Below, piece after piece: positions 1 through 64,000 of a DNA stretch of 64,000 nucleotides (position 1 is the first letter of the stretch; the number at the start of each line of letters is the position of its first letter). The translations under genes were made by a program, and so were the position numbers. The DNA lies in NCBI RefSeq assembly GCF_001005725.1, contig NZ_LBIC01000003.1, forward strand, positions 1 through 64,000. Reading direction: 5' to 3'. The notes under the pieces were generated by a model, which was not told where the DNA came from, made no database searches, and was given only the letters and a program-made list of their open reading frames with translations. This stretch comes from Sphingobium chungbukense (GTDB lineage Bacteria; Pseudomonadota; Alphaproteobacteria; Sphingomonadales; Sphingomonadaceae).

Positions 1-204
1 GTCGCCGAAATGGGATCGGCCTTTCTCTGCGCGGCGCTGGGCATCATGCCGACCGTGCGCCACGCCGACTATATCGGCTCATGGCTGGAAGTACTGCGCG
101 ACGATAATCGCGCCATCTTCCGCGCCGCCGGACAGGCCAGCAAAGCCGCTGACTGGCTTCTCGCCCGGCATATGGATGCCCTCGAACTGCGGAGGGCGGC
201 ATGA
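1..204 (+). CDS. ardC: ArdC-like antirestriction protein, C-terminal end (cut by window start)
   Basis: The reading frame is open from the first base and ends at 204. The visible residues (VAEMGSAFLCAALGI, then HADYIGSWLEVLRDD and KAADWLL) match the end of the zincin-like C-terminal domain of ArdC-family antirestriction proteins, which protect incoming single-stranded DNA during conjugation. The N-terminal ssDNA-binding domain and the HExxH motif lie outside the window. The stop codon overlaps the start of the next gene (ATGA), so the two are translationally coupled. The family call comes from the tail only. Confidence 0.75.
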   Translation, partial: VAEMGSAFLCAALGIMPTVRHADYIGSWLEVLRDDNRAIFRAAGQASKAADWLLARHMDALELRRAA

Positions 205-662
205 TCCTCCTTGAACCCCAGCATAAGGAGGCGCTGCGCGCCAACAGTCTGGCCCGCCGTAGCGCGCAGGAGGAAGGCCGCCGCGAGCCCGATTGCGTGC
301 CCGTCGTCAAATTCTTCAACCCGGTGGGCGCGGCGACATGGCTGGCGACCGAACTGGACGATGATGGCGACACGCTGTTCGGGCTGGCGGACCTTGGCTT
401 CGGTTGCCCGGAACTCGGCTCCTTCTCCCTCATGGAGATTGAAAGCGTGCGTTTGCCCTACGGGCTGCGCATCGAGCGGGATATCGGGTTCGAGGGCCTT
501 TTCCCCCTCTCGGCATGGGCCAATGCCGCCCGCATCGCCGGATCGATTATCGACGCCCAGTTCGTGATTGCGGACATCGTCCGATCCACGTCGCCAACCC
601 CATCCGAGGCTCCGGCCTCAGACGAAAATCCGCCCGAGACGAACGACAATTCGGACGGATGA
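201..662 (+). CDS. DUF2958 domain protein
   Basis: A 153-residue protein starting at the ATG inside the ATGA overlap with the ArdC-like gene. The core from about residue 35 to 125 (VVKFFNP, TWLATELDDDGDTLFGLADLG, GCPELGSFSL, LPYGLRIERD) is the DUF2958 signature found next to ardC and parB-like genes in alphaproteobacterial plasmids and ICEs. The C-terminal 30 residues are Pro/Ser/Asp-rich and probably disordered. Its biochemical function is unknown. Position suggests an accessory role in establishment of transferred DNA; that is inference. Confidence 0.8.
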   Translation: MILLEPQHKEALRANSLARRSAQEEGRREPDCVPVVKFFNPVGAATWLATELDDDGDTLFGLADLGFGCPELGSFSLMEIESVRLPYGLRIERDIGFEGLFPLSAWANAARIAGSIIDAQFVIADIVRSTSPTPSEAPASDENPPETNDNSDG

Positions 663-748
663 CGTGCGGCTCGCAGCCGCTTTCCCAAAAGCCGGTCCGC
701 CGTCCCGGTGAAAAGCGACGGACCGGCACACTATAGGAGTGTGTACCC

Positions 749-2572
749 ATGAAACTCGATTTTCTGAACATAGACAAGCTGGTCGTCGCCAAGGCGAATA
801 TGCGTTCGCGTCAGGAACCGGACGTGAGCGATATCCTGCCGTCCATCCGGGCGCGCGGCGTTCTGCAATCCATCCTCGTCCGTCCGCTGGACGATGGCGA
901 ACGATATGAAGTGATTGCGGGCAATCGCCGCCGCCGCAGTGCTTTCCTCGTCGCGGAGGAACGGCGCGAGGCAGGCGATAGCGAGCCGGTGATGGTGCCT
1001 GCCGCCATCATGGAGCCGGGCGACGATGCCGCCGCCGTAGAAGCCTCGCTGATCGAAAATCTGGCCCGGCTCGATCCCGACGAGGTCAGCCAGTGGGAAG
1101 CCTTCGTCCGTCTCGTGAAAGAGGGCCGCACCCCCGACGATATCGGCGCGACTTTCGGCCTGCCCGAACTCCGCGTGAAGCGCATCCTCGCGCTGGGCAA
1201 TCTCCTGCCCCGCATCCGTACCCTCTACCGGAAGGAGGAAATCGACGCCCCTACCATCCGGCAGCTGACCCTTGCGACCAAGAGCCAGCAGCGCGACTGG
1301 CTCGCCCTGTGGAACGATCCGGACGCCCATGCGCCCATCCGTTCCAACCTGAAAGACTGGCTGTTCGGCGGCGTGTCCGTGCCGGTCAAATATGCTCTGT
1401 TCGATACCGAGCAGGCAGGCGGGCCGGTTGTGGCCGACCTCTTTGGCGAGGGGGGCTATTTCGCGGATCGCGATCAGTTCTGGATCGCCCAGATTGCCGC
1501 CATTGCGCGCAAGGACGAAGCCTATCGCGAAGAGGGCTGGGGCGAGGTCGTCATCATGGAGACGGGCGACCATTTCCGGTCTTGGGAGCATCAAAAGGCT
1601 CCCAAGCGCAAGGGTGGGCGGGTCTATGTCGAAGTCCGCACCAATGGTGAGGTCATCTTCCACGAGGGCTATGTGACCGAGAAGGAGGCCAGACGGATCG
1701 AGAAGGGCGAGAAGGTGGCAGCGGGCATCAAGATTGCCCGCCCGGAACTCTCCAGCGCTCTCGCTTCCTATGTCGACCTGCACCGCCTTCATGCTGCCCG
1801 TGCCGCGTTGCTGGCCTCGCCGGGGCTGGCGCTGCGTCTCTTGGTCGCCCACGCCATCACCGGCTCGGTGAACTGGCAACTGCGACCCGAGGAACCTGTC
1901 ATCCAGAAGGAAGCCACCAAGGACAGCATTGAACGCTCGCCCGGCGGCTTCTTCTTCCGGGAGCAGCAGCGCGACATTTTGCAGGCCATGGGGTTCGACG
2001 CCGATGATCCCAGCCTCACCCACAACAGCGCCGATATAGGGCCTCTGCTCACCCGGCTTATGGCTATGCCAGACGAGGCGGTGATGGGGCTTGTCGCCCT
2101 CATCATGGGCGAGACGCTGCGGACGGGAAGCGTTGCCGTCGAACTCATCGGCCTGTCGCTGGGCATCGACATGGCGACATGGTGGGAAGCGGACGACGCC
2201 TTTTTCGAACTGCTCCGCGACAAGCAATTGCTCGTCGCGATGGTCGAGGAGGTGGCCGGGCCGACGGTGGCGCAGGCTAATGCCACCGAGAAGACCAAGA
2301 CCCTGAAAGAGATCATCCAGAACTATCTGCTCGGCACCGATGGGCGCAAGCGGTGCGAACGCTGGGTGCCGCGCTGGATGCGCTTCCCGCCCTCTGCCTA
2401 TACCGACCGGGGCGGGGTCGCGATGGTCCGTGCCCATGCCGAGGCGACCAAGGAGCCGGAGGTCGAGGAGGGGCAAGAGACGGACCTGCCCGAACTCGAA
2501 ATCGATATCGGAGAGGAGGGCGACGCGCCTGCCACCGATGGCGGCGAAGAGGAGCAGCGCCTCGCTGCATGA
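749..2572 (+). CDS. ParB/Srx-like partition or regulatory protein
   Basis: A 607-residue protein. Residues about 7-75 form the ParB/sulfiredoxin fold with the motif GNRRRRSA at 58-65. A helical, HTH-like segment follows (about 100-150, ENLARLDPDEVSQWEAF and GLPELRVKRILALG). The long middle region has no domain I can name, and the tail from about 565 is strongly acidic. It is much longer than chromosomal ParB (about 300 residues), as is usual for the ICE-borne ParB-like proteins found beside ArdC and DUF2958 genes. No ParA partner lies next to it, so a DNA-binding accessory role is as likely as true partition. An RBS-like AGGAG lies about 10 bases before the ATG. Confidence 0.85.
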   Translation: MKLDFLNIDKLVVAKANMRSRQEPDVSDILPSIRARGVLQSILVRPLDDGERYEVIAGNRRRRSAFLVAEERREAGDSEPVMVPAAIMEPGDDAAAVEASLIENLARLDPDEVSQWEAFVRLVKEGRTPDDIGATFGLPELRVKRILALGNLLPRIRTLYRKEEIDAPTIRQLTLATKSQQRDWLALWNDPDAHAPIRSNLKDWLFGGVSVPVKYALFDTEQAGGPVVADLFGEGGYFADRDQFWIAQIAAIARKDEAYREEGWGEVVIMETGDHFRSWEHQKAPKRKGGRVYVEVRTNGEVIFHEGYVTEKEARRIEKGEKVAAGIKIARPELSSALASYVDLHRLHAARAALLASPGLALRLLVAHAITGSVNWQLRPEEPVIQKEATKDSIERSPGGFFFREQQRDILQAMGFDADDPSLTHNSADIGPLLTRLMAMPDEAVMGLVALIMGETLRTGSVAVELIGLSLGIDMATWWEADDAFFELLRDKQLLVAMVEEVAGPTVAQANATEKTKTLKEIIQNYLLGTDGRKRCERWVPRWMRFPPSAYTDRGGVAMVRAHAEATKEPEVEEGQETDLPELEIDIGEEGDAPATDGGEEEQRLAA

Positions 2573-2637
2573 CGAGGAAAGGGCGGCATCACGATGTCGC
2601 CCTTTCTCTTTTGCCTTTCGGGAATAGGGAGAGTGTG

Positions 2638-3102
2638 ATGGTTGACCGCACAGCAGCGTCCATTGTCATCGGAGGAAATGTGAGCGCGGCGGACTATGCC
2701 CTGCTCATCGAGATGATCGCGTCCTATGACTTGCGCACCGAATGGGAGGGCGAACCCTTTGACCCAGCGCAGCGGGCCATCGGCGAAGCATTGAGCCTTT
2801 ATGACCAATATGCCGCATGGGGCCGGTTCGACCGGCTGGAGTCATGGTGCATCGACAAGGGCCTGCCGTTCGTGCGCTGGTGCGGGGGCTATTGCAGCCA
2901 ATGGGGATCGCAGCGCCTCGTCTTCACAGGCGAGGGCGAGCCCTGCGCTTATGGTGCCGATGATGAGGATGAATTGCTCATCGGGCGCGAAAAGGTCCGC
3001 GAATTGGGCAGCTATGAGGCCATACAGGCATATTTCGTCGCAGGGGATTTCCCGGTGCCGCCGCTTCGGGTCGAGGGTGAGATTTCGGGCGCTGCCCCCT
3101 GA
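2638..3102 (+). CDS. conserved hypothetical protein of ICE backbone
   Basis: A 154-residue acidic protein (starts MVDRTAAS). I chose the ATG at 2638 because it follows the spacer after the parB-like gene; extending the frame upstream would run into the parB-like gene in another frame. It contains aromatic-rich stretches (YDLRTEWEGEPFDPAQ, WCIDKGLPFVRWCGGYCSQWG) with three closely spaced cysteines, and no signal peptide or membrane segment. I recognise no named family. It probably shares a transcript with the ParB-like gene (66-base gap). A GC-rich hairpin follows it. Confidence 0.65.
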   Translation: MVDRTAASIVIGGNVSAADYALLIEMIASYDLRTEWEGEPFDPAQRAIGEALSLYDQYAAWGRFDRLESWCIDKGLPFVRWCGGYCSQWGSQRLVFTGEGEPCAYGADDEDELLIGREKVRELGSYEAIQAYFVAGDFPVPPLRVEGEISGAAP

Positions 3103-3132
3103 CGTTGCATCGCCCGTGCCGGAAAAAATCGC

Positions 3133-3181
3133 GCCGCGCGGCCGCGCCCCATGGGGCGCCGTCCGCGCGGCTATCGTTTCT
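3133..3181 (+). terminator. probable terminator after the 2638-3102 gene
   Basis: A compound GC-rich hairpin. The inner palindrome GCGCCCC-AT-GGGGCGC (3144-3159) is flanked by CCGCGCGG at 3134-3141 and again at 3163-3170, itself self-complementary. It is followed by TATCGTTTCTT, a weak T-run. It sits between the end of one gene and the start of the mucR-like gene. Confidence 0.5.
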
Positions 3182-3228
3182 TAACTGCCTATGCCAAAGG
3201 AGAAGCATTCATCCCCCTGGAGTGAAGC

Positions 3229-3690
3229 ATGACGGAAGATACGGTCGCGCCGGATAATAATCTCATCACCCTGACGGCAGATATTGTCGCCGCTCATCTG
3301 TCCAACAACAGCGTTGGCGTGGGCGACGTGGCTGGTCTTATCGCTCAGGTCCATGGTGCCCTTGCCGGGCTTTGCTCGACTGTTGCCGCGCCAGTGGAAG
3401 AGCAGAAGCCCGCCGTATCGATCCGCGCGTCGGTTAAGCCCGATCACATCGTGTGCCTTGAGGACGGCAAGAAGCTCAAGATGCTCAAGCGTCACCTGAT
3501 GACCCACTATCAGATGACCCCCGACGACTATCGCGCGAAGTGGAAGCTGCCCGCCGACTATCCGATGGTCGCGCCCGATTATGCCGCCCAGCGCCGCGAT
3601 CTTGCCATGACCATTGGTCTGGGCAGGAAGCCCAAGGCTGAGCCGGTCAAGCCCGCAAAAGCGCCGCGCGCACCCCGCAAGAAGGTCTAG
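3229..3690 (+). CDS. MucR/Ros family transcriptional regulator
   Basis: A 153-residue protein. The N-terminal part (residues 1-55) is helical. The middle carries the Ros/MucR C2H2-type zinc-finger signature: a Cys in HIVCLEDGKKLKMLKRHL followed by MTHYQMTPDDYRAKW, about residues 66-103. The C-terminus is Lys/Pro/Ala-rich, probably contacting DNA. MucR proteins bind AT-rich promoters as H-NS-like silencers in alphaproteobacteria and often sit on ICEs as regulators of transfer or cargo genes. It is convergent with the nuclease gene, overlapping it by 4 bases at the stops. Confidence 0.9.
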   Translation: MTEDTVAPDNNLITLTADIVAAHLSNNSVGVGDVAGLIAQVHGALAGLCSTVAAPVEEQKPAVSIRASVKPDHIVCLEDGKKLKMLKRHLMTHYQMTPDDYRAKWKLPADYPMVAPDYAAQRRDLAMTIGLGRKPKAEPVKPAKAPRAPRKKV

Positions 3691-4088
3691 GCGGAGCACC
3701 AGTCCGGCTTGGGCTGATGTCTCAGCCATGGCCGGGCCACCCCTTTGGCGATCAGCATCGTACCGACGTCCCGGTCTCCGAGGGAGATGCGGGCGACGGT
3801 GCGATTATAGCTGCGGCCGACCCGGACTATGCTGATCGTCCTGCCCTTGAGCAGGTCGATGGCGTTTCGGGTCGCAGCCTTGCCGGTCTCGATCTCGGCG
3901 GCGCATTTCGCCTGATCCTTGCGGGTCTCGGCGGCGTCTATATCGGCGATACGAATGCGTTCGCCGCTCGTCAGCCGGACCGTATCGCCATCGATGACCC
4001 ATGCCACTTTGCCCGTCGTCGGAGGCGCTGCGGCGGTGAGGGCTGCGAGGGCGAGCGCACAGCTGAGGTTGCGGATCAGACCTGTCAT
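3687..4088 (-). CDS. exported thermonuclease-like (SNase) protein
   Basis: A 133-residue protein with an N-terminal signal sequence (hydrophobic LSCALALAALTAAAPP). A staphylococcal-nuclease core follows: VIDGDTVRL, then RIRIADIDAAETR, which supplies the Arg, Asp and Glu expected at the active site, and later VGTMLIAKGVARPW. It is probably a periplasmic phosphodiesterase. SNase-like genes are common beside DUF736 and MucR genes on sphingomonad ICEs and plasmids. Its ATG overlaps the stop of the upstream small gene by 4 bases, indicating an operon. Confidence 0.88.
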   Translation of the reverse strand: MTGLIRNLSCALALAALTAAAPPTTGKVAWVIDGDTVRLTSGERIRIADIDAAETRKDQAKCAAEIETGKAATRNAIDLLKGRTISIVRVGRSYNRTVARISLGDRDVGTMLIAKGVARPWLRHQPKPDWCSA

Positions 4089-4315
4089 CGGCGCACCAGC
4101 CGGGTCGTCACCTTGACCGTGGCACAGAGGGTGCAGGACGCCCCGGCGCGCTGATAGCCCGCTATGCCCGCGAGCGCATGGGCGCGGTGCGTCACCGGCT
4201 CCGTGGCCAGGCCGAGGCGCTCCGCGACGCAGTCATCGCATACCGGCTCCGGCGCGAGCCTGCCGATCAACGCATCGATCCGGCCATCGTCCCTGTCTGT
4301 GCTGTCTGCCCCCAT
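4085..4315 (-). CDS. small protein with two CxxC pairs
   Basis: A 76-residue protein, taking the ATG at 4315 (MGADSTDRDDGR). It has two CxxC motifs, VCDDC and CTLC, about 35 residues apart, which could form a zinc ribbon. It overlaps the thermonuclease start by 4 bases and is read first in that operon. No family is recognised. A longer start at 4378 is possible but gives an unlikely Arg/Cys-rich N-terminus. Confidence 0.6.
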   Translation of the reverse strand: MGADSTDRDDGRIDALIGRLAPEPVCDDCVAERLGLATEPVTHRAHALAGIAGYQRAGASCTLCATVKVTTRLVRR

Positions 4316-4677
4316 GCCGCACCCCTTGGCGCATCGGGACCGGCGGCGAAAGAGGCAAGCGACATCGCCTCGTCGCAAGCCCTGCCTGTCACCATGAGCA
4401 TCGAAGCGGCACCTGTCACCTCTGTCGTGCGTCCACCGCTGGGCCGGTGCGGGGCGAATGACCTGGGACGACCGGCGACCCCTGCAACCCGGCTTCCAGA
4501 CTGATTTCCCCGCATGGCAGAGCCATGCTCCTCGCGGTCGCTGCGCTCCAAATCAGTCCTCCAGTCCGGGTCCTTCGCTGACGCTTCGGCCTGACGGTTC
4601 CGGGATCGCCTTCAGTCATCCCTTGGTCCGCCCATCGCCCGGCAAGCGGTCGGGCGGAAACGCAAAGGAGATGAACA
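4316..4677. other. intergenic region with nested inverted repeat
   Basis: A stretch of 362 bases between the divergent CxxC-protein and DUF736 genes, with no convincing gene. It holds an outer inverted repeat ACTGATTT (4500-4507) / AAATCAGT (4550-4557) enclosing a perfect hairpin GCATGGC-AGA-GCCATGC (4512-4528). An AAAGGAG ribosome-binding site lies just before the DUF736 start at 4678. Confidence 0.6.
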
Positions 4678-4998
4678 ATGTCAGCTATCGGTCATGTGCA
4701 GCGTCAGTCGGATGGCAGCTTCAAGGGCTCGATCCGCACCCTCTCGGTCAGCGCCGAGGTCCAGATCATTCCCAACCGGGGCAAGGTGGGCGAACAGCCC
4801 GACTATCGGGTCATGTCCGGCGGCGTCGAACTGGGCGGCGGCTGGATCCGGACCGGCGAGGTCAGCCAGCGCGAATATGTCCGCCTCTCCATGGCGGCGC
4901 CGGAGCTGGGACCGAACACCCTCTACGCCAATCTCGGCCGCGCGGCGGGGCAGGACGACGAGGACGTCTACGCCATCATCTGGAACCCCGGCAACTGA
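4678..4998 (+). CDS. DUF736 domain protein
   Basis: A 106-residue protein that is DUF736 over its whole length: an opening like MSAIGHVQRQSDGSFKG, then LSVSAEVQIIPN, the DYRVMSGGVELGGGW core, a YVRLSMAAPELG segment and the end VYAIIWNPGN. DUF736 proteins are small beta-rich proteins encoded almost only by alphaproteobacterial plasmids and ICEs; their function is unknown. A strong RBS (AAAGGAG) precedes the ATG. Confidence 0.9.
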   Translation: MSAIGHVQRQSDGSFKGSIRTLSVSAEVQIIPNRGKVGEQPDYRVMSGGVELGGGWIRTGEVSQREYVRLSMAAPELGPNTLYANLGRAAGQDDEDVYAIIWNPGN

Positions 4999-5063
4999 GC
5001 CGGACCGGGTCGGGATCGCACTCCCATGCGGTTCCGATCCATCCCCTCTTCAGGAGACGCGAC

Positions 5064-5351
5064 ATGCTCTTCAGGATCACCGTCACACAGACATTGCGTG
5101 TCGAGAAATCGACCGTCATCGAAGTCGAGGCCATCTCCTTTGACGAGGCCGTGGAGGCGATCAGCACCGGCGAGATCGATCTGCCCTCTGCGTCGGACGA
5201 CATCGGGAAGCGTTGGTGGGTCGACCGATCCAGCCTCGAAGATGAAGCCTATTATCAGCATGGGTCGGGCGGTCAGTCGCCATATGATCGGCCAAGGTGC
5301 AGCCTGACCGACATCGAGGAGGATTGCTGCCCCTGTGGCCGGCATCCCTGA
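5064..5351 (+). CDS. small ICE hypothetical protein with C-terminal cysteines
   Basis: A 95-residue protein (MLFRITVTQTLRVEK), preceded by CAGGAGACG. The first half is predicted beta-alpha (a TQTLRVEKSTVIEVEA strand pattern followed by DEAVEAISTGEI), and the C-terminus ends DCCPCGRHP. It lies 65 bases after the DUF736 gene, probably on the same transcript. I recognise no named family. Confidence 0.6.
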   Translation: MLFRITVTQTLRVEKSTVIEVEAISFDEAVEAISTGEIDLPSASDDIGKRWWVDRSSLEDEAYYQHGSGGQSPYDRPRCSLTDIEEDCCPCGRHP

Positions 5352-5389
5352 TACAAGGGCAGGGCATCATCCCGGCTCGCTCGCGTGCC

Positions 5390-5411
5390 GCACGAACCCG
5401 TCGGTTCGTGC
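5390..5411. repeat. perfect 9-bp hairpin
   Basis: GCACGAACC (5390-5398), loop CGTC, GGTTCGTGC (5403-5411). There is no T-run on either side, so it is not a typical terminator. It lies 39 bases after the end of the 5064-5351 gene. Confidence 0.6.
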
Positions 5412-5485
5412 GTCGCTACGCCTTGCCTGACCCCACACCCACTCTCTCACAGCTGTCCCATGATACCAGACCGCCGTCGACCGCC

Positions 5486-5599
5486 TCAAGGATCGGCGGT
5501 CCCCCCAATTTTGCCGGTGCCGCCCTGCGGGCGCCACCAACAAAATCGGTTCCCCCACCGCCCGCTGCGCGGTCGTCGGCTGGCGCCGCCGATCCTTGA
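5486..5599. repeat. nested palindromic element (possible structured RNA)
   Basis: Outer arms TCAAGGATCGGCGG (5486-5499) and CCGCCGATCCTTGA (5586-5599) are perfectly complementary over 14 bases. Inside are ATTTTG (5508-5513) / CAAAAT (5541-5546). Within those is a hairpin GGTG-C-CGCCC-TGC-GGGCG-C-CACC (5516-5538) with a single C-C mismatch. A further small stem (ACCGC / GCGGT) follows. The order of nested stems is consistent with a folded RNA or a protein-bound DNA cruciform. Confidence 0.6.
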
Positions 5600-5657
5600 C
5601 CCGATCTAGCCGGTCCGGCCGCCGCCTCGCGTCAGTTCGACTTCAAGGAGATGACCG

Positions 5658-5873
5658 ATGCAGACGATGACCGCCCGCGACACCGATGCCTATCTCGACG
5701 CCCTCCTGACGGCCAAACGCCGCGCCGCCAGCAGCTACTTCGACCAGCACATCCTCCGGGATACGGAACGGGGCTACATCGCCATCGACGAGGGAGACTA
5801 TGCCTGGCTCACCGAGGAGATGATCGAGAGCATCGTCCTCACCATCCCGGGCGAGGTCATCGACGAATATTAA
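5658..5873 (+). CDS. small acidic hypothetical protein
   Basis: A 71-residue protein (MQTMTARDTDAYLDALL ... IPGEVIDEY) with an AAGGAG RBS 7 bases before its ATG. It is mostly helical and acidic at the C-terminus, with no family recognised. Its codon use matches its neighbours and it fills the gap between the palindromic element and the antisense gene at 5968, so it is probably real. Confidence 0.6.
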   Translation: MQTMTARDTDAYLDALLTAKRRAASSYFDQHILRDTERGYIAIDEGDYAWLTEEMIESIVLTIPGEVIDEY

Positions 5874-5967
5874 GGCAGAAGGGAGGGCCGCAAGGTCCTC
5901 CCGCTTTCCTCCTGTAGCGGGGCGGACATGGGGGCATCGAACCCCCATGTCCGCGCAAGCCGGTCGG

Positions 5968-6207
5968 TCAGCCTGTCCGCGAAGAGGGAGCCTTGAGGAG
6001 CTGGAGGGCGGTAGCTGGTCCCGACTTGAGCATGAGCTGGAGTGCGTCGCGGAACTCCTTCTCGGTAAAATCCTCCACCGGCAGGTCGGTCACAATGGAA
6101 GCATATCGAGCGCGTACGGCAATCCGCTGCTGCTCTATCTCCTCGGTCATCTTGCGCTGGCGTTGCTCCATCTCAGCAAGCCGCTCGCGTTCGGTCAGTT
6201 TTGGCAT
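5968..6207 (-). CDS. small coiled-coil protein of the mobilisation region
   Basis: A 79-residue protein (MPKLTERERLAEMEQRQRK) with a charged, strongly helical first half (EQRQRKMTEEIEQQR) typical of a short coiled coil. I chose the ATG at 6207 over 6213 because AAAAGGA lies about 6 bases before it, while it abuts the upstream ATG. It is divergent from the mobilisation operon and separated from it by a hairpin-rich gap. A relaxosome accessory role is possible; this is inferred from position only. Confidence 0.6.
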   Translation of the reverse strand: MPKLTERERLAEMEQRQRKMTEEIEQQRIAVRARYASIVTDLPVEDFTEKEFRDALQLMLKSGPATALQLLKAPSSRTG

Positions 6208-6664
6208 ATCCATTCCTTTTCTGCTGAATGGTCTGCCCGTCACAGACCCGTTGTGGGGAGCGACATGACGACCTGCAAGATCGCGCCGGACAAGAAAGGG
6301 AGAGTGGAAGAAAGTGCCTCGACCGGGGTGGGCCGCGCCTTCCGGCACGGGGGATGACGCAGCGTGAACACGCTGCGGAAGGGGGCACTCACGGCTCTGC
6401 CGAATGTAATGCACCGTACGCACGGGTGCTGCGGGTCTGAAACCCGCTGGAATGCTGGGGTTCGAGCCGTCCGCCTTTGTCCGCCGGCGCGTCACTAAAT
6501 GGCTGACATGTCGGACAAGCGGGCGAAGGCGATGAACTAAGTGTCTGAGTTTGCCCGGTTTAGAGGATCAAATGCGTCTGACGCCCTAAGTTGTTGAGAT
6601 AGCATGGCGATTCTGCTATAAGAGCGTCGCTTCATCCCTTGCCAGGGGCGGACAGGAACCGCTC
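6208..6664. other. intergenic region, candidate oriT
   Basis: 457 bases between a divergent small gene and the ribbon-helix-helix/TraD/TraI operon, with no credible gene. It contains a 20-base palindrome at 6358-6377 (arms CGCAGCGTG / CACGCTGCG) and a hairpin GCGGGT-CTGAA-ACCCGC at 6431-6447. Both are the kind of structure that MobF relaxases bind beside nic. The stretch 6530-6640 is more AT-rich than its surroundings and probably holds the operon promoter. No nic sequence could be assigned by eye. Confidence 0.4.
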
Positions 6665-6967
6665 ATGGCACGTATCACCATCCGTCTTGACGACGGCCTG
6701 TACGGGCGATTGCTCGATCAGGCGCGGAGCGTCGGCGCTACTCAATCGGCCTTCATCAGGGATGTCCTCGAGCGTTTCGAGGGCGCCGATCCGTCGGGTA
6801 TCCACGCCCGTTTCGATGAACTTCACGCCACCGCCATCCAGACCCTTGCGGTGCTCGCCGCGCTGGTCGAAGCGGACTCGCCATCCGTCCTTCAAAAGGG
6901 TCTTGCCGATGCCCGCCGCCTCCTCAAGCAAAGGGGGCTGCTCGATCCCGAGCAGGATCGCGCATGA
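6665..6967 (+). CDS. ribbon-helix-helix relaxosome accessory protein
   Basis: A 100-residue protein. Residues 1-40 (MARITIRLDDGLYGRLLDQARSVG followed by TQSAFIRDVLERF) form a ribbon-helix-helix DNA-binding domain; the rest is helical. It is the first gene of the mobilisation operon and its stop overlaps the TraD start (ATGA). The position immediately upstream of a coupling protein and relaxase suggests it binds oriT and helps assemble the relaxosome, like TraY or MobC types. An AGGAA RBS precedes the ATG. Confidence 0.75.
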   Translation: MARITIRLDDGLYGRLLDQARSVGATQSAFIRDVLERFEGADPSGIHARFDELHATAIQTLAVLAALVEADSPSVLQKGLADARRLLKQRGLLDPEQDRA

Positions 6968-9054
6968 GCATTTTCCGGCACGACACATTGGGCAGCTGGA
7001 CGCGCGGCGGCCAGGCAATCGTCCACAATGTCCGCATGACGACGCAGGTCTTTTACCAGACCTGTCTCGCAGGCTTCGTCATCTGGATAGGCGGCATCAT
7101 CTGGTATGCCTGCGAGAAGTCCAGCGACTATGAACGCTATGTGCTGGTGAAGATCGGCACCGCCCTCATGATGGGCGATACGCTGCCCGGCAACCAGACG
7201 CCCATCCTATTCAAGACGCAGGCCGGCGCCCAATATTGGACCACGCCGAACGCGCTGATGGCATCGGGACTGGCCCATAAAACGCTGGCGGCCTTCGAGC
7301 GCTATCTTCTCCATGGGGCGCTTCTCTCCGGCGCATTCGCCCTCGCCATGCTCTTCTGGGCCTGGTTCTACTTCACCCGGACGGGGAGGGGGTTGGGCTC
7401 CAACCAGTTCTTGCGCGGGGCGCGGTTTGGAACGGTCCGGCAAGTCAGACGCGCGCTCTGGGGGCAGAAGAAGGGGAGCTTCTCGATCGGCGGCGTCGCC
7501 GTGCCTGACGCCTTTGAACCTGAGCATATTCTCATCTGCGGCGCTCCCGGTACGGGCAAAACCAACATCATCGTGAAGATGCTGGAGGGCATCCGGGAGA
7601 AGAAGCGCCGGGCCATCGTCTATGACACCGCCGGCACCTTCGTCGAGAAATTCTACCGGCCGGGCAAGGACGTGCTCCTCAATCCGCTCGACGGTCGGAG
7701 CGACAGCTGGACCCCCTGGGTCGATGTGCCGCAGGACTATCATTACGACCAGATTGCGGAGTCCACGATCCCCGACAAGACCGGCGATCCCTTCTGGGCA
7801 AAGGCCGCACGGGGCACGCTGGTGGCGGTGCTCAAGAAGCTGGCGCGGACCGAGCGCACCCTCGTCTCCATCCTCCTCGACATCCTGGTGCGCTCCAAGC
7901 TGAAGGATCTCGCGACCTTCGTGGAGGGCACTGAGGCGTCGGCCTTCATTAGTCAGGAAGGGGAGCGCACATCGGCGGGCGTGCAGGCGGAACTGGCGTC
8001 GGTCATGCGCAGCTTCGCCTATCTCGACGATACCGCCGACGGCCTTTCCATCCGTGACTGGGTAACGAATGAGGATGACGACAGCTGGCTCTTCATCACT
8101 GTGAAGGCGGACCAGCTTCCCTCGCTCCGCCCCCTCATCACGGTCTGGCTGGACATTGCCATCAGCGCGATCATGAGCCTCGCACCGGATCGCGACCGAC
8201 GGCTCTACTGCGTGATCGACGAGCTGCCGACGCTCCAGAAACTGCCTTCGCTCTCCGACTTTCTGGCCCGCGCCCGCAAATATGGCGGATGCGGCATATT
8301 GGGATTCCAGAGCTATCCGCAGCTGGAGGCGACCTATGGCATTCAGGATGCGGCCGCCATCACCGGCTACTGCTCCACCTGGGTCGCGCTCCGGGCCAAT
8401 GACACCCCCACTGCCAAGCATGTGTCGGAAAATCTGGGGCAGGTCGAACAGGTCGAAGCCAACGAAGGCATGTCCTATGGCGTGAACGATATGCGGGACG
8501 GCGTGAACCTCTCCCGCATGCAGGTTACGCGCCCGCTCGTCATGCATACTGAGGTCACGAACCTCCCCAATCTGTGCGGCTATCTCCGCTTCGGTCGCAG
8601 CCTGCCGGTGGTGCGGTTCGAAGACAGCTTCAACGGGGTGAAGTCGATCGCGGCGGGCTTTGTCGAGAAGTCGGGCGCGCCTCTTCGCCTTGCCGTGGAG
8701 GCCCTGACGGAACCACCGGCGCCGCCGCCAGCACCGCCCAAACGGAAGCCCAAACCGAAAGTCCAGGAGGATGAGCCTCGCGAGGTGGAAGAACCGCGCG
8801 AGCCGGAACTGGATTTCGATGCGGAGGAGAAGGTCGTCAGTCCGGAGCCGGAAATCTTTCCCATCGATAGCGATGGTCAAGCCGAGCCGGATGCAGCCGA
8901 GGGTGAGGAGCAAAGCGAAGCGGAGCTGCCGCCCGAGCCCGAAACGCCTCCCATCAAACCGGAGCAGCTCGAACTGCTCGGCAAGCCTTCGGGGTCGGGG
9001 CTGAAGCAGCATGGCCGACGCGACGGGAACCGCAATAAGGCGAAGCCGGCATGA
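6964..9054 (+). CDS. traD: type IV coupling protein TraD
   Basis: A 696-residue inner-membrane ATPase that links the relaxosome to the mating pore. It has two N-terminal membrane segments (about 30-50 and 117-137), a Walker A motif GAPGTGKTN at 193-201, and a conserved coupling-protein core running through YCVIDELPTLQKLPSL (Walker B region) and GCGILGFQSYPQLEATYG. The C-terminal 140 residues are Pro/Glu-rich and probably disordered, ending in a basic tail that may contact the relaxase. It overlaps its neighbours by 4 bases at both ends. It is of TraD type rather than VirD4, consistent with the MobF relaxase that follows. Confidence 0.92.
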   Translation: MSIFRHDTLGSWTRGGQAIVHNVRMTTQVFYQTCLAGFVIWIGGIIWYACEKSSDYERYVLVKIGTALMMGDTLPGNQTPILFKTQAGAQYWTTPNALMASGLAHKTLAAFERYLLHGALLSGAFALAMLFWAWFYFTRTGRGLGSNQFLRGARFGTVRQVRRALWGQKKGSFSIGGVAVPDAFEPEHILICGAPGTGKTNIIVKMLEGIREKKRRAIVYDTAGTFVEKFYRPGKDVLLNPLDGRSDSWTPWVDVPQDYHYDQIAESTIPDKTGDPFWAKAARGTLVAVLKKLARTERTLVSILLDILVRSKLKDLATFVEGTEASAFISQEGERTSAGVQAELASVMRSFAYLDDTADGLSIRDWVTNEDDDSWLFITVKADQLPSLRPLITVWLDIAISAIMSLAPDRDRRLYCVIDELPTLQKLPSLSDFLARARKYGGCGILGFQSYPQLEATYGIQDAAAITGYCSTWVALRANDTPTAKHVSENLGQVEQVEANEGMSYGVNDMRDGVNLSRMQVTRPLVMHTEVTNLPNLCGYLRFGRSLPVVRFEDSFNGVKSIAAGFVEKSGAPLRLAVEALTEPPAPPPAPPKRKPKPKVQEDEPREVEEPREPELDFDAEEKVVSPEPEIFPIDSDGQAEPDAAEGEEQSEAELPPEPETPPIKPEQLELLGKPSGSGLKQHGRRDGNRNKAKPA

Positions 9055-11993
9055 TCCATCCGCGCCGCCTCAAGGGCACGCCCGCCAACATTGCCCGCTA
9101 TTATACGGTGGGCGATTATTACACCAAGGGCGATGCCGAGCATAGTGAATGGGGCGGCGCGATCGCCCGTGATCTCGGTATCGAGGGCATGCCCGTCGAG
9201 CCCGATTTGTTCAAGTCCCTGCTGGCCGGCGAGATAGCCGGTCAGCAGCTCGGGCGCCGCCTGTCAGATGGCGCGATTGACCATCACCCCGGCTGGGACT
9301 TTGCCGTCAATGCGCCCAAGTCGGTGTCGATCATGGCGCTGCTGACCGGCGACGAGCGGATCATCGCCGCCCATGAAAAGGCCGTGACGGCGGCATTATC
9401 CTATCTGGAGGAACATGCCGGTCTTCGCCGCAGGGAGGAGGGCGAGATCGTCCATGAGACGACCGAGCGGCTGATCTTCGCGCGCTTCACGGAGCATGCA
9501 AGCCGCGAACTCGACCCGCATCTCCACACCCATGTCGTCGTCATGAACATGACGAACCATGAGCCCGAAGCCCGGATGGCGAGCCTTGAATCCCGCGCCA
9601 TGTTTGCGGCGCAGATGGCGGCGGGGCAGGTCTATCGCAATGCGCTGGCCTTCGATCTGAGGGAACAGGGATGGCAGATCGCCGATGATCCGCGCACCGG
9701 CCTGTTCGAGATCGGGGGCGTGCCGTATGATCTGATCCGCACCTTCTCCCAGCGCGCCGAGCAGATTGATGACCATGCGCGTGAGCATGGGCTGACCGGG
9801 CAGGCAGCGCGCCGGGAATCCTTTTACGCAACGCGCCGGGCCAAGGAGAAGACGGACCTTCCGACCCTGCATCAGAATTGGGAGAGACGCTCCCATAGCC
9901 ATGCCGTGACGCTGGATCAGCTCCGCGAGGAGGCCAGCTCGCGGGAGGCCGGTCCGCTGGAGGTGGATGCCGCGACGGCGGCGCGCGCGGCCCTTTTCGG
10001 GATCAAACAGGCCGAGACCCGTGAGGCGGTCAACGACTATGGTGCCATATTGCGCGCCGGGCTTGCCGCCCATGTCGGCGAGGTGCGGGCGCAGGATGTC
10101 CGGCCCCAGCTCGATGCGCATGAGGAACGGCGCAAACTCTTCGCGACCCATGAGCAGACCGGCGATCAGATCCTCACTCGTGGTCGCACCACCCGCAAGA
10201 CCGCGCGGGCCGAACAGGCGCTCACCCGGCATATCCTGCTTGGAATGGACGATGCCCGCCCGATCGCCTCAGCGGATCGCCTGCTGGCGGTGTTGGAGGG
10301 GGCCGGCCTCAAGCCTGAGCAGGAACAGGCGCTGGTGGAGATCGCGACCTCGCGTGACCGGCTGACGGCTGTCCACGGCGTTGCCGGCGCGGGCAAATCG
10401 ACGCTGGTTGGGGTGCTGAAGGTGGCAGCGGAACCGGGGACGCGATTCACGGCTCTGGCTCCAACCTCATCGGCCGCTGGCAATCTTGGCGACAGTGCCC
10501 GCATCACATCGCGCACGGTTGCGAGCCTCCTGGCAAGCGGGGGCAGGGGACTCACCCCGTCCGATGTGCTGGTGCTTGATGAGGCAGGGCAACTTGGCAC
10601 CCGCCAGGCCTTGCGCGTGCTGGAAATCAGCCGGGCAAGCGGTGCCCGCGTCATCTTTCTTGGCGACAATAGGCAGACCGGCGCGGTCGAGCAGGGCAAG
10701 GCCTTCTGGTTGATGCAGCGCCTCGGGCTGCCGACTGCGCAGCTCACCGAATCCGTCCGTCAGGAAACTCGTGCCATGAAGATGGCCGTGACGGCGGCGC
10801 GCTCCGGTGACTATGCCGCCTCCCTGACGGCGCTCGACAAGGTGGCGAGCGGCGGGACGGCGGAGGACCTCGCCAAGGGGCTGGTTCGGGACTGGACCCG
10901 GCTCAGCGCTGACAGCCGCGCCACCACCAATATTCTCGTGCTCGACAACGCCACGCGCCTGATCGTCAACAGTCGGATCCGGGACGCCTTGAAGGTGGAG
11001 GGCGCCCTTGCGGCCGAGGAGCATCGCCTCTCCATCCTGACCCCGGCGGGGATGACCGACGCGGAAAAGCAGGCGGCGCGTTTCTATTCCGGCGGCCAGG
11101 TTGTCACCTTCGGGCAGGATCTCGGCAAGAGCGGTATCGCGCGCGACACCGAATATCGCGTGCTGGGGATGGGCCGCGATCCGAACGGTCGGCAGATGGT
11201 CAGGCTGGTCGATGAGCAGGGGCGGGTAATCCGGTGGGATCCTCGCCTCACCCGCGCGCGAACGGTGAACGTCTTCAACCGGGAGGAACGCAATCTCGCG
11301 ACCGGCGACCGCATCCAGTGGCGGCTTGTGAACAAGGATCTCGATCTCAAAAATGCTGAACGCGGCACGGTCGAGCGGATCGATCAGGGCGTCGCGACGA
11401 TCAGATGGGATCGCGGCGGGCGCGTCAGCCAGGTGGACCTTGCCACTCACAAGACCTGGGACCATGGCTATGCGGAGACGGTCTACTCGGCTCAGTCGAA
11501 AACCTATGCGCGCGCTTATGTCCTCGCGCCGGTCGCCTCTCCGCTGGTGACCGGGCAGAACTATTATACCGCCATTACCCGAGCGCGCTTCGGGGTGAAG
11601 CTCTGGACGGAAGACCCGGAAAAGCTGGCCGAAAAGCTCATGGCGCGGTCGGGCGAAAAGACGTCCTCGCTGGAGGGGCTGGGTCGGCTCGACAAGGATG
11701 CCCGAGCGCCATTTGACGAACGTCATGGCGACCGCCTTCGTGCCGACCGTGAACAACAGCGGTCCGATCGGGAGGCTCGCAAGGACCGGGCACTAAGTCG
11801 CCGTTTGCCGGACGAGCCACGCAATCTTGGCGAGCATCTGGCCGCGCGCGCGGGAAGGATCGCGGCCAGTCTCGACCGCTATCTCCAGAGCCTTTCGGAG
11901 CCCCGCCGTGGTGATACGGACAGGGCGTCCGAAGCCGCACAGCCGGCTTTCAGAGGCGCCGAACATACTCCCAACAAAGGACCAGAAAGATGA
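9051..11993 (+). CDS. traI: MobF relaxase/helicase TraI (TrwC-like)
   Basis: A 980-residue protein with two parts. The N-terminal TrwC relaxase domain (1 to about 300) has N-terminal tyrosines (RYYTVGDYY) and the three-histidine metal motif in HLHTHVVVMNM. A helicase part follows, with Walker A GVAGAGKST near 443-451, Walker B VLDEAGQL and the late motif AITRARFGVKLW. It nicks oriT, stays bound to the 5' end and unwinds the transferred strand. The C-terminus (about 860-980) is charged and Arg-rich. It overlaps the TraD and transglycosylase genes by 4 bases each. Confidence 0.93.
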   Translation: MIHPRRLKGTPANIARYYTVGDYYTKGDAEHSEWGGAIARDLGIEGMPVEPDLFKSLLAGEIAGQQLGRRLSDGAIDHHPGWDFAVNAPKSVSIMALLTGDERIIAAHEKAVTAALSYLEEHAGLRRREEGEIVHETTERLIFARFTEHASRELDPHLHTHVVVMNMTNHEPEARMASLESRAMFAAQMAAGQVYRNALAFDLREQGWQIADDPRTGLFEIGGVPYDLIRTFSQRAEQIDDHAREHGLTGQAARRESFYATRRAKEKTDLPTLHQNWERRSHSHAVTLDQLREEASSREAGPLEVDAATAARAALFGIKQAETREAVNDYGAILRAGLAAHVGEVRAQDVRPQLDAHEERRKLFATHEQTGDQILTRGRTTRKTARAEQALTRHILLGMDDARPIASADRLLAVLEGAGLKPEQEQALVEIATSRDRLTAVHGVAGAGKSTLVGVLKVAAEPGTRFTALAPTSSAAGNLGDSARITSRTVASLLASGGRGLTPSDVLVLDEAGQLGTRQALRVLEISRASGARVIFLGDNRQTGAVEQGKAFWLMQRLGLPTAQLTESVRQETRAMKMAVTAARSGDYAASLTALDKVASGGTAEDLAKGLVRDWTRLSADSRATTNILVLDNATRLIVNSRIRDALKVEGALAAEEHRLSILTPAGMTDAEKQAARFYSGGQVVTFGQDLGKSGIARDTEYRVLGMGRDPNGRQMVRLVDEQGRVIRWDPRLTRARTVNVFNREERNLATGDRIQWRLVNKDLDLKNAERGTVERIDQGVATIRWDRGGRVSQVDLATHKTWDHGYAETVYSAQSKTYARAYVLAPVASPLVTGQNYYTAITRARFGVKLWTEDPEKLAEKLMARSGEKTSSLEGLGRLDKDARAPFDERHGDRLRADREQQRSDREARKDRALSRRLPDEPRNLGEHLAARAGRIAASLDRYLQSLSEPRRGDTDRASEAAQPAFRGAEHTPNKGPER

Positions 11994-12535
11994 CAGCGAT
12001 CCTTTGCGTGCGCGCCGGGTGGCCGCATTCTCTTTGCCTTGCCCTCATTATGACGGGACTGGCCATATCGGTGTCTCCCGCCTCTGCCGCAACGACAGAC
12101 AGGCGGGGGGAGGCCGAAGTGGCGCGCTGCGTGAAACAGGCCGCTGGTGGGAAACTCTGGCTGGAGCGTACTCTCTGGGGCCTGCGCGATCAGGAGGCGG
12201 GCTGGATTGGGGCAGAAGTGCTCAACAGCAATGGGACTCACGACCTCGGACCGCTCCAGATCAACAGCTGGTGGGTGCCCCGTATCGCCCATATGCTCGA
12301 TCGGCCTCCGGGCCATGTCCGATACTGGTTGCGCTATGATCCCTGTTTCAACGCCCAGGCCGCGCGCTGGATATTCCTGTCGGCTCTGAGGACGACCGGC
12401 GATTTCTGGAAGGCTGTCGGCGTCTATCATAGCCCGACTGCCTGGAGGCAACGTCGATACACCGCCAGCGTGGTCGGGAAGCTGAGGCTCCGGTTCGGCG
12501 AGGATGTGTTCGCCGCCTCCATCTCCAAACAATAA
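11990..12535 (+). CDS. lytic transglycosylase of the transfer system
   Basis: A 181-residue exported protein. The signal peptide runs to about residue 34 (LALIMTGLAISVSPASAA). The mature part has a lysozyme-like motif: DQEAGW with the probable catalytic Glu at 69, then NSNGTHDLGPLQINSWW near 79-95, the usual SxxGxxGLxQxN-type segment of VirB1-like enzymes. It cuts peptidoglycan to let the mating channel assemble. The start overlaps the TraI stop (ATGA). Confidence 0.85.
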   Translation: MTAILCVRAGWPHSLCLALIMTGLAISVSPASAATTDRRGEAEVARCVKQAAGGKLWLERTLWGLRDQEAGWIGAEVLNSNGTHDLGPLQINSWWVPRIAHMLDRPPGHVRYWLRYDPCFNAQAARWIFLSALRTTGDFWKAVGVYHSPTAWRQRRYTASVVGKLRLRFGEDVFAASISKQ

Positions 12536-12554
12536 TCCTAAGGACCCAACCACG

Positions 12555-12815
12555 ATGCGTACGTTGCGTCCGAATTATTGGGAGCGTCCCGTCTGGACCC
12601 TCGAAGAATTTGCCGATTACGCGTGCATGTCCGTGCGCCATTTGAACAGGTTGCGCGCCAAGCGGGATGAATCTTTTCCGACGGAGATGCGTCCCGCCGG
12701 TTCGCCGCTGTTCAAAAAGGAAGAGGTTGAGGATTGGCTTGAGGGTCGGGCCGTGCATCGCAAATCGCTATGGATCCACCCGCAATGGAAATCGAACTCG
12801 CGATCGGTGCCCTGA
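12555..12815 (+). CDS. excisionase-like helix-turn-helix protein
   Basis: An 86-residue protein (MRTLRPNYWERPVWTLEE). The core VWTLEEFADYACMSVRHLNRLR followed by FPTEMRPAGSPLFKKEEVEDWL is the MerR/excisionase-type HTH_17 layout of an HTH followed by a wing and a helix containing W. It follows the transglycosylase gene by 19 bases with AAGGA before the ATG. A role in controlling transfer or excision is likely but inferred. Confidence 0.7.
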   Translation: MRTLRPNYWERPVWTLEEFADYACMSVRHLNRLRAKRDESFPTEMRPAGSPLFKKEEVEDWLEGRAVHRKSLWIHPQWKSNSRSVP

Positions 12816-12951
12816 TGGGTGTGCGCAATGGCAGCAAAAGGTGTTCCTGGCGGCGCCTCGAACCCAATGTTCCGGGAGAAGCATGTCCGGCGGCTGCGCC
12901 GAGCGGGGGGATTGGACATGCAGGTTGGGGGAATGCCACGAGAGTAGGTTG

Positions 12952-12990
12952 GATAGACATTTCTATCAGTGTTCGCTATAGAAGTTCTAT
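12952..12990 (+). promoter_or_regulatory. two palindromes upstream of the DarG-like gene
   Basis: In a locally AT-rich promoter region lie GATAGA-CATT-TCTATC (12952-12967) and ATAGAA-G-TTCTAT (12978-12990). The half-sites are related (ATAGA/TCTAT). Paired palindromes directly before a toxin-antitoxin operon fit an autoregulatory operator. Confidence 0.5.
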
Positions 12991-13017
12991 CTTTGTTCTT
13001 GTTTGTGAGGAGCGTGC

Positions 13018-13056
13018 ATGATTCTGGTTCGTCTTACGCTGCCTGCACAATGCTGA
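13018..13056 (+). CDS. possible 12-codon leader peptide overlapping the DarG-like start
   Basis: ATG at 13018, placed after GAGGAGCGTGC, which is a far better ribosome-binding site than anything before the next gene. It encodes MILVRLTLPAQC and stops at 13054-13056, just after the ATG of the macrodomain gene (13050) in another frame. The arrangement suggests translational coupling or a small translated leader. It rests on start-site quality only. Confidence 0.35.
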   Translation: MILVRLTLPAQC

Positions 13057-13961
13057 TCTACCGGCGCACGAGCTTGCTCGAATCGAGCGCTCAAACCCTC
13101 GTCAACACGGTGAATTGCGTCGGCGTGATGGGCAAGGGGCTCGCGCACGCTTTCAAAGAACGTGAACCCGCCATGTTTGCTGCCTATAAGCGGATTTGCG
13201 ACGATCATCTGCTCGAGCCTGGAAAGCTTTGGCTCTGGCGTGGATCGAGCAATTGGGTGCTCAATTTCCCGACCAAGGTCCACTGGCGGCATCCGTCGAA
13301 GATCGATTGGGTAGAGGCAGGGCTGAAGAAGTTCGTCTCGGCCTACGAAGCGCAGGGGATCACGGAGATATCATTCCCGAAACTGGGTTGCGGAAATGGC
13401 AATCTGGATTGGGACGAGGTGCGGCCTCTGATGGAGCAGTATCTCGGTGGCCTCCCGATTAAGGTCTATGTCCACGATTTCACCAAGGACATCGGCCTTC
13501 CGGAGCATCTGGAATCGATCGCTATGAACGTGCGGCGCGCCAGCGATGGCGGCGTGTCGTTCGAATCCTTCCTGCGTTCGCTGAATGACGTCGTCGCCGC
13601 TGGTGGCGACCAATTGGTTGATCTTGACGGTGCCCAGCCATTTCGTGCCGCTATGCCGTCGACAGGGGTGCTGGAAATCAAGGCTGATGGACATCGCTGG
13701 GAGCTTGAGGAAGAGGCATTGCGCGGTGTTTGGCTGGAACTTCAGTCGGGTGTCGTGACGAGCGATCGGGCAGGCTGGACGGCTGGCGATGCTGGTCCGC
13801 ATATCCTTACATTGCTCAGTCTTCTGCCGGGCAATCGTCCGATAGAAATTCAAAGGAAGGGCGCGAGCCGGTCTGAACTGGCGGTGGAACGAGCGCCGGC
13901 ACCCCGCGCCGTTTCCTCGGTAAATCCGGCGGGCGGGCAGCCTAGTTTTGCATGGCACTGA
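13050..13961 (+). CDS. DarG-like macrodomain antitoxin
   Basis: A 303-residue protein. Residues 1 to about 155 form a DarG-type macrodomain: LVNTVNCVGVMGKGLA at 17-32, VLNFPTKVHWRHPS at about 70-83 and PKLGCGNGNLDWDEV at about 111-125, the residues that hold ADP-ribose. DarG macrodomains remove ADP-ribose from thymidine in DNA and so reverse the DarT toxin. The rest (160-303) resembles no domain I can name but takes the place of the DarG C-terminal region that binds DarT. The gene overlaps the DarT-like gene by 10 bases. The order (antitoxin first) is the reverse of the best-known darT-darG operons. Confidence 0.8.
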   Translation: MLIYRRTSLLESSAQTLVNTVNCVGVMGKGLAHAFKEREPAMFAAYKRICDDHLLEPGKLWLWRGSSNWVLNFPTKVHWRHPSKIDWVEAGLKKFVSAYEAQGITEISFPKLGCGNGNLDWDEVRPLMEQYLGGLPIKVYVHDFTKDIGLPEHLESIAMNVRRASDGGVSFESFLRSLNDVVAAGGDQLVDLDGAQPFRAAMPSTGVLEIKADGHRWELEEEALRGVWLELQSGVVTSDRAGWTAGDAGPHILTLLSLLPGNRPIEIQRKGASRSELAVERAPAPRAVSSVNPAGGQPSFAWH

Positions 13962-14702
13962 GTCACGAGGCCGCAGCGGCGCACATTGCGCGCTGGCAGG
14001 CCGAGCTTAATCAGCCCTGGTATAATTACCGGCGCCATTGGCCGGACTGCCTGTTTCATCACGCCCCGATTGAGAACGCGGTTTCCATACTTTCATCCGG
14101 GATGCTTCGTTCGCGAAATGATGCTGCCAACCCGAGGCCGCGCGATGTTGCCGCCCGAGACGTCAATGCAGCGCGCGACCACGCGCATGATCGGGTGCGG
14201 CTTTATTTTCGTCCCAGAACGCCAACGCAATTCAACATTGAAGGCATTCGAAAGCCGGGTGAGTGCCGTTTTGGTGACGAAACCCACGCACCGATGCTGG
14301 TCATGTTCATCCTCGATGCGCAGCGCGTTCTGACTGCGCCCGGAACGCAGTTTTGTGACCGAAACATGCAGCGCGGTGGTGCCGAGCCCGGCGACGGTGA
14401 AGCCTATTTTGCCCGCATCCCCTTCGATAAGGTCTATCATGAGGGGCCAACTGGCGGCGATGATAGCATCATCGCTCATCGATGTGCCGAAGTTTTGCCA
14501 ACGTCACCGCTGGAGCTTCAGCCCTGCCTTCGGGCAGTTTTTCTCCGATCCGATCCTGAGCGCGACACCTTGCTTCATTTGCTGGGACCGCATCGGGCGC
14601 GTTGGGCCGAGCGCTGTTATGTGTCTGAGGCGCTTCGGGTGTTCGAGAAGCGCTATAGCTTCATCCAGGAGATAGGGCTGCAGTCGGACGGCCTCGTATT
14701 CA

Positions 14703-14710
14703 CAATGAAC
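14703..14710 (+). repeat. IS66 target-site duplication, left copy
   Basis: CAATGAAC immediately before the left IS end, repeated exactly at 17308-17315. An 8-bp duplication is usual for the IS66 family. Confidence 0.95.
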
Positions 14711-14779
14711 GTAAGCGGTAAAAATCCCCCACGTGGCGGTGGAGCGGCCGTGGCGGGTTTGGCGATGTAATTTCGGTGA

Positions 14780-16393
14780 TCAAGCAGCGGTGACGATGTT
14801 GCTCATTTCGAACATGGTTTGTCCGGCGTTTGTATTGACCCAGTTGTACGGGAGCAGGTCGTCGATCGGATCCGTGTCGGATCGGGTGATGATCCGGGCG
14901 AGCACATCGGAGAGGTAGGCGTAGGGCTCGAGGTCCAGCATCTTGCAGGTTTCGACCAGCGAGGCGATCGCCGCCCAGTTTTCGGCGCCGAGCTGGTGGC
15001 CTGCGAAGAGCGCATTTTTTCTCTGAAGAGTCACTGGTCTGATGGCACGTTCGGCGGAGTTGTTGTCGAGCTCGATCCGCCCGTCGTCGAGGAACCGGGT
15101 GAAGCCCGCCCAACGTTTCAGCGCATATTTCATCGCGTCGCTTGTCGCCGAGCCAGCCATGACGCGGGGGCTGATGGCGGTGAACCAGGCGTGGAGCTGC
15201 TCGACCAGCGGACGGCTCCGTTCTTGCCGTACAGCGAGGCGTTCCTCGGGCGGGCGACCACGGATGTCCTTTTCGATGCCGTAGATCCTGGCGATGCGCT
15301 GCAACGCATCCTGTGCGATCGGCGCATCACTGCCCGCGTCGACAAACTTACGTCGCAGGTGTGCCCAGCAGTAAGATTTCCAGACGCCAGCATTGGCGCG
15401 GTCATCTTTGCCGAACTGGTCGTAGGCTTGCCATGCATCAACCTGCAGGATGCCCTGGTAGGCTCCCAACAGCTGTCTGGCCCACATGGCCCCGCGGCCA
15501 GGCATATAGGTGTAAAGCGCCAGCGGCGGATCGGCACCGCCATGGGCCCGGTCGTCACAGACGATGACCCACATGTAGCCAGTTTTGGTCTTGCCGGTCC
15601 CCGGTGCCAGCACCTTGACGGTGGTTTCGTCGACGAACAGCCGTGATCGTGCAAGTGCATCCACGCGCATCCGGTCGACGATCGGCTGCAGCGCCGCAAT
15701 GCCCCGGCCGACCCAGTTGGCCAGCGTGGCGCGGCTGATCTCGATGCCCTGCCGCGCGAAGATCTTCGACTGGCGATAAAGCGGAAGGTGGTCGCAGTAC
15801 TTGTTGATGAGAACATCGGCGATCAGCGCTTCGGTCGGCAAGCCGCCTGGCACCACGCGCTCCGGTGCCGGAGCCTGGTGTACGCCATCGGTACAGCACC
15901 GGCACGCATAGCGCGGCCGGATCGTCACCATGACGCGGTGCTGCGCCGGGATGATGTCGAGCCGTTCCGCACGGTCCTCACCGATCTTGTGCAGCGCGCC
16001 GCCACAGGCGCATTCCAGGCTGTCGGGTTCGATCACCACCTCGAAGCGCGGCAGATGCGCCGGCAGCGATGCACGTTGTGTGTCGGCGGACCGGCGTTTG
16101 CGAGGCACGAGGCCATGACGCTCGGTTTCTTCGTCCGTCTTATCCTGCAGGCCCTGGGCCTCACCAAGGGCCACGGCCTGGTCTTCCAGCGCGAGTGCGA
16201 GCTGATCGGCAGAAAGCTTCTCCGACCGCTTGCCGAAGGTCGTGCGGTTGATCAGTTTGAGGATCTGCTCGAGCCGCGCTGCGCGGGCGCGCTCGGCCAG
16301 CAGCATCGCCTTGAGCTGCTCGACGTCGTCGGGAAGCTCGTCGTATCCGGCTTCTGCGCCGGTCGCTGCGGGGAGTTCTGGATGCGCCGCCAC
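14780..16393 (-). CDS. tnpC: IS66 transposase TnpC (DDE)
   Basis: A 537-residue transposase starting at a GTG. The N-terminal part has a leucine-rich coiled coil (about 25-60, DELPDDVEQLKAMLLAERA and onward). Two cysteine clusters of the IS66 zinc finger follow (CACGGALHKIGEDRAERLD and CRCC). The DDE catalytic core (FVDETTVKVLAPGTGK, then LQVDAWQAYDQF) ends with the C-terminal ELDNNSAERAIRPV segment. It is the third gene of the element, and its stop lies 69 bases from the left inverted repeat. Confidence 0.95.
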   Translation of the reverse strand: MAAHPELPAATGAEAGYDELPDDVEQLKAMLLAERARAARLEQILKLINRTTFGKRSEKLSADQLALALEDQAVALGEAQGLQDKTDEETERHGLVPRKRRSADTQRASLPAHLPRFEVVIEPDSLECACGGALHKIGEDRAERLDIIPAQHRVMVTIRPRYACRCCTDGVHQAPAPERVVPGGLPTEALIADVLINKYCDHLPLYRQSKIFARQGIEISRATLANWVGRGIAALQPIVDRMRVDALARSRLFVDETTVKVLAPGTGKTKTGYMWVIVCDDRAHGGADPPLALYTYMPGRGAMWARQLLGAYQGILQVDAWQAYDQFGKDDRANAGVWKSYCWAHLRRKFVDAGSDAPIAQDALQRIARIYGIEKDIRGRPPEERLAVRQERSRPLVEQLHAWFTAISPRVMAGSATSDAMKYALKRWAGFTRFLDDGRIELDNNSAERAIRPVTLQRKNALFAGHQLGAENWAAIASLVETCKMLDLEPYAYLSDVLARIITRSDTDPIDDLLPYNWVNTNAGQTMFEMSNIVTAA

Positions 16394-16460
16394 GCCTGCA
16401 TTCTAGCGGATTTTGCCTCGCGAGGAACAGCCTTGCGCCAAGCAGAATCAGGCATGCGGC

Positions 16461-16814
16461 CTACTGCGCATGGATCGGTTTGGGCACGCGCGGCACGTGC
16501 ACACGCGACCAGTCCAACCCCTCGATCAACGCCGAGGCTTGCGCCGCTGACAGCTTCATCACCCCGTCTCCCGGGCGTGGCCAACGGAACTTCCCATCGT
16601 GCAAGCGCTTCGTCACCAGCACCAGCCCAGTGCCGTCCCAGACCAGGAGTTTGATCCGGTCCGCTCTGCGCGCCCGGAAGATAAACAGCATACCTGAGAA
16701 GGGATCGAGCCTGAGCTCGCGCTCGACCAGCGAGGCAAGGCCCACCATTCCTTTCCTGAAGTCCACGGGCTGCGTTGCGACCAGTACCTTCAGGGGGCCG
16801 GGCGGGATGATCAC
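16461..16814 (-). CDS. tnpB: IS66 accessory protein TnpB
   Basis: A 117-residue protein with the IS66 Orf2 signature: QPVDFRKGMVGLASLV, FSGMLFIFRARRADRIKLLVWDG, GLVLVTKRLHDGKFRWP. I chose the GTG at 16814 because it overlaps the stop of tnpA (GTGA); longer frames upstream only shadow tnpA. It is needed with TnpA and TnpC for IS66 transposition but its role is not well defined. Confidence 0.93.
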   Translation of the reverse strand: MIIPPGPLKVLVATQPVDFRKGMVGLASLVERELRLDPFSGMLFIFRARRADRIKLLVWDGTGLVLVTKRLHDGKFRWPRPGDGVMKLSAAQASALIEGLDWSRVHVPRVPKPIHAQ

Positions 16815-17230
16815 GCGCTCACCCGCGCGGCCAACAACACCCGCTCGATGTGATCCGCGCTCACGTCGGGAGGGATACGGATCAGCAGCCCGCTTGCCTC
16901 GACGACGATCTGGCCGCTGACTGGTGGCACTGCCGCGCTGGACAGCTCGTCGACCTTCCCGCGCTCGACCATTGCCGGCACAAAGGTCATCGCCTCCGCG
17001 CGCTCCCGCAATCCGCGCCGCCATGTGTACAACTGCTGGGGAAACAGCCCGTGGCGGCGCGCCACCGCTGACACATTGGCACCCGGCTCCAGGCTTTCCG
17101 CGATGATCTGCGCCCGCGCCTCGGGCGTCCAGTGCCGCTTGCCCCGCGGGCTTTCGATCACGTCAAGCCGCTGCACCTGACCCGGGGCGCTCGTTTCGAA
17201 ACATGTTTCGAAATCAGTTTCATCACTCAC
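16811..17230 (-). CDS. tnpA: IS66 helix-turn-helix protein TnpA
   Basis: A 139-residue protein beginning at a GTG (MSDETDFETCF). It has an HTH region WTPEARAQIIAESLEPGANVS followed by VARRHGLFPQQLYTWRR (about 33-72), typical of the IS66/IS3 OrfA group that binds the ends of the element. The first gene of the IS operon, close to the right inverted repeat. Confidence 0.93.
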   Translation of the reverse strand: MSDETDFETCFETSAPGQVQRLDVIESPRGKRHWTPEARAQIIAESLEPGANVSAVARRHGLFPQQLYTWRRGLRERAEAMTFVPAMVERGKVDELSSAAVPPVSGQIVVEASGLLIRIPPDVSADHIERVLLAARVSA

Positions 17231-17307
17231 TGGTAACCTCGCCGTTCATTGCGACGAAACTACCAACCTCGGAGCTTCTGAAAATGTGGGGGATTTTGAC
17301 CGCTTAC

Positions 17308-17315
17308 CAATGAAC
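17308..17315 (+). repeat. IS66 target-site duplication, right copy
   Basis: CAATGAAC immediately after the right inverted repeat, identical to 14703-14710. The DarT-like frame resumes at 17316. Confidence 0.95.
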
Positions 17316-17550
17316 CGCCGTTTCGATGGTCGCGGCGTCGCCATCTCAATGTCTGTCTGGAACCAATGGGGAGCGGAGGTCGCTCGCTTTGCGGATGCGG
17401 ACCTGCAGGCCACGCCAGCCGAAGGGCGATGGATCTACCAGCACCATTTCGATGATGGCGTTTATCGTGTGCGCGTCGAGATCGATGGCCACCTCGCTTA
17501 TGAAGCCATGATTCCGCTTCAGCCTGCGCTGTTCTGATTTTTCGTTGCTC

Positions 17551-18195
17551 TTAAAGGAGTGTCTGCTGGCCTGCCGTCGGCTTGCGTTTCACCCATAGCT
17601 CATCTGTGCGCGTCATCGCGATAAGTTCGCTTGGGAACGTCCGATTCTGGAACGCCTGCACGTCGTCAAAGGAGCCATGGAGCCAGTCGCCATATTCCTG
17701 CTCGTGAAGCAGCACGGGCATACGGTCATGGACGGGGCAAATGGCGTCGTTGCTGTCGGTCATGAGGCCCGTAAATACGGGTCCCCATTCAGCGCTTTCA
17801 CGCCAGAAACCGGCCCACGCGAAGATCGGCTTTCCGATCATATTGAACCAGGTCCGCGTCTTCGCTCCCTGCGGACCCTCTGCCTCTGCAAATGCCGTCA
17901 GAGGAATCAGGCAGCGCAGGTGCGGCTTGCCCGTGATCCCCTTCCACATTGGCTTCGTAAGGTCTGCGACGTTGTTGACCGGTTTTGGCTTTGAGGTGGG
18001 CGCCATGGTTTTCAGCCGTACCGGAAAGCCCCATGTCATGGACTGCATGAGTCTGGCGCCTGCTTCCTCCCGTACGACGACGCTGGGTGCGCCAGGGTAG
18101 ACCTCGTCTCCGGCATTGGATGCTACCGGATTTTCGACGCCGAAATGGGCGGCGACCTCTGCCGCGCTCAACCGCTGTGTATAAAGGTTGCACAT
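17551..18195 (-). CDS. SRAP (YedK/HMCES-type) abasic-site protein, canonical
   Basis: A 214-residue protein starting MCNLYTQRLS, which places the essential Cys at position 2 after Met removal. Other expected active-site residues are present: Asn in PVNNVADL, Glu in FAEAEG and His in VHDRMPVLL. SRAP proteins link covalently to abasic sites in single-stranded DNA through Cys2 and so shield them. An upstream start (18231) is rejected because it would bury Cys2. It follows the DUF4238 gene by 10 bases on the same strand. Compare the degenerate homologue at 22521-23180. Confidence 0.88.
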   Translation of the reverse strand: MCNLYTQRLSAAEVAAHFGVENPVASNAGDEVYPGAPSVVVREEAGARLMQSMTWGFPVRLKTMAPTSKPKPVNNVADLTKPMWKGITGKPHLRCLIPLTAFAEAEGPQGAKTRTWFNMIGKPIFAWAGFWRESAEWGPVFTGLMTDSNDAICPVHDRMPVLLHEQEYGDWLHGSFDDVQAFQNRTFPSELIAMTRTDELWVKRKPTAGQQTLL

Positions 18196-18205
18196 GGCGC
18201 CGAGC

Positions 18206-19126
18206 TTATCCCCCTCTGAGGTGCTGAGCAATCGCTGCTACGGCGCTTTTGCTTCCGCCTACTAGTAAGCGCCGTGATCGAGCAGCAGTTTCGACATTGA
18301 TACTGCTTACTTCCCATGACTCGAATGTTCCATCTTCGATGAGAGATGGAACCGGCCAATCAGACTTGGTAATCAAAAGCGCGAGGTCCGGCGACAAAAC
18401 AATCTTCCAACCCAGATCACTCTCACCACGCTCGAATACGATGCCGGTGTCACCGATCACAAGGTCGGCTCCCTTCGATCGGCGTAGAACCCATTTCATA
18501 TTCAGCAAGCGCTTCTTCAAAATCTCGCGCCCGGATTGATCTGTGATTACATCGGAAAACGGCATGTTCGGATCGCCGCCCGTCGCAAGGAGCGAATCAA
18601 ATAGCCTTCCGAAAATGAGATCACGTGCTTGTGGGGTCGCGGCCTTCAGCTGCGCAAACTCCGCAGGTGAAATTGAAAAGTCAGGTACGCCGAGTGACGC
18701 CATGTAATTGATGAAATCGCCGCACTGATTTGCCACCTCCAAGGATTCTTGGATGTTCAGGATAAGCCCGGCTGCGGCTGAGGGGTAACGATTTACCGTA
18801 CTGGGGTGGCGCAATGCCATAACAGAAAAGAAATCCGCCATATTCTCTCGAAGTTCCAGACTTCGATCACCATTATCAATGCGGCGAAACAGCTCCGCCC
18901 CTTGATTGTCGACAATGCCCATTTCGCCAGTTTCAAGACTTACGTCGGGGCCTGCTGCCGTCGATTGCGTATAAAGATCATATTGAGCCATCAGCATCGC
19001 TACGGACCGTTCGTCGATCTTGTCGGACTCCCAATCGTAGGACCAGACTAACTTCGATTTACCGTCATGCGAAAAACGCTTCAGCCAGAACTGCGGAATG
19101 TAATGATGATTGCGGGGCATATTCAT
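18206..19126 (-). CDS. DUF4238 domain protein
   Basis: A 306-residue soluble protein that opens with NHHYIPQFWLKRFS, the diagnostic start of DUF4238, and continues with ARDLIFG, MPFSDVITDQ and VIGDTGIVFERGES. The family's function is unknown; it is often seen in accessory and defence regions. The start may be the ATG at 19126 or the one at 19120. It is probably co-transcribed with the SRAP gene that follows. Confidence 0.8.
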   Translation of the reverse strand: MNMPRNHHYIPQFWLKRFSHDGKSKLVWSYDWESDKIDERSVAMLMAQYDLYTQSTAAGPDVSLETGEMGIVDNQGAELFRRIDNGDRSLELRENMADFFSVMALRHPSTVNRYPSAAAGLILNIQESLEVANQCGDFINYMASLGVPDFSISPAEFAQLKAATPQARDLIFGRLFDSLLATGGDPNMPFSDVITDQSGREILKKRLLNMKWVLRRSKGADLVIGDTGIVFERGESDLGWKIVLSPDLALLITKSDWPVPSLIEDGTFESWEVSSINVETAARSRRLLVGGSKSAVAAIAQHLRGG

Positions 19127-19254
19127 AGTGCGGGTATGCCGGCGTCCGCTTAAAAATGATAGTTGTTGCCTTATGGCAAATGGAGGATGCTCACCGGTGC
19201 CGGCAGAGTGGCTCTTGCGTCAGCGATCGATGGTCGACGTTACTGCTCGTCGTT

Positions 19255-20256
19255 CTATCGCGGCGGTGCTGCGAGTAGAAGTTTGCAGATGCGGGCGTAT
19301 TCGCTTGGACCAGCAGACGCCAGATCATCAGGGTCGGCAAGCGGCCCGCCTGCATGGCTGATTTCGGTAAGGAGGTCCGCGAATTCCATCCTGCCGGTTG
19401 TTCGGATCTGCTGATGAGTTTCGAGATCGGCATAGCTGATCGAGCTACCGCGGTAGCACCTTAGGACCGCTGCCAATCCCGCGTCATCGGTGATGTATTC
19501 GACGCGCCGCACACTCGACTCGCCTTGAGCTCCCAGCTTCTCCAGCTCGATCTGATGACCGAGGAATCTGCCGATCGTCATGACGTCCGCCAGCACGTTC
19601 TCCACCTCGTAATCCTGTGGATCGGCCTTGAACTTCATTACCTTCCGCGCATCCGGATTCCCGTAGATGCAGGCTAGGCAGAGAACCACGAGTGGGTGCA
19701 CCTTGTGTATGCCCAGTGCGTCTGCGGTCGAGATCACTTGCTTGGCCTTGTCGAAGCGCTTCCTCGGCGAGACGATGGAAGCAAGCCGGTGGATGTCGTT
19801 CGCCGCCTTCAGGAAGCTGACGTAGTTTGGCTCGTCCTGTTCGACCAACAGGCCCCTGGCCGCATCGAAGTAATCGAGATGGAAGGTGTCGGGATCGCCG
19901 GGCTTAGCGTTGGCGAAAAAGCTGCGAACCAAAGCCACGTCTTTTTGGATCTCCGCTCTTAGCTGGGTATCTGAAAGCGCACCCCTTCGATCGTTCACCT
20001 TCTCCATCAGGGCGAGCAGGCAGGAAACCTTGTTGCCTGGCCGGTCGATGTCGCGAAGCCTTGCAAGCAGCGCGACTTTGCGGGCGTCGAGAGGCCGGTT
20101 GTTCGCCGACTTCTTGATCACGTCCATCGCATTGATGTCGAGAAAATACATGGTGGGAATGTGCGGCGACCAAGGCCAGATGATCCATGGCTTCCCCGGC
20201 GCTCGGGTCATTGTAAATCTCAGCTCCATGGACCGTTTCTTGTCATCCGGCATCAC
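19255..20256 (-). CDS. hypothetical protein with PIN-like start
   Basis: A 333-residue protein, soluble and mostly helical. Residues 36-46 (MYFLDINAMDV) resemble the first strand and first Asp of PIN-domain nucleases, and further acidic residues lie downstream (YFDAARGLLVE, YITDDAGLAA), but a full PIN domain cannot be claimed by eye. It is divergent from the membrane protein at 20364, with only 107 bases between their starts, so they may share regulation. Confidence 0.6.
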   Translation of the reverse strand: MMPDDKKRSMELRFTMTRAPGKPWIIWPWSPHIPTMYFLDINAMDVIKKSANNRPLDARKVALLARLRDIDRPGNKVSCLLALMEKVNDRRGALSDTQLRAEIQKDVALVRSFFANAKPGDPDTFHLDYFDAARGLLVEQDEPNYVSFLKAANDIHRLASIVSPRKRFDKAKQVISTADALGIHKVHPLVVLCLACIYGNPDARKVMKFKADPQDYEVENVLADVMTIGRFLGHQIELEKLGAQGESSVRRVEYITDDAGLAAVLRCYRGSSISYADLETHQQIRTTGRMEFADLLTEISHAGGPLADPDDLASAGPSEYARICKLLLAAPPR

Positions 20257-20363
20257 GAATTGCGCCTCATCATCGATCCATCACGTCACTGGCGAGCTGC
20301 CTGATGTCAGCCGCTCGTGGCGAACCTATATTGGATGGCGCTGGAGCATTGGAAGGGGCATGC

Positions 20364-20990
20364 ATGGCCGTGGAATTTGACCGTTCGGACCTGACGGTTG
20401 TTGTGTCGTCTATCGTAGCAGCAGCGGGGCTGGTCTCGTCGCTGACGTTCGACAAAACGCTCGGAACGATCATGACTGCTGGGGGGGTGATCCTGACGGC
20501 AATCTTTGGCTATCTGAAGGCACGCCGCGCCGAAACGAGTGCCCGCCGGAACGCGCTGGACGTCGCAAGCATCTCGGCAAGTGCCGCAATCGATACGAAC
20601 GCTAAGACGGTCTTGGTCCAGACGGTCACGGCCGAGCGGGCGAAGTGGCGTTCGGAATTGAGGGAGGTCGTGACCGAACTGACCGCGCTGCTCCGGGCGT
20701 CAGCCAGGGACGAGGAAGTGATATGGCAGAAGGTGGACCAACTCAGGAGCGGTGTCCGCTTGCGATTGAATCCGGCGGGACGGGGGCCGGCGCCTACCGG
20801 TATCGACAAGCACGAAAAGGACCGCCAGATCCACAACGACCTCGATGCGCTTGACCAGGCGGGGCCCAATAGCAAGGCGCAGCACGCTGTGATCGCTGAG
20901 CGGCTGGAGCGGCACATGGCCGACATCCTGAAGCAGGAATGGGACGTGTCGAAGGTCGAGGCGGTCAAGGGCAAGCTGAAGACGAGCTAA
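20364..20990 (+). CDS. two-helix membrane protein with long cytoplasmic helical tail
   Basis: A 208-residue protein beginning MAVEFDRSDLT. I chose the ATG at 20364 because GGAAGGGG lies just before it; an in-frame start at 20304 lacks such a site. Two hydrophobic segments at about 9-27 and 33-50 (VVVSSIVAAAGLVSS, TIMTAGGVILTAIFGYL) are followed by about 155 charged helical residues with likely coiled coil. The layout resembles SLATT-like or other two-helix membrane effectors of defence systems, but no family is recognised. Confidence 0.55.
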   Translation: MAVEFDRSDLTVVVSSIVAAAGLVSSLTFDKTLGTIMTAGGVILTAIFGYLKARRAETSARRNALDVASISASAAIDTNAKTVLVQTVTAERAKWRSELREVVTELTALLRASARDEEVIWQKVDQLRSGVRLRLNPAGRGPAPTGIDKHEKDRQIHNDLDALDQAGPNSKAQHAVIAERLERHMADILKQEWDVSKVEAVKGKLKTS

Positions 20991-21102
20991 TCTTAAGCGG
21001 CAATGCCGAAGGGCTTGCCCTTCCGGGCTGGGCTCGCGGCCGCGCACGCAGGACGCGGCGCCACTGCCCCTCTGTGGGGAGCAGCGGCGCACGTTCGTCG
21101 CG

Positions 21103-21858
21103 TCAACGCGCCGTCATGCCCCCGTCCACCCGGTAATTTACGCCGGTCAGGAATTTGCCCCTTTCCGATGCCAGTAGCGCAACCACTTCTGCTATATCCT
21201 CCGTCCCGCCGATGCGGCCCAGTGGCACATAGTTTTTCCACTCATCGTCCTTGATGGGAAACTGCTTGCGAAGTTCGTCCGAGTTGGGAGTCGAGATCGG
21301 CCCGGGCGTCACCACGTTCACGCGTATGCCGCTCTCGCCCAGTTCCACTGCCAGGGTGCGGGAGTAATAGTCCAGCGCGGCCTTCGCGGCGCCGTAGTGT
21401 ACGTCAAATGGAAATGCGATCGTCGCTGCCGTCGAGGAGATGTTGACGATGGACGGGGCGCTCGACGCCCGTAGCGTGGGTAGAACCGCATTGGTCATGC
21501 GCACGGCCGCCAGCAGGTTGAGGGCGATGTCCCGCTGCCACTCCTCGTCAGGGATCGACTCCGAGCCGCCCAGGAAGGCCTTCGACCCCCCGGCATTGTT
21601 GATCAGTATGTCGAGGCCACCAAGGACCTCGAGCGCCTGGGCTGCGGCATTTCTCGTTCCAGCTTCGGTGAGCAGATCGCCCGCGACGAACGTCGCTCCT
21701 GTGGGCGTGGTGTCCGTGGGCGAGCGGCCGACGACCACGACGCGCGCCCCGGCATCGAGCAGTCGCTGCGCGATCGCCGCACCGATCCCGCGCGTGCCGC
21801 CGGTCACCAGCGCACGCCGGCCAGCGAACTCGTCGGACAGATCAAGTTTCGTAGACAT
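21103..21858 (-). CDS. SDR family NAD(P)-dependent oxidoreductase
   Basis: A 251-residue classical short-chain dehydrogenase: TGGTRGIG for cofactor binding near the N-terminus, NNAGG, a Ser in NISSTAA and the YGAAK catalytic motif, then PGPISTP. The substrate cannot be told. I chose the ATG at 21858 (MSTKLDLSD), with GGAACC shortly before it. It is divergent from a TetR repressor with two palindromes in between, a usual arrangement for a repressor-controlled oxidoreductase. Confidence 0.88.
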   Translation of the reverse strand: MSTKLDLSDEFAGRRALVTGGTRGIGAAIAQRLLDAGARVVVVGRSPTDTTPTGATFVAGDLLTEAGTRNAAAQALEVLGGLDILINNAGGSKAFLGGSESIPDEEWQRDIALNLLAAVRMTNAVLPTLRASSAPSIVNISSTAATIAFPFDVHYGAAKAALDYYSRTLAVELGESGIRVNVVTPGPISTPNSDELRKQFPIKDDEWKNYVPLGRIGGTEDIAEVVALLASERGKFLTGVNYRVDGGMTAR

Positions 21859-21891
21859 ATGGGTTCCTTCCATTGCATCTGCACCCTATAT

Positions 21892-21927
21892 CGGAGCAGT
21901 GCTCCATATATTCGGAGCGGTGCTCCG
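21892..21927. promoter_or_regulatory. double palindromic operator for the TetR repressor
   Basis: CGGAGCAGTGCTCCA (21892-21906) and CGGAGCGGTGCTCCG (21913-21927) are two copies of a GGAGC-N3-GCTCC palindrome. Their centres are 21 bases apart, two helical turns. They lie between the divergent SDR and TetR genes, where TetR dimers usually bind. Confidence 0.8.
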
Positions 21928-21943
21928 TTTTTCAAGGATCGTC

Positions 21944-22486
21944 ATGCGCGCAGACGCCAAAAAGAATTACGACCGCCTTCTCGCGATCGCGCGGGAGGCG
22001 GTAATCGAGCATGGAGCGGACGCCTCGCTGCGGGACATCGCCCGCCGTGCGGAAGTCGGCATGGGCACGCTCTATCGCCACTTCCCCACGCGCGAAGCAT
22101 TGCTCGAGGCACTGCTGAGCACCGACCTCGATGCACTGACGGAGAAGGCGAAGCAGCTGCAGGCGACGACCTCTCCGGCCGATGCGCTCGCAACCTGGTT
22201 CCGGGAGGGGGTGGCGTTCACGCGCACCTTCGGCGGCGTGGTCGATCTCATGGCGTCAGCGCTGGACGATCATGATTCCGCCCTTCATGCCTCTTGCACG
22301 GCAGTCCGTTCGGCTGGCGCGCTCCTGCTGGAGCGTGCGCAGGAGGCGGGAGCAGCCAGGACCGACATCGATGGCATCGACCTGTTCGCCTTGATGGCGT
22401 CACTCGCGTGGCTCGGCGACCAGCCTGCATTCGCGTCCCGCGTCGACCGATTGTCCGAGACGATCGCGAACACGATTCTGGCGTAA
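21944..22486 (+). CDS. TetR/AcrR family repressor
   Basis: A 180-residue protein. Residues 1-55 form the TetR DNA-binding domain (ASLRDIARRAEVGMGTLYRHFPTREALLEALL). The helical C-terminal domain would bind an unknown ligand and form the dimer. The start at 21944 follows AAGGATCGTC. It is divergent from the SDR gene, and the double palindrome between them is its likely operator. Confidence 0.9.
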   Translation: MRADAKKNYDRLLAIAREAVIEHGADASLRDIARRAEVGMGTLYRHFPTREALLEALLSTDLDALTEKAKQLQATTSPADALATWFREGVAFTRTFGGVVDLMASALDDHDSALHASCTAVRSAGALLLERAQEAGAARTDIDGIDLFALMASLAWLGDQPAFASRVDRLSETIANTILA

Positions 22487-22520
22487 CCGGCGGATCGACC
22501 CTGATCTCAACTGGTCCCGA

Positions 22521-23180
22521 TCAGATCATCGCCATCTGCCGCGCCGCATCCGGCGGTGGCGATCCGCTCCGCCACAGATCCTTGGTCGGCTGCACGACCA
22601 TCCGCTCCCCCGGGAACGGCGGCCGGTACTGGAAGCGGATGACGTCCTGGATGCTGCCACGCAGCCACTCGTCATATTCATGGGGGTTCAGCAGGACGGG
22701 CATGCGGTCATTCGTCGGCGGGATGACGTCGTTCGCCTCCATCGTCATGCCGGCATAGACCGGCCCCTCGCCGGGCAGGTTCCGGCAGAAGCCGGCCCAG
22801 GCCATGATCGGCTCGTTCTTCAGCGAGAACCAGGTGCGCGTCTTCGCACCCTTCTCGCCGGCCGGATTGGCGAAGTGCGTCAGGACGATCAGGCAGCGGT
22901 AGCGCGGCTCGACCACAATCTGATCCCACATCGGGTTGGTGAGATCGGCGACCATACCGACGCGGCCCGGATCCTCGCCATGCTCGCGCATCTCACTCGT
23001 CAGTCGCGGGAATCCCCAGGTGACCGACTTGAGGATCCGCTTCCCGCCCTTCTCGAAGACGATCAGCCCAGGCAGCCCCTCGACCGTCTCGTCGGGGATA
23101 TAAACCTGCTGCACGGGGTCGATGCCGAAATGAGCCGCGATATCCGCGGGGCCAGCCCTGACCGTGTGCAATCTCGACAT
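22521..23180 (-). CDS. degenerate SRAP homologue beside the SOS mutasome
   Basis: A 219-residue protein clearly related to the SRAP protein at 17551-18195 (shared VTWGFP/MTWGFP, VADLTNPMW, GAKTRTWF, PIMAWAGF, NDRMPVLL). The expected active-site residues are replaced: the protein begins MSRLH (Ser instead of Cys2), GMVADL replaces NNVADL (Asn lost), FANPAG replaces FAEAEG (Glu lost) and TNDRMP replaces VHDRMP (His lost). It cannot form the usual Cys2 crosslink to abasic DNA. It is divergent from imuA with LexA boxes between them, so it is probably an SOS-induced, non-catalytic DNA-binding partner. The start is supported by alignment with the canonical copy. Confidence 0.85.
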   Translation of the reverse strand: MSRLHTVRAGPADIAAHFGIDPVQQVYIPDETVEGLPGLIVFEKGGKRILKSVTWGFPRLTSEMREHGEDPGRVGMVADLTNPMWDQIVVEPRYRCLIVLTHFANPAGEKGAKTRTWFSLKNEPIMAWAGFCRNLPGEGPVYAGMTMEANDVIPPTNDRMPVLLNPHEYDEWLRGSIQDVIRFQYRPPFPGERMVVQPTKDLWRSGSPPPDAARQMAMI

Positions 23181-23224
23181 GGGACAGGCTCCAGATGGAC
23201 TCGGCGAAGGCCTGTTCTACCACG

Positions 23225-23239
23225 GAACGGATCATGAAC
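23225..23239. promoter_or_regulatory. LexA box (SRAP side)
   Basis: GAAC-GGATCAT-GAAC, an exact match to the alphaproteobacterial direct-repeat LexA site GAAC-N7-GAAC. It lies 45 bases upstream of the degenerate SRAP gene's start, on the SRAP side of the divergent promoter region. Confidence 0.85.
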
Positions 23240-23272
23240 GATAGGCCATTGACTCCCGACCCGGATTGGAGC

Positions 23273-23287
23273 GAACGAATAGGGAAC
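23273..23287. promoter_or_regulatory. LexA box (imuA side)
   Basis: GAAC-GAATAGG-GAAC, a second exact GAAC-N7-GAAC site, 33 bases before the imuA start. The box centres are 48 bases apart, so each divergent promoter has its own site. Confidence 0.88.
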
Positions 23288-23319
23288 GAATCCCCCACGA
23301 GCCGCGTATCCCGAGTCCC

Positions 23320-24048
23320 ATGAACCAGTCCGCCGTCCTTGCCGATCTCCGTGAGCGCATCGCGCTGATCGAGGGCGCGTGCGCGCGGCATCCGGCCCTG
23401 CCGTTCGGGATCGAGGCCATCGACCGGCATCTGCCCGCCGGCGGGATCACCACCGGGGCGCTGCACGAGGTGGCGGGCAGTCCCGAGCTTGCAGACGATG
23501 CGGCCGCGACCGTCTTCCTGGCCGGCATCCTCGCGCGATGCGAGGGGCCGGTCTTCTGGTGCCTGCGCTGGCGCGACCTTTTCGCTCCTGCCCTCCATCT
23601 GGCCGGGCTCGATCCCGACAGGGTGATCTATGTCGAGGCTGGCAGCGACACGAACGTGCTCATCGCCATGGAGGAATGCCTGCGCCATGCGGGCCTCGGC
23701 GGCGTGGTCGGCGAGCTGAAGAAGACGACCCTCACCGCGTCCCGGCGCCTCCAGCTTGCTGCCGAGCAGTCGGGCGTTCCGGCATTCGTGTTCCGGCGCG
23801 CCGCGCCTATCGACGACGTCGCCAGCGGCACGGCGGCACTGACGCGGTGGCGCGTGACGGCGGCGCCCAGCGAGCAGCTCGGCATTCCCAGCCTCGGCCG
23901 TCCGCGCTGGCAGCTCGAACTCGAGCGCGCCCGCGGCGGCGATCCCCAACTCTGGACGGTGGAGGCCTGCGATGAGACGGGTCGCATCGGTCTTCTTCCC
24001 GACGTGGCCCACGGACCGCGTCAGGCGGAAGACCGGCACGCCGCCTGA
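23320..24048 (+). CDS. imuA: ImuA, SOS mutagenesis accessory protein
   Basis: A 242-residue RecA/SulA-like protein (MNQSAVLADLRERIALIEG). It shows LPFGIEAIDRHLPAGGITTGALHEVAG and WCLRWRDLFAPALHLAGLDPDRVIYVEA, typical of ImuA, which lacks a complete Walker A. In the ImuA-ImuB-DnaE2 mutasome it supports translesion synthesis after DNA damage. I chose the ATG at 23320 because it lies after the LexA box; an earlier in-frame start would place the box inside the gene. It overlaps imuB by 77 bases. Confidence 0.9.
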   Translation: MNQSAVLADLRERIALIEGACARHPALPFGIEAIDRHLPAGGITTGALHEVAGSPELADDAAATVFLAGILARCEGPVFWCLRWRDLFAPALHLAGLDPDRVIYVEAGSDTNVLIAMEECLRHAGLGGVVGELKKTTLTASRRLQLAAEQSGVPAFVFRRAAPIDDVASGTAALTRWRVTAAPSEQLGIPSLGRPRWQLELERARGGDPQLWTVEACDETGRIGLLPDVAHGPRQAEDRHAA

Positions 24049-25513
24049 GGGCGAGCCGCTTCCCCTCGTCACAGCGCTTCCCGAACATGGCCGCCGCGTG
24101 ATCGCGGCCGTGGATGGCGCCGCGCGCCGCCTCGGCATCCTCCCCGGCATGACGGTGACGCGCGCCCGGTCGCTGGCACCCGAGATCGAGGTGGTGGACG
24201 CCGATCCCGATGGCGATCTGGAAGGCCTGCGCCGCCTCGCGCTCTGGGCCGGGCGGCTCTATTCGCCCGTGGTCGCGCCGGATCCGCCCGACGGAATCTG
24301 GATGGACATCACCGGCTGCGCCCATCTCTTCGAGGGCGAGGTGCCGCTGCTCAAGGACATCATGCGCCGCATCGCTGGCTCCGGCATGGCCTGTCAGGGC
24401 GCGATCGCCGACACGGCGGGCTGTGCCCATGCGGTCGCCCGCTTCGTGCCGTCCAGACGACCGAACATCGTGGAAGCCGGGCAGACCCGCAAGGCGATGT
24501 CGATCCTGCCCGTGGCCGCGCTCCGGATCGAACCGGGCGTCGCGGACGAGCTGCGCCGCATGGGGTTCGAGCGGATCGAGCAGCTGATCGCCGCCCCGCG
24601 CGCGCCGCTGGCCAAGCGCTTCGGCCGCCAGCTCTACAAGCGGCTGGATCAGGCGATGGGCCAAATCCCCGAGCCCATCGACCCAATCTTCCCTATCGAC
24701 ATGCCCCGCGTCCGGCGGGGGCTGCTGGAGCCCGTCGGCACGGCGGACGCGATCGCACAGGTGATCGGCGACCTGTCCGCCGACATCGCCGCAGTCATGA
24801 CGAAGAGCGGCATCGGGGCGCGGCGGCTGGACCTCCACTTCGAGCGGGTCGACGGTCACCGGCCGGCCGTGCGTGTCGGCACGGCCAAGCCCACCCGCGA
24901 TGTCCGGCACATGACGAAGCTGCTGTCGCAGAAGATCGAGACGGTCGATCCCGGCCTCGGCATCGAGGCGATGTCGCTGGTCGCCAGCCTCGTCCAGCCG
25001 ATGGGCGCCACCCAGATCGGCACCACCCTCCAGAGCGATCGGCGCGGCCCCGATCTGCCGTCCATCGTCGACACGCTGGCCAACCGTTTCGGGGCTCGGG
25101 CGCTCTATCGCGCCATCCCGCGCGAGAGCGCCATGCCCGAGCGGGAGGTCGGAGTGACGCCTGCCATGTCGGCGCCCGCCACCATTGCGTGGGCCGACGA
25201 TCTGCCCCGTCCTGCGCGGACGATCGAGCCGCCGGAGCGGGTCGACGTGATGGCCGCGCTTCCCGACAGCCCGCCGGCGATGTTCGTCTGGCGCGGCCGT
25301 CGCTACCGGATCACCCAGGCCGACGGGCCCGAGCGCCTGCATGGCGAATGGTGGCGTGAGGCGGGCCATGAGGCCGACACGCCGCTCGCCGTCCGGGACT
25401 ATTTCCAGGTCGAGACCGAGAAGGGCGGACGCTACTGGCTGTTCCGGCTGGGCGACGGCGAGAATCCCGCTACCGGCCCGATGCGCTGGTTCATCCATGG
25501 CGCCTTCGCATGA
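23972..25513 (+). CDS. imuB: ImuB, Y-family polymerase-like mutasome protein
   Basis: A 513-residue protein. The N-terminal two-thirds align with Y-family polymerases ([47 protein letters not shown]), and the C-terminal part is a long extension typical of ImuB. ImuB proteins usually lack the catalytic acidic residues and act as a hub joining the beta clamp, ImuA and DnaE2. It starts inside imuA, and its stop overlaps the dnaE2 ATG by 4 bases. Confidence 0.9.
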
Positions 25514-28500
25514 CCGACGACGATCCCCTCGACGGCGTGGGCTATGTCGAGCTGCAGGCGACCACGCACTTCTCCTTCCTGCGCGGCGCGTCCAGCCCGG
25601 AGGAGCTGTTCTCCGCCGCCGCCGTCCTCGGCCTGCCGGCGCTGGGCGTGGTCGACCGCAACAGCTTCGGCGGCGCGGTCCGCGCCTGGGATGCGCAGAA
25701 GGTCACGGGCGTGCGTGCGATCGTCGGCTGCCGGCTAGACTTGGTCTGCGGCACGTCGCTGCTCGTCTACCCCTCCGACCGTGAGGCCTATTCACGGCTG
25801 TGCCGGTTGCTCAGCATCGGCAAGGGCAACGCCGGCAAGGGTGCCTGCCATCTGCACTGGTCCGACGTGGCGGACTGGGCCGAGGGCGTCATCGGCATCC
25901 TCGTTCCGGACCGCGCCGACGCTGCGACGGAGGAGGCACTGGACAGGCTCGCCGCCATCTTTGCCGACCGGGCGTATATGGCGCTGTCCATCCGTCGGCG
26001 CCCCAGGGATGCGATCCGCCTGCGCGACCTGGCGACCATGGCGGCGAAGGCCAAGGTGCCGACCGTCGCGACCGGCGATGTGCTCTATCATTCCCCCGAC
26101 CGACGGATGCTTCAGGACGTGGTGAGCTGCATCAGGGAAAAGTGCACGGTCGACACGCTGGGCCGGCGGCGCGAGCGCTTCGCCGACCGGCACATGAAGA
26201 GCGGAGAGGAGATGGAGCGGCTGTTCCGCCGTTATCTCGGCGACGTCGCACCGCTGCGGCGGAGCGTCGAGATCGCCCGGCGCTGCACCTTCGACCTTGG
26301 CCAGCTGACCTACACCTATCCCGACGAGATCGGGGAGAGTGGGCTGACGCCGCAGCAGGAGCTGGAGCGGCTGACCTGGGAGAAGGCGCCCGGCCGCTAT
26401 CCCGATGGCGTGCCTGCCAACGTCCGCCAGCAGCTCGAGCATGAGCTGAAGCTGATCGGCGACCTCGCCTACGCCCCCTATTTCCTGACGGTCCACTCGA
26501 TCGTCGCCTTCGCCCGGTCGAAGGACATCCTCTGCCAGGGGCGCGGGAGCGCGGCGAACAGCGCCGTCTGCTTCGTGCTGGGCATCACCTCCATCGATCC
26601 GGTGAAGTCAGAGCTGCTTTTCGAACGCTTCGTGTCGGCCGAACGGCGCGAGCCGCCCGACATCGACGTCGACTTCGAGCATGAGCGCCGAGAGGAGGTG
26701 ATCCAGTGGATCTACGAGACCTATGGCCGTGAACGGTCGGCGCTGACCGCCGTCATCTCCCGCTTTCGCGCCCGCGGCGCCGTGCGCGAGGTCGGCAAGG
26801 CGTTGGGGCTGACCGAGGACGTCGTCGCCGGGCTGGCCAGCTCCGTGTGGGGCTGGAGCCGGGAGGGCGTGGAGGCCAGGCACGCTGAGGAACTGAACCT
26901 CGACACCGCCGATCGCCGGCTGGCGCTCACGCTCGAGCTGGCGAAGCAGCTGATCAACACGCCGCGCCACACCTCCCAGCATCCGGGCGGGTTCGTCCTG
27001 ACCCTCGGAAGGCTGGATGAACTGGTCCCCATCGAGCCGGCGGCCATGGCCAACCGCCAGATAATCGAATGGGACAAGGATGACATTGACGCCCTCGGCT
27101 TCATGAAGGTCGACGTCCTTGGCCTCGGCATGCTCGGCTGCATGCGCCGTGCCTTCAATCTGTTGGAGGACGGCAAGGGCATCGCCATGGACCTGGCGTC
27201 CATCCCGCATGACGATCCCGCGACCTTTCGGATGATCCAGCGCGCCGACACGCTGGGCGTCTTCCAGATCGAATCCCGCGCCCAGATGGCGTCGCTGCCA
27301 CTCCACAAGCCCACCGAATTCTACGATCTCGTCATCCAAGTGGCGATCGTGCGTCCCGGTCCGATCCAAGGCGATATGGTCCATCCCTATCGGCGGCGGA
27401 GGGCCGGGCTCGAGCCCGTCACCTATCCAACCGAGGAGCTGCGGCGCGTGCTGGAGAAGACGCTGGGCGTCCCGCTCTTCCAGGAGCAGGCGATGCGCGT
27501 AGCCATCGAATGCGCCGGCTTCACCCCGTCGGAGGCCGATCTGCTCCGCCGGGCGATGGCCACTTTCAAGCTCACTGGCGGCGTGTCGCACTTCCGGGAC
27601 AAGCTGATAGACGGCATGATCGGGCGCGGGTACGAGCGCGAGTTCGCCGAGCAGACCTTCCGCCAGATCGAGGGCTTCGGCAGCTACGGCTTCCCCGAAT
27701 CCCACGCCGCTTCCTTCGCCCTCATCGCTTATGCGTCCAGCTGGATGAAGTGCCACCACCCCGACGTGTTCTGCGCCGCCTTGCTGAACGCCCAGCCCAT
27801 GGGCTTCTACGCCATCGCCCAGATCGTGCGGGACGCGCGCAACCACGGCATCGAGGTCCGCCCCATCGACGTGAACCACAGCCGATGGGACTGCACGCTC
27901 GAGCCGACCGGCGGCCGCTATCTCGCCGTCCGTATCGGGCTGCGCTACGCCCGCGAGCTCAGCAACCAGGACGGCGCCGCCATCGTCCTTGCCCGGGGCG
28001 ACGAGCCCTTCACCTCGGTCGAGGAGATCCAGCGCCGCGCCGTCGTCAGCGGGCGTGCCCTCGACCGGATCGGCCATGCGCGCGGCTTCGGATCGCTGAA
28101 CCTCACCCGCCGGTCAGGCCTGTGGGAGGTGAAGGGTCTGGGTGCCGAGGCTCTGCCGCTGTTCGCCGCCGCCGACGATCGGGCGGGCAAGCTGCGACCC
28201 GAGGCGATCGAGCCGGAGGTGGTGCTGGCCCAGATGGGAGAAGGTGAGGAGGTGGTGGAGGACTATCGCTCTGTCGGTCTGTCGCTGCGCGCCCACCCGC
28301 TCGCTTTTCTCCGCGACGAGCTGAACGCCCGCAAGATGGTGACCTGCGCCGCCCTCAAGGACATCCGCGACGGCCGATGGATCAACCTCGCCGGCCTGGT
28401 CCTGCTGCGGCAGAAGCCGGGATCGGCGAAGGGGACGATGTTCATCACGCTCGAGGACGAAACCGAGGTCGCCAACCTCATCGTCTGGCCCAAGCTGTTC

Positions 28501-28839
28501 GAGGCCAGCCGTCGCATCGTACTCGGCGCCAGCATGATGGGCGTGCGCGGCCAGGTCCAGAAGGAGGGCGAGGTCATCCACGTCATCGCCCAGCGCCTTG
28601 AGGACCTGTCGCCGATGCTGGCCAGCGTCGGCCGGCGTGAGGATGTGGCCAGCGTCTATCAGGTGGCGCGCGCCGATATCGTGCGCAGTCCCATGGCCCC
28701 CGATCCGCGTGATCGGGCGAACCGGCCGCTCGGGCGCGCGCCCCGCGACATGTTCGATCCGGACCTGCGCCTGGGGTCGGGCATTATACCCGGCCAGCCG
28801 ACCGAAGGCATCAAGATCAAGACGCGGGATTTCAGATAG
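25510..28839 (+). CDS. dnaE2: error-prone DNA polymerase DnaE2 (ImuC)
   Basis: A 1109-residue C-family polymerase. The N-terminal PHP domain ([21 protein letters not shown]) leads into the polymerase core with the catalytic aspartates in [16 protein letters not shown], a fingers region with [10 protein letters not shown], and an OB-fold near the C-terminus ([21 protein letters not shown]). The length fits DnaE2 (about 1050-1110). It carries out mutagenic translesion synthesis with ImuB. Last gene of the LexA-controlled operon. Confidence 0.93.
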
Positions 28840-28890
28840 GCCATTTTTCGGAAATGCTTGCCTCCACACGGAAGGCCGTTTGGCGTTCCG

Positions 28891-29514
28891 TCATTCATCG
28901 AACTCGGCTGGCTCGGCGAGAAGATGCTCCACGATGTACAGCGAGGCCATATGCCGCTCGTGCGGCCAGTCGGTCCCACATGGGCAGTCGTCGTTATGTG
29001 GTTCGCGCCGCCAGATGCCGTCCTCGCCGACACGGTGGAACCAGCCGCGAGTTACACCGGCGGCATCGATCTCTTGGCCAGGATGGCTCACCATTAAAGC
29101 GCCCACATGAACGAGGTCCGATCCGACTAGGTCGAGAGCGAGGCCCTTCTGGTAGAAAAGGCCGCCAGCGTGCTGAGGAAACTTGACCAGCATGGGGACC
29201 TCGAAGATGGCACCCCCGTGCTTCTGCAACATAGCTAGAACATTGGGATAAATGCGAGGAAAACCGCGATCTGGCGACCCAAACATTGTGATTTCGGGGA
29301 CCTGGACTCCAATCCCGCCGGAGAAACCATCGACCTCGTCGAAGAAATCCTCGACCTTTCCGCCGCGGTAGAACGCCACCGCCGGTGAGGCAATCTTGAC
29401 GAAACTGTTGTCGTATTCGGGCAGTTCGATCCCGCGGCGGAAAGCCGGGATATCACCCACCGGATTGGCTATGCCTGGTATCGGAATCCATGGAAGACTG
29501 AGTAGGGCGTCCAA
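28891..29514 (-). CDS. hypothetical protein, partner of the FRG-domain protein
   Basis: A 207-residue protein read from a TTG at 29514 with AGGACCC before it. No family recognised. It is soluble, with a central VGVQVPEITMFGSPDRGFPRIY-like beta-rich stretch and a C-terminal NDDCPCGTDWPHERH segment that could bind metal. It follows the FRG-domain gene by 9 bases and must share its transcript. Toxin/antitoxin or two-part defence function is possible from context only. Confidence 0.6.
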   Translation of the reverse strand: MDALLSLPWIPIPGIANPVGDIPAFRRGIELPEYDNSFVKIASPAVAFYRGGKVEDFFDEVDGFSGGIGVQVPEITMFGSPDRGFPRIYPNVLAMLQKHGGAIFEVPMLVKFPQHAGGLFYQKGLALDLVGSDLVHVGALMVSHPGQEIDAAGVTRGWFHRVGEDGIWRREPHNDDCPCGTDWPHERHMASLYIVEHLLAEPAEFDE

Positions 29515-29523
29515 GATTGGGTC

Positions 29524-30207
29524 CTAGGTGGACGGAGGGAACACGCTATCGGTCGAGACGAGGCCGGCTTCGGCCGCGAATTCGCGGAAAATAGCGCAAT
29601 CCGCTTCGATATGCACTAAGAAGCACTCGACCGGTAGTGGTGTATTCCGCAGCGGTCCGAGGAGGTGGGCACTCTGGACGCCGGCGCGCGTTCGCGCGCC
29701 CTCGATGGCGATCGCGGTTAGGTCGGTCAGGCCAACTTTCTCGCAAGCCGCCCGATCGAGCACATAGAGATGACCGACACCATCAGCGGCATTGTAGCTC
29801 GCCATTTTCTTGCGCAGAAACAAGGGGCGCTCGTCACAGTCCTCGCAGAGCTCCACGCTTGGTTCGTCCGAATACCGGTTCCCAGCGAACCATGCCGACA
29901 CGGCAGGTTGGTCTGAACAGTCGAGGTAGAACGACCTAAATCCGTAGTGTTGCAGGATCGCTTGGCTCAGCGGCAGGTTGGAGTGCTCTCCTGTGAAAGC
30001 CCCGAGCACCTCGTCGGCATACCGGCTCCACCGCAGCATTTCTGAGGGGATGCAGCCATGACGATCAAACGATGTCGTCGCAGATGGGTGTTCGGGTGTC
30101 CCAAAATGTTCTGTCTGACCTCGGAATAGAACATTCTTGCCGAAGGCGGCGAGGCACTCCTTCAATTCGACGAGATTGTTCACCTTGATGTTTTGCAACG
30201 CCACCAC
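29524..30207 (-). CDS. FRG domain protein
   Basis: A 227-residue protein. It shows the FRG signature: VLFRGQ at 26-31, then ILQHYGFRSFYLDCSDQPAVSAWFA (split about 84-108), the conserved QHYG...DxS...A.WFA pattern. FRG domains have unknown biochemistry and are found in phage-defence and toxin contexts. The start is a GTG at 30207 (or the next GTG at 30204) with a GTAGAAG stretch before it. Read ahead of the 28891-29514 gene; a possible 60-residue gene ends 3 bases upstream. Confidence 0.75.
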   Translation of the reverse strand: MVALQNIKVNNLVELKECLAAFGKNVLFRGQTEHFGTPEHPSATTSFDRHGCIPSEMLRWSRYADEVLGAFTGEHSNLPLSQAILQHYGFRSFYLDCSDQPAVSAWFAGNRYSDEPSVELCEDCDERPLFLRKKMASYNAADGVGHLYVLDRAACEKVGLTDLTAIAIEGARTRAGVQSAHLLGPLRNTPLPVECFLVHIEADCAIFREFAAEAGLVSTDSVFPPST

Positions 30208-30210
30208 CTT

Positions 30211-30393
30211 CTACCGCCGACACACCTGCCATTCGCCGGCTTGGATTAGCCTATCAGCCAAATGATCGGTCTCAAATTCATGCCTAGCAACAGTCAGTAA
30301 GTGGCCGATACCCCAGTTTCCTGTTTGGATACGAGATATGGAGATAGCTCCCATTTCCATCGGGTTGCCGTCCGACCAATGCCGGTCGTTCAA
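30211..30393 (-). CDS. possible small gene heading the FRG operon
   Basis: 60 residues (MNDRHWSDGNPMEMG ... AGEWQVCRR), ending 3 bases before the FRG gene start on the same strand. The tail forms a plausible amphipathic helix (LADRLIQAGEW). No family match. It could instead be leader sequence. Confidence 0.35.
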   Translation of the reverse strand: MNDRHWSDGNPMEMGAISISRIQTGNWGIGHLLTVARHEFETDHLADRLIQAGEWQVCRR

Positions 30394-30769
30394 TACGTCT
30401 GCGCTGAACGTCCGGTCCTATTGGCCGAACGTGGATGGCATCCTGCTGCCTGAATTCCAATCACCCGCGAAGGCTCCGGCGCTACAGGGCTATCGGCAAG
30501 TCGGTGTCGGTCCGGCTGTCGTCGCATTGGGGGCGCTCCCGCCGAATCTACCTTTCATTCCGCGCATTGCGCCCGGCCGGAAGCCATCGTTGGTTTTGGC
30601 AAACCTGTTGGAGCGACACCCATAGGGGCCACATCCCGCCGCCGGGGCGGGCATTCGCGGCAAGATCTGCGTACCGACCGAAGCGCGGCCGAGCCGGCCG
30701 CCTTTTTTATCTTGCTTTGCGCGAATGCTGTCCGATCTTGCGTAAAGGGAAACAGAATGCGGGGTCGGG
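30394..30769. other. intergenic region between the FRG operon and the Shedu-like gene
   Basis: 376 bases. Frames on the plus strand here look like translated noise or decayed coding sequence (no recognisable protein). The region ends with a rho-independent terminator (30685-30709) reading rightward, which suggests that a plus-strand transcript once ended here. Confidence 0.5.
30685..30709 (+). terminator. rho-independent terminator without an obvious upstream gene
   Basis: Stem GCGGCCG (30685-30691), loop AGC, CGGCCGC (30695-30701), followed by CTTTTTTA. Good stem plus T-run on the plus strand. The nearest plus-strand gene upstream is far away (dnaE2 ends at 28839), so it may belong to a lost gene or shield the Shedu-like gene. 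Confidence 0.7.
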
Positions 30770-32023
30770 GTGAACGGATCTGCTCATCGCAGCACTTTTG
30801 TGAAGGCAATCAAGGAAGCTGCCCCAGAACTGCGCGACCGCATCAATCGTCAGAAGCAGGACATCTATGCGGAGGTCGATGTCGTCCTGCTGCATCTGAG
30901 AACCTTGGTCCGCACGGGCGAAAAAGCGGATGCGGATCGCCTAATGGCGGTCATCGTCGATCAGTATCGTGAGGCGAATGAGCTGCTGAAGCACGCGCTC
31001 GATACTAAGCTCGTCGCCCCCCTCAAGGACCAGAAGACCGAAGGCTGGCCCGACTGGGCGGTCGAAACGCGCGCCGACGTGCTGGCGATGGCCGGAGAGA
31101 GCGGTCCCTACGAGCCCCTGTGGGAAGGCGATCTCAGTGACGATTGCACCGCCGAGCTTCACGGCTACATGCTTCGCGCGGAAAAGATGGACGACCGGCA
31201 GTGGTGGTGGGCCCTCTATGGTCCGGATGGCAACATATCGAGTAACGAAAAGCCGGGTAACTATACCACCGGAGGCCAGGCGCGTCGCGCGGCCGCCAAC
31301 GAATTTCGCCGCGCGGTCGGGGCTCCGCGCGGAGAGCCGCAAGGCGCCAGCGACATGGTCGCTCTCGGCCTCGTCGACGGCGCGCTGCGTTTGTTCGCCT
31401 TTGCAGATGACGAGATCTACCGCTTCGCCGACGGCAACAACAATCCTCATCAGATTCTCAGTCGCATCGCCCATTTCGGGCGCTTCCTTAGCGGTGCGAT
31501 CAACGAGTTCGAGGAGCTGATCAACAGTCCGCTGGCAAAGGAGCGCGATCTTCAACGCTTCTTCGAAACCTATCCCGATTTCCTGATCCGCGACGAGTAC
31601 AAGGCTGCTCATCCCCATATGGTGCTCAGCACACCAGGTCATGGCGATCTGATACCCGACTTCGTGCTCGAACCCCACGACCAGGGAGGTTTTTGCGACC
31701 TGCTCGAGTTGAAGCGGCCGCAGCACAAGATCACATCCTACATGAAGAATCGGCCGGATTTCACCGCGACCGTCCATCGCGCCAAGGCACAGCTGCGCAC
31801 CTACGAGGCTTATTTCGAAGAAGAGGGCAATCGCACGAGGATTGCGCAGCGCTATGGCCTTAATCTCTATCGTCCGCGGATGATTCTCGTTATCGGTCAA
31901 AAACAGCACATCGATCCGCGGATCTCCGCGCTCGAATACCGGCGCATGGAGATGGAAACGCCGCAGCTCGTCATCCGCACCTATGACCAACTGCTGGATC
32001 GAATGCGCTCTAGGAACCGCTAG
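30770..32023 (+). CDS. Shedu-like nuclease (DUF4263, SduA type)
   Basis: A 417-residue protein starting at a GTG. The C-terminal half (about 250-417) is a DUF4263/Shedu-like PD-(D/E)XK nuclease: RDLQRFFETYPDFLI, then GDLIPDFVLE (Asp297) and CDLLELKRPQ (Glu313-x-Lys315), and KAQLRTYEAYF. The N-terminal half (1-240) is helical then mixed and would carry the sensing region. Shedu is a single-gene antiphage system, so this gene may act alone. It stands by itself between two opposing units. Confidence 0.75.
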   Translation: MNGSAHRSTFVKAIKEAAPELRDRINRQKQDIYAEVDVVLLHLRTLVRTGEKADADRLMAVIVDQYREANELLKHALDTKLVAPLKDQKTEGWPDWAVETRADVLAMAGESGPYEPLWEGDLSDDCTAELHGYMLRAEKMDDRQWWWALYGPDGNISSNEKPGNYTTGGQARRAAANEFRRAVGAPRGEPQGASDMVALGLVDGALRLFAFADDEIYRFADGNNNPHQILSRIAHFGRFLSGAINEFEELINSPLAKERDLQRFFETYPDFLIRDEYKAAHPHMVLSTPGHGDLIPDFVLEPHDQGGFCDLLELKRPQHKITSYMKNRPDFTATVHRAKAQLRTYEAYFEEEGNRTRIAQRYGLNLYRPRMILVIGQKQHIDPRISALEYRRMEMETPQLVIRTYDQLLDRMRSRNR

Positions 32024-32119
32024 GCGATCGCCGGTGTTAAGCGCATCCACGAACGACCGGTGTCAGCGTAACCGGACGTTCCCAATCGTGCCGCCAACGG
32101 CAGGATGTCGCGGATTTAG

Positions 32120-33460
32120 TCAGTTGGGTTGGGCATCATTCTCTAGTCTAGCAGACGGTTTTTGCACAAATAGCACCTCAGAATCGCTGCGAAGCCAACG
32201 ACGCTCACCAAACATGTAACTGTGCATCTGCTCGACATCGACCTGTTGGAACGGACCGTAGGTATCCATCATCATCGCTCTGGACGACTCCAAACCCTCT
32301 CTCTGGCTGTCCGCGATCCAGGACAGCGATACGAACTCATACGCAACACGCGCGACCAACTGCTGAGAGATGCCAACCACGGCCCCGGCTTCGTGAACGC
32401 AATGAAGAGCATAATCGCTCGCTGGGTCGAACTCGATTTGCCAGCCGGGCGCGGTCATCTGCTTGCACAGCTCGTCCATACTAGCCGCGACGACGATAAA
32501 GATGTTTCCCTCTATAAAATCTAAGAGGTGCTGGGGTTCGTGGATGGTGAGGATGAAAGGCGTGTAGGGCGCCCATGCAAAGTCATTCTTGTCGCTGTTC
32601 AGGGTCCAGAAAACGCACCGTTCGTGAGCGAGTGGCTCAAAGATCGCTGCGTAGTCGGTCCGCCCTCCAGCCATTACCGCGTATGCCATGCCCGGCTCCG
32701 GACGAAAAATCGCAAAGCCTGTCTTTTTGGCTTCAGCGATGCACTCGTTCAGCGCTTCGACATTAGTGCGCTCAGGGAGGGTGACCGTTTGCCGCTTCGT
32801 CTCACCAGGCGCTCCTCGGTAGCCGACCGCACGATCAGTCTCCAAGAAGCTGCGCAGCTTTGCCATCTTCTCTGCCTGCCGCCTACCTCGACCACTTTGC
32901 TTCGGGCTGCTTTTCACCTCGATAGGCACGGGATCGGAAGAACCGAGCAGACAAACATCGCCATAGCGGATCGTGTTGGTGATGTCGGAAAGGACTGCAG
33001 GCACCCGATGTTCAAGGGCACTGAATAGGCATGTTAACTCGCCAGCCAATCCCTCTTTGCCACGGATCATCCCTGCATCGCGTTTTACGACGAAGCGGTC
33101 CGTGTCATAGTAGGCGTGCTTGATCGCGAACTTGTCCAGATAGAGGAACGCGAGCGCATCCCCACAGCATTTCCAGATGTAGATCTGCTTGGCGTACCGG
33201 TCGATAAACCCAGCTGTGCGCTTGATCTTTGTCCTGAGCGCCTTGCTGATTTCCTTCGATCCGCGACCTGTTTTCAACTGCCGGTACAGTTCCTTGTGCG
33301 CAGCGCGATGCTCATCCTGCTTCCGCTCTGCGCGAATAATCTCCTTCAATACGAGGAGATTTAGGGCTTTGACCGACGCAAAATCGTCTCTATCCGCTTC
33401 AATCGCACGGAGCAGCCGTACTATTTCAAAGAACGGCTTCCGTCGCCGACCCACCATCAT
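32120..33460 (-). CDS. unrecognised protein with PD-(D/E)XK-like core
   Basis: A 446-residue protein. The first 130 residues are basic and helical. Residues about 140-200 contain YGDVCLLGSSDPVPIEVKSS (Asp168, Glu181-x-Lys183), the spacing and surrounding of a PD-(D/E)XK nuclease, followed by a basic helix. The C-terminal half is mixed with no domain I can name. It lies alone between Shedu-like and Lamassu-type genes, so it may be a further defence nuclease; that rests on the motif and the neighbourhood. Confidence 0.6.
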   Translation of the reverse strand: MMVGRRRKPFFEIVRLLRAIEADRDDFASVKALNLLVLKEIIRAERKQDEHRAAHKELYRQLKTGRGSKEISKALRTKIKRTAGFIDRYAKQIYIWKCCGDALAFLYLDKFAIKHAYYDTDRFVVKRDAGMIRGKEGLAGELTCLFSALEHRVPAVLSDITNTIRYGDVCLLGSSDPVPIEVKSSPKQSGRGRRQAEKMAKLRSFLETDRAVGYRGAPGETKRQTVTLPERTNVEALNECIAEAKKTGFAIFRPEPGMAYAVMAGGRTDYAAIFEPLAHERCVFWTLNSDKNDFAWAPYTPFILTIHEPQHLLDFIEGNIFIVVAASMDELCKQMTAPGWQIEFDPASDYALHCVHEAGAVVGISQQLVARVAYEFVSLSWIADSQREGLESSRAMMMDTYGPFQQVDVEQMHSYMFGERRWLRSDSEVLFVQKPSARLENDAQPN

Positions 33461-33585
33461 TAGCTTTGTTCCGACCTAAGGATTGAAGGGCTAATCGCTA
33501 TCTCAGACACCGCCGAATGGCGACCGTGGAGGGGGCAAAATGCCAGCGGAAATCTGGTGAGCATAGCTCTTGCAAGCCCTAGCGC

Positions 33586-36018
33586 TTAAGCTGCTGCCAG
33601 CAGTGCGGTTTCTTCCTTGAATGAATGGCGCTGGGAAATACAAACCGTGTCTCGCCGCGGCCCGCGCGATAATTCCAAAGTGAGCAAGCTGTCGTCGACA
33701 AACGCCGGGCTCAGCTCGAGCTTGAGATATTCGAAAAGCTGGCGGTCGTGCACTGCGATCATCACCTGCCGCCCATGCTCCTTGGACAAGGTCCGCAGCA
33801 GCGCCGCGAAATGCGCGATATGGACATCGTCCATCGACTGGACCGGATCATCGAGGATGAGCCAGGGAAGCTCCTTTGGTACGGACAGATGGAGCGCGAT
33901 GAACAGAGTCAGCGCCGCCGTGTTTAGATTGCCGGCGCTGAGCATTGCGCCCGGCGTGCCGCCCGCATCGCCACCGTCGCGGTGTCGCGTGATCAGCTTC
34001 GGCTGCAGCTTCTGCGTAGAATCCTCAGGGATGCTAAAGGCAGGGACGAACGGCTCACCTGGGGCGAGTCGCACGAACAAATCGCGCCACACCTTGTTCA
34101 AGCGATCGTTGAACTCCCGCCGGATGATCGCCGAGCGGACCGTGTCGACGGCGTTGCGGATCCCGTTGCCCTGGTCGCGCAGCCCTTGAGCTGCCTCAAG
34201 CTGTTTCTCAAGGCGCTGCCACGCGGCGAAATCGACTTTACTGCGGGCGTCCTCTTCCTGCCGACGCTGGAGCAACGACCGTAAGGTCGCAATGAGGTCG
34301 CCACCGCGCCGGCGCTTCGCCAGCCTCATGTCCAGCCCTGAGGCCTTGTCACTCAACATAACGTCAAGCCGGGCGAAGCCTGCCTCGAACGTCTCGCCAT
34401 CCGTTACCGGATCCGCCCCGATCGACAGTGCGAAGTCGCTCAGCGTCTGGCGTGCCGACTCCAACGCTACGTCGCGGGATCTTGTCTCGCTCACCGTCCG
34501 TCGCGCGGCTACATCGAGCGAGCGCAGCCGACTGCCTTCTGCCAAAACCTCGGTGAGACTGGTGACTTCCGAGGTCAGCGCCTCAACCGCCGCAAGCCGC
34601 CGATCCAAATCCGCCAGCGCTTCCTCGCCGAGTTGACGCGCACCGATCATTTCGATCTCCCGGTCGAGCCGTTCGATCGTCACCTGCACCTCGCCGCGCG
34701 TTCGCCCCAAGGTCAGCAACCGCTCCGCCGAAGCCGACAAGGTTCGAACCTTCACATGGACATGCTCACTCAGGGGGACCGCGCTCACTTGCCCGAAATC
34801 GCGATCGCATACCGGACAGGTTTCATCCGTGATGAACGCGGTGAGCTCTGCCAATGCCGATCCAAGACTGCCGGCGCTGCTCGACAAGCGACCGACTTCT
34901 TCGTCGATCGTGTCGCGCTGGCCAGCTGCAACGACCCGCTCATCCCGCGCCGTGGTCAGTCGCGAAAGATCAGCGCGCGCTTGATTTACCCGTTGCGAGA
35001 GCTGCTTTTGCTCGGTGCCAAGGCGTTTAAAGCTCGTCTGCGCCGCAACCTGGGGATCACTTTCCAGCGACAGGTCTGAAAACAGTCCTTGGACCCGGTC
35101 GCGGAAGGCGTTGATCCGATCGCCATGGTCATATTGCCAGTTCTGGAATTTCTCGCTCGCATTATTTGCATCTTCCGGCGCGGCAGGCGGCAGCGTCCCA
35201 CTGCTGAGTTGCGCGGACTCAACCTCTCTACTCAGCGCGCCTAATCTGCGCCGCTGATCCGACAGATCAGCGAAGGCTCCGGTGTCGCCCTCGTCCTGTA
35301 TGGCCGCCTCCGCCGCATCGAGGCTCGCTTCGCCCACCACGAGCTCGAGCGCTAAATCGGCGACGATCTGGCGGAGTTCGCTTAAGGCCGTGTCGATCTG
35401 CGTCTGAATGCCCTGACGCGCCCGACCATGATCTGCGATTAGCCGATCGAGCCGAGACTTCTCATTCTCGGCTTCGGGCCAACTATCTACATTCTTTCGA
35501 ACGTTTCGCACATCAGCCAGTGGCTTGAGGCCAGCCTCGAGCGCGTCAAGACGATCGAGCCCGAGCAAATTACCCACGAACTGGGCCAACGGGGAACCAG
35601 CGTCACTTCCCGCTTCCTGGTAGATTTGAAGGAGCTGACCAAGCAACGCTTGCGGCAAAAAGGCGCGCTCTCTGAAGAAATTAGCCTTGGGTAGCTCCAG
35701 CGCCGCGGTGGACTGCACGCCGTCGAGTGTGAGCAACGATTTGTAGCTGTGCACCAACTCATCGCGCAACGTCTGGACCGCCACGCTTCCCTCGCTTGCG
35801 GACCGATGCAGCAGCTGCTTCACATAGGCCGGATCGGCGCGCTCCAGCGCTTGAACCCGGCCGGTTAGGGCTAGCTCGATCGCAGACAATAGGCTGGTCT
35901 TGCCGGCGCCATTCTCGCCATGGACCAGCACCACCTTCGCATCGAGCGGTGCATGAACCAGACCGCGAATGCTGCGGAAGTTGTTGACCTCCAAACTCTT
36001 GAGGAGAAGCTCGCTCAT
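33586..36018 (-). CDS. SMC-like ATPase of a Lamassu/Ddm-type system (LmuB-like)
   Basis: An 810-residue SMC/Rad50-like ATPase. Walker A GENGAGKTS is at 34-42, long coiled-coil arms flank a zinc hook CPVC near residue 400, and the C-terminal head has a signature LSAGNLNTAAL (about 690) and Walker B LPWLILDDPVQSMDD (about 720). In Lamassu (DdmC in Vibrio) this protein senses foreign DNA ends and releases the effector. Its ATG overlaps the stop of the middle gene by 4 bases; it is last of the three-gene operon. Confidence 0.85.
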   Translation of the reverse strand: MSELLLKSLEVNNFRSIRGLVHAPLDAKVVLVHGENGAGKTSLLSAIELALTGRVQALERADPAYVKQLLHRSASEGSVAVQTLRDELVHSYKSLLTLDGVQSTAALELPKANFFRERAFLPQALLGQLLQIYQEAGSDAGSPLAQFVGNLLGLDRLDALEAGLKPLADVRNVRKNVDSWPEAENEKSRLDRLIADHGRARQGIQTQIDTALSELRQIVADLALELVVGEASLDAAEAAIQDEGDTGAFADLSDQRRRLGALSREVESAQLSSGTLPPAAPEDANNASEKFQNWQYDHGDRINAFRDRVQGLFSDLSLESDPQVAAQTSFKRLGTEQKQLSQRVNQARADLSRLTTARDERVVAAGQRDTIDEEVGRLSSSAGSLGSALAELTAFITDETCPVCDRDFGQVSAVPLSEHVHVKVRTLSASAERLLTLGRTRGEVQVTIERLDREIEMIGARQLGEEALADLDRRLAAVEALTSEVTSLTEVLAEGSRLRSLDVAARRTVSETRSRDVALESARQTLSDFALSIGADPVTDGETFEAGFARLDVMLSDKASGLDMRLAKRRRGGDLIATLRSLLQRRQEEDARSKVDFAAWQRLEKQLEAAQGLRDQGNGIRNAVDTVRSAIIRREFNDRLNKVWRDLFVRLAPGEPFVPAFSIPEDSTQKLQPKLITRHRDGGDAGGTPGAMLSAGNLNTAALTLFIALHLSVPKELPWLILDDPVQSMDDVHIAHFAALLRTLSKEHGRQVMIAVHDRQLFEYLKLELSPAFVDDSLLTLELSRGPRRDTVCISQRHSFKEETALLAAA

Positions 36019-36674
36019 AGCGGATCGGCCCCGTTGTCCGGTGTCGTCTCTGGTGTCGGCTTAGGCTCCGGCTTGAATGCCTCGTTGATCACCTTGGCGA
36101 CCGCTTCGGTGACCGCTTGTTCGCCGTTCGCCGACGCCGCGATAACCGCATCGACAAGAGCCTTTTCCGTCCCCTTGGGTAGCACCCGCTCCAACTGATC
36201 CATGGCGGGCTTACCGTCAGATGCGTCAGGAACCGCCGCTGGCAGTGTCAACGGCAGCAGCACCCTGATACGATCGTCCAACTGCTCGCTTGCCAGATCG
36301 CCATCCGGCTTCCCTTCTGCATCCAACACGATCCCCTCGACATGGAGGACCCGGCACGTCTCCGATAAACCGTCGATCCCCCCGGCGAGCACGGCGCCGA
36401 CAAGGATCACGGTTACGACATAGCGAGAGCCAGTTACGTCGAGCGCCCGGCTCAAGGCATCGACGCGCTGCCGCACGCGCGCACCGTCGCGATCGCCAAA
36501 ATCGCCGGTATTTGTATCCACGAACAGGATGAGATCGAGCGCACGCCCACCGCGCCCGCGCATCGCGCCGGTGAACGCGAAATCGACGCCAGCCATCTTG
36601 AAGGGGGTTGCGAGCTCGACATATCCAGCAAGCTGCAAACGATCCCGTACAGCCTGGACCAGCGGCACCGTCAC
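36015..36674 (-). CDS. LmuC-like middle protein of the SIR2/SMC operon
   Basis: A 219-residue protein with a GTG start overlapping the SIR2 gene stop (GTGA). The first half has an alpha-beta pattern (DLILFVDTNTGDFGD, YVVTVILVGAVLAGG) and the tail is Pro/Glu-rich. I know no separate domain. The place between effector and SMC genes, with 4-base overlaps on both sides, is that of LmuC/DdmB in Lamassu systems. Confidence 0.65.
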   Translation of the reverse strand: MTVPLVQAVRDRLQLAGYVELATPFKMAGVDFAFTGAMRGRGGRALDLILFVDTNTGDFGDRDGARVRQRVDALSRALDVTGSRYVVTVILVGAVLAGGIDGLSETCRVLHVEGIVLDAEGKPDGDLASEQLDDRIRVLLPLTLPAAVPDASDGKPAMDQLERVLPKGTEKALVDAVIAASANGEQAVTEAVAKVINEAFKPEPKPTPETTPDNGADPL

Positions 36675-38437
36675 AGCATCATCTCCGCGACAAACTCCCG
36701 TTGTAGCTCTGCGGCATCGGTGCAGCGCATGAGCAGGGCGCCAAGACTTACATGCGTGTTACTCAGAGATCCGGTCCGGCCTGGCGCCGTGCTGACACGC
36801 CGCGGGCTCACAGTTGGACCGGATAGGCCACCCATTTGCCTCCAGGCATCGTCGCCATGAATGACGACGGCATTGTCGTTCGCGAATGCGCCCTGGCTCT
36901 GTAATGTGATCGCTTCCGTCGCCGATTTGACGACAAAGACGGGGCGATCGATACCGCCTGCGTGCAGCGCACGCGCCGCCAGCGCGCCGCCTTCGAGGCT
37001 GGCGACCGTCGGTGCTTTCAACTCCCAAAGTCCGTCCATGCTGCCGTTCTGCAAGAGCGCCAACGCAATGCCGAATTTGCCAAGCCCCATGCCCAAGGCG
37101 TTGGGATCAGCCGCAATTAGATTGGGCGTGGAGCTACACAGTGCCTCATAGCACTCAGGGTTGGAGGGGAGGGCGCCATTCCGGAACAAGGCCAGCGCCC
37201 TAGACCAGAGGCTGATACCTCGATTGACGAAGGAGGTCCGACACTTCTCTCCCGCAGCAGGTACCGCCAATGCGGCGATATCGTGCTCAAGCGCGGTCAG
37301 CGCAGGTGTGAGCGCCGTAGCGATCGCGCCCTTGCCATATTGCGCCAGACTCAGGTCCATCAGCCGTCCAAGTTTGTCCGTCAGCAGCTTCAGCACGAGC
37401 GCGATCAATACCGTCTCTCCCCAGGCCCGCAATAGCGTGGCGTCCTGCGCAGCAGCCGGATTGTCATTATAGGCCTGACCGTAAGACAAGCGCAGCACGT
37501 CACGCTGTCCCTGCTGGATGCGATCCTCGCAAAAGATATGCGCCGGAGCGTCGGGCGCGCTCGGCCATGGCCAGGCGTGGGTTACCCTTGCCCTCGTGAA
37601 GAGCGTCTGGAGATTATTATCCTGGATGGAAAGACCCATAACCATTGTCTTGTGCGAAGTCGCGAGCGTGACCACCGCTTGGCACATCGCCGCGAATTCC
37701 GGCTCCTCTGGCCAGCCCTGAATCTGGGTGTGACTACCGGTCAGAAACCGCCGGAAGACAAGCGGCTCGCGTGTCGCGTGGACGATACAACCGTGAAATT
37801 TGAGTAGCCGCGCGCGACCAACCGGACCACGCAGCTGACCCGGATCGACCACCACCTGCAGATAGCCCGGCACGCCGCCACTCAAACGGTCAACCGCTGC
37901 CTCGATGAACCCGTCCCAATTGGCCGAGGCGATCGCCTGAACGGCGCCCTCCATGATCAGGATTGCCATGCAGAGATGTTCGGCAGCCGGGGGCTCAGGG
38001 TTGTCGAAGGCGGCTCTAATATCGATCGCGTCCCACAGGATGAAATCAGCCGGATGCCCGGCAATCGGAATCTCCAGGACGCGGGAGTATTTGTTCCATA
38101 GACGGTCGATAATCGCGTCGTGCTCGGGCCAAGTTGCAAGGGGCTTACTATATTGGGCCTTGACGCTCACCGCCGGCACCTCAGCCAGTCCAAGCGCTTC
38201 CTCAAACGCAGGCATAAACGCCGCCGCTCGAGCCGGATCGATGGCGCCCTCGCGCAGATAATCGAACGCGCTCTCGATCAAGTTGCCGAGGTTTGGCGCC
38301 CGGCGCGAAATCCCCGATCCAACCCACAGCGCGAACTCGCCATTCTCCACCGCGTTCGCAACCGCTTCAAACTCGGCTCCGAACTTTGTAAGGACCTCAG
38401 GCACGGTTATTTGACTGGCTGTCGGTACCAACGCCAC
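36671..38437 (-). CDS. SIR2-domain effector of a Lamassu-type system (LmuA-like)
   Basis: A 588-residue protein starting at a GTG. The N-terminal SIR2-like domain shows FALWVGSGISRRAP (about 35-47), ASANWDGFIE with Asn173/Asp175, and RLLKFHGCI with His215, the NAD-binding and catalytic elements of SIR2 NADases. The C-terminal 300 residues have no named domain and would dock to the SMC partner. SIR2 effectors in defence systems deplete NAD+ to stop phage or plasmid growth. First gene of the overlapping operon SIR2 - small protein - SMC. Confidence 0.8.
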   Translation of the reverse strand: MALVPTASQITVPEVLTKFGAEFEAVANAVENGEFALWVGSGISRRAPNLGNLIESAFDYLREGAIDPARAAAFMPAFEEALGLAEVPAVSVKAQYSKPLATWPEHDAIIDRLWNKYSRVLEIPIAGHPADFILWDAIDIRAAFDNPEPPAAEHLCMAILIMEGAVQAIASANWDGFIEAAVDRLSGGVPGYLQVVVDPGQLRGPVGRARLLKFHGCIVHATREPLVFRRFLTGSHTQIQGWPEEPEFAAMCQAVVTLATSHKTMVMGLSIQDNNLQTLFTRARVTHAWPWPSAPDAPAHIFCEDRIQQGQRDVLRLSYGQAYNDNPAAAQDATLLRAWGETVLIALVLKLLTDKLGRLMDLSLAQYGKGAIATALTPALTALEHDIAALAVPAAGEKCRTSFVNRGISLWSRALALFRNGALPSNPECYEALCSSTPNLIAADPNALGMGLGKFGIALALLQNGSMDGLWELKAPTVASLEGGALAARALHAGGIDRPVFVVKSATEAITLQSQGAFANDNAVVIHGDDAWRQMGGLSGPTVSPRRVSTAPGRTGSLSNTHVSLGALLMRCTDAAELQREFVAEMML

Positions 38438-38962
38438 GCGGCTTCATCTCCCCCTAGGCGGCGTGAGGTAGGCCGACCCGCACCCAACACTATTCGTTCT
38501 CGCAGCCTTGTCCAGCAAGATGACAATCGCTCCTCGATTGACTGAAAGTATGCGATACGTCGAATGCATACGGGGTTATAGCATGACCGGCCTTGGCGTA
38601 ATCAGACGTTGAGAGGGGTGCCAATGACCGGCAGCAATGTCCTGCCTGCAGCCAATCATCGAGCCCCAGGTTGCCGCGTCCATGAGCGCTGCATGGATAA
38701 TTTTCGTGCATTTAACAGGCGGACGGGTCACTCTGTTACATCAAAAGGTCGTGCGCGTCGTGGAAGATGCCTTCAATAAAAGGCAGGAGGAACGAACAGG
38801 GCTCAGGAAATGCATCGTTTCACCCGTCGGCAGAAAAGCTTGCCAGCGGCTATTGTTCGCTGGCAAGCCTGAAAACCGACATAGCTTCGTGGACGGTCAT
38901 AAACTCGACCAGTCAGCAACCCTTTCTCTCGGGGGGAAGTGGTAACAGAGACTAGCGTGATG
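38438..38962. other. intergenic region between the Lamassu-type operon and the integrase
   Basis: 525 bases with no convincing gene on either strand; short frames have no recognisable protein. It should hold the Lamassu-type promoter near its left end, and it contains the integrase terminator hairpin at 38834-38868. No copy of the tRNA-Lys 3' end was seen here. Confidence 0.6.
38834..38868 (-). terminator. rho-independent terminator of the integrase gene
   Basis: An 11-bp stem GCTTGCCAGCG (38838-38848) / CGCTGGCAAGC (38858-38868) with a 9-base loop. Read on the minus strand it is followed by TTTTCTG. It lies 94 bases downstream of the integrase stop. Confidence 0.65.
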
Positions 38963-40216
38963 TTATGCCTCAAAGGCCGTGAGTTCATCGGGAATGAAGA
39001 GGGGCTCAGTCACGCCGACTTTTATCGCAATATCGACGATGAGACGTTCCCATCTGGCAAATCCATCCTTCTTTTCTTCGAAGAGATCATACCCGTCGTA
39101 TATCTCCTCAAGGCCCTTTTTCTTATGGTTCAGCATAGCTTCGGCCGTCTCCACATCAATTTTTAGCCGCTTCGTGTTCGAACGCATTGTACGTCGCAGG
39201 TCGTGGAGGGTGAACCGGGGGATGGATCGTTCACCTATCTCACTCATTCGTTTGAGGACGCGCGCGATCACCTTATCCCAGCCCCATTTCATTGGTCTGT
39301 TCTCAAGGCGGTCAGAAGGGAAAAGCCAAGCCTCATTGGTCTGGGTCAAAGACAACGTCCAAGGAGCAAGCGGAATGCGGTGGGCGCAGGAATTTTTTGT
39401 GCGTTCAGGAGGTATAGTCCAGACCGTACCATCGATCTCGGCGCTAGGTGCCTCAACGACCTCCAGCTTCCTGCATCCAGTCAGAAGCATGAGAAGTAAG
39501 GCTCTGAGATAGAAACGTTCCTCCTGAGCGACAGCTCTGAGGAACAGCCCCAACTCATCATGGGATAGGAAACGCGATTTGGGCTTGGTCGGAAAATAGT
39601 AGGCGTCCAGCGTCACAGCCCTGTTTTCTGTCAGCCTGATACCTGCTTCCCAGCCCGACCTACCGGCACACCATTTCATAAACACCTTCAATTCGGCTGC
39701 CAGCCGGTTGGCTTGCACAGGCGCCGATTTGCCCTTTTTCAAGACCAACACCCACAGGTCGTCAGCGGTCAGTTCCTGCAGGATCCGCTGTCCAAGCGCG
39801 TCCTTGAGGAAGGCCGTCCAGATATACTCCTTTTCCTTGATGGTTCGGGGCTTCAACTTGCGGAGTGCTCCAGTTTTGACATGCGCGATGTAGAGGGCAT
39901 GCGCGTCAGAGACCAACATATGGTTGGCCTTCTGAATGCGTTGCGCCTCGGCAGGATCGATACCCTGCTCAATGTTCGAATTAAGGCTAGTAGCCCATTC
40001 TCGAGCAGCCGCGATGCTATGAGCCGGATATGAGCCAAGCGTCGCTTTGTAGAAGGATGTCTTGCCAGGAATGCGGCGACGATATTTCCAGACCCGACTT
40101 ACCCGAACGCGCCCGGCTCGGGCCTCGACATACAAGCCTGGAGTCCGCGGATCATTCAGAGTGCCAGAGAGAAGGGCTTCCACGATTGTAGGGGTGAGAT
40201 TGTGCTTCTGTGTCAT
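38963..40216 (-). CDS. int: tyrosine recombinase, tRNA-targeting (P4/ICE type) integrase
   Basis: A 417-residue tyrosine recombinase. The N-terminal arm-binding part (LTPTIVEALL, GLYVEARAGRVRVSRVWKYR, ATLGSYPAHSIAAARE) is of the P4-integrase kind. The catalytic domain shows LLTGCRKLE (Arg), FTLHDLRRTMRS (His and Arg), MLNHKKKG (His) and YDGYD with the nucleophilic Tyr. It sits beside a tRNA-Lys gene whose 3' end points toward it, the usual layout for an element that integrated into that tRNA. It should catalyse integration and excision. Confidence 0.93.
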   Translation of the reverse strand: MTQKHNLTPTIVEALLSGTLNDPRTPGLYVEARAGRVRVSRVWKYRRRIPGKTSFYKATLGSYPAHSIAAAREWATSLNSNIEQGIDPAEAQRIQKANHMLVSDAHALYIAHVKTGALRKLKPRTIKEKEYIWTAFLKDALGQRILQELTADDLWVLVLKKGKSAPVQANRLAAELKVFMKWCAGRSGWEAGIRLTENRAVTLDAYYFPTKPKSRFLSHDELGLFLRAVAQEERFYLRALLLMLLTGCRKLEVVEAPSAEIDGTVWTIPPERTKNSCAHRIPLAPWTLSLTQTNEAWLFPSDRLENRPMKWGWDKVIARVLKRMSEIGERSIPRFTLHDLRRTMRSNTKRLKIDVETAEAMLNHKKKGLEEIYDGYDLFEEKKDGFARWERLIVDIAIKVGVTEPLFIPDELTAFEA

Positions 40217-40424
40217 ATGCCATCCGACAGATTCGGCGCGATGACAGGCTAAATTTCACGGGCACAATTCGGGCACAACAGGCGTCCATCCCTGTCATTC
40301 CATGTCCTGCGTAGTCCCGGATTCTTCCCATGTGGCAACGCCAGTCATCGCAACAGCAGCCGCCGAAGCGGCCCGAAAATCCCGGAAATGCTAGGGTTTG
40401 CGATCTTCTGAGAGGCGATGCTGT

Positions 40425-40470
40425 TGGTGAGCCCTGCTGGATTCGAACCAGCGACCTACTGATTAAAAGT
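40425..40470 (-). other. probable attachment site (tRNA-Lys 3' half)
   Basis: The integrase gene starts 209 bases to the left of the tRNA 3' end, and island genes stop at this tRNA while housekeeping genes begin on its right. Tyrosine integrases of this kind usually recombine in the 3' half of the tRNA and restore it. The matching repeat at the other end of the element is not in this window, so the exact core is not defined. Confidence 0.5.
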
Positions 40471-40500
40471 CAGTTGCTCTACCGACTGAGCTAAGGGCCC
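40425..40500 (-). tRNA. tRNA-Lys (anticodon TTT)
   Basis: 76 bases with encoded CCA. The acceptor stem GGGCCCT pairs with AGGGCTC (one G-T wobble), followed by a D-arm with GCTC...GAGC, an anticodon loop ACTTTTAAT with anticodon TTT, and a T-arm GCTGG-TTCGAAT-CCAGC. The tRNA is read right to left; its 3' end faces the integrase and is the probable attachment site. Confidence 0.95.
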
Positions 40501-40545
40501 TCATGTCCTGAGGTTCGCACGCACTAGTGGCGACGATGCGGCTGG

Positions 40546-41061
40546 TCAACCACCTGAACGCATTATTGGTGTCGCTTTTTGCAGGCGGCTCCGCAAATGC
40601 CGGACGCAGTGCCCGGAAACGGGATCGCGCCAGTCCGGCGCGATCCCGGCAAGCGGTGTCAGCACGAAGGCGCGCTCCCGGAAAGCGGGATGGGGGATAT
40701 GCAGCGACCGGCTGTTCCAGCGCCCTCCGGACCAGAGGATGATGTCGATATCGACACTCCGCGCCCCCCATCGCCGGAACCGCCGCCGGCCCAATTGCCT
40801 TTCGATGTCCTGCAAGCGCCGCAGCATCGCATCCGGCGGCAAGATGCTCTCCAGCAACAGCGCGCCATTGGCGAAAACCCGCCGGGAAGGCCCCATGGGC
40901 GGCGTCGTCAGCAGGGGAGCGACCGCCCGGATGTTTCCCAAGGCGGCGATCCCGGCCACAGCCTCCCCCAGCAGCCGTGCAGGCGTGCGTCGTGCCGACA
41001 GCGGCCGGTTCGATCCCAGCGCAAGCGCATAAAGGTGACGAGTGCTTGTCTTCCCCATCAT
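40546..41061 (-). CDS. folK: HPPK, folate biosynthesis pyrophosphokinase
   Basis: A 171-residue protein: YALALGSNRPLS at the N-terminus, then SRRVFANGALLLES and the HPPK signature RRWGARSVDIDIILW (with Asp pairs that bind Mg-ATP). It converts 6-hydroxymethyl-7,8-dihydropterin to its diphosphate in folate synthesis. Divergent from the uracil-DNA glycosylase gene by a short gap. Confidence 0.92.
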   Translation of the reverse strand: MMGKTSTRHLYALALGSNRPLSARRTPARLLGEAVAGIAALGNIRAVAPLLTTPPMGPSRRVFANGALLLESILPPDAMLRRLQDIERQLGRRRFRRWGARSVDIDIILWSGGRWNSRSLHIPHPAFRERAFVLTPLAGIAPDWRDPVSGHCVRHLRSRLQKATPIMRSGG

Positions 41062-41081
41062 GCTGCGCCTATCGGGTCCTC

Positions 41082-41735
41082 ATGACGCTGGAAAGCCCCA
41101 TACCGCATACAGAGCCGCCCCATGATTGCCAGCTCTGCCCCCGCCTGGTCGCCCTGCGCGCGGAGTGCCGGGCCGAGCATCCCGGATGGTGGAATGCGCC
41201 GGTCCCGTCCTTTGGCGATCCGATGGGCAGGATCGCGATCGTCGGCCTCGCGCCCGGCAAGCAGGGCGCCAACCGCACCGGCCGCCCCTTTACTGGCGAT
41301 TTCGCCGGCGACCTGCTGTTCGCCACGCTCGGCAAATTCGGCCTGACGGAAGGAACCTACGAGGCCCGGCCCGATGACGGCTTGACGCTGCGCGACATCA
41401 TCATCGTCAATGCGGTCAAATGCCTGCCGCCGCAGAACAAGCCGCTGCCGGAGGAAATCCGCAATTGCCGGGCTTTCCTGAAACCGGCCGTTGCCGCCTT
41501 GCCCCACGCCCGCGTCTTCATCGCCCTGGGCCAGATCGCCCACCAGTCGGCGGTCAAGGCGCTGGGCGGCAAGCTGCCCAAGGCCCGCTTCGCCCATCTG
41601 GCCGAGCATCGCATGCCCGACGGGCGGATCGTGATCGATAGCTATCACTGCTCGCGCTACAACCAGAATAGCGGGCGATTGACGGCCGAGATGTTCGAGG
41701 CGGTCTTCGCCCGGGCGCTGGCGATCAGCGGATGA
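41082..41735 (+). CDS. family 5 uracil-DNA glycosylase (UdgB)
   Basis: A 217-residue protein. It has an iron-sulfur cysteine set starting CQLCPRL, the family 5 motif GLAPGKQGANRTGRPFTGD, and the late motif YHCSRYNQNSGRLT. It removes uracil and related bases from DNA. I chose the ATG at 41082 (MTLESPIPHTEP). It converges with the ABM-domain gene, overlapping it by 11 bases. Confidence 0.9.
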   Translation: MTLESPIPHTEPPHDCQLCPRLVALRAECRAEHPGWWNAPVPSFGDPMGRIAIVGLAPGKQGANRTGRPFTGDFAGDLLFATLGKFGLTEGTYEARPDDGLTLRDIIIVNAVKCLPPQNKPLPEEIRNCRAFLKPAVAALPHARVFIALGQIAHQSAVKALGGKLPKARFAHLAEHRMPDGRIVIDSYHCSRYNQNSGRLTAEMFEAVFARALAISG

Positions 41736-42015
41736 GATAGTCGAGATAGGCCCCGTCCGGCGGTCCGTCGAGCGCCGCCATCATCGGCGCGATCAGCCCC
41801 TTGTCCAGCATCGCGCCCGCCGCCTTGTGCGCGTCGACATCGGCCCATCGCTCGATGAGGACGAAGCGGCGTTCATTGCCTAGGTCCCGCAGCATCTCCA
41901 CGCCTTCGCAGCCGGGCAGGGGGCGAACCGCATCGGCTATCGCGCGCAGGGCGGTTTCCAGCGTCGCGTCCATGCCTTCCTTCGCGTGCATGATATAGTG
42001 GCGGGCAACGGTCAT
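41725..42015 (-). CDS. antibiotic biosynthesis monooxygenase (ABM) domain protein
   Basis: A 96-residue single ABM domain (VARHYIMHAKEGMDATLETAL, GCEGVEMLRDLGNERRFVLIERWADVDAHKA). Such small ferredoxin-fold proteins are often quinol monooxygenase-like; the substrate is unknown. It may be in one unit with aguB, 48 bases upstream. Confidence 0.8.
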   Translation of the reverse strand: MTVARHYIMHAKEGMDATLETALRAIADAVRPLPGCEGVEMLRDLGNERRFVLIERWADVDAHKAAGAMLDKGLIAPMMAALDGPPDGAYLDYLIR

Positions 42016-42063
42016 CGTCTCTCTCCTGTCGTCGGATGTCCTGCTTATCAGATGTGCTGCCTG

Positions 42064-42912
42064 TCAGATATCTTGGGCGATCCGCGCATAAAGTTCCGGC
42101 CGCCGGTCGCGGAAGAAGCCCATGCCCGCGCGATGCGTCCTGGCCTGCTCCAGGTCCAGCGTGGCGACCAGCGCGCCATGGTCCTTCGCATCGGCCTCCG
42201 CGGCGAAATCGCCCCACTGGTCGGTAATGAAGCTGTGGCCGTAGAATTTCTGCCCGTCCTCCTCGCCGATCCGGTTCGCGGCGATTACCGGCATGCAGTT
42301 GCTGACGGCATGGCCGATCATCGCGCGGCGCCACATGCGGCTGGTGTCGAGGTCCGCATCATAGGGCTCGGAACCGATGGCCGTCGGATAGAACAGCATC
42401 TCCGCCCCCATCAGCGCCATCACCCGGGCGGTTTCGGGATACCATTGGTCCCAGCATATGCCGACGCCGATGGTGCCGAACTTCGTCGGCCACACCTTGA
42501 AGCCCGTATTGCCGGGCCGGAAATAATATTTCTCCTCATAGCCCGGCCCGTCGGGAATATGGCTCTTGCGATAGACGCCCATGATCTCGCCCTCATCGTC
42601 GATCATGGCGAGCGAGTTGTAATAATGATGCCCGTCGCGCTCGAAGAAGCTGGTCGGAATATAGACGCCTTCCGCCTTCGCCACCTTGCGCATTTCCTGC
42701 ACGGCGGGATGCTCGTCGAGCGGCAGGGCGCCCGCGAACAGCGCCTCATCCTCGACCTTGCAGAAATAGGGGCCTTCGAACAGTTCGGGCGGCAGGACGA
42801 TCTTCGCGCCCCGCGCGGCGGCTTTCACGACATGGCCCGCGACCATGGCGATATTGTCCGCCCGGTCGTCGGAAAAGGCGAGCTGGAGCGCGGCGACGGT
42901 AACTTTGGTCAT
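42064..42912 (-). CDS. aguB: N-carbamoylputrescine amidase
   Basis: A 282-residue nitrilase-superfamily amidase (MTKVTVAALQLAFSDD). The Glu-Lys-Cys triad is visible in LPPELFEGPYF, YRKSHIPDGPGYEEKYYF and GVGICWDQWYPE. The GPGYEEK stretch is typical of AguB. It turns N-carbamoylputrescine into putrescine, CO2 and ammonia. AguA is encoded two genes upstream in the same operon, so the agmatine pathway is complete. Confidence 0.92.
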   Translation of the reverse strand: MTKVTVAALQLAFSDDRADNIAMVAGHVVKAAARGAKIVLPPELFEGPYFCKVEDEALFAGALPLDEHPAVQEMRKVAKAEGVYIPTSFFERDGHHYYNSLAMIDDEGEIMGVYRKSHIPDGPGYEEKYYFRPGNTGFKVWPTKFGTIGVGICWDQWYPETARVMALMGAEMLFYPTAIGSEPYDADLDTSRMWRRAMIGHAVSNCMPVIAANRIGEEDGQKFYGHSFITDQWGDFAAEADAKDHGALVATLDLEQARTHRAGMGFFRDRRPELYARIAQDI

Positions 42913-42922
42913 CGATAACACC

Positions 42923-43276
42923 CTAAAGACGAATGCCCATCCGGGCGGCAATGGCAACGGTCAGGAGATAGAGCAGGATCGTCAGCACGCAACCCGCGAT
43001 CAGCGCAGGACCAAAGCCAACGCCCCGCCGCAGCAGCATCGGGATCAACAGGAACATCGGCAGGGAGGGGATGACATAATAGAATGTCGCCTCGGCATGG
43101 CGGGCCATATTCTCCGCGTCGGGCCGGTCGTTCCACAGCCAGATCATCCCCAGCACCGAAATCAGCGGCAGCGACGCGATCAGCGCGCCCAGCCCCGGAT
43201 AGCGCCGCGACACCACCGAGACGATGGCGATGATGATCCCGGAGATCAGCGCCCGCAGCGCCAGCATCGCGCTCAT
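42923..43276 (-). CDS. DUF3147 small membrane protein
   Basis: A 117-residue protein with about four hydrophobic helices (LALRALISGIIIAIVSV, LGALIASLPLISVLGMIWLW, YVIPSLPMFLLIPMLL, LIAGCVLTILLYLLTVAI). DUF3147 by its SLPLISVLGMIW and PSLPMFLLIPMLLRRG motifs. Its ATG directly follows the aguA stop (TGAATG), so it is coupled to the polyamine genes; a transport or accessory role is not established. Confidence 0.8.
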   Translation of the reverse strand: MSAMLALRALISGIIIAIVSVVSRRYPGLGALIASLPLISVLGMIWLWNDRPDAENMARHAEATFYYVIPSLPMFLLIPMLLRRGVGFGPALIAGCVLTILLYLLTVAIAARMGIRL

Positions 43277-44260
43277 TCAGGCCGACGGCATCTGCTGGCT
43301 GCAACAATGGAAGCTGCCGCCACCCGACAGGATCGCATCGCTGCGCAATCCGACAATCTCCCGGCCGGGGAAGAAGGGTTTGAACGCATCCAGAGCTGCC
43401 TGATCATTGGGCTGGCCATAGATGGGCACGATGACGGCGGCATTGCCGATAGTGAAATTCATGTAGCTCGCCGGAATGATTTCTCCGTCCACGACCACGC
43501 GGCCGGGGGAGGGGATCGCCGCCACCTCGACCCCGAAGGCCTTGGCCCGCGCCCGCGCATCGGCATAGATCGCCGCATTGGGATCGTCGTCGGTGCTCGC
43601 TTCAGGCAAAGCCAGCACGCCCGGCGCCACGAAGCGCGCCAGATTGTCGACATGGCCGTCCGTATGGTCGTTCAGCAGCCCATCGCCCAGCCACAGCATG
43701 TCGGAAAGCCCCAGCGATCCGGCGAGCAATGTTTCGATCTTCCCCCGGTCCAGTTCGGGGTTGCGGTTGGGATGGAGCAGGCATTGCTCGGTCGTCACGA
43801 ACAGCCCGGTGCCGTCGGTATCGACCGCTCCCCCTTCGAACACCCAATGCTGGGTGGAAGTCGGCAGCCCCGTCATCGCCGCCAGCCGCGCCCCGATATC
43901 CTCGTCGCCCGGCATCTGATATTTGCCGCCCCAGCCATTGAAGCCGAAATCCACCAGCGCCCGCTCCGCGCCCCGCTTCACCGCGATCGGCGCCGTGTCG
44001 CGCAGCCAGACATCGCCCAGCTTCTGGACGACGATGGAGACGCCCGGCGCCACCAGCCCGCGCGCGACCTCCGCATCGCTCTCTTGGGCGCACACCAGCC
44101 GCACGTCCTCGCCCTTGCCCCCGGCATGGAGCGCACTGGCGAAATCCGCGATCTGCCGCCGGGCCTCGTCGAACGCGCCGGGCCACTCATCGGGATTGGT
44201 GGGAAAGCCGATCCAGGTCCAGTCATGCGGCGCCCATTCGGCTGGCATACGGAAAGTCAT
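43277..44260 (-). CDS. aguA: agmatine deiminase
   Basis: A 327-residue peptidyl-arginine-deiminase-family enzyme. It shows MPAEWAPHDWTWIGFP at the start, WLRDTAPI, EGGAVDTDGTG, NDHTDGHVDNLARF and the catalytic cysteine motif GGGSFHCCSQQMP. It converts agmatine to N-carbamoylputrescine, which AguB then cuts. I chose the ATG at 44260 (MTFRMPAEW); an in-frame ATG at 44290 would add 10 residues. Confidence 0.92.
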   Translation of the reverse strand: MTFRMPAEWAPHDWTWIGFPTNPDEWPGAFDEARRQIADFASALHAGGKGEDVRLVCAQESDAEVARGLVAPGVSIVVQKLGDVWLRDTAPIAVKRGAERALVDFGFNGWGGKYQMPGDEDIGARLAAMTGLPTSTQHWVFEGGAVDTDGTGLFVTTEQCLLHPNRNPELDRGKIETLLAGSLGLSDMLWLGDGLLNDHTDGHVDNLARFVAPGVLALPEASTDDDPNAAIYADARARAKAFGVEVAAIPSPGRVVVDGEIIPASYMNFTIGNAAVIVPIYGQPNDQAALDAFKPFFPGREIVGLRSDAILSGGGSFHCCSQQMPSA

Positions 44261-44761
44261 GGGCTTGGCTCCTGTTTGCGGGGTATCCACCGCGCCCTCT
44301 ACAGGATCGCGCTACGCATTCCAGAGGCATTATGAGGAATGGCTGATTTGGGTGGATTGCGGACTGGCCGCTTATGTGTCGATAATGCAACCTACCATAG
44401 TGAAGTAGGGGGCATTCATGAGCGTGGCTGTTGGATTGCTCGTTGCGGCTTTGGCCACCAACCCTGACAGATGGATAGACGACTATGGCCGTGCCAGCGC
44501 CAAGGCAGTAGTCGGGGAGTGTCTTACAGAGGCACGCCGCGCACTCTCTGATCCCCTGGGCTGTGTGCGCCGCGCATTAGATATCTGTGAAAATGAGCAT
44601 GGAACCTATCAGAGAGCGATGAACGATTGTGCGACATTTTCCCGTTTGGCGTGGGAAGCTCGGCGCGCGACAGTTGCAAAGCAACTTATGGCCGCGCAAC
44701 AGGTTTCTGCGAACTTTCATTCGCCAGACCGGCTCATTGCTCTGTTAGCTGAGAGTGAAAA

Positions 44762-44769
44762 GCACTGGG
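44762..44769 (+). repeat. IS256-family target duplication, left copy
   Basis: GCACTGGG just before the left end of the element, repeated exactly at 46093-46100. 8-bp duplications are usual for IS256. Confidence 0.92.
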
Positions 44770-46092
44770 GGGACTGTCAGGATTTCCGTGTGCGGGCGGG
44801 CATAATGGGTAAAAAGGGAGTCCCACTATGTCTCGACGCAAAGAGCCTGCCATACCGAATGAGCTTCTCGATCAGCTTTTGGCGGGCGGCGCTGCCAGTG
44901 CCGCCTTCGAGCAGGGCGGTCTGCTCGATTCGCTGAAGAAGGCGCTGACAGAGCGTGCCCTGAATGCGGAGATGGATCACCACCTCGCTGGCGAAGACGG
45001 CGCCGGCAACATGCGCAACGGCTACGGTCGGAAGACGGTAATGACCGACACCGGCAAGTTGGCGATCGACGTACCGCGCGATCGCCAGTCGAGCTTCGAC
45101 CCGCAGTTGATCGCCAAGTATCAACGCCGCTTTCCCGGCTTCGACGACAAGATCGTGTCGATGTACGCGCGCGGCATGAGCACCCGCGAGATCACCAGGC
45201 ACCTGCACGATCTTTACGGCATCGACGTCTCACCCGATTTGATCAGCACGGTGACCGACGCCGTGCTCGATGAGGTCGCCACTTGGCAGCAGCGGCCGCT
45301 CGATCCGGTTTACCCACTGGTCTTCTTCGACGCGATCCGGGTCAAGATCCGCGACGAGGGCATGGTGCGCAACAAGGCGATCCACATTGCGCTGGGCGTC
45401 CGCGCCGACGGCGCAAAGGAGGTGCTCGGCCTGTGGCTCGAGCAGAATGAGGGTGCCAAGTTCTGGCTTCGGGTGATGAACGAGCTTCGCAACCGTGGCG
45501 TCGAAGACATCCTGCTGGCCGTCGTTGACGGCCTGAAGGGCTTTCCCGATGCGATCACCGCAGTGTTCCCCGATGCGATCGTCCAGACCTGCATCGTTCA
45601 CCTGCTGCGCAACTCGATGGACTTCGTCTCCTGGAAGGACCGCAAGAACCTCGCCAGCGCGCTTAAGGAGATTTACCGTGCCACCGACGCGGATGCCGCC
45701 GAAAAGGCGCTGACGGCATTTGAGGCTGGCCCTTGGGGGCAGCGCTATCCCGCCATCGGCCAGAGCTGGCGGCGCGCCTGGGGCGAGGTGATCCCGTTTT
45801 TTGCGTTCCCCGACGAGGTCCGCCGGATCATCTACACCACGAACGCGATCGAAGCTTTGAACTCGAAGCTCAGGCGGGCTGTCAGGGCCAGGGGACACTT
45901 CCCCAGCGACGAGGCCGCCACCAAGCTGCTCTATCTGATCTTGAATCGGTCGGAGAAAGAGTGGAAGATGCCACCACGTGAGTGGACCATGGCGAAGGCG
46001 CAATTTGCCGTGATCTTCGGCGAACGTTTCATCAGAGCCATGGCGGCCTGATGATCAACCGCCCGCCCGCACACGGAAATCCTGACACTCCC
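44770..46092 (+). mobile_element. complete IS256-family element (1323 bp)
   Basis: Inverted ends: GGGACTGTCAGGATTTCCGT from the left and GGGAGTGTCAGGATTTCCGT read inward from the right. The match continues through GTGCGGGCGGGC with one mismatch overall. An exact 8-bp target repeat flanks it and a single intact transposase gene fills it. Confidence 0.95.
44828..46051 (+). CDS. IS256-family transposase
   Basis: A 407-residue DDE transposase of the IS256/MULE type: GRKTVMTDTGKLAIDVPRDR, the DxxS region in VFFDAIRVKIRDEG (first Asp), LLAVVDGLKGFPDAI (second Asp) and the late TTNAIEALNSKLRRAVRARG (with the catalytic Glu). Apparently full length and intact. Confidence 0.95.
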   Translation: MSRRKEPAIPNELLDQLLAGGAASAAFEQGGLLDSLKKALTERALNAEMDHHLAGEDGAGNMRNGYGRKTVMTDTGKLAIDVPRDRQSSFDPQLIAKYQRRFPGFDDKIVSMYARGMSTREITRHLHDLYGIDVSPDLISTVTDAVLDEVATWQQRPLDPVYPLVFFDAIRVKIRDEGMVRNKAIHIALGVRADGAKEVLGLWLEQNEGAKFWLRVMNELRNRGVEDILLAVVDGLKGFPDAITAVFPDAIVQTCIVHLLRNSMDFVSWKDRKNLASALKEIYRATDADAAEKALTAFEAGPWGQRYPAIGQSWRRAWGEVIPFFAFPDEVRRIIYTTNAIEALNSKLRRAVRARGHFPSDEAATKLLYLILNRSEKEWKMPPREWTMAKAQFAVIFGERFIRAMAA

Positions 46093-46100
46093 GCACTGGG
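46093..46100 (+). repeat. IS256-family target duplication, right copy
   Basis: GCACTGGG immediately after the right end, identical to 44762-44769. Confidence 0.92.
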
Positions 46101-46567
46101 ATGCTTGGAATAGCACTGACTGTGAAATGCAGGCAGCGTTAAGCGAGGGTGGCACTTTCCACCGCTTCGCTCGCGATATGTGCCTATCGGACCACGCGGC
46201 CTACCGCACCCTCGAACTTGAAGCACTGGCCGAAGACTGGGGAAAGATTTTCACTGTCGATGGTCTATGACTTGGCTTTTGTGAACGCCTGAAACTTGTC
46301 GCCTTAAGACCCTCCACCGATAGGATCATCAACGGGAACCTGGCGCTCATGATGCGTGTCAAATTGGCAACAAGTGGTTCAAAAAGCATCCTATTTCTCC
46401 AACGAGGCGGAATTCTGCCTGTCCTATTCCGCGCCGCCCGACCTATCTCCGCATCGCTCTTTGAAACGTCCGGCCAATCGCGCCCTCACGCACATGCGCG
46501 CGCAGCCACGCGCGCGCATACAGTGTGAACTTCGGGGCGTGTTTCCCCAAAAAATGCCCGAAAACCG

Positions 46568-48223
46568 TTACTTCCCCGCCCGGCTCTTGTCACGGATAGC
46601 CCGGAACTCGTCGCCCGGCATCCAATTGGGCCAGTCGGTCGTGTTGGCCAGCGCCCGCCCGACATCATAGTAAAGCTTGAGGTCGGCCTTCACGCCGCTC
46701 CAGTCCCATTTGGGATCATATTCGTCCTTGGGGCCGTGATAGCGATGCTCCTCATAATCCTTGGCCGCCTTGGCGCCCGCAGCCGGGCCTCCCTTCACCA
46801 GATCCTGCCCACCCTCGAAATAGAGCATCGGCACGCCATGCTTGGCGAAGCTGAAATGGTCGGAGCGGTAATAGAAGCCCTTTTCCGGTGTGGGCTCCAG
46901 ACTGGCGACCCGCTTCTGCGCGGCCAGCGCCTTGTCCAGATAAGCGTCGAGCTGCGACTTGCCCTTGCCGATCACGACGACATTCTTCGCTACCCCCGCC
47001 ATGCTGAGCGCGTCCATATTGACGCCGCCCACCGTCTGTCCCAGCGGGAAGACCGGATGATTGCCATAATAGGCCGACCCCAGCAGCCCCGATTCCTCCG
47101 CCGTCACCGCCAGGAAGACCTGGCTGCGATCGGTTGGCCCGGCCTTCATGTTCGCCTCCGCCAGGGCCACCAGCGCCGCCGTTCCGGTGGCATTGTCGAT
47201 GGCGCCATTGCAGATGTCATCCCCGTCCGGTGCCGCCTTGCAATGGCCCAGATGGTCCCAATGCGCGGCGTAGAGCACATATTCGTCAGGTCGCGTCTTG
47301 CCGGGCAGCAGCGCCACGACATTCTTCGAACTATGCTTGCGAACGGCATTGTCGAAGGAGACGCTGGCCTTCACGCCCTTGAGCGGCATCGCCTTGAATC
47401 CGCGCTTCTTCGCCGCCGCCATCAGCGTGTCGAGGTTCAGCCCCGCGCTCGCCATCAGCGCCGCCGCCTTGTCCTTCTGCATCCAGCCGATCGCGGCGGA
47501 CTGATCGGCATTGCCATTGGCACTGTCCGCGACATGCTGCGCCCCGGTCCAGCTCGACTGCACGACATTCCAGCCATAGGCGGCGGGCACCGTGTCATGC
47601 ACGATGATCGCCGCCGTCGCGCCCTGCCGCGCCGCTTCCTCGAACTTGTAGGTCCAGCGGCCATAATAGGTCATTGCCCGTCCGCTGAACGGTCCGCGCA
47701 GCGTCGGGTTCTGATAGTCGGGATCGTTCACCAGGATGACGACCGTCTTGCCCTTCACATTGACGCCGGCATAATCGTTCCACTTCTTCTCCGGCGCGTT
47801 GATGCCATAGCCGACGAAGACCACGGGGCTATCCTTGATCTCGATATGCGACTGGCCGGTGCGATAGGTGGCGATGACCATTTCCGGCCCATAATCCGCG
47901 GAAACCACTGTCTTTCCGCCGCTGAAACGGAGCGGCGACACATTCTTCGCATCGATCTCGACCAGCGGCACGTCCTGGAACCAGCTTCCCTTGTTGCCGG
48001 GCTTCAGCCCCAGCGCCTCGAACCGCCGGACCAGATAGGAGAGCGTCTTTTCCTCACCCACGGTTCCCGGCGCCCGCCCTTCATAGGCGTCGGAGGAGAT
48101 TTCCTTCACCACCTCCTTCATCGTGTCGATCGAAGGGCCATCGGCGGATGACGCGGCGGAGGCGGACAGGGCGCAGGACAGCGTGACGAGTGGCAGCGTG
48201 ATCTGGGTGAAGGACAAGCGCAT
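46568..48223 (-). CDS. exported M28-family metallopeptidase
   Basis: A 551-residue protein starting MRLSFTQITLPLVTLS with a signal peptide (cut near SASAASSADG). The M28 zinc-site motifs are present in order: AHWDHLGH, GAIDNATGTAALVALAEA (Asp), TAEESGLLGSAYYG (Glu-Glu), VNMDALS (Asp) and SDHFSFAKHGVPML (His). It is probably a periplasmic aminopeptidase. The ATG at 48223 is chosen because it starts the signal peptide. It is divergent from an S9 peptidase gene. Confidence 0.9.
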   Translation of the reverse strand: MRLSFTQITLPLVTLSCALSASAASSADGPSIDTMKEVVKEISSDAYEGRAPGTVGEEKTLSYLVRRFEALGLKPGNKGSWFQDVPLVEIDAKNVSPLRFSGGKTVVSADYGPEMVIATYRTGQSHIEIKDSPVVFVGYGINAPEKKWNDYAGVNVKGKTVVILVNDPDYQNPTLRGPFSGRAMTYYGRWTYKFEEAARQGATAAIIVHDTVPAAYGWNVVQSSWTGAQHVADSANGNADQSAAIGWMQKDKAAALMASAGLNLDTLMAAAKKRGFKAMPLKGVKASVSFDNAVRKHSSKNVVALLPGKTRPDEYVLYAAHWDHLGHCKAAPDGDDICNGAIDNATGTAALVALAEANMKAGPTDRSQVFLAVTAEESGLLGSAYYGNHPVFPLGQTVGGVNMDALSMAGVAKNVVVIGKGKSQLDAYLDKALAAQKRVASLEPTPEKGFYYRSDHFSFAKHGVPMLYFEGGQDLVKGGPAAGAKAAKDYEEHRYHGPKDEYDPKWDWSGVKADLKLYYDVGRALANTTDWPNWMPGDEFRAIRDKSRAGK

Positions 48224-48292
48224 CGGGGGAACCTCGACAGGGGGACCGGTGCGATGATGACACCCCGCGACGGGCCCGGCAAGCATGGGTCG

Positions 48293-48320
48293 TTGACAGT
48301 TTTACGATCGTATATATTTC
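48293..48320 (+). promoter_or_regulatory. probable sigma-70-type promoter for the S9 peptidase
   Basis: TTGACA at 48293-48298, a perfect -35 element, followed at suitable spacing by an AT-rich TATATATTTC stretch for the -10. It lies 25-50 bases before the gene's start at 48345, in an otherwise GC-rich gap between divergent genes. Confidence 0.5.
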
Positions 48321-48344
48321 TGACCCCCATTGGGGGGAGTTTTC

Positions 48345-50327
48345 ATGCAATTGAAGTTTCTGAATTATTTGCCATTGGTTGCACTTGCCGCGCCGGCCCA
48401 TGCGCAAAGCGATGCCGCCAAGGCTTTCGGATCGCGTCCGGTCATCGATGTCAGCATCTCGCCCGATGGAAGGTCGCTGGCATTGGTCGAACCGCTGGCG
48501 GGGCGCGGTTCGGTCGTGTCCGTCGTCCGCGCCGACGGTAGTGCCGAACCCAAGCCGGTACTCGTGTCGGACGGCAAGGAAGACCGGCTGTTCGGCTGCG
48601 CCTGGTCGAACAACAGCAGGATCGTCTGCAACGCCTACATGATCAGTTCGATCTATGGCGAAAAGCGTGGATGGACGCGGATGCTGGCAGTCGATGCCGA
48701 TGGCGGCGAACTCAAGATAGTCAGCGCGCGCGGCCGTTCCGATCAGCTGGGCTTCGTCCTGGCGGGCGGCGACATCATCGACTGGGGCAAGGATGGAGAG
48801 GATACGGTTCTGATGGACCGCTATTATCTGCCGGAAACGACTACGGGCAAGCTGAACGCCGATCAACGCAAGGGGCTTGGCGTAGAGCGGGTGAATACGC
48901 ATAGCCTGGCCCGTACCGCGGTCGAGCCGCCGCGTGGCAATGCGGTAAACTACATCACCGACGGCCATGGCAATGTCCGCATCATGGTGACGCGTCCGAC
49001 GACGAATATGGGCTATGGCGGTCATCGCTATGATTATTTCTATCGCAAGAAGGACAGCCGGGAATGGCTGCCGCTTTCGACGCAATCGGTTTCCGGCATC
49101 GTCGCCAGCGGGTTCCAGGCCGCTTCTGTCGATCCCGCCCTGGACGTCGTCTATGGCAGCGAGGCGGTGAACGGCCGGGAGGGTATCTATCGCATCAGCC
49201 TGGACGGCAGCATGAAGAAGGAACTCGTGTTCGAGCAGCCCGGTGTCGATGTCGACGATCTGATCCGCATCGGCCGCCATCGGCGCGTGGTCGGCGTCAG
49301 TTGGGTCACGGACCGCCGCCATTCGGTGATGTTCGATCCGGAGCTCAAGAAATTCGCCGCGGCCCTGGCAAAGGCGCTTCCCGATGCGCCGCTCGTCACC
49401 TTTGTCGACAGTAGCGAGGATGAGAGCAAGCTGGTCCTGCTGGCCACCAGCGACGTCGATCCCGGCAAATATTATCTGTTCGACAAGCAGACCAGGCAAT
49501 TGGCAGAGATCGCCCCGATGCAGGCCGCATTAGGGAGCTACAAGCTGTCCCCGGTCCGATCGATCAGCTTTCCGGCGTCGGACGGCACAGCCATTCCCGC
49601 CTATCTGACCCTGCCGCCCGGCAGCGATGGCAAGGGGCTGCCGGCGATCGTCATGCCGCATGGCGGTCCCTGGGCGCGGGACGAATGGGGCTTCGACTGG
49701 CTGGCCCAGTTTTTCGCGCATCAGGGCTATGCCGTGCTTCAGCCCAATTTCCGTGGTTCGACGGGCTTCGGGACGGAATGGCTGGGCGGCAGCGGGTTCA
49801 AATCCTGGCAGCAATCGATCGGGGACATCAACGATGCGGGCAAATGGCTGATCGGGCAGGGCATTGCGGCGCCGTCCCGGCTGGCGATCGTGGGCTGGTC
49901 CTATGGCGGCTATGCCGCGCTTCAGTCCGCGGTGGTGGATCCGCAACTCTTCAAGGCGATCGTCGCCATCGCTCCTGTGACGGACCTTGGCGACCTGCAG
50001 GCCGAATGGAAAAGCGATCTCAGCCCCGGCACGCTGGAGGCGATGTTCGGTGATCTGTCGGTGGCGCAGGCTGGTTCGCCCGCGCGCCACGCCGATGTCT
50101 TCGCCGCGCCGGTCCTTCTGTTCCACGGCGATCTCGACCAGAATGTATCCGTGTCCGAATCCCGCCTGATGGCATCGCGGCTGCGCGGCAAGGGGAAGTC
50201 GGTCGAACTGGTCGAATATAAGGGGCTGGACCATCAGTTGGTCGATGGTCAGGTGCGAAGCCAGATGCTCGACCGTGCCGACCGCTTCCTGCGCGACGCC
50301 CTTCACCTGCCGCCCGCCAACCCCTGA
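48345..50327 (+). CDS. exported S9 (prolyl oligopeptidase-type) peptidase
   Basis: A 660-residue protein. Signal peptide MQLKFLNYLPLVALAAPAHAQ, an N-terminal beta-propeller region, then the alpha/beta-hydrolase domain with GWSYGGYAA (catalytic Ser), FHGDLDQNV (Asp) and GLDHQLVDG (His). I chose the ATG at 48345 because GGGGGAG lies 6-10 bases before it. It is divergent from the M28 peptidase and may serve the same peptide-degrading role in the periplasm. Confidence 0.9.
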   Translation: MQLKFLNYLPLVALAAPAHAQSDAAKAFGSRPVIDVSISPDGRSLALVEPLAGRGSVVSVVRADGSAEPKPVLVSDGKEDRLFGCAWSNNSRIVCNAYMISSIYGEKRGWTRMLAVDADGGELKIVSARGRSDQLGFVLAGGDIIDWGKDGEDTVLMDRYYLPETTTGKLNADQRKGLGVERVNTHSLARTAVEPPRGNAVNYITDGHGNVRIMVTRPTTNMGYGGHRYDYFYRKKDSREWLPLSTQSVSGIVASGFQAASVDPALDVVYGSEAVNGREGIYRISLDGSMKKELVFEQPGVDVDDLIRIGRHRRVVGVSWVTDRRHSVMFDPELKKFAAALAKALPDAPLVTFVDSSEDESKLVLLATSDVDPGKYYLFDKQTRQLAEIAPMQAALGSYKLSPVRSISFPASDGTAIPAYLTLPPGSDGKGLPAIVMPHGGPWARDEWGFDWLAQFFAHQGYAVLQPNFRGSTGFGTEWLGGSGFKSWQQSIGDINDAGKWLIGQGIAAPSRLAIVGWSYGGYAALQSAVVDPQLFKAIVAIAPVTDLGDLQAEWKSDLSPGTLEAMFGDLSVAQAGSPARHADVFAAPVLLFHGDLDQNVSVSESRLMASRLRGKGKSVELVEYKGLDHQLVDGQVRSQMLDRADRFLRDALHLPPANP

Positions 50328-50340
50328 CCGGCAAAAAAAG

Positions 50341-50371
50341 AAAGGGGCGGTCCGATGGGACCGCCCCTTTT
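50341..50371. terminator. bidirectional rho-independent terminator
   Basis: Stem AAAGGGGCGGTCC (50341-50353), loop GATG, GGACCGCCCCTTT (50358-50370), with a T-run to the right and an A-run (AAAAAAAG) to the left. It sits between the convergent S9 peptidase and rpsD genes and can end both transcripts. Confidence 0.92.
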
Positions 50372-50395
50372 CCCTGTTTCGATATTCGCCGCCGA

Positions 50396-51010
50396 TCAGC
50401 GCGAATAGAATTCGACGACCAGATTGGGTTCCATCTTCACCGGATAGGGCACTTCGTCCAGCGACGGAACGCGGACATAGGTGACCTTGGCGGCGCCATC
50501 GGGCGACACATAGTCGGGGATGTCGCGCTCGGGCAGGCTCTGCGCTTCCAGGACCAGCGCCATTTCCTGCGCCTTCTTGCCCAGGGTGATCTCGTCGCCA
50601 GGCTTCACCAGGCGGCTGGCGATGTTGCACTTCACGCCGTTCACATAGATGTGGCCGTGCGAAACGATCTGGCGGGCCGAGAAGATGGTCGGCGCGAACT
50701 TGGCGCGATAGACCACGGCGTCCAGGCGGCGCTCGAGCAGGCCGATCAGGTTCTGACCGGTATCACCCTTCATGCGGGCGGCCTCGATGTAGCTCTTCTT
50801 GAACTGCTTCTCGGTGATGTCGCCGTAATAGCCCTTCAGCTTCTGCTTGGCGCGCAGCTGGATGCCGTAGTCGGACATCTTGCCCTTGCGGCGCTGGCCG
50901 TGCTGGCCGGGGCCATATTCACGCTTGTTGACCGGGCTCTTGGGGCGACCCCAGATGTTCTCGCCCATGCGGCGGTCGAGTTTGTACTTCGCGCTGGAAC
51001 GCTTCGACAT
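50396..51010 (-). CDS. rpsD: 30S ribosomal protein S4
   Basis: A 204-residue protein of standard S4 length and sequence ([67 protein letters not shown]). It binds the 5' domain of 16S rRNA. Ends at the bidirectional terminator. Confidence 0.98.
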
Positions 51011-51187
51011 ATTCCATCCTTCGATTTGCTAACTACGTTGTTCCCGGTCATCGCCTGCTTGCCGCAAGGGGGCAGGGCCACCGCTTCACCGGGATGCGGG
51101 GCCAATCGCGAAGCGGCGCCTATGACGAAGCGATGACGCCATGTCAACCCTCGACAGGGCTTGTTTCCGGGCTTAGTCAGCGGGGCC

Positions 51188-51484
51188 ATGAATCCCGAAA
51201 GCTATACCACCATGGCCGAAGTCCGCGCAGGGGTGGACGAAATCGACCGTCAGCTTGTCGCGCTGCTCGACCAGCGCTTCGCCCATATGCGCGCCGCCGC
51301 CCGGATCAAGCCGGCACGCGCGGCCGTGCGCGACGAGCCCCGCAAGGCTGAGGTCATCGAAAATGTCCGCGCCGAAGCCGAACGGCTCGGTGCCCCCGCC
51401 GACGTGATTGCCGAGCTGTGGGATCGATTGGTCGAAGCTTCGATCGCTTATGAGATGGCGGAGTTCGACAGCCTCAAGGGCTGA
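51188..51484 (+). CDS. chorismate mutase (AroQ class)
   Basis: A 98-residue all-helical protein (VRAGVDEIDRQLVALLDQRFAHM, ARIKPARAAVRDEPRKAEV, WDRLVEASIAYEMAEF), typical of single-domain AroQ chorismate mutases that make prephenate for Phe/Tyr synthesis. I chose the ATG at 51188 over 51161 by family length. Confidence 0.88.
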   Translation: MNPESYTTMAEVRAGVDEIDRQLVALLDQRFAHMRAAARIKPARAAVRDEPRKAEVIENVRAEAERLGAPADVIAELWDRLVEASIAYEMAEFDSLKG

Positions 51485-51523
51485 CGTGCGCGAGGGCAGG
51501 AGCCCTGGCGCATCGTTCGACCT

Positions 51524-52251
51524 TTAGCGGGCTCGCGGATTGCCCAGAGCCGACAGGACGCCGCGCAAGGTCCGCACCTCCAGATGGTTCCAGCCCGGCT
51601 TGGTCAGCAGGTTGCGCAGTGTCCGCTTGGTTGCGGGCGCACGGTCGGGCGGGAAGAAATAGCCGGCGCCTTCGAGCAATGTCTCGAACTGCCCGATCAT
51701 CCCCTCCAGTTCCGCCTGTGGCGCCGGTTCGCCCAGATCGACCACGGTCGGCTGCTCCAGCCCGGCCTGTTTCGACCATTCATAGGCGCACAGGATCACC
51801 GCCTGCGCCAGATTGAGCGACCCGAATTCGGGATTGATCGGCACGGTCAGGATCTTGCGGGCGAGCGCGACATCCTCGGTCTCCAGCCCCGACCGTTCCG
51901 GCCCGAACACATAGGCGCAGCGCCCGGAAGCGGCATGGATTTCCCTTGCGGCCTCGTCCGGCGTCACGACCGGCTTGGTCACGCCCCGCTTGCGCACCGT
52001 CGTCGCATAGACATGGGCGCAATCGGCCACCGCATCGGCCAGCGTCTCGAAAACCTCGGCCTTGTCCAGCACCACATCGGCACCAGCCGCGGAAGGCCCC
52101 GCATCGGGATTGGGCCAGCCATCCCGCGCGACACCAGCCGCATTTCGGTCAGCCCGAAATTCAGCATGGCCCGCGCCGCCTTGCCGATATTCTCGCCGAG
52201 CTGGGGCCGAACCAGAACGATGACGGGCGGCGTGGCCGCAGCCTCAGTCAC
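51524..52251 (-). pseudogene. trmJ: tRNA 2'-O-methyltransferase TrmJ, broken by a single-base frameshift
   Basis: The start ([26 protein letters not shown], in pieces) is in one frame from 52251 and the rest (VLDKAEVFETLADAV, YVFGPERSGLETEDVALA, EFGSLNLAQAVILCAYEW) in another, ending at 51524. The frame changes between MRLVS and RDGWPNP near 52124-52131. One extra C would read MRLVSPRDGWPNP, as in intact family members, so a base seems missing. It overlaps nrdR by 8 bases. It is either a true pseudogene or a sequencing error; see finding. Confidence 0.85.
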
Positions 52252-52705
52252 TGCCGACTTCCTTCACGGTCGAGGCGAAATCCTCGAAATCCCGTGCGTC
52301 GGTGAAATCCTTGTAGACGCTGGCGAAGCGGATATAGGCGACGCTGTCGAGGCGCTTCAGCCCCTCCATCACCATCTCGCCGATCGCCCGCGCCGGGACT
52401 TCGCCGTCGCCGCTGGTTTCCAATTGCCGCTGGATGCCGGAGATCAGCTTTTCCAGACGGCTGGGATCGATCGGCCGTTTCCGGCAGGCAATCCCGATGG
52501 AGCGCGCCAGCTTGTCGCGGTCGAACGCTTCCTTGCGCCCCTCGCTCTTCACCACCCATATGTCGCGGAGCTGTATCCGCTCGAATGTGGTGAAGCGCGC
52601 GCCGCAGGCTTCGCACTGCCGCCGGCGGCGGATGGCGGCACCATCCTCGGTCGGGCGGCTGTCCTTCACCTGACTGTCGTCATGGGCACAGAAAGGGCAG
52701 CGCAA
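52244..52705 (-). CDS. nrdR: NrdR, ribonucleotide reductase repressor
   Basis: A 153-residue protein. The N-terminal zinc ribbon has CPFC at 3-6 and CEAC at 31-34; the ATP-cone follows ([23 protein letters not shown]). It represses nrd genes in response to (d)ATP. Directly downstream of glyA on the same strand (6-base gap), a common order in alphaproteobacteria. Confidence 0.97.
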
Positions 52706-52711
52706 GCGGTC

Positions 52712-54025
52712 TTACCCTTCGTAGATCGGGAAACGGGCGCAGAGGGCCGACACGCGCTCGCGCACATTGGCTTCCACGGCGGCGTCGCCATGCTCACCAT
52801 GATCGCGCAGCCCTTCCAGAACGTCCGCGATCATGTCGCCAATGGCTTCAAATTCCGCCACTCCGAACCCGCGCGTCGTTCCCGCGGGGGAACCCACGCG
52901 GATACCGCTGGTCTTGGTCGGCGGCAACGGGTCGCCCGGCACGCCATTCTTGTTGCAGGTGATGAAGCTGCGCTCCAGCGCCTCGTCCGCATCCTTGCCC
53001 GAAATGCCATAGGGGCGCAGGTCGATCAGCGCCAGATGCGTGTCGGTGCCGCCGGACACCACGGCCAAGCCGCGCTGCTCCAGCTTGCCCGCCAGCGCCT
53101 GGGCATTGGTGACGATCGCCTGGGCATAGGTCTTGAATTCGGGACGCAGCGCCTCGCCGAAAGCCACCGCCTTCGCCGCGATCACATGCATCAGCGGCCC
53201 GCCCTGAAGGCCGGGGAACACCGCCGAATTGATCTTCTTCGCGATGGCTTCGTCATCGGTCAGGATCATGCCGCCACGCGGACCGCGCAGGGTCTTGTGC
53301 GTGGTGGTGGTCACGACATGGGCATGGCCGAAGGGGGTGGGATGCGCGCCACCGGCCACCAGCCCTGCAAAATGCGCCATGTCGACCATCAGCAGCGCAC
53401 CCACCTTGTCCGCGATCGCGCGGAACCGCGCGAAGTCGAGGTGACGCGGGTAGGCCGAACCGCCAGCGATGATCAGGGTCGGCTTGGCCTCGATCGCCTG
53501 CGCTTCCAGAGCGTCATAATCGATGACATGCGTGTCCTCGCGCACGCCATATTGCACGGCATTATACCATTTGCCCGACAGCGCGGGCTTGGCGCCATGC
53601 GTCAGGTGGCCACCGGCGTCGAGCGACAGGCCCATGATGGTGTCGCCCGGCTTGGTCAGCGCCAGCATCACCGCGCCGTTCGCCTGCGCGCCCGAATGGG
53701 GCTGCACATTGACGAAGCCGCAGTTGAAGATCTGCTTCGCCCGGTCGATGGCCAGTTGCTCGACCTCGTCCGACGGCGCGCAGCCCTGATAGTAACGCTT
53801 GCCCGGATAGCCTTCGGCGTACTTGTTGGTGAAGACCGAACCCTGCGCCTCCAGCACCGCCCTGGACACGATATTTTCCGAAGCGATCAGTTCGATCTGG
53901 TTCTGCTCGCGCTTCAGTTCCCTGGTGACGCCCGCGAAGACCGCCGGATCGGCATCGGCCAGGCTGCGCGTGAAATAGCCTTCCGAACGGATTTCGGACA
54001 GGGGGGAGAGGGTGGCTGTGCTCAT
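52712..54025 (-). CDS. glyA: serine hydroxymethyltransferase
   Basis: A 437-residue PLP enzyme that interconverts serine and glycine with tetrahydrofolate. The PLP-lysine motif [16 protein letters not shown] and family blocks [29 protein letters not shown] and [15 protein letters not shown] are all present. Part of an rpiB-glyA-nrdR-trmJ run on the minus strand. Confidence 0.98.
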
Positions 54026-54036
54026 GCAAAGTCTCC

Positions 54037-54474
54037 TTACAGCGCAGGCTGGGACAGTTTCTCGACGCGGCCAGCATGGCGGCCACCGCCGAATTCGGTG
54101 GAAAGAAAGGCGGCGACGCAGGCCTTGGCCATGTCCACGCCAGTCAGGCGCGCGCCCAGGGCAAGGACGTTGGCGTCATTATGCTCGCGTGAGAGCGCCG
54201 CCGACAGAGGTTCCGAAACCAGTGCGCAACGACAGGCGGGGTTGCGGTTGACGGCGATCGAAATACCGATCCCCGATCCGCACAGCGCAATGCCACGCTC
54301 GGCGGCGCCCGATGCCATGGCTGTCGCCAGCTTGTAACCGAAATCGGGATAATCCACGCGGTCCGCGGTTGCCGGACCCAGGTCATCGACCTCATGGCCT
54401 TCGGAGCGCAGCCAGTCTGCGAGTTCCGCCTTCAGATCGACGGCGGCGTGATCGGAAGCGAGGGCTATTTTCAC
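54037..54474 (-). CDS. rpiB: ribose 5-phosphate isomerase B
   Basis: A 145-residue LacAB/RpiB protein: [37 protein letters not shown] (catalytic Cys loop) and [15 protein letters not shown]. It interconverts ribulose 5-phosphate and ribose 5-phosphate. 11 bases upstream of glyA on the same strand. Confidence 0.95.
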
Positions 54475-54576
54475 GGCTAAGTTGTCCTGTCACGCAAAAG
54501 GTGATTCGTTCTCGCGCCTATTAGGGGGTGCGCTGCAATATTGCCACCGTCCACCTGCCAACCTATGGCCTGCCTC

Positions 54577-54774
54577 ATGGCAGGCACGATTTTATCCATA
54601 TTGATGCTGGCGGGCATGGCGCTGACCGGGGGCGGCATCTACGCCGTCGTGAAGAAACGCGACCGCAAGCGTGGTACATTGATGATCGTCGCGGGGCTGG
54701 TGATGTTCGCCAATGTCGCCATCACCGCCATTCCCGGCCCGGATCTTCCCATGCTGGAAAACGGCGGCCGTTAA
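54577..54774 (+). CDS. small two-helix membrane protein
   Basis: A 65-residue protein from the ATG at 54577 (MAGTILSILMLAGMALTGG). Two hydrophobic helices (1-22 and about 34-50) are separated by a basic turn (VVKKRDRKRG). In-frame ATGs at 54541 and 54565 are possible. No family named. The convergent HPP gene ends 4 bases inside its stop region. Confidence 0.6.
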   Translation: MAGTILSILMLAGMALTGGGIYAVVKKRDRKRGTLMIVAGLVMFANVAITAIPGPDLPMLENGGR

Positions 54775-55856
54775 ACCCGGAGTGCCAAGGCGGTCAGCAG
54801 ATCGGTCTGGGTGATGAGGCCGCGCAGCATCCGGTCGTCATCCACCACGATCGCCTCGCGCCGCTTTCCACCCGTCAAGGGACGCAGCAGAGCCGCCACC
54901 GGCGTATCGACATGCACGACATAAGGTGCCGAAGCGATGTCACGCGCGCGCTCACCCTGTCGTGCGAGGTCCAGCGGGCCCACCACGCCATGCACGCGCC
55001 CGCCATTGTCCAGCACCGGCAAGGACAGCAGCCGCCGGTCATGGAGCAATTCCCGCACCTCGGCCACCGGCTGGCCTTCCCGTACGGAGATCACGTCGCG
55101 CGACATGATCTCGCCGCAACGCAGCCGGCCATGGGTCCGCTCGGCTGCGCGCATCTCCGCATCGTGCAGGACGGCCTGTAAGTCGGCGGCATCGACGTCC
55201 AGTGCCTCGCCATAGGCGCGCAGTGCTTCCTCGACATCCTGCTCCGACGGCGTGCGCAGCAGGGGAGCGGGGTCGCTCGTGTCGTGGGGACTGGGCGCCT
55301 TCGACACGATATGGGGGTAATTATGCCCCACCATGCGATGGAACAGGATCGCAACGGCCACGAGCAGCGCCGTGTTCACCGCCACCGGTATGAAGGCGAA
55401 CAGGTAGCTTGGCGCGCCATGGGTGGCGCCCAGCACCGTCGATAGCGCAATCGCGCCGCCCGGGGGATGAAGGCAACGGAAGAGCGACATGGCTCCAATC
55501 GCGAATCCGACCGCCAGCGCGGCCGCGATCGTCGGATCGGAGATCAGCTTCGCCACGGTGATCCCAGCCAATGCCGATACCACATTGCCGCCAAGGACCG
55601 GCCAGGGCTGGGCCAGCGGACTGGCTGGAACAGCGAAGAGCAGCACGGCCGAAGCGCCCATCGGCGCCACCAGCAGCGGATGGGCGATCCCGTTCCCCAG
55701 CATCAATCCGCAGAGCAGGCCGGTGACGGCGATCCCGCCAATGGCTCCGCTCGCCGCCTTCAACCGGTCCAGAAAGCCCGGCCCTGCCGGTGCAGGAATG
55801 AAGGCGCTGTAATAGCGGCTCCAGATCAGGCGGACGTCATTCTTTGGTTCGCTCAT
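54771..55856 (-). CDS. HPP-family membrane protein with CBS pair
   Basis: A 361-residue protein. The N-terminal HPP domain has four or more membrane helices and the naming motif LHPPGGAIALS, with MGASAVLLFAVP and SPLAQPWPVLGGN. The C-terminal part holds two CBS motifs (EIMSRDVISVREGQPVAEV, GGKRREAIVVDDDRMLRGL) that bind adenine nucleotides. The substrate is unknown; some HPP proteins transport nitrite. The ATG at 55856 starts MSEPKNDVRLIW. Confidence 0.88.
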   Translation of the reverse strand: MSEPKNDVRLIWSRYYSAFIPAPAGPGFLDRLKAASGAIGGIAVTGLLCGLMLGNGIAHPLLVAPMGASAVLLFAVPASPLAQPWPVLGGNVVSALAGITVAKLISDPTIAAALAVGFAIGAMSLFRCLHPPGGAIALSTVLGATHGAPSYLFAFIPVAVNTALLVAVAILFHRMVGHNYPHIVSKAPSPHDTSDPAPLLRTPSEQDVEEALRAYGEALDVDAADLQAVLHDAEMRAAERTHGRLRCGEIMSRDVISVREGQPVAEVRELLHDRRLLSLPVLDNGGRVHGVVGPLDLARQGERARDIASAPYVVHVDTPVAALLRPLTGGKRREAIVVDDDRMLRGLITQTDLLTALALRV

Positions 55857-55991
55857 GCCGGGCGCCGCTAAGGCGGCTGATCTTTCAGGCCAAGCGCGAA
55901 TTTTCTTCGGCGCTTCAATATCTGCTTGCCGCGCCGCAAAAGAAAAGGGGCCGCCGCAGCAGCCCCTCATTCTCTTAAATCCCGGCCGAAC

Positions 55992-56648
55992 TCAACGGAT
56001 CGGCGAATCCGGCGACAACCGCATGTCGAGATAATTGTCGACCGACTTCATCAACTGCTCCAGCTCATGCTCGAAAAAGTGGTTCGCGCCACGGATTTCG
56101 TCATGATGGATGGTGATGCCCTTCTGGGTGCGCAGCTTGTCGACCAGCTTCTGCACGGCGCTGGCGGTCACGACCTCGTCGGCCGTCCCCTGCACGATGA
56201 TGCCCGAGGAAGGGCAGGGCGCCAGGAAGGAGAAGTCATACATGTTCGCCGGCGGCGCGACCGAGATGAAGCCCCGGATTTCCGGCCGCCGCATCAGCAA
56301 CTGCATGCCGATCCACGCGCCGAAGGAGAAGCCGGCGATCCATGTCGTCTGCGCCTCCGGATGGAAGCTCTGCACCCAATCGAGCGCGGCGGCGGCATCG
56401 GACAGTTCGCCAATGCCGTTGTCGAACGTGCCCTGGCTGCGCCCTACGCCGCGGAAGTTGAACCGCAACACCGCGAAACCGCGCCGCACGAAGGTCTTGT
56501 AGAGCGCCTGTGTGATGCGGTCGTTCATCGTGCCGCCACCCTGGGGGTGGGGATGCAGGATCATCGCGACCGGTGCGCGGGGGCGGGGCGGGGGACTGAA
56601 GCGGCCTTCGAGGCGACCTTCGGGACCGGGAAAGATTACGTCGGGCAT
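55992..56648 (-). CDS. alpha/beta hydrolase
   Basis: A 218-residue hydrolase. HPHPQGGGTMND oxyanion region, FNFRGVGRSQG, nucleophile elbow GFSFGAWIG, then GTADEVV (Asp) and GANHFFEH (His). Divergent from the two cysteine desulfurase genes and often found next to them in alphaproteobacteria. The substrate is unknown. Confidence 0.88.
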   Translation of the reverse strand: MPDVIFPGPEGRLEGRFSPPPRPRAPVAMILHPHPQGGGTMNDRITQALYKTFVRRGFAVLRFNFRGVGRSQGTFDNGIGELSDAAAALDWVQSFHPEAQTTWIAGFSFGAWIGMQLLMRRPEIRGFISVAPPANMYDFSFLAPCPSSGIIVQGTADEVVTASAVQKLVDKLRTQKGITIHHDEIRGANHFFEHELEQLMKSVDNYLDMRLSPDSPIR

Positions 56649-56789
56649 GGCACCTGTTATGGTTCTGGGCGGCCCAACCCCAAAACAGGGCGAGCCGCGA
56701 ATGGAGACGGCGCAGCATCATATGCTGGCGCTGCGCGACAGACCGCCTATATAGAAGTCGCCACCATTTCCGCAATCAATGAGTGTTTC

Positions 56790-57827
56790 TTGGGCCGCAC
56801 TTCCGACCGTCTCTATCTGGATCATGCCGCCACCACGCCCATCTTGCCCCAGGCGAAGGCCGCGATGGTCGCGGCGCTGGAAAGCTGGTCCAACCCCTCC
56901 AGCCCGCATGGCGACGGCAGGGCCGCCCGCGCCGCGCTGGAGGATGCCCGCCGCCGGATCGGCGGTGCGCTGGGGTGGGACGGGCCGATCATCTTCACCT
57001 CCGGCGCCAGCGAAGCCATCGCCATCGGCCTGACCCGCGCCAAGGCGAAGCGCATCCTGACCTCGCCGGTGGAGCATGATTCGGTCCTGCGCGTCACCCC
57101 ACGAGCCGAAAGGCTGAACGTGACGACGGAAGGCCGCATCGCCTTCGGTCGCCCTTTGGATGAGGCACTGTTCGCTGTCCAGCACGTCAACAACGAAACC
57201 GGCGTCATCCAGCCCCTGAAGGAAATGGATCGTCAGGGCACGATCCTCTTTGCCGACTGCGCGCAGAGCGCCGCCAAGCTCCCGCTCCCCGACGCCGATA
57301 TGATCGCCATCAGCGCGCACAAGTTCGGCGGTCCTCCGGGCATAGGCGCGCTGCTCATCAAGGATCTCGCCCTCATCCATGCCAGCGGCGGTCAGGAACA
57401 GGGCTATCGCGCAGGCACCGAGAATCTTCCGGCCGTTCTAGCCATGGCCGCGGCGCTCGAAGCCCGCACCGACTGGCTTCCCCGGGCCGCTGCCCTCCGC
57501 GCCAGACTCGATGCCGCGATCGAAGCGTCGGGCGGCCAGATCGTCGCCCGTGATGCGCCGCGCATCCCGACCATCGCCAGCTACCGTATGCCCGGCGTCT
57601 CCGCGCGCGCCCAACTCATCCAGTTCGATCTTGTGGGCATTTCCGTCTCGGCGGGCAGCGCCTGTTCCTCCGGCTCGCTCAAGACCAGCCACGTGCTCCA
57701 CGCCATGGGCTGGGACGAAGCGCAGGCGGGCGAAGTCATCCGCGTCAGTTTCGGCCCCGGCACCTGCGAAGCCGACATGGATCGCTTCATCGCCCAATGG
57801 ACCCGCATGGCGGCCCGCGCCCGATGA
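56790..57827 (+). CDS. cysteine desulfurase-like aminotransferase, first of a tandem pair
   Basis: A 345-residue class V aminotransferase. No ATG fits; I chose the TTG at 56790 (LGRTSDRLYLDHAATTP). PLP lysine in SAHKFGGPPG, catalytic cysteine in SAGSACSSGSL. It releases sulfur from cysteine as a persulfide for Fe-S cluster or tRNA thiolation work. Its stop overlaps the start of the second desulfurase (ATGA). Confidence 0.85.
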   Translation: MGRTSDRLYLDHAATTPILPQAKAAMVAALESWSNPSSPHGDGRAARAALEDARRRIGGALGWDGPIIFTSGASEAIAIGLTRAKAKRILTSPVEHDSVLRVTPRAERLNVTTEGRIAFGRPLDEALFAVQHVNNETGVIQPLKEMDRQGTILFADCAQSAAKLPLPDADMIAISAHKFGGPPGIGALLIKDLALIHASGGQEQGYRAGTENLPAVLAMAAALEARTDWLPRAAALRARLDAAIEASGGQIVARDAPRIPTIASYRMPGVSARAQLIQFDLVGISVSAGSACSSGSLKTSHVLHAMGWDEAQAGEVIRVSFGPGTCEADMDRFIAQWTRMAARAR

Positions 57828-58912
57828 CCGTCTATCTCGATTATCAGGCGACCACGCCTCTTGCGCCCGAAGCCTTTGACGCCATGGTCCCGCTGCTCCG
57901 CGACCAGTTCGCCAACCCCCACAGCCCGCACCGCCTGGGCCGTGCCGTCACCGCGCAGGTGGAAATCGCCCGCGCCGAAATCCTCAAGCTCCTGCCCGAA
58001 GGCGGCCGTCTCCTCTTCACCTCCGGCGCCACCGAGGCGCTGAACATGGCGATCCAGGGCGCCCCGCCCGGCGGCATCGTCACCATCGCGACGGAACATG
58101 CCGCCGTCCTCGACACGGTCGAGGCACAGGGCAGGGCAGGGCGCGACATCACCATCCTCCCCGTGGGCACCGACGGCCTCGTCGACCTGGACGAAGCCGC
58201 CAGGGCCATCCGCCCCGGCGTGGCGCTGGTCGCGGCGATGCTGGTGAACAATGAGATCGGTGTCATCCAGCCCATCGCCGAGCTCGCGGACCTCGCGCAT
58301 AGGGCGGGCGCGCTGTTCCTGTGCGACGCGGTGCAGGGCTATGGCCGCGTGCCCATCCCGGACTCATGCGACATGATCGCGATCAGTGCCCACAAGATCC
58401 ATGGGCCCAAGGGCATTGGCGCGCTCTGGTTGCGGGATGGCGTGACCCTGACCCCCATCATCCATGGCGGCGGACAGGAAGGGGGCCTGCGTTCCGGCAC
58501 CCTGTCGCCTGCCCTCTGCGCGGGTTTCGGCGCTGCCGCCCGTCTGATGCGCGAGCGCGCGGAAACCGACAGCGCCCATGTCGAATCGCTCTGGACAGCC
58601 GCCCGCGCCCTCTTTTCCCGATGGACGCTCAACGGCAGCGCGGATCGGCGCTATCATGGCAATCTGAACCTCCGCCGGGCGGGAGTCGACGGCGCAAGAT
58701 TGCTCTCCGATTGCCGCAATGTCGCTTTTTCGCTTGGCAGCGCTTGCGCAAGTGGGTCCGGGCGGCCTAGCCATGTGCTTCGCGCACTCGGCCTGTCAGA
58801 CGCCGAGGCGCGTGGATCGGTGCGAATCGGCTTCGGCCGGTATACGACGCTGGCCGAACTGGAGGATGCAGCAGGGATAGTGAATGAGGCAGCCGAAAGG
58901 TCGGCGCCGTAA
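57824..58912 (+). CDS. cysteine desulfurase (IscS/NifS-like), second of pair
   Basis: A 362-residue protein (MTVYLDYQATTPLAP). PLP lysine in SAHKIHGPKGIGAL, the catalytic Cys in LGSACASGSGRPSHV. Related to but clearly diverged from the preceding protein, and coupled to it by a 4-base overlap. The ferredoxin gene follows after 18 bases, which points to Fe-S cluster assembly. Confidence 0.9.
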   Translation: MTVYLDYQATTPLAPEAFDAMVPLLRDQFANPHSPHRLGRAVTAQVEIARAEILKLLPEGGRLLFTSGATEALNMAIQGAPPGGIVTIATEHAAVLDTVEAQGRAGRDITILPVGTDGLVDLDEAARAIRPGVALVAAMLVNNEIGVIQPIAELADLAHRAGALFLCDAVQGYGRVPIPDSCDMIAISAHKIHGPKGIGALWLRDGVTLTPIIHGGGQEGGLRSGTLSPALCAGFGAAARLMRERAETDSAHVESLWTAARALFSRWTLNGSADRRYHGNLNLRRAGVDGARLLSDCRNVAFSLGSACASGSGRPSHVLRALGLSDAEARGSVRIGFGRYTTLAELEDAAGIVNEAAERSAP

Positions 58913-58930
58913 ATCGGGGAACGTCGCACC

Positions 58931-59266
58931 ATGACCAGGGTAGTCTTCATCAGTGCGGATGGAGAGCATAAGCAGGAAGTCGAAGCGCCGGCGGGATCGG
59001 TCCTGCTGGATGTCGCCCAGGCGGCCGGCCAACCGCTGGAAGGCACCTGCGAGGGGCAGATGGCCTGCTCCACCTGCCATGTGATCGTCGATGCCGCCGA
59101 TTTCGCGAAGCTCAAGAAGGCTAGCGAGGATGAGGAAGATATGCTCGACCTCGCCGCCGCCGCGACCCGTACCAGTCGCCTGTCCTGCCAGATCGTGCTG
59201 GATGAGAAGCTTGAAAGCCTGACGGTCCGCATTCCCGGCGAATTCAACAATATGCAGGGGATGTGA
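58931..59266 (+). CDS. [2Fe-2S] ferredoxin of the ISC type
   Basis: A 111-residue ferredoxin with adrenodoxin-type ligands: CEGQMACSTCHVIV (Cys set) and a fourth Cys in RLSCQIVLDEKLE. It delivers electrons for Fe-S cluster assembly, in line with the two upstream cysteine desulfurases. Confidence 0.93.
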   Translation: MTRVVFISADGEHKQEVEAPAGSVLLDVAQAAGQPLEGTCEGQMACSTCHVIVDAADFAKLKKASEDEEDMLDLAAAATRTSRLSCQIVLDEKLESLTVRIPGEFNNMQGM

Positions 59267-59269
59267 ATT

Positions 59270-60199
59270 TTGCCCAAGCGCCTGATTCTCGCGTCCCTGC
59301 TGCTCGCGGCCTCGGCGTCGGCGCAGCAGGAAACCCCGCGCCAGTCGCTTCTGCCGCCCGCGCCACGTTACATGGTCAGCGAATCGGCGATGAAATCCGT
59401 TCGCAATCCCAAGGAGATCGAGGCCGAAACCGGCGGCCGCCTGGGCGTGGCGCTGGTCGACAGCAAGGGGGCGCTGATCCTGGGCTTCAACCGGGATGAG
59501 CGCTTTGCCATGTGCTCGACCTTCAAGGCGCCGCTCGCCGCCGCCGTCCTGACGGGCGCGGAAGGCGGCAAATTCGGGCTCGAAGGCCAGATCAGCTTCA
59601 CCAAGGCCGACCTCCTCGACTATGCCCCGGTCGTCAGGAAGAACGCCAAGCGCGGCCGCATGTCGATGGAGGAGCTGGCCGCCGCCGCGGTGGAAGTCAG
59701 CGACAACAGTGCCGCGAACCTGCTGCTCCCGATGATCGGCGGCCCTGAAGGCCTTACCCGATATGTCCGCGCCCACGGCGATATGGTGACGCGCCTCGAC
59801 CGCACCGAGCCGGCTCTCAATGAAAATGCCGAGGGTGACGAGCGCGACACCACCAGCCCCGCCGCCATGGCGGGCCTGATGGGCCGCCTGATCTTCCGTG
59901 ATCTGAAGCCGGAAAGCGCCGAAAAGCTGCGCGGCTGGCTCAATGCCAGCACCACCGGCGGCAACCGCATCAAGGCGGGCCTTCCCAAGGACTGGATTTC
60001 CGGCAGCAAGACCGGAAGCTGCGGTACGGCCTATAATGACGTCGCCCTGGTGAAGGCCCCTTCGGGCGAGGAATATATCCTCGCCATCTATCTCGACCGG
60101 CCCACCGTCGATGCCAAGGGGGCCGAGGCCGCGATCGCCGAAACCGCCCGCGCAGCCCTGGATTTCGTTAGAAAGGCGCAGAAAACGGGACTCGAATGA
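59270..60199 (+). CDS. class A beta-lactamase
   Basis: A 309-residue exported serine beta-lactamase. Signal peptide to about residue 18 (ASLLLAASASAQ), STFK at 83-86, SDN at 144-146, EPALN at 180-184 and KTG at 247-249. All the class A catalytic motifs are intact. It starts at a TTG 3 bases after the ferredoxin stop, so it is probably read with the ferredoxin transcript. A chromosomal gene in core context, not on the ICE. Confidence 0.92.
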   Translation: MPKRLILASLLLAASASAQQETPRQSLLPPAPRYMVSESAMKSVRNPKEIEAETGGRLGVALVDSKGALILGFNRDERFAMCSTFKAPLAAAVLTGAEGGKFGLEGQISFTKADLLDYAPVVRKNAKRGRMSMEELAAAAVEVSDNSAANLLLPMIGGPEGLTRYVRAHGDMVTRLDRTEPALNENAEGDERDTTSPAAMAGLMGRLIFRDLKPESAEKLRGWLNASTTGGNRIKAGLPKDWISGSKTGSCGTAYNDVALVKAPSGEEYILAIYLDRPTVDAKGAEAAIAETARAALDFVRKAQKTGLE

Positions 60200-60266
60200 A
60201 ATCCGCCTCGCCGGAAGTCGATCTTCTAGGCCCTTGCCTTCCCTTGCACCTTTCGCCATATGCCGC

Positions 60267-60361
60267 GCCGGGAGTCGGGCGGACGTAGTCGTCGCGAACC
60301 TGGTCAGGTCCTGACGGAAGCAGCCACAGTGATTTCGCTGCGGGTCGTTCCGGCTCCCACC
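60267..60361 (+). ncRNA. ffs: signal recognition particle RNA (4.5S type)
   Basis: GGTCAGGTCCTGACGGAAGCAGCC (60302-60325) matches the conserved SRP-RNA loop that binds Ffh. GGGAGTCGG (60270-60278) pairs with CCGGCTCCC (60350-60358) to close the long hairpin. It stands just before dnaX, the usual place in alphaproteobacteria. Ends are approximate. Confidence 0.9.
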
Positions 60362-60469
60362 TCCACATGATCGCGGCGTCGGCCGGTCGCATCCGGCGGC
60401 GAAACAAATCCCGCCCTTCAAAGGCTTTCCGGCTTCGACAGCCTCGCTCCAAGCCGCTAGACTGACCGA

Positions 60470-62079
60470 ATGTCCGATTCACCCCAGCCCTATCGCGTCC
60501 TCGCGCGCAAATACCGCCCGCGCAATTTCCGCGAACTGATCGGGCAGGATGCCATGGTCCAGACACTGGGCAATGCCATCCGTCGCGGGCGCCTGGCCCA
60601 TGCCTTCCTGATGACGGGCGTGCGCGGGGTGGGCAAGACCTCCACCGCCCGCCTGATCGCCAAGGCGCTGAATTGCATCGGCCCGGACGGGCAGGGCGGT
60701 CCCACGATCGATCCCTGCGGGGTCTGTGAACCCTGCATGGCGATCGCCGAAGGCCGCCACATCGACGTGGTGGAGATGGACGCCGCCAGCCATACCGGCG
60801 TCGACGACGTGCGCGAGATCATCGAGGCAGTGCGCTATGCCGCCGTCTCGGCCCGCTACAAGATCTACATCATCGACGAAGTCCACATGCTGTCCAAGAA
60901 CGCGTTCAACGCGCTCCTGAAGACGCTGGAGGAACCCCCCGCGCATGTGAAATTCCTGTTCGCCACGACCGAAGTGAACAAGGTGCCGGTGACTGTCCTG
61001 TCGCGTTGCCAGCGCTTCGACCTGCGCCGCATCCCGGCGGAACTGCTGGCTTCCCACTTCGCCCATGTGGTCGAGGCGGAATCGGTCGCCGCCGAGCCCG
61101 ATGCGCTGGCCCTGATCGCGCAGGCCGCCGAAGGCTCCGCCCGCGACGGCCTCTCGATCCTCGACCAGGCGATCGCCCATGCGGAAATGGGCGAAGGCGC
61201 GCCCATGGTCACCGCTGCTCAGGTCCGCGAGATGCTGGGCCTGTCCGATCGCGGATCGACCCGCCGTCTGCTGGGGCTCTTGCTGGAGGGTGACACCGGC
61301 GCACTGCTCGGTGCCGTCCGCGACCAATATGCGCTGGGCGTCGAGCCGCTGTCGTTGATGCGCGGGCTGCTCGAACTGGTCCATGCCGTCACGCTGGTCA
61401 AGGCGGGGCGCGACATCGCCAATCCTGGCCAGTCCGCCGAGGAACGCGAAGCGCTGGCCGATTGGGCCTCGCAATTGGGTTTCCCGCCGTTGCACCGCCT
61501 CTGGCAGCTTCTGCTCAAGGGCCATGACGAGGTCGCGAGCGCCGCGCTCCCGATCGAAAGCTGTGAAATGGCGCTGCTGCGCGTGATGCACGCGGCGACC
61601 ATGCCCGATCCGGGCGAGATCGCCCGCCTGCTGCGCGAAGGTGTTCCTGCTGCCACCGCCGGTCAGGCGCCCGCAGCGGCGGCGACGTCAGGCGCGCCCG
61701 CCACTCAACTCCCCGCCAGCTTCGAGCAACTGATCGAAGCCTTCTGGCAGCGCGGCAAGGGGCAGCTCGCGCAGGAACTGCATGATTGCGTCGGCGTTGT
61801 CCGTTATACCCCTCCGGAACTGGACTATGTGCCGGCGCCTTCGCTGCCGTCGGATTTCGCCGGACGACTGGCCCCGGCCCTGCGCGAGGTCACCGGAACG
61901 GCCTGGCGCGTCACCCCGGTCGAAGGCCCGCCGCGCCGACCCTGCTGGAACAGGAGATGCGCAAGGCGGCGGAGACCCGCGCGGACATCATGGAAACCCC
62001 GGTGGTCAAGGCGGCGATGGCCGCTTTCCCCGATGCCGAGCTCAGCGATGAGCTTGAACAATGGAGTGCAGAGCAATGA
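60470..62079 (+). pseudogene. dnaX: DNA polymerase III tau subunit DnaX, with a frameshift near the 3' end
   Basis: Residues 1 to about 486 are in one frame: RVLARKYRPRNFRELIGQ, Walker A TGVRGVGKTST (49-59), zinc cysteines CIG...CGVCEPC, IIDEVHMLSKNAF, TTEVNKVPVTVLSRCQRFDLRR. After WRVTPVEGP the true end (APTLLEQEMRKAAETRAD ... ELEQWSAEQ) lies in another frame and stops at 62079 with an ATGA overlap with ybaB. The shift maps to 61928-61930, where one extra base would restore it. The frame that ignores the shift runs to 62326 through ybaB and is unlikely. Only the last 50 or so residues, in the region that binds the polymerase alpha subunit, are affected. Confidence 0.9.
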
Positions 62080-62399
62080 AGGATCTGAACGAAATATTGG
62101 GCATGGCGAGCCGCGTGCAGGAGGAACTGCAACGCGCGCAGGACAATCTCGACAAGATCGAGGTGGAGGGCGCGGCAGGCGGCGGCCTGGTGAAGGTCCG
62201 CGCTTCGGCCAAGGGGCGCATCACCGGCGTTTCCATCGACGACAGCCTGTTGGCCGTGTCGGAAAAGCAGATGCTGGAGGACCTGATCGCCGCCGCCTTC
62301 AACGATGCGCGGAAAAAGGCCGATGAAGTTTCCAGCGCCGAAATGGGCAAGATGACCGCCGGATTGCCGCTGCCCCCCGGCTTCAAGCTGCCTTTCTGA
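62076..62399 (+). CDS. ybaB: YbaB/EbfC nucleoid-associated protein
   Basis: A 107-residue protein (MKDLNEILGMASRVQEELQ) with the YbaB core VKVRASAKGRITGVSIDD and the end KMTAGLPLPPGFKLPF. It binds DNA as a dimer. It follows dnaX with a 4-base overlap, the classic dnaX-ybaB pair. Confidence 0.93.
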   Translation: MKDLNEILGMASRVQEELQRAQDNLDKIEVEGAAGGGLVKVRASAKGRITGVSIDDSLLAVSEKQMLEDLIAAAFNDARKKADEVSSAEMGKMTAGLPLPPGFKLPF

Positions 62400-62528
62400 T
62401 CAAAACTGTGGCAGATCAGCCCTTATTCATCATTCCGGATCGATAAGGCATGATTGAACCATGCGACGAGCATCCCCATAAAGGCGATGAACCGCATGAC
62501 TGGGTGGAATGAACACCCCGGAGAGTGA

Positions 62529-64000
62529 ATGACTACGCAATATCCCCTTCTTCCCCTGCGCGACATCGTCGTCTTCCCGCAGATGATCGTGCCGCTGTTC
62601 GTAGGCCGCGACAAAAGCGTGTCCGCGCTCGAATCGGCGATGGAAGGCGACAAGGAAATCTTCCTCGTTTCCCAGCTCGACCCCGCAGAGGATGATCCGG
62701 GTCAGGATTCGCTCTACGATACCGGCGTCATAGCCGTGGTCCTGCAATTGCTGAAGCTGCCCGACGGCACGGTCCGCGTGCTGGTGGAGGGCAAGCAGCG
62801 CGCCCGGCTTGGCGGCATCGCCAATGCCGATGGCCATATGGTTGCCGATGTGACCGAGGTCGAGGAACTGGCCGCCGAAGGGCCGGAAGCCGCCGCGCTG
62901 ATGCGTTCGGTGGCCGAGCAGTTCGAAAATTACGCCAAGCTCAACAAGAAGCTGCCCGCCGAAACGCCGGTGCAGTTGCGCGAGATTGAGGATGCGGGCC
63001 GCCTGGCCGACGCGATCGCCGCCAACATCAACGTCAAGGTGGCCGACAAGCAGTCGCTGCTGGTCGAGGCCGATCCGGTCAAGCGCCTCGAAATGGTCTT
63101 CGCCTTCATGGAGGGCGAACTCGGCGTGCTCCAGGTCGAGAAGAAGATTCGCGGCCGCGTGAAGCGGCAGATGGAGAAGACCCAGCGCGAATATTATCTG
63201 AACGAGCAGTTGAAGGCGATTCAGCGCGAGCTGGGCAATGGCGAAGGCGAGGAAGGCGACGAGCTTGCCGAACTGACCGAGAAGATCGCCAAGGCCAAGC
63301 TCAGCAAGGAAGCCCGCGCCAAGGCGACGGCTGAGCTGAAGAAGCTCAAGGGCATGCAGCCCATGTCCGCCGAAGCGACGGTCGTGCGCAACTATCTCGA
63401 CGTGCTGCTCGGCCTGCCCTGGGGCAAGAAGGGCAAGGTCAAGACCGACCTCAAAAAGGCGCAGGCGATCCTGGACGAGGATCATTTCGCGCTGGAGAAG
63501 GTCAAGGACCGGATCATCGAATATCTGGCCGTTCAGGCGCGCACCAACAAGCTGAAGGGGCCGATCCTGTGCCTCGTCGGCCCTCCGGGCGTCGGCAAGA
63601 CCTCGCTTGGCCGTAGCATCGCGAAAGCCACGGGCCGCGAATTCGTACGCCAGTCGCTGGGCGGCGTGCGCGACGAAGCGGAAATCCGCGGCCACCGCCG
63701 GACCTATATCGGCTCGCTGCCCGGCAAGATCGTGACCAACCTCAAGAAGGCCGGGACGATGAACCCGCTCTTCCTGCTGGATGAGATCGACAAGCTGGGT
63801 CAGGATTTCCGGGGCGATCCGGCTTCCGCGCTGCTGGAGGTGCTGGACCCCGAACAGAACAGCAAGTTCCAGGATCATTATCTGGAGATCGATGTCGATC
63901 TTTCGGACGTGATGTTCGTGACGACCGCCAACTCGCTGAATTTGCCGCAGCCCTTGCTCGACCGCATGGAGATCATCCGGCTCGAGGGCTATACCGAGGA
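62529..64000 (+). CDS. lon: Lon protease, N-terminal part (cut by window end)
   Basis: 490 codons visible, starting [17 protein letters not shown] at 62529. LON N-terminal substrate domain, then the coiled coil ([22 protein letters not shown]), then the AAA+ domain with Walker [10 protein letters not shown] and Walker [14 protein letters not shown]. The protease domain with its Ser-Lys dyad lies beyond 64000. Upstream 62400-62528 holds the likely promoter. Confidence 0.97.

Follow-up and report, generated by a model that had tools for sequence, protein, structure and literature searches.

The SRAP homologue encoded beside imuA, imuB and dnaE2 in the window (the whole 64,000-nucleotide stretch of DNA that was analysed) has none of the four residues that mark crosslinking SRAPs (Cys2, Asn, Glu and His). 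Our best explanation, held with moderate confidence and drawn from sequence comparison, is that this protein, termed pseudo-SRAP below, is a conserved, SOS-induced SRAP pseudoenzyme that would act together with an active SRAP and with an ImuA-ImuB-DnaE2 mutasome of a divergent type; its biochemical function we infer. A conserved pseudo/active pair, SOS-type control and a mutagenic polymerase together make the choice between shielding and copying at an abasic site testable.

Pseudo-SRAP has the predicted SRAP fold and replacements at all four crosslinking positions

The pseudo-SRAP gene (22521..23180, minus strand) encodes a 219-residue protein beginning MSRLH. It belongs to the SRAP family by descent: it matches the curated Pfam profile PF02586 with 49.9 bits (cut-off 27.1) over profile positions 49-203 of 214, and the predicted fold agrees. 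The AlphaFold2 model has a pLDDT of 91.2 and a pTM of 0.89, and each of the 21 PDB entries that it matches at E ≤ 0.001 is an SRAP structure, with identities of 13-19%. With the active SRAPs YedK and HMCES (PF02586) pseudo-SRAP shares this fold (2aeg, 1zn6 and the YedK-DNA complex 6kbz; TM-scores by query length of 0.70-0.74), the WGF and DRMP motifs and its size. Unlike them, it has Ser2 at the Cys position, Met76 at the Asn position (YedK N75), Asn105 at the Glu position (YedK E105), Asn157 at the His position (YedK H160) and Cys in place of Trp at residue 132, and it is predicted to be unable to open AP sites or to crosslink. Placement of Met76, Asn105 and Asn157 is backed by alignment to the solved SRAP 2aeg, independently of the paralogue, and that of Asn105 and Asn157 also by alignment to 2f20. 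The four replacements claimed in the original prediction stand. The initiator Met is presumably removed ahead of Ser2, and in YedK Arg77 has a role. The last five codons (22524..22538, minus strand) encode QMAMI, a clamp-binding-like tail whose residues 216-219 have pLDDT values under 50.

A profile search of the genome with PF02586 revealed two SRAP genes in all, pseudo-SRAP and an active partner. Neither was matched in PADLOC and NCBIfam searches.

Genomic setting of the pseudo-SRAP gene

The imu genes are transcribed divergently from pseudo-SRAP. The imuA gene (23320..24048, plus strand) matches NF033429 with 64.2 bits, below the cut-off of 150; its start is best taken as the ATG at 23320; a longer ORF from a TTG at 23266 would include one of the LexA-type boxes described below. 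It is followed by imuB (23972..25513, plus strand), which encodes a Y-family protein with DUF6504 and reads TQIGTTL, not QxxL, at the aligned clamp site, and by dnaE2 (25510..28839, plus strand), encoding the error-prone polymerase (NF004225, 1340.6 bits).

In gene content the window resembles a mobile element, with ParB-like, coupling protein, TrwC relaxase, DarT-like, defence-type and integrase genes. The genes for a type IV coupling protein and a TrwC relaxase (6964-11993), together with the integrase gene (38963-40216), suggest an integrated transfer element. The same element encodes a DarT-like ssDNA thymidine ADP-ribosyltransferase domain (13952-14770; PF14487, 62 bits), and the genes around 14780-17230 are what we take to be IS66. 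Defence-type genes together span 29524-38437: an FRG domain gene (29524-30207), a Shedu SduA-like gene (30770-32023), a gene for an LmuB-like SMC ATPase (33586-36018) and a SIR2-like gene (36671-38437). Among phage records two had a match, at 25-29% identity.

LexA-type boxes precede pseudo-SRAP and imuA

Within the 139 bases that separate pseudo-SRAP from imuA there are two exact GAAC-N7-GAAC sites, as the original prediction had stated: GAACGGATCATGAAC at 23225..23239, some 45 bases ahead of the start of pseudo-SRAP, and GAACGAATAGGGAAC at 23273..23287, some 33 bases ahead of the ATG of imuA. The number of exact boxes in the whole window is unremarkable (3 against 1.45 expected, a count reached by 16 of 100 shuffles); the telling point is the presence of two of these three boxes in one short intergenic stretch. 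No exact box was found just upstream of the active SRAP partner of the window.

Of 79 loci, 40 have an exact box in the 300 bases that precede pseudo-SRAP, against a background, measured on these same loci, of 0.031 per 300 bases. Where imuA lies upstream on the same strand, a box is found at imuA in 16 of 18 arrays. Direct boxes (40 loci) and those at a same-operon imuA (16 more) thus cover 56/79 loci, and the remaining 23/79 have no exact box at either place. By these counts the pseudo-SRAP promoter carries alphaproteobacterial LexA-type boxes, and the gene is a predicted member of the SOS (LexA) regulon.

Pseudo-SRAPs of other genomes form one conserved clade

A collection of species genomes was scanned with an alignment of nine orthologues, yielding 80 loci (the best 80 of 91). 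These come mainly from Sphingobium, Sphingomonas, Sphingopyxis and Rhizobiaceae, with further loci, again among the best 80 of 91, in Phenylobacterium, in two Rhodospirillales and on one contig labelled Erwinia oleae. The last (L105) carries a dnaE2-pseudo-active array of the rhizobial type, which would reflect transfer or contamination.

With eight loci from relatives added to the scan loci, 87 pseudo-SRAP frames were compared, near-copies included. Position 2 is Ser in 78, Ala in 5 and Cys in 1 (3 gaps); the Asn site is Leu in 83, Met in 3 and X in 1; the Glu site is Asn in 84, Gln in 2 and Asp in 1; and the His site is Asn in 86 and Asp in 1. The 83 active frames have C82 (1 gap), N83, E83 and H82/R1 at the same sites, the lone Arg belonging to a frame with a different end (L037). 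After removal of rows more than 85% identical, 43 pseudo-SRAPs (that of the window included) and 39 active SRAPs remained. At the Cys, Asn, Glu and His sites the former read S39/A4, L39/M4, N42/D1 and N43, and the latter C38 (1 gap), N39, E39 and H39. Residue 132 is Cys in 41/43 pseudo-SRAPs and Trp in 39/39 active ones. One pseudo-SRAP (L099) retains an acidic residue, Asp, at the Glu site.

The two Rhodospirillales sequences are intermediate. One (L108) still has Cys2, with Leu, Gln and Asn at the other three sites, and the other (L110) has Ser, Leu, Gln and Asn. These states suggest that the acid-base residues were lost before Cys2. Cys132 is present in both, in L108 alongside Cys2.

When 100 rows were placed in a maximum-likelihood tree, the pseudo-SRAPs fell on one side of a branch with SH-aLRT support of 100, and the clade of active partners has support of 94. 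The two intermediates group with the pseudo-SRAPs at 83, below the starred level. The dN/dS of pseudo-SRAP has a median of 0.271 and a maximum of 0.548 (1681 pairs, dS 0.1-1.5), that of the active partner a median of 0.172 (906 pairs); most pairs have a high dS. For close pairs (dS 0.08-0.6), near-copies among them, the medians are 0.105 (64 pairs) and 0.058 (53 pairs). Pseudo-SRAP is therefore constrained, somewhat less than its active partner. Interrupted copies occur in three of the 80 scanned loci (best 80 of 91; L103, L104 and L111) and in genomes G005, G009 and G025, of which G009 carries a whole copy too; another copy (L109) contains unknown bases. On these sequence measures we regard the pseudo-SRAPs as one old, conserved clade under purifying selection. 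Simple decay, which the original prediction had named as refuting it, is rejected for the clade as a whole: the replacements are near-fixed and dN/dS is low.

Pseudo-SRAP is paired with an active SRAP

An active-type SRAP gene with all four residues intact lies at 17551..18195 (minus strand), 4.3 kb from pseudo-SRAP. The genes between the two (18206..22486) encode a DUF4238 protein, two proteins without a Pfam match, an SDR and a TetR protein. None of them stands between the two in a near relative (L121), in which pseudo-SRAP and active SRAP are adjacent and divergent from imuA; the partner in the window therefore appears to have been split from pseudo-SRAP by the 18206-22486 genes. The original prediction had the residues of this canonical SRAP right; we read it as a displaced partner rather than an independent gene.

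An active SRAP is found nearby in 75 of 79 pseudo-SRAP loci. The gap from pseudo-SRAP to its downstream partner has a median of 49 bases over the 74 loci where it could be measured and is at most 150 bases in 52 of them. The sequences show one duplication, both copies of which have mostly been kept together. The active partner can apparently change residues too: in L170 (genome G075) it has Asn at the His site, beside a normal pseudo-SRAP. An AlkB-like dioxygenase gene lies between or beside the SRAP pair in 25/80 loci (best 80 of 91), for example in L034, L035, L046, L060, L084 and L112 (within L033-L112).

The SRAP pair favours one of two ImuABC types

The imu genes are present in the flanks (up to 8 kb) of 43/79 pseudo-SRAP loci; in the other 36 no imu gene was found within these flanks, some of which are ended by a contig end. 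In sphingomonads the imu genes are divergent from pseudo-SRAP. At most rhizobial loci all are on the same strand, and pseudo-SRAP starts about 10 bases past the dnaE2 stop.

The ImuA of the window was used to search 89 Sphingomonadales genomes at E ≤ 1e-15, a threshold that a more divergent imuA would escape. The search gave 38 sites in 33 genomes, and the 37 besides the window were read. In a tree of the ImuB proteins 30 form one clade, the ordinary type 1. The divergent type 2 comprises the pseudo-SRAP-linked ImuBs and six others, with support of 100 under a midpoint root. A SRAP pair lies within 10 kb of type 2 in 3/7 cases besides the window (L129/G075, L134/G115 and L135/G078) and within 10 kb of type 1 in 0/30, as judged with PF02586, which very divergent SRAPs may escape (Fisher p 0.0045). 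A single active SRAP was found near type-1 ImuABC at one locus (G121). Pseudo/active pairs thus favour, on the loci compared, a divergent ImuABC type over the ordinary one. The check proposed with the original prediction, whether loss of Cys2 is general for SRAPs linked to imuA, gave a negative answer: a pseudo-SRAP together with an active SRAP is the rule where the clade occurs, and the ordinary ImuABC loci sampled in Sphingomonadales had no such pair within 10 kb.

The source genome has two more imuA cassettes, at G000:C1:49964-50599 and G000:C1:102614-103306, one per ImuABC type; no SRAP was found on the contig that carries them. The dnaE2 match of the cassette at 102614-103306 is partial only.

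A second Cys-less SRAP family recurs beside imu genes

Two of the three type-2 pairs outside the window contain a second Cys-less SRAP family. Its members are without the N-terminal segment that holds Cys2; the Asn site is Phe (Ala in 1/13), the Glu site Met, Val, Leu or Ile, and the His site Gln (Arg in one). In Sphingomonadaceae the family was found in 13/249 genomes with a match above 130 bits. The gene is divergent from an active SRAP starting [MV]CNDY in 14 of the 16 loci read, and in all 14 the 300 bases preceding the active gene contain a LexA-type box. An imuA gene is within the stretch read in 9/16. One copy (L222) is broken and another (L220) looks shortened.

Further Cys-less SRAP lineages, of MTQLYR and [MV]T[THA]L types, were noticed. 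Among them are those at L212 664-1305 (MTALYR) and L113 7629-8432 (VTTLYR), which have imu genes in the stretch read. The other two of the 16 loci (L225 and L226) show a third way of combining pseudo and active genes: a Cys-less SRAP related to the second family directly precedes a partner-type active SRAP, both on one strand.

Clamp-binding motifs in SRAP tails, ImuB and DnaE2

A C-terminal Q-x-x-[LMI]-[LMIFV] motif ends 30/43 pseudo-SRAPs, compared with 4/39 active partners. All 7 rhizobial members among the 43 lack it. In the second family the C-terminus reads QxxLxL or QxxL[LI] in 10 of 13 cases and QxxLxV in one more, and the active SRAPs beside it often end in such a motif too. Variants of the clamp motif exist, such as QMSLL of MutS, and HMCES has a PIP box. 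Across Alphaproteobacteria a QxxL[FL] tail ends 13 of the 30 SRAPs drawn (L227-L256), and there is possibly a general link of bacterial SRAPs to the clamp through such a tail. Since the tail is common in active SRAPs, it would have been kept in pseudo-SRAP rather than invented there; the idea of a pseudo-SRAP invention is weakened by the class-wide count and by the active neighbours of the second family.

In mycobacteria, ImuB requires its beta-clamp-binding motif for mutasome function, according to the accessible part of that study (PMC10421592). Most ImuBs linked to pseudo-SRAP are without such a motif at the aligned site, and the pseudo-SRAP tail often carries a similar one. Q..[LMFI] is present at the aligned ImuB site in 27/30 type-1 proteins; it is found in 5/39 pseudo-SRAP-linked proteins (that of the window and near-copies included), in 0/6 other type-2 proteins and in 0/8 beside the second family (one of them already counted elsewhere), a total of 5/52 for the divergent type. 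Among 37 linked loci, the tail motif stands alone in 16 and the ImuB motif alone in 1; 3 have both and 17 neither. Strict transfer of the motif from ImuB to pseudo-SRAP is not upheld by these states, which are not complementary locus by locus. The DnaE2 proteins of both ImuABC types carry a clamp-like site of their own (QMAML and similar; 32/40 and 28/28), which explains none of the difference between the types.

These counts allow a bolder reading, in which the mutasome was remodelled: one ImuABC type would have lost the clamp tether of ImuB, and an inactive SRAP, which would have arisen two or more times, would have replaced it, reading damaged single-stranded DNA with the SRAP pocket and holding the beta clamp with its tail. 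We consider this unlikely, because rhizobial members have no such tail, the motif is common class-wide and the states per locus are not complementary. If the tail truly replaces the lost motif of ImuB, the route by which ImuABC mutasomes get to the fork would have to be seen differently.

Discussion

Cys2, Glu105 and His160 have been studied in YedK. In the available sections of that work (PMC9436759), the C2A and C2S variants form a trappable Schiff base only. Glu105 is the driving residue for ring opening and for formation of the Schiff base, with His160 aiding the former, and in C2A E105Q the lyase rate falls from 0.05 to 0.002. E105D does only modest harm. Cys2-blocked YedK with E105Q or H160Q keeps DNA binding and does not cleave AP-DNA. 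Pseudo-SRAP unites several such losses and, judged by those sections, should therefore bind without chemistry. Translesion polymerases are reported, in the part of the source at hand, to be blocked by the HMCES crosslink (PMC10250235).

On the reading that we prefer, an SOS-induced pseudoenzyme beside an active SRAP and a divergent mutasome, pseudo-SRAP would bind single-stranded or abasic DNA in the SRAP manner and would neither open the sugar ring nor crosslink. The lesion would be held free of the DNA-protein crosslink that would halt translesion synthesis, and a non-crosslinking paralogue induced together with the mutasome would leave it open to bypass. Crosslinking would still be available from the active partner, and the ratio of pseudo to active protein might decide between shielding and mutagenic bypass. 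The flexible QxxL[LI] tail of sphingomonad and Phenylobacterium members may tie pseudo-SRAP to the beta clamp. The usual company of a working SRAP suggests that bacteria strike a balance between protecting damaged DNA and replicating through it. The original prediction of a conserved, SOS-linked and non-covalent role agrees with the residue states, dN/dS, tree and LexA-type boxes; a template-DNA reader that guides the mutasome, its example, would be a candidate role. Pseudo-SRAP is tied to the ImuA-ImuB-DnaE2 complex by gene linkage and shared LexA-type boxes, which make it a putative subunit at most.

Pseudo-SRAP could instead act solely on the active SRAP, regulating or antagonising it as a competitor or hetero-oligomer partner, with the imuABC link due to shared SOS control on mobile elements. 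The pair is indeed steadier than the imu link (75/79 against 43/79 loci), and a predicted conjugative plasmid of Sphingobium yanoikuyae has the pair without any imu gene across the 18.7 kb displayed. We nevertheless think this rather improbable given the 43 linked loci, the rhizobial same-strand array downstream of dnaE2, the recurrence of the imu link in the second Cys-less family (9/16 loci read) and the preference of pairs for one ImuABC type (3/7 against 0/30).

Another chemistry, kept or gained and directed at a different lesion, would use the Ser2 amine for a Schiff base or the new Cys132. Trapping of YedK C2S as a Schiff base, in the sections available (PMC9436759), speaks for the first, and Cys132 in 41/43 pseudo-SRAPs and both intermediates, against Trp in 39/39 active SRAPs, for the second. 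This is improbable when Glu105, the Schiff-base driver in YedK, is replaced in 43/43 (Asn 42, Asp 1) and Ser2 is itself replaced by Ala in 4/43. It is still harder to see pseudo-SRAP as serving the mobile element by coating and protecting incoming single-stranded plasmid DNA during conjugation. The coupling protein, TrwC relaxase and integrase of the window fit such a role, as do 25 predicted conjugative records among 41 matching plasmid records, of which those of low identity may be partner or other SRAPs; LexA-type control and the tight rhizobial array with dnaE2 indicate a damage response instead. That a redundant SRAP copy is simply decaying, a view for which the interrupted copies (L103, L104, L111, G005, G009 and G025) could be cited, may practically be dismissed for a gene that spans Sphingomonadales, Rhizobiaceae and one Caulobacteraceae genome with low dN/dS and replacement residues fixed or nearly so.

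SRAP genes beside imuA-imuB-dnaE2 were described by Aravind et al. in 2013, who called the cysteine absolutely conserved (PMC3765255). The neighbourhood is like that reported here; the accessible part of that paper describes no Cys-less members or pseudo/active pairs. A SRAP-like protein has been proposed as the small subunit of a translesion polymerase (PMC12926913); the polymerases there are UmuC-like, not ImuABC, and the available text does not mention the residues. SRAP also adjoins another damage-linked polymerase, polB2 (PMC11791011), where the part consulted cites AP-site protection and no inactive form. In the open-access literature searched, available in part and with subscription papers mostly outside it, no description of Cys-less SRAP clades or of pseudo/active pairs was found. 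SRAPs are assumed to be crosslinkers, and the residues of pseudo-SRAP run against this. Three plasmid-borne pseudo-SRAPs (L166, L167 and L168) are annotated with the term protein-DNA covalent cross-linking (GO:0018142), in conflict with their residues.
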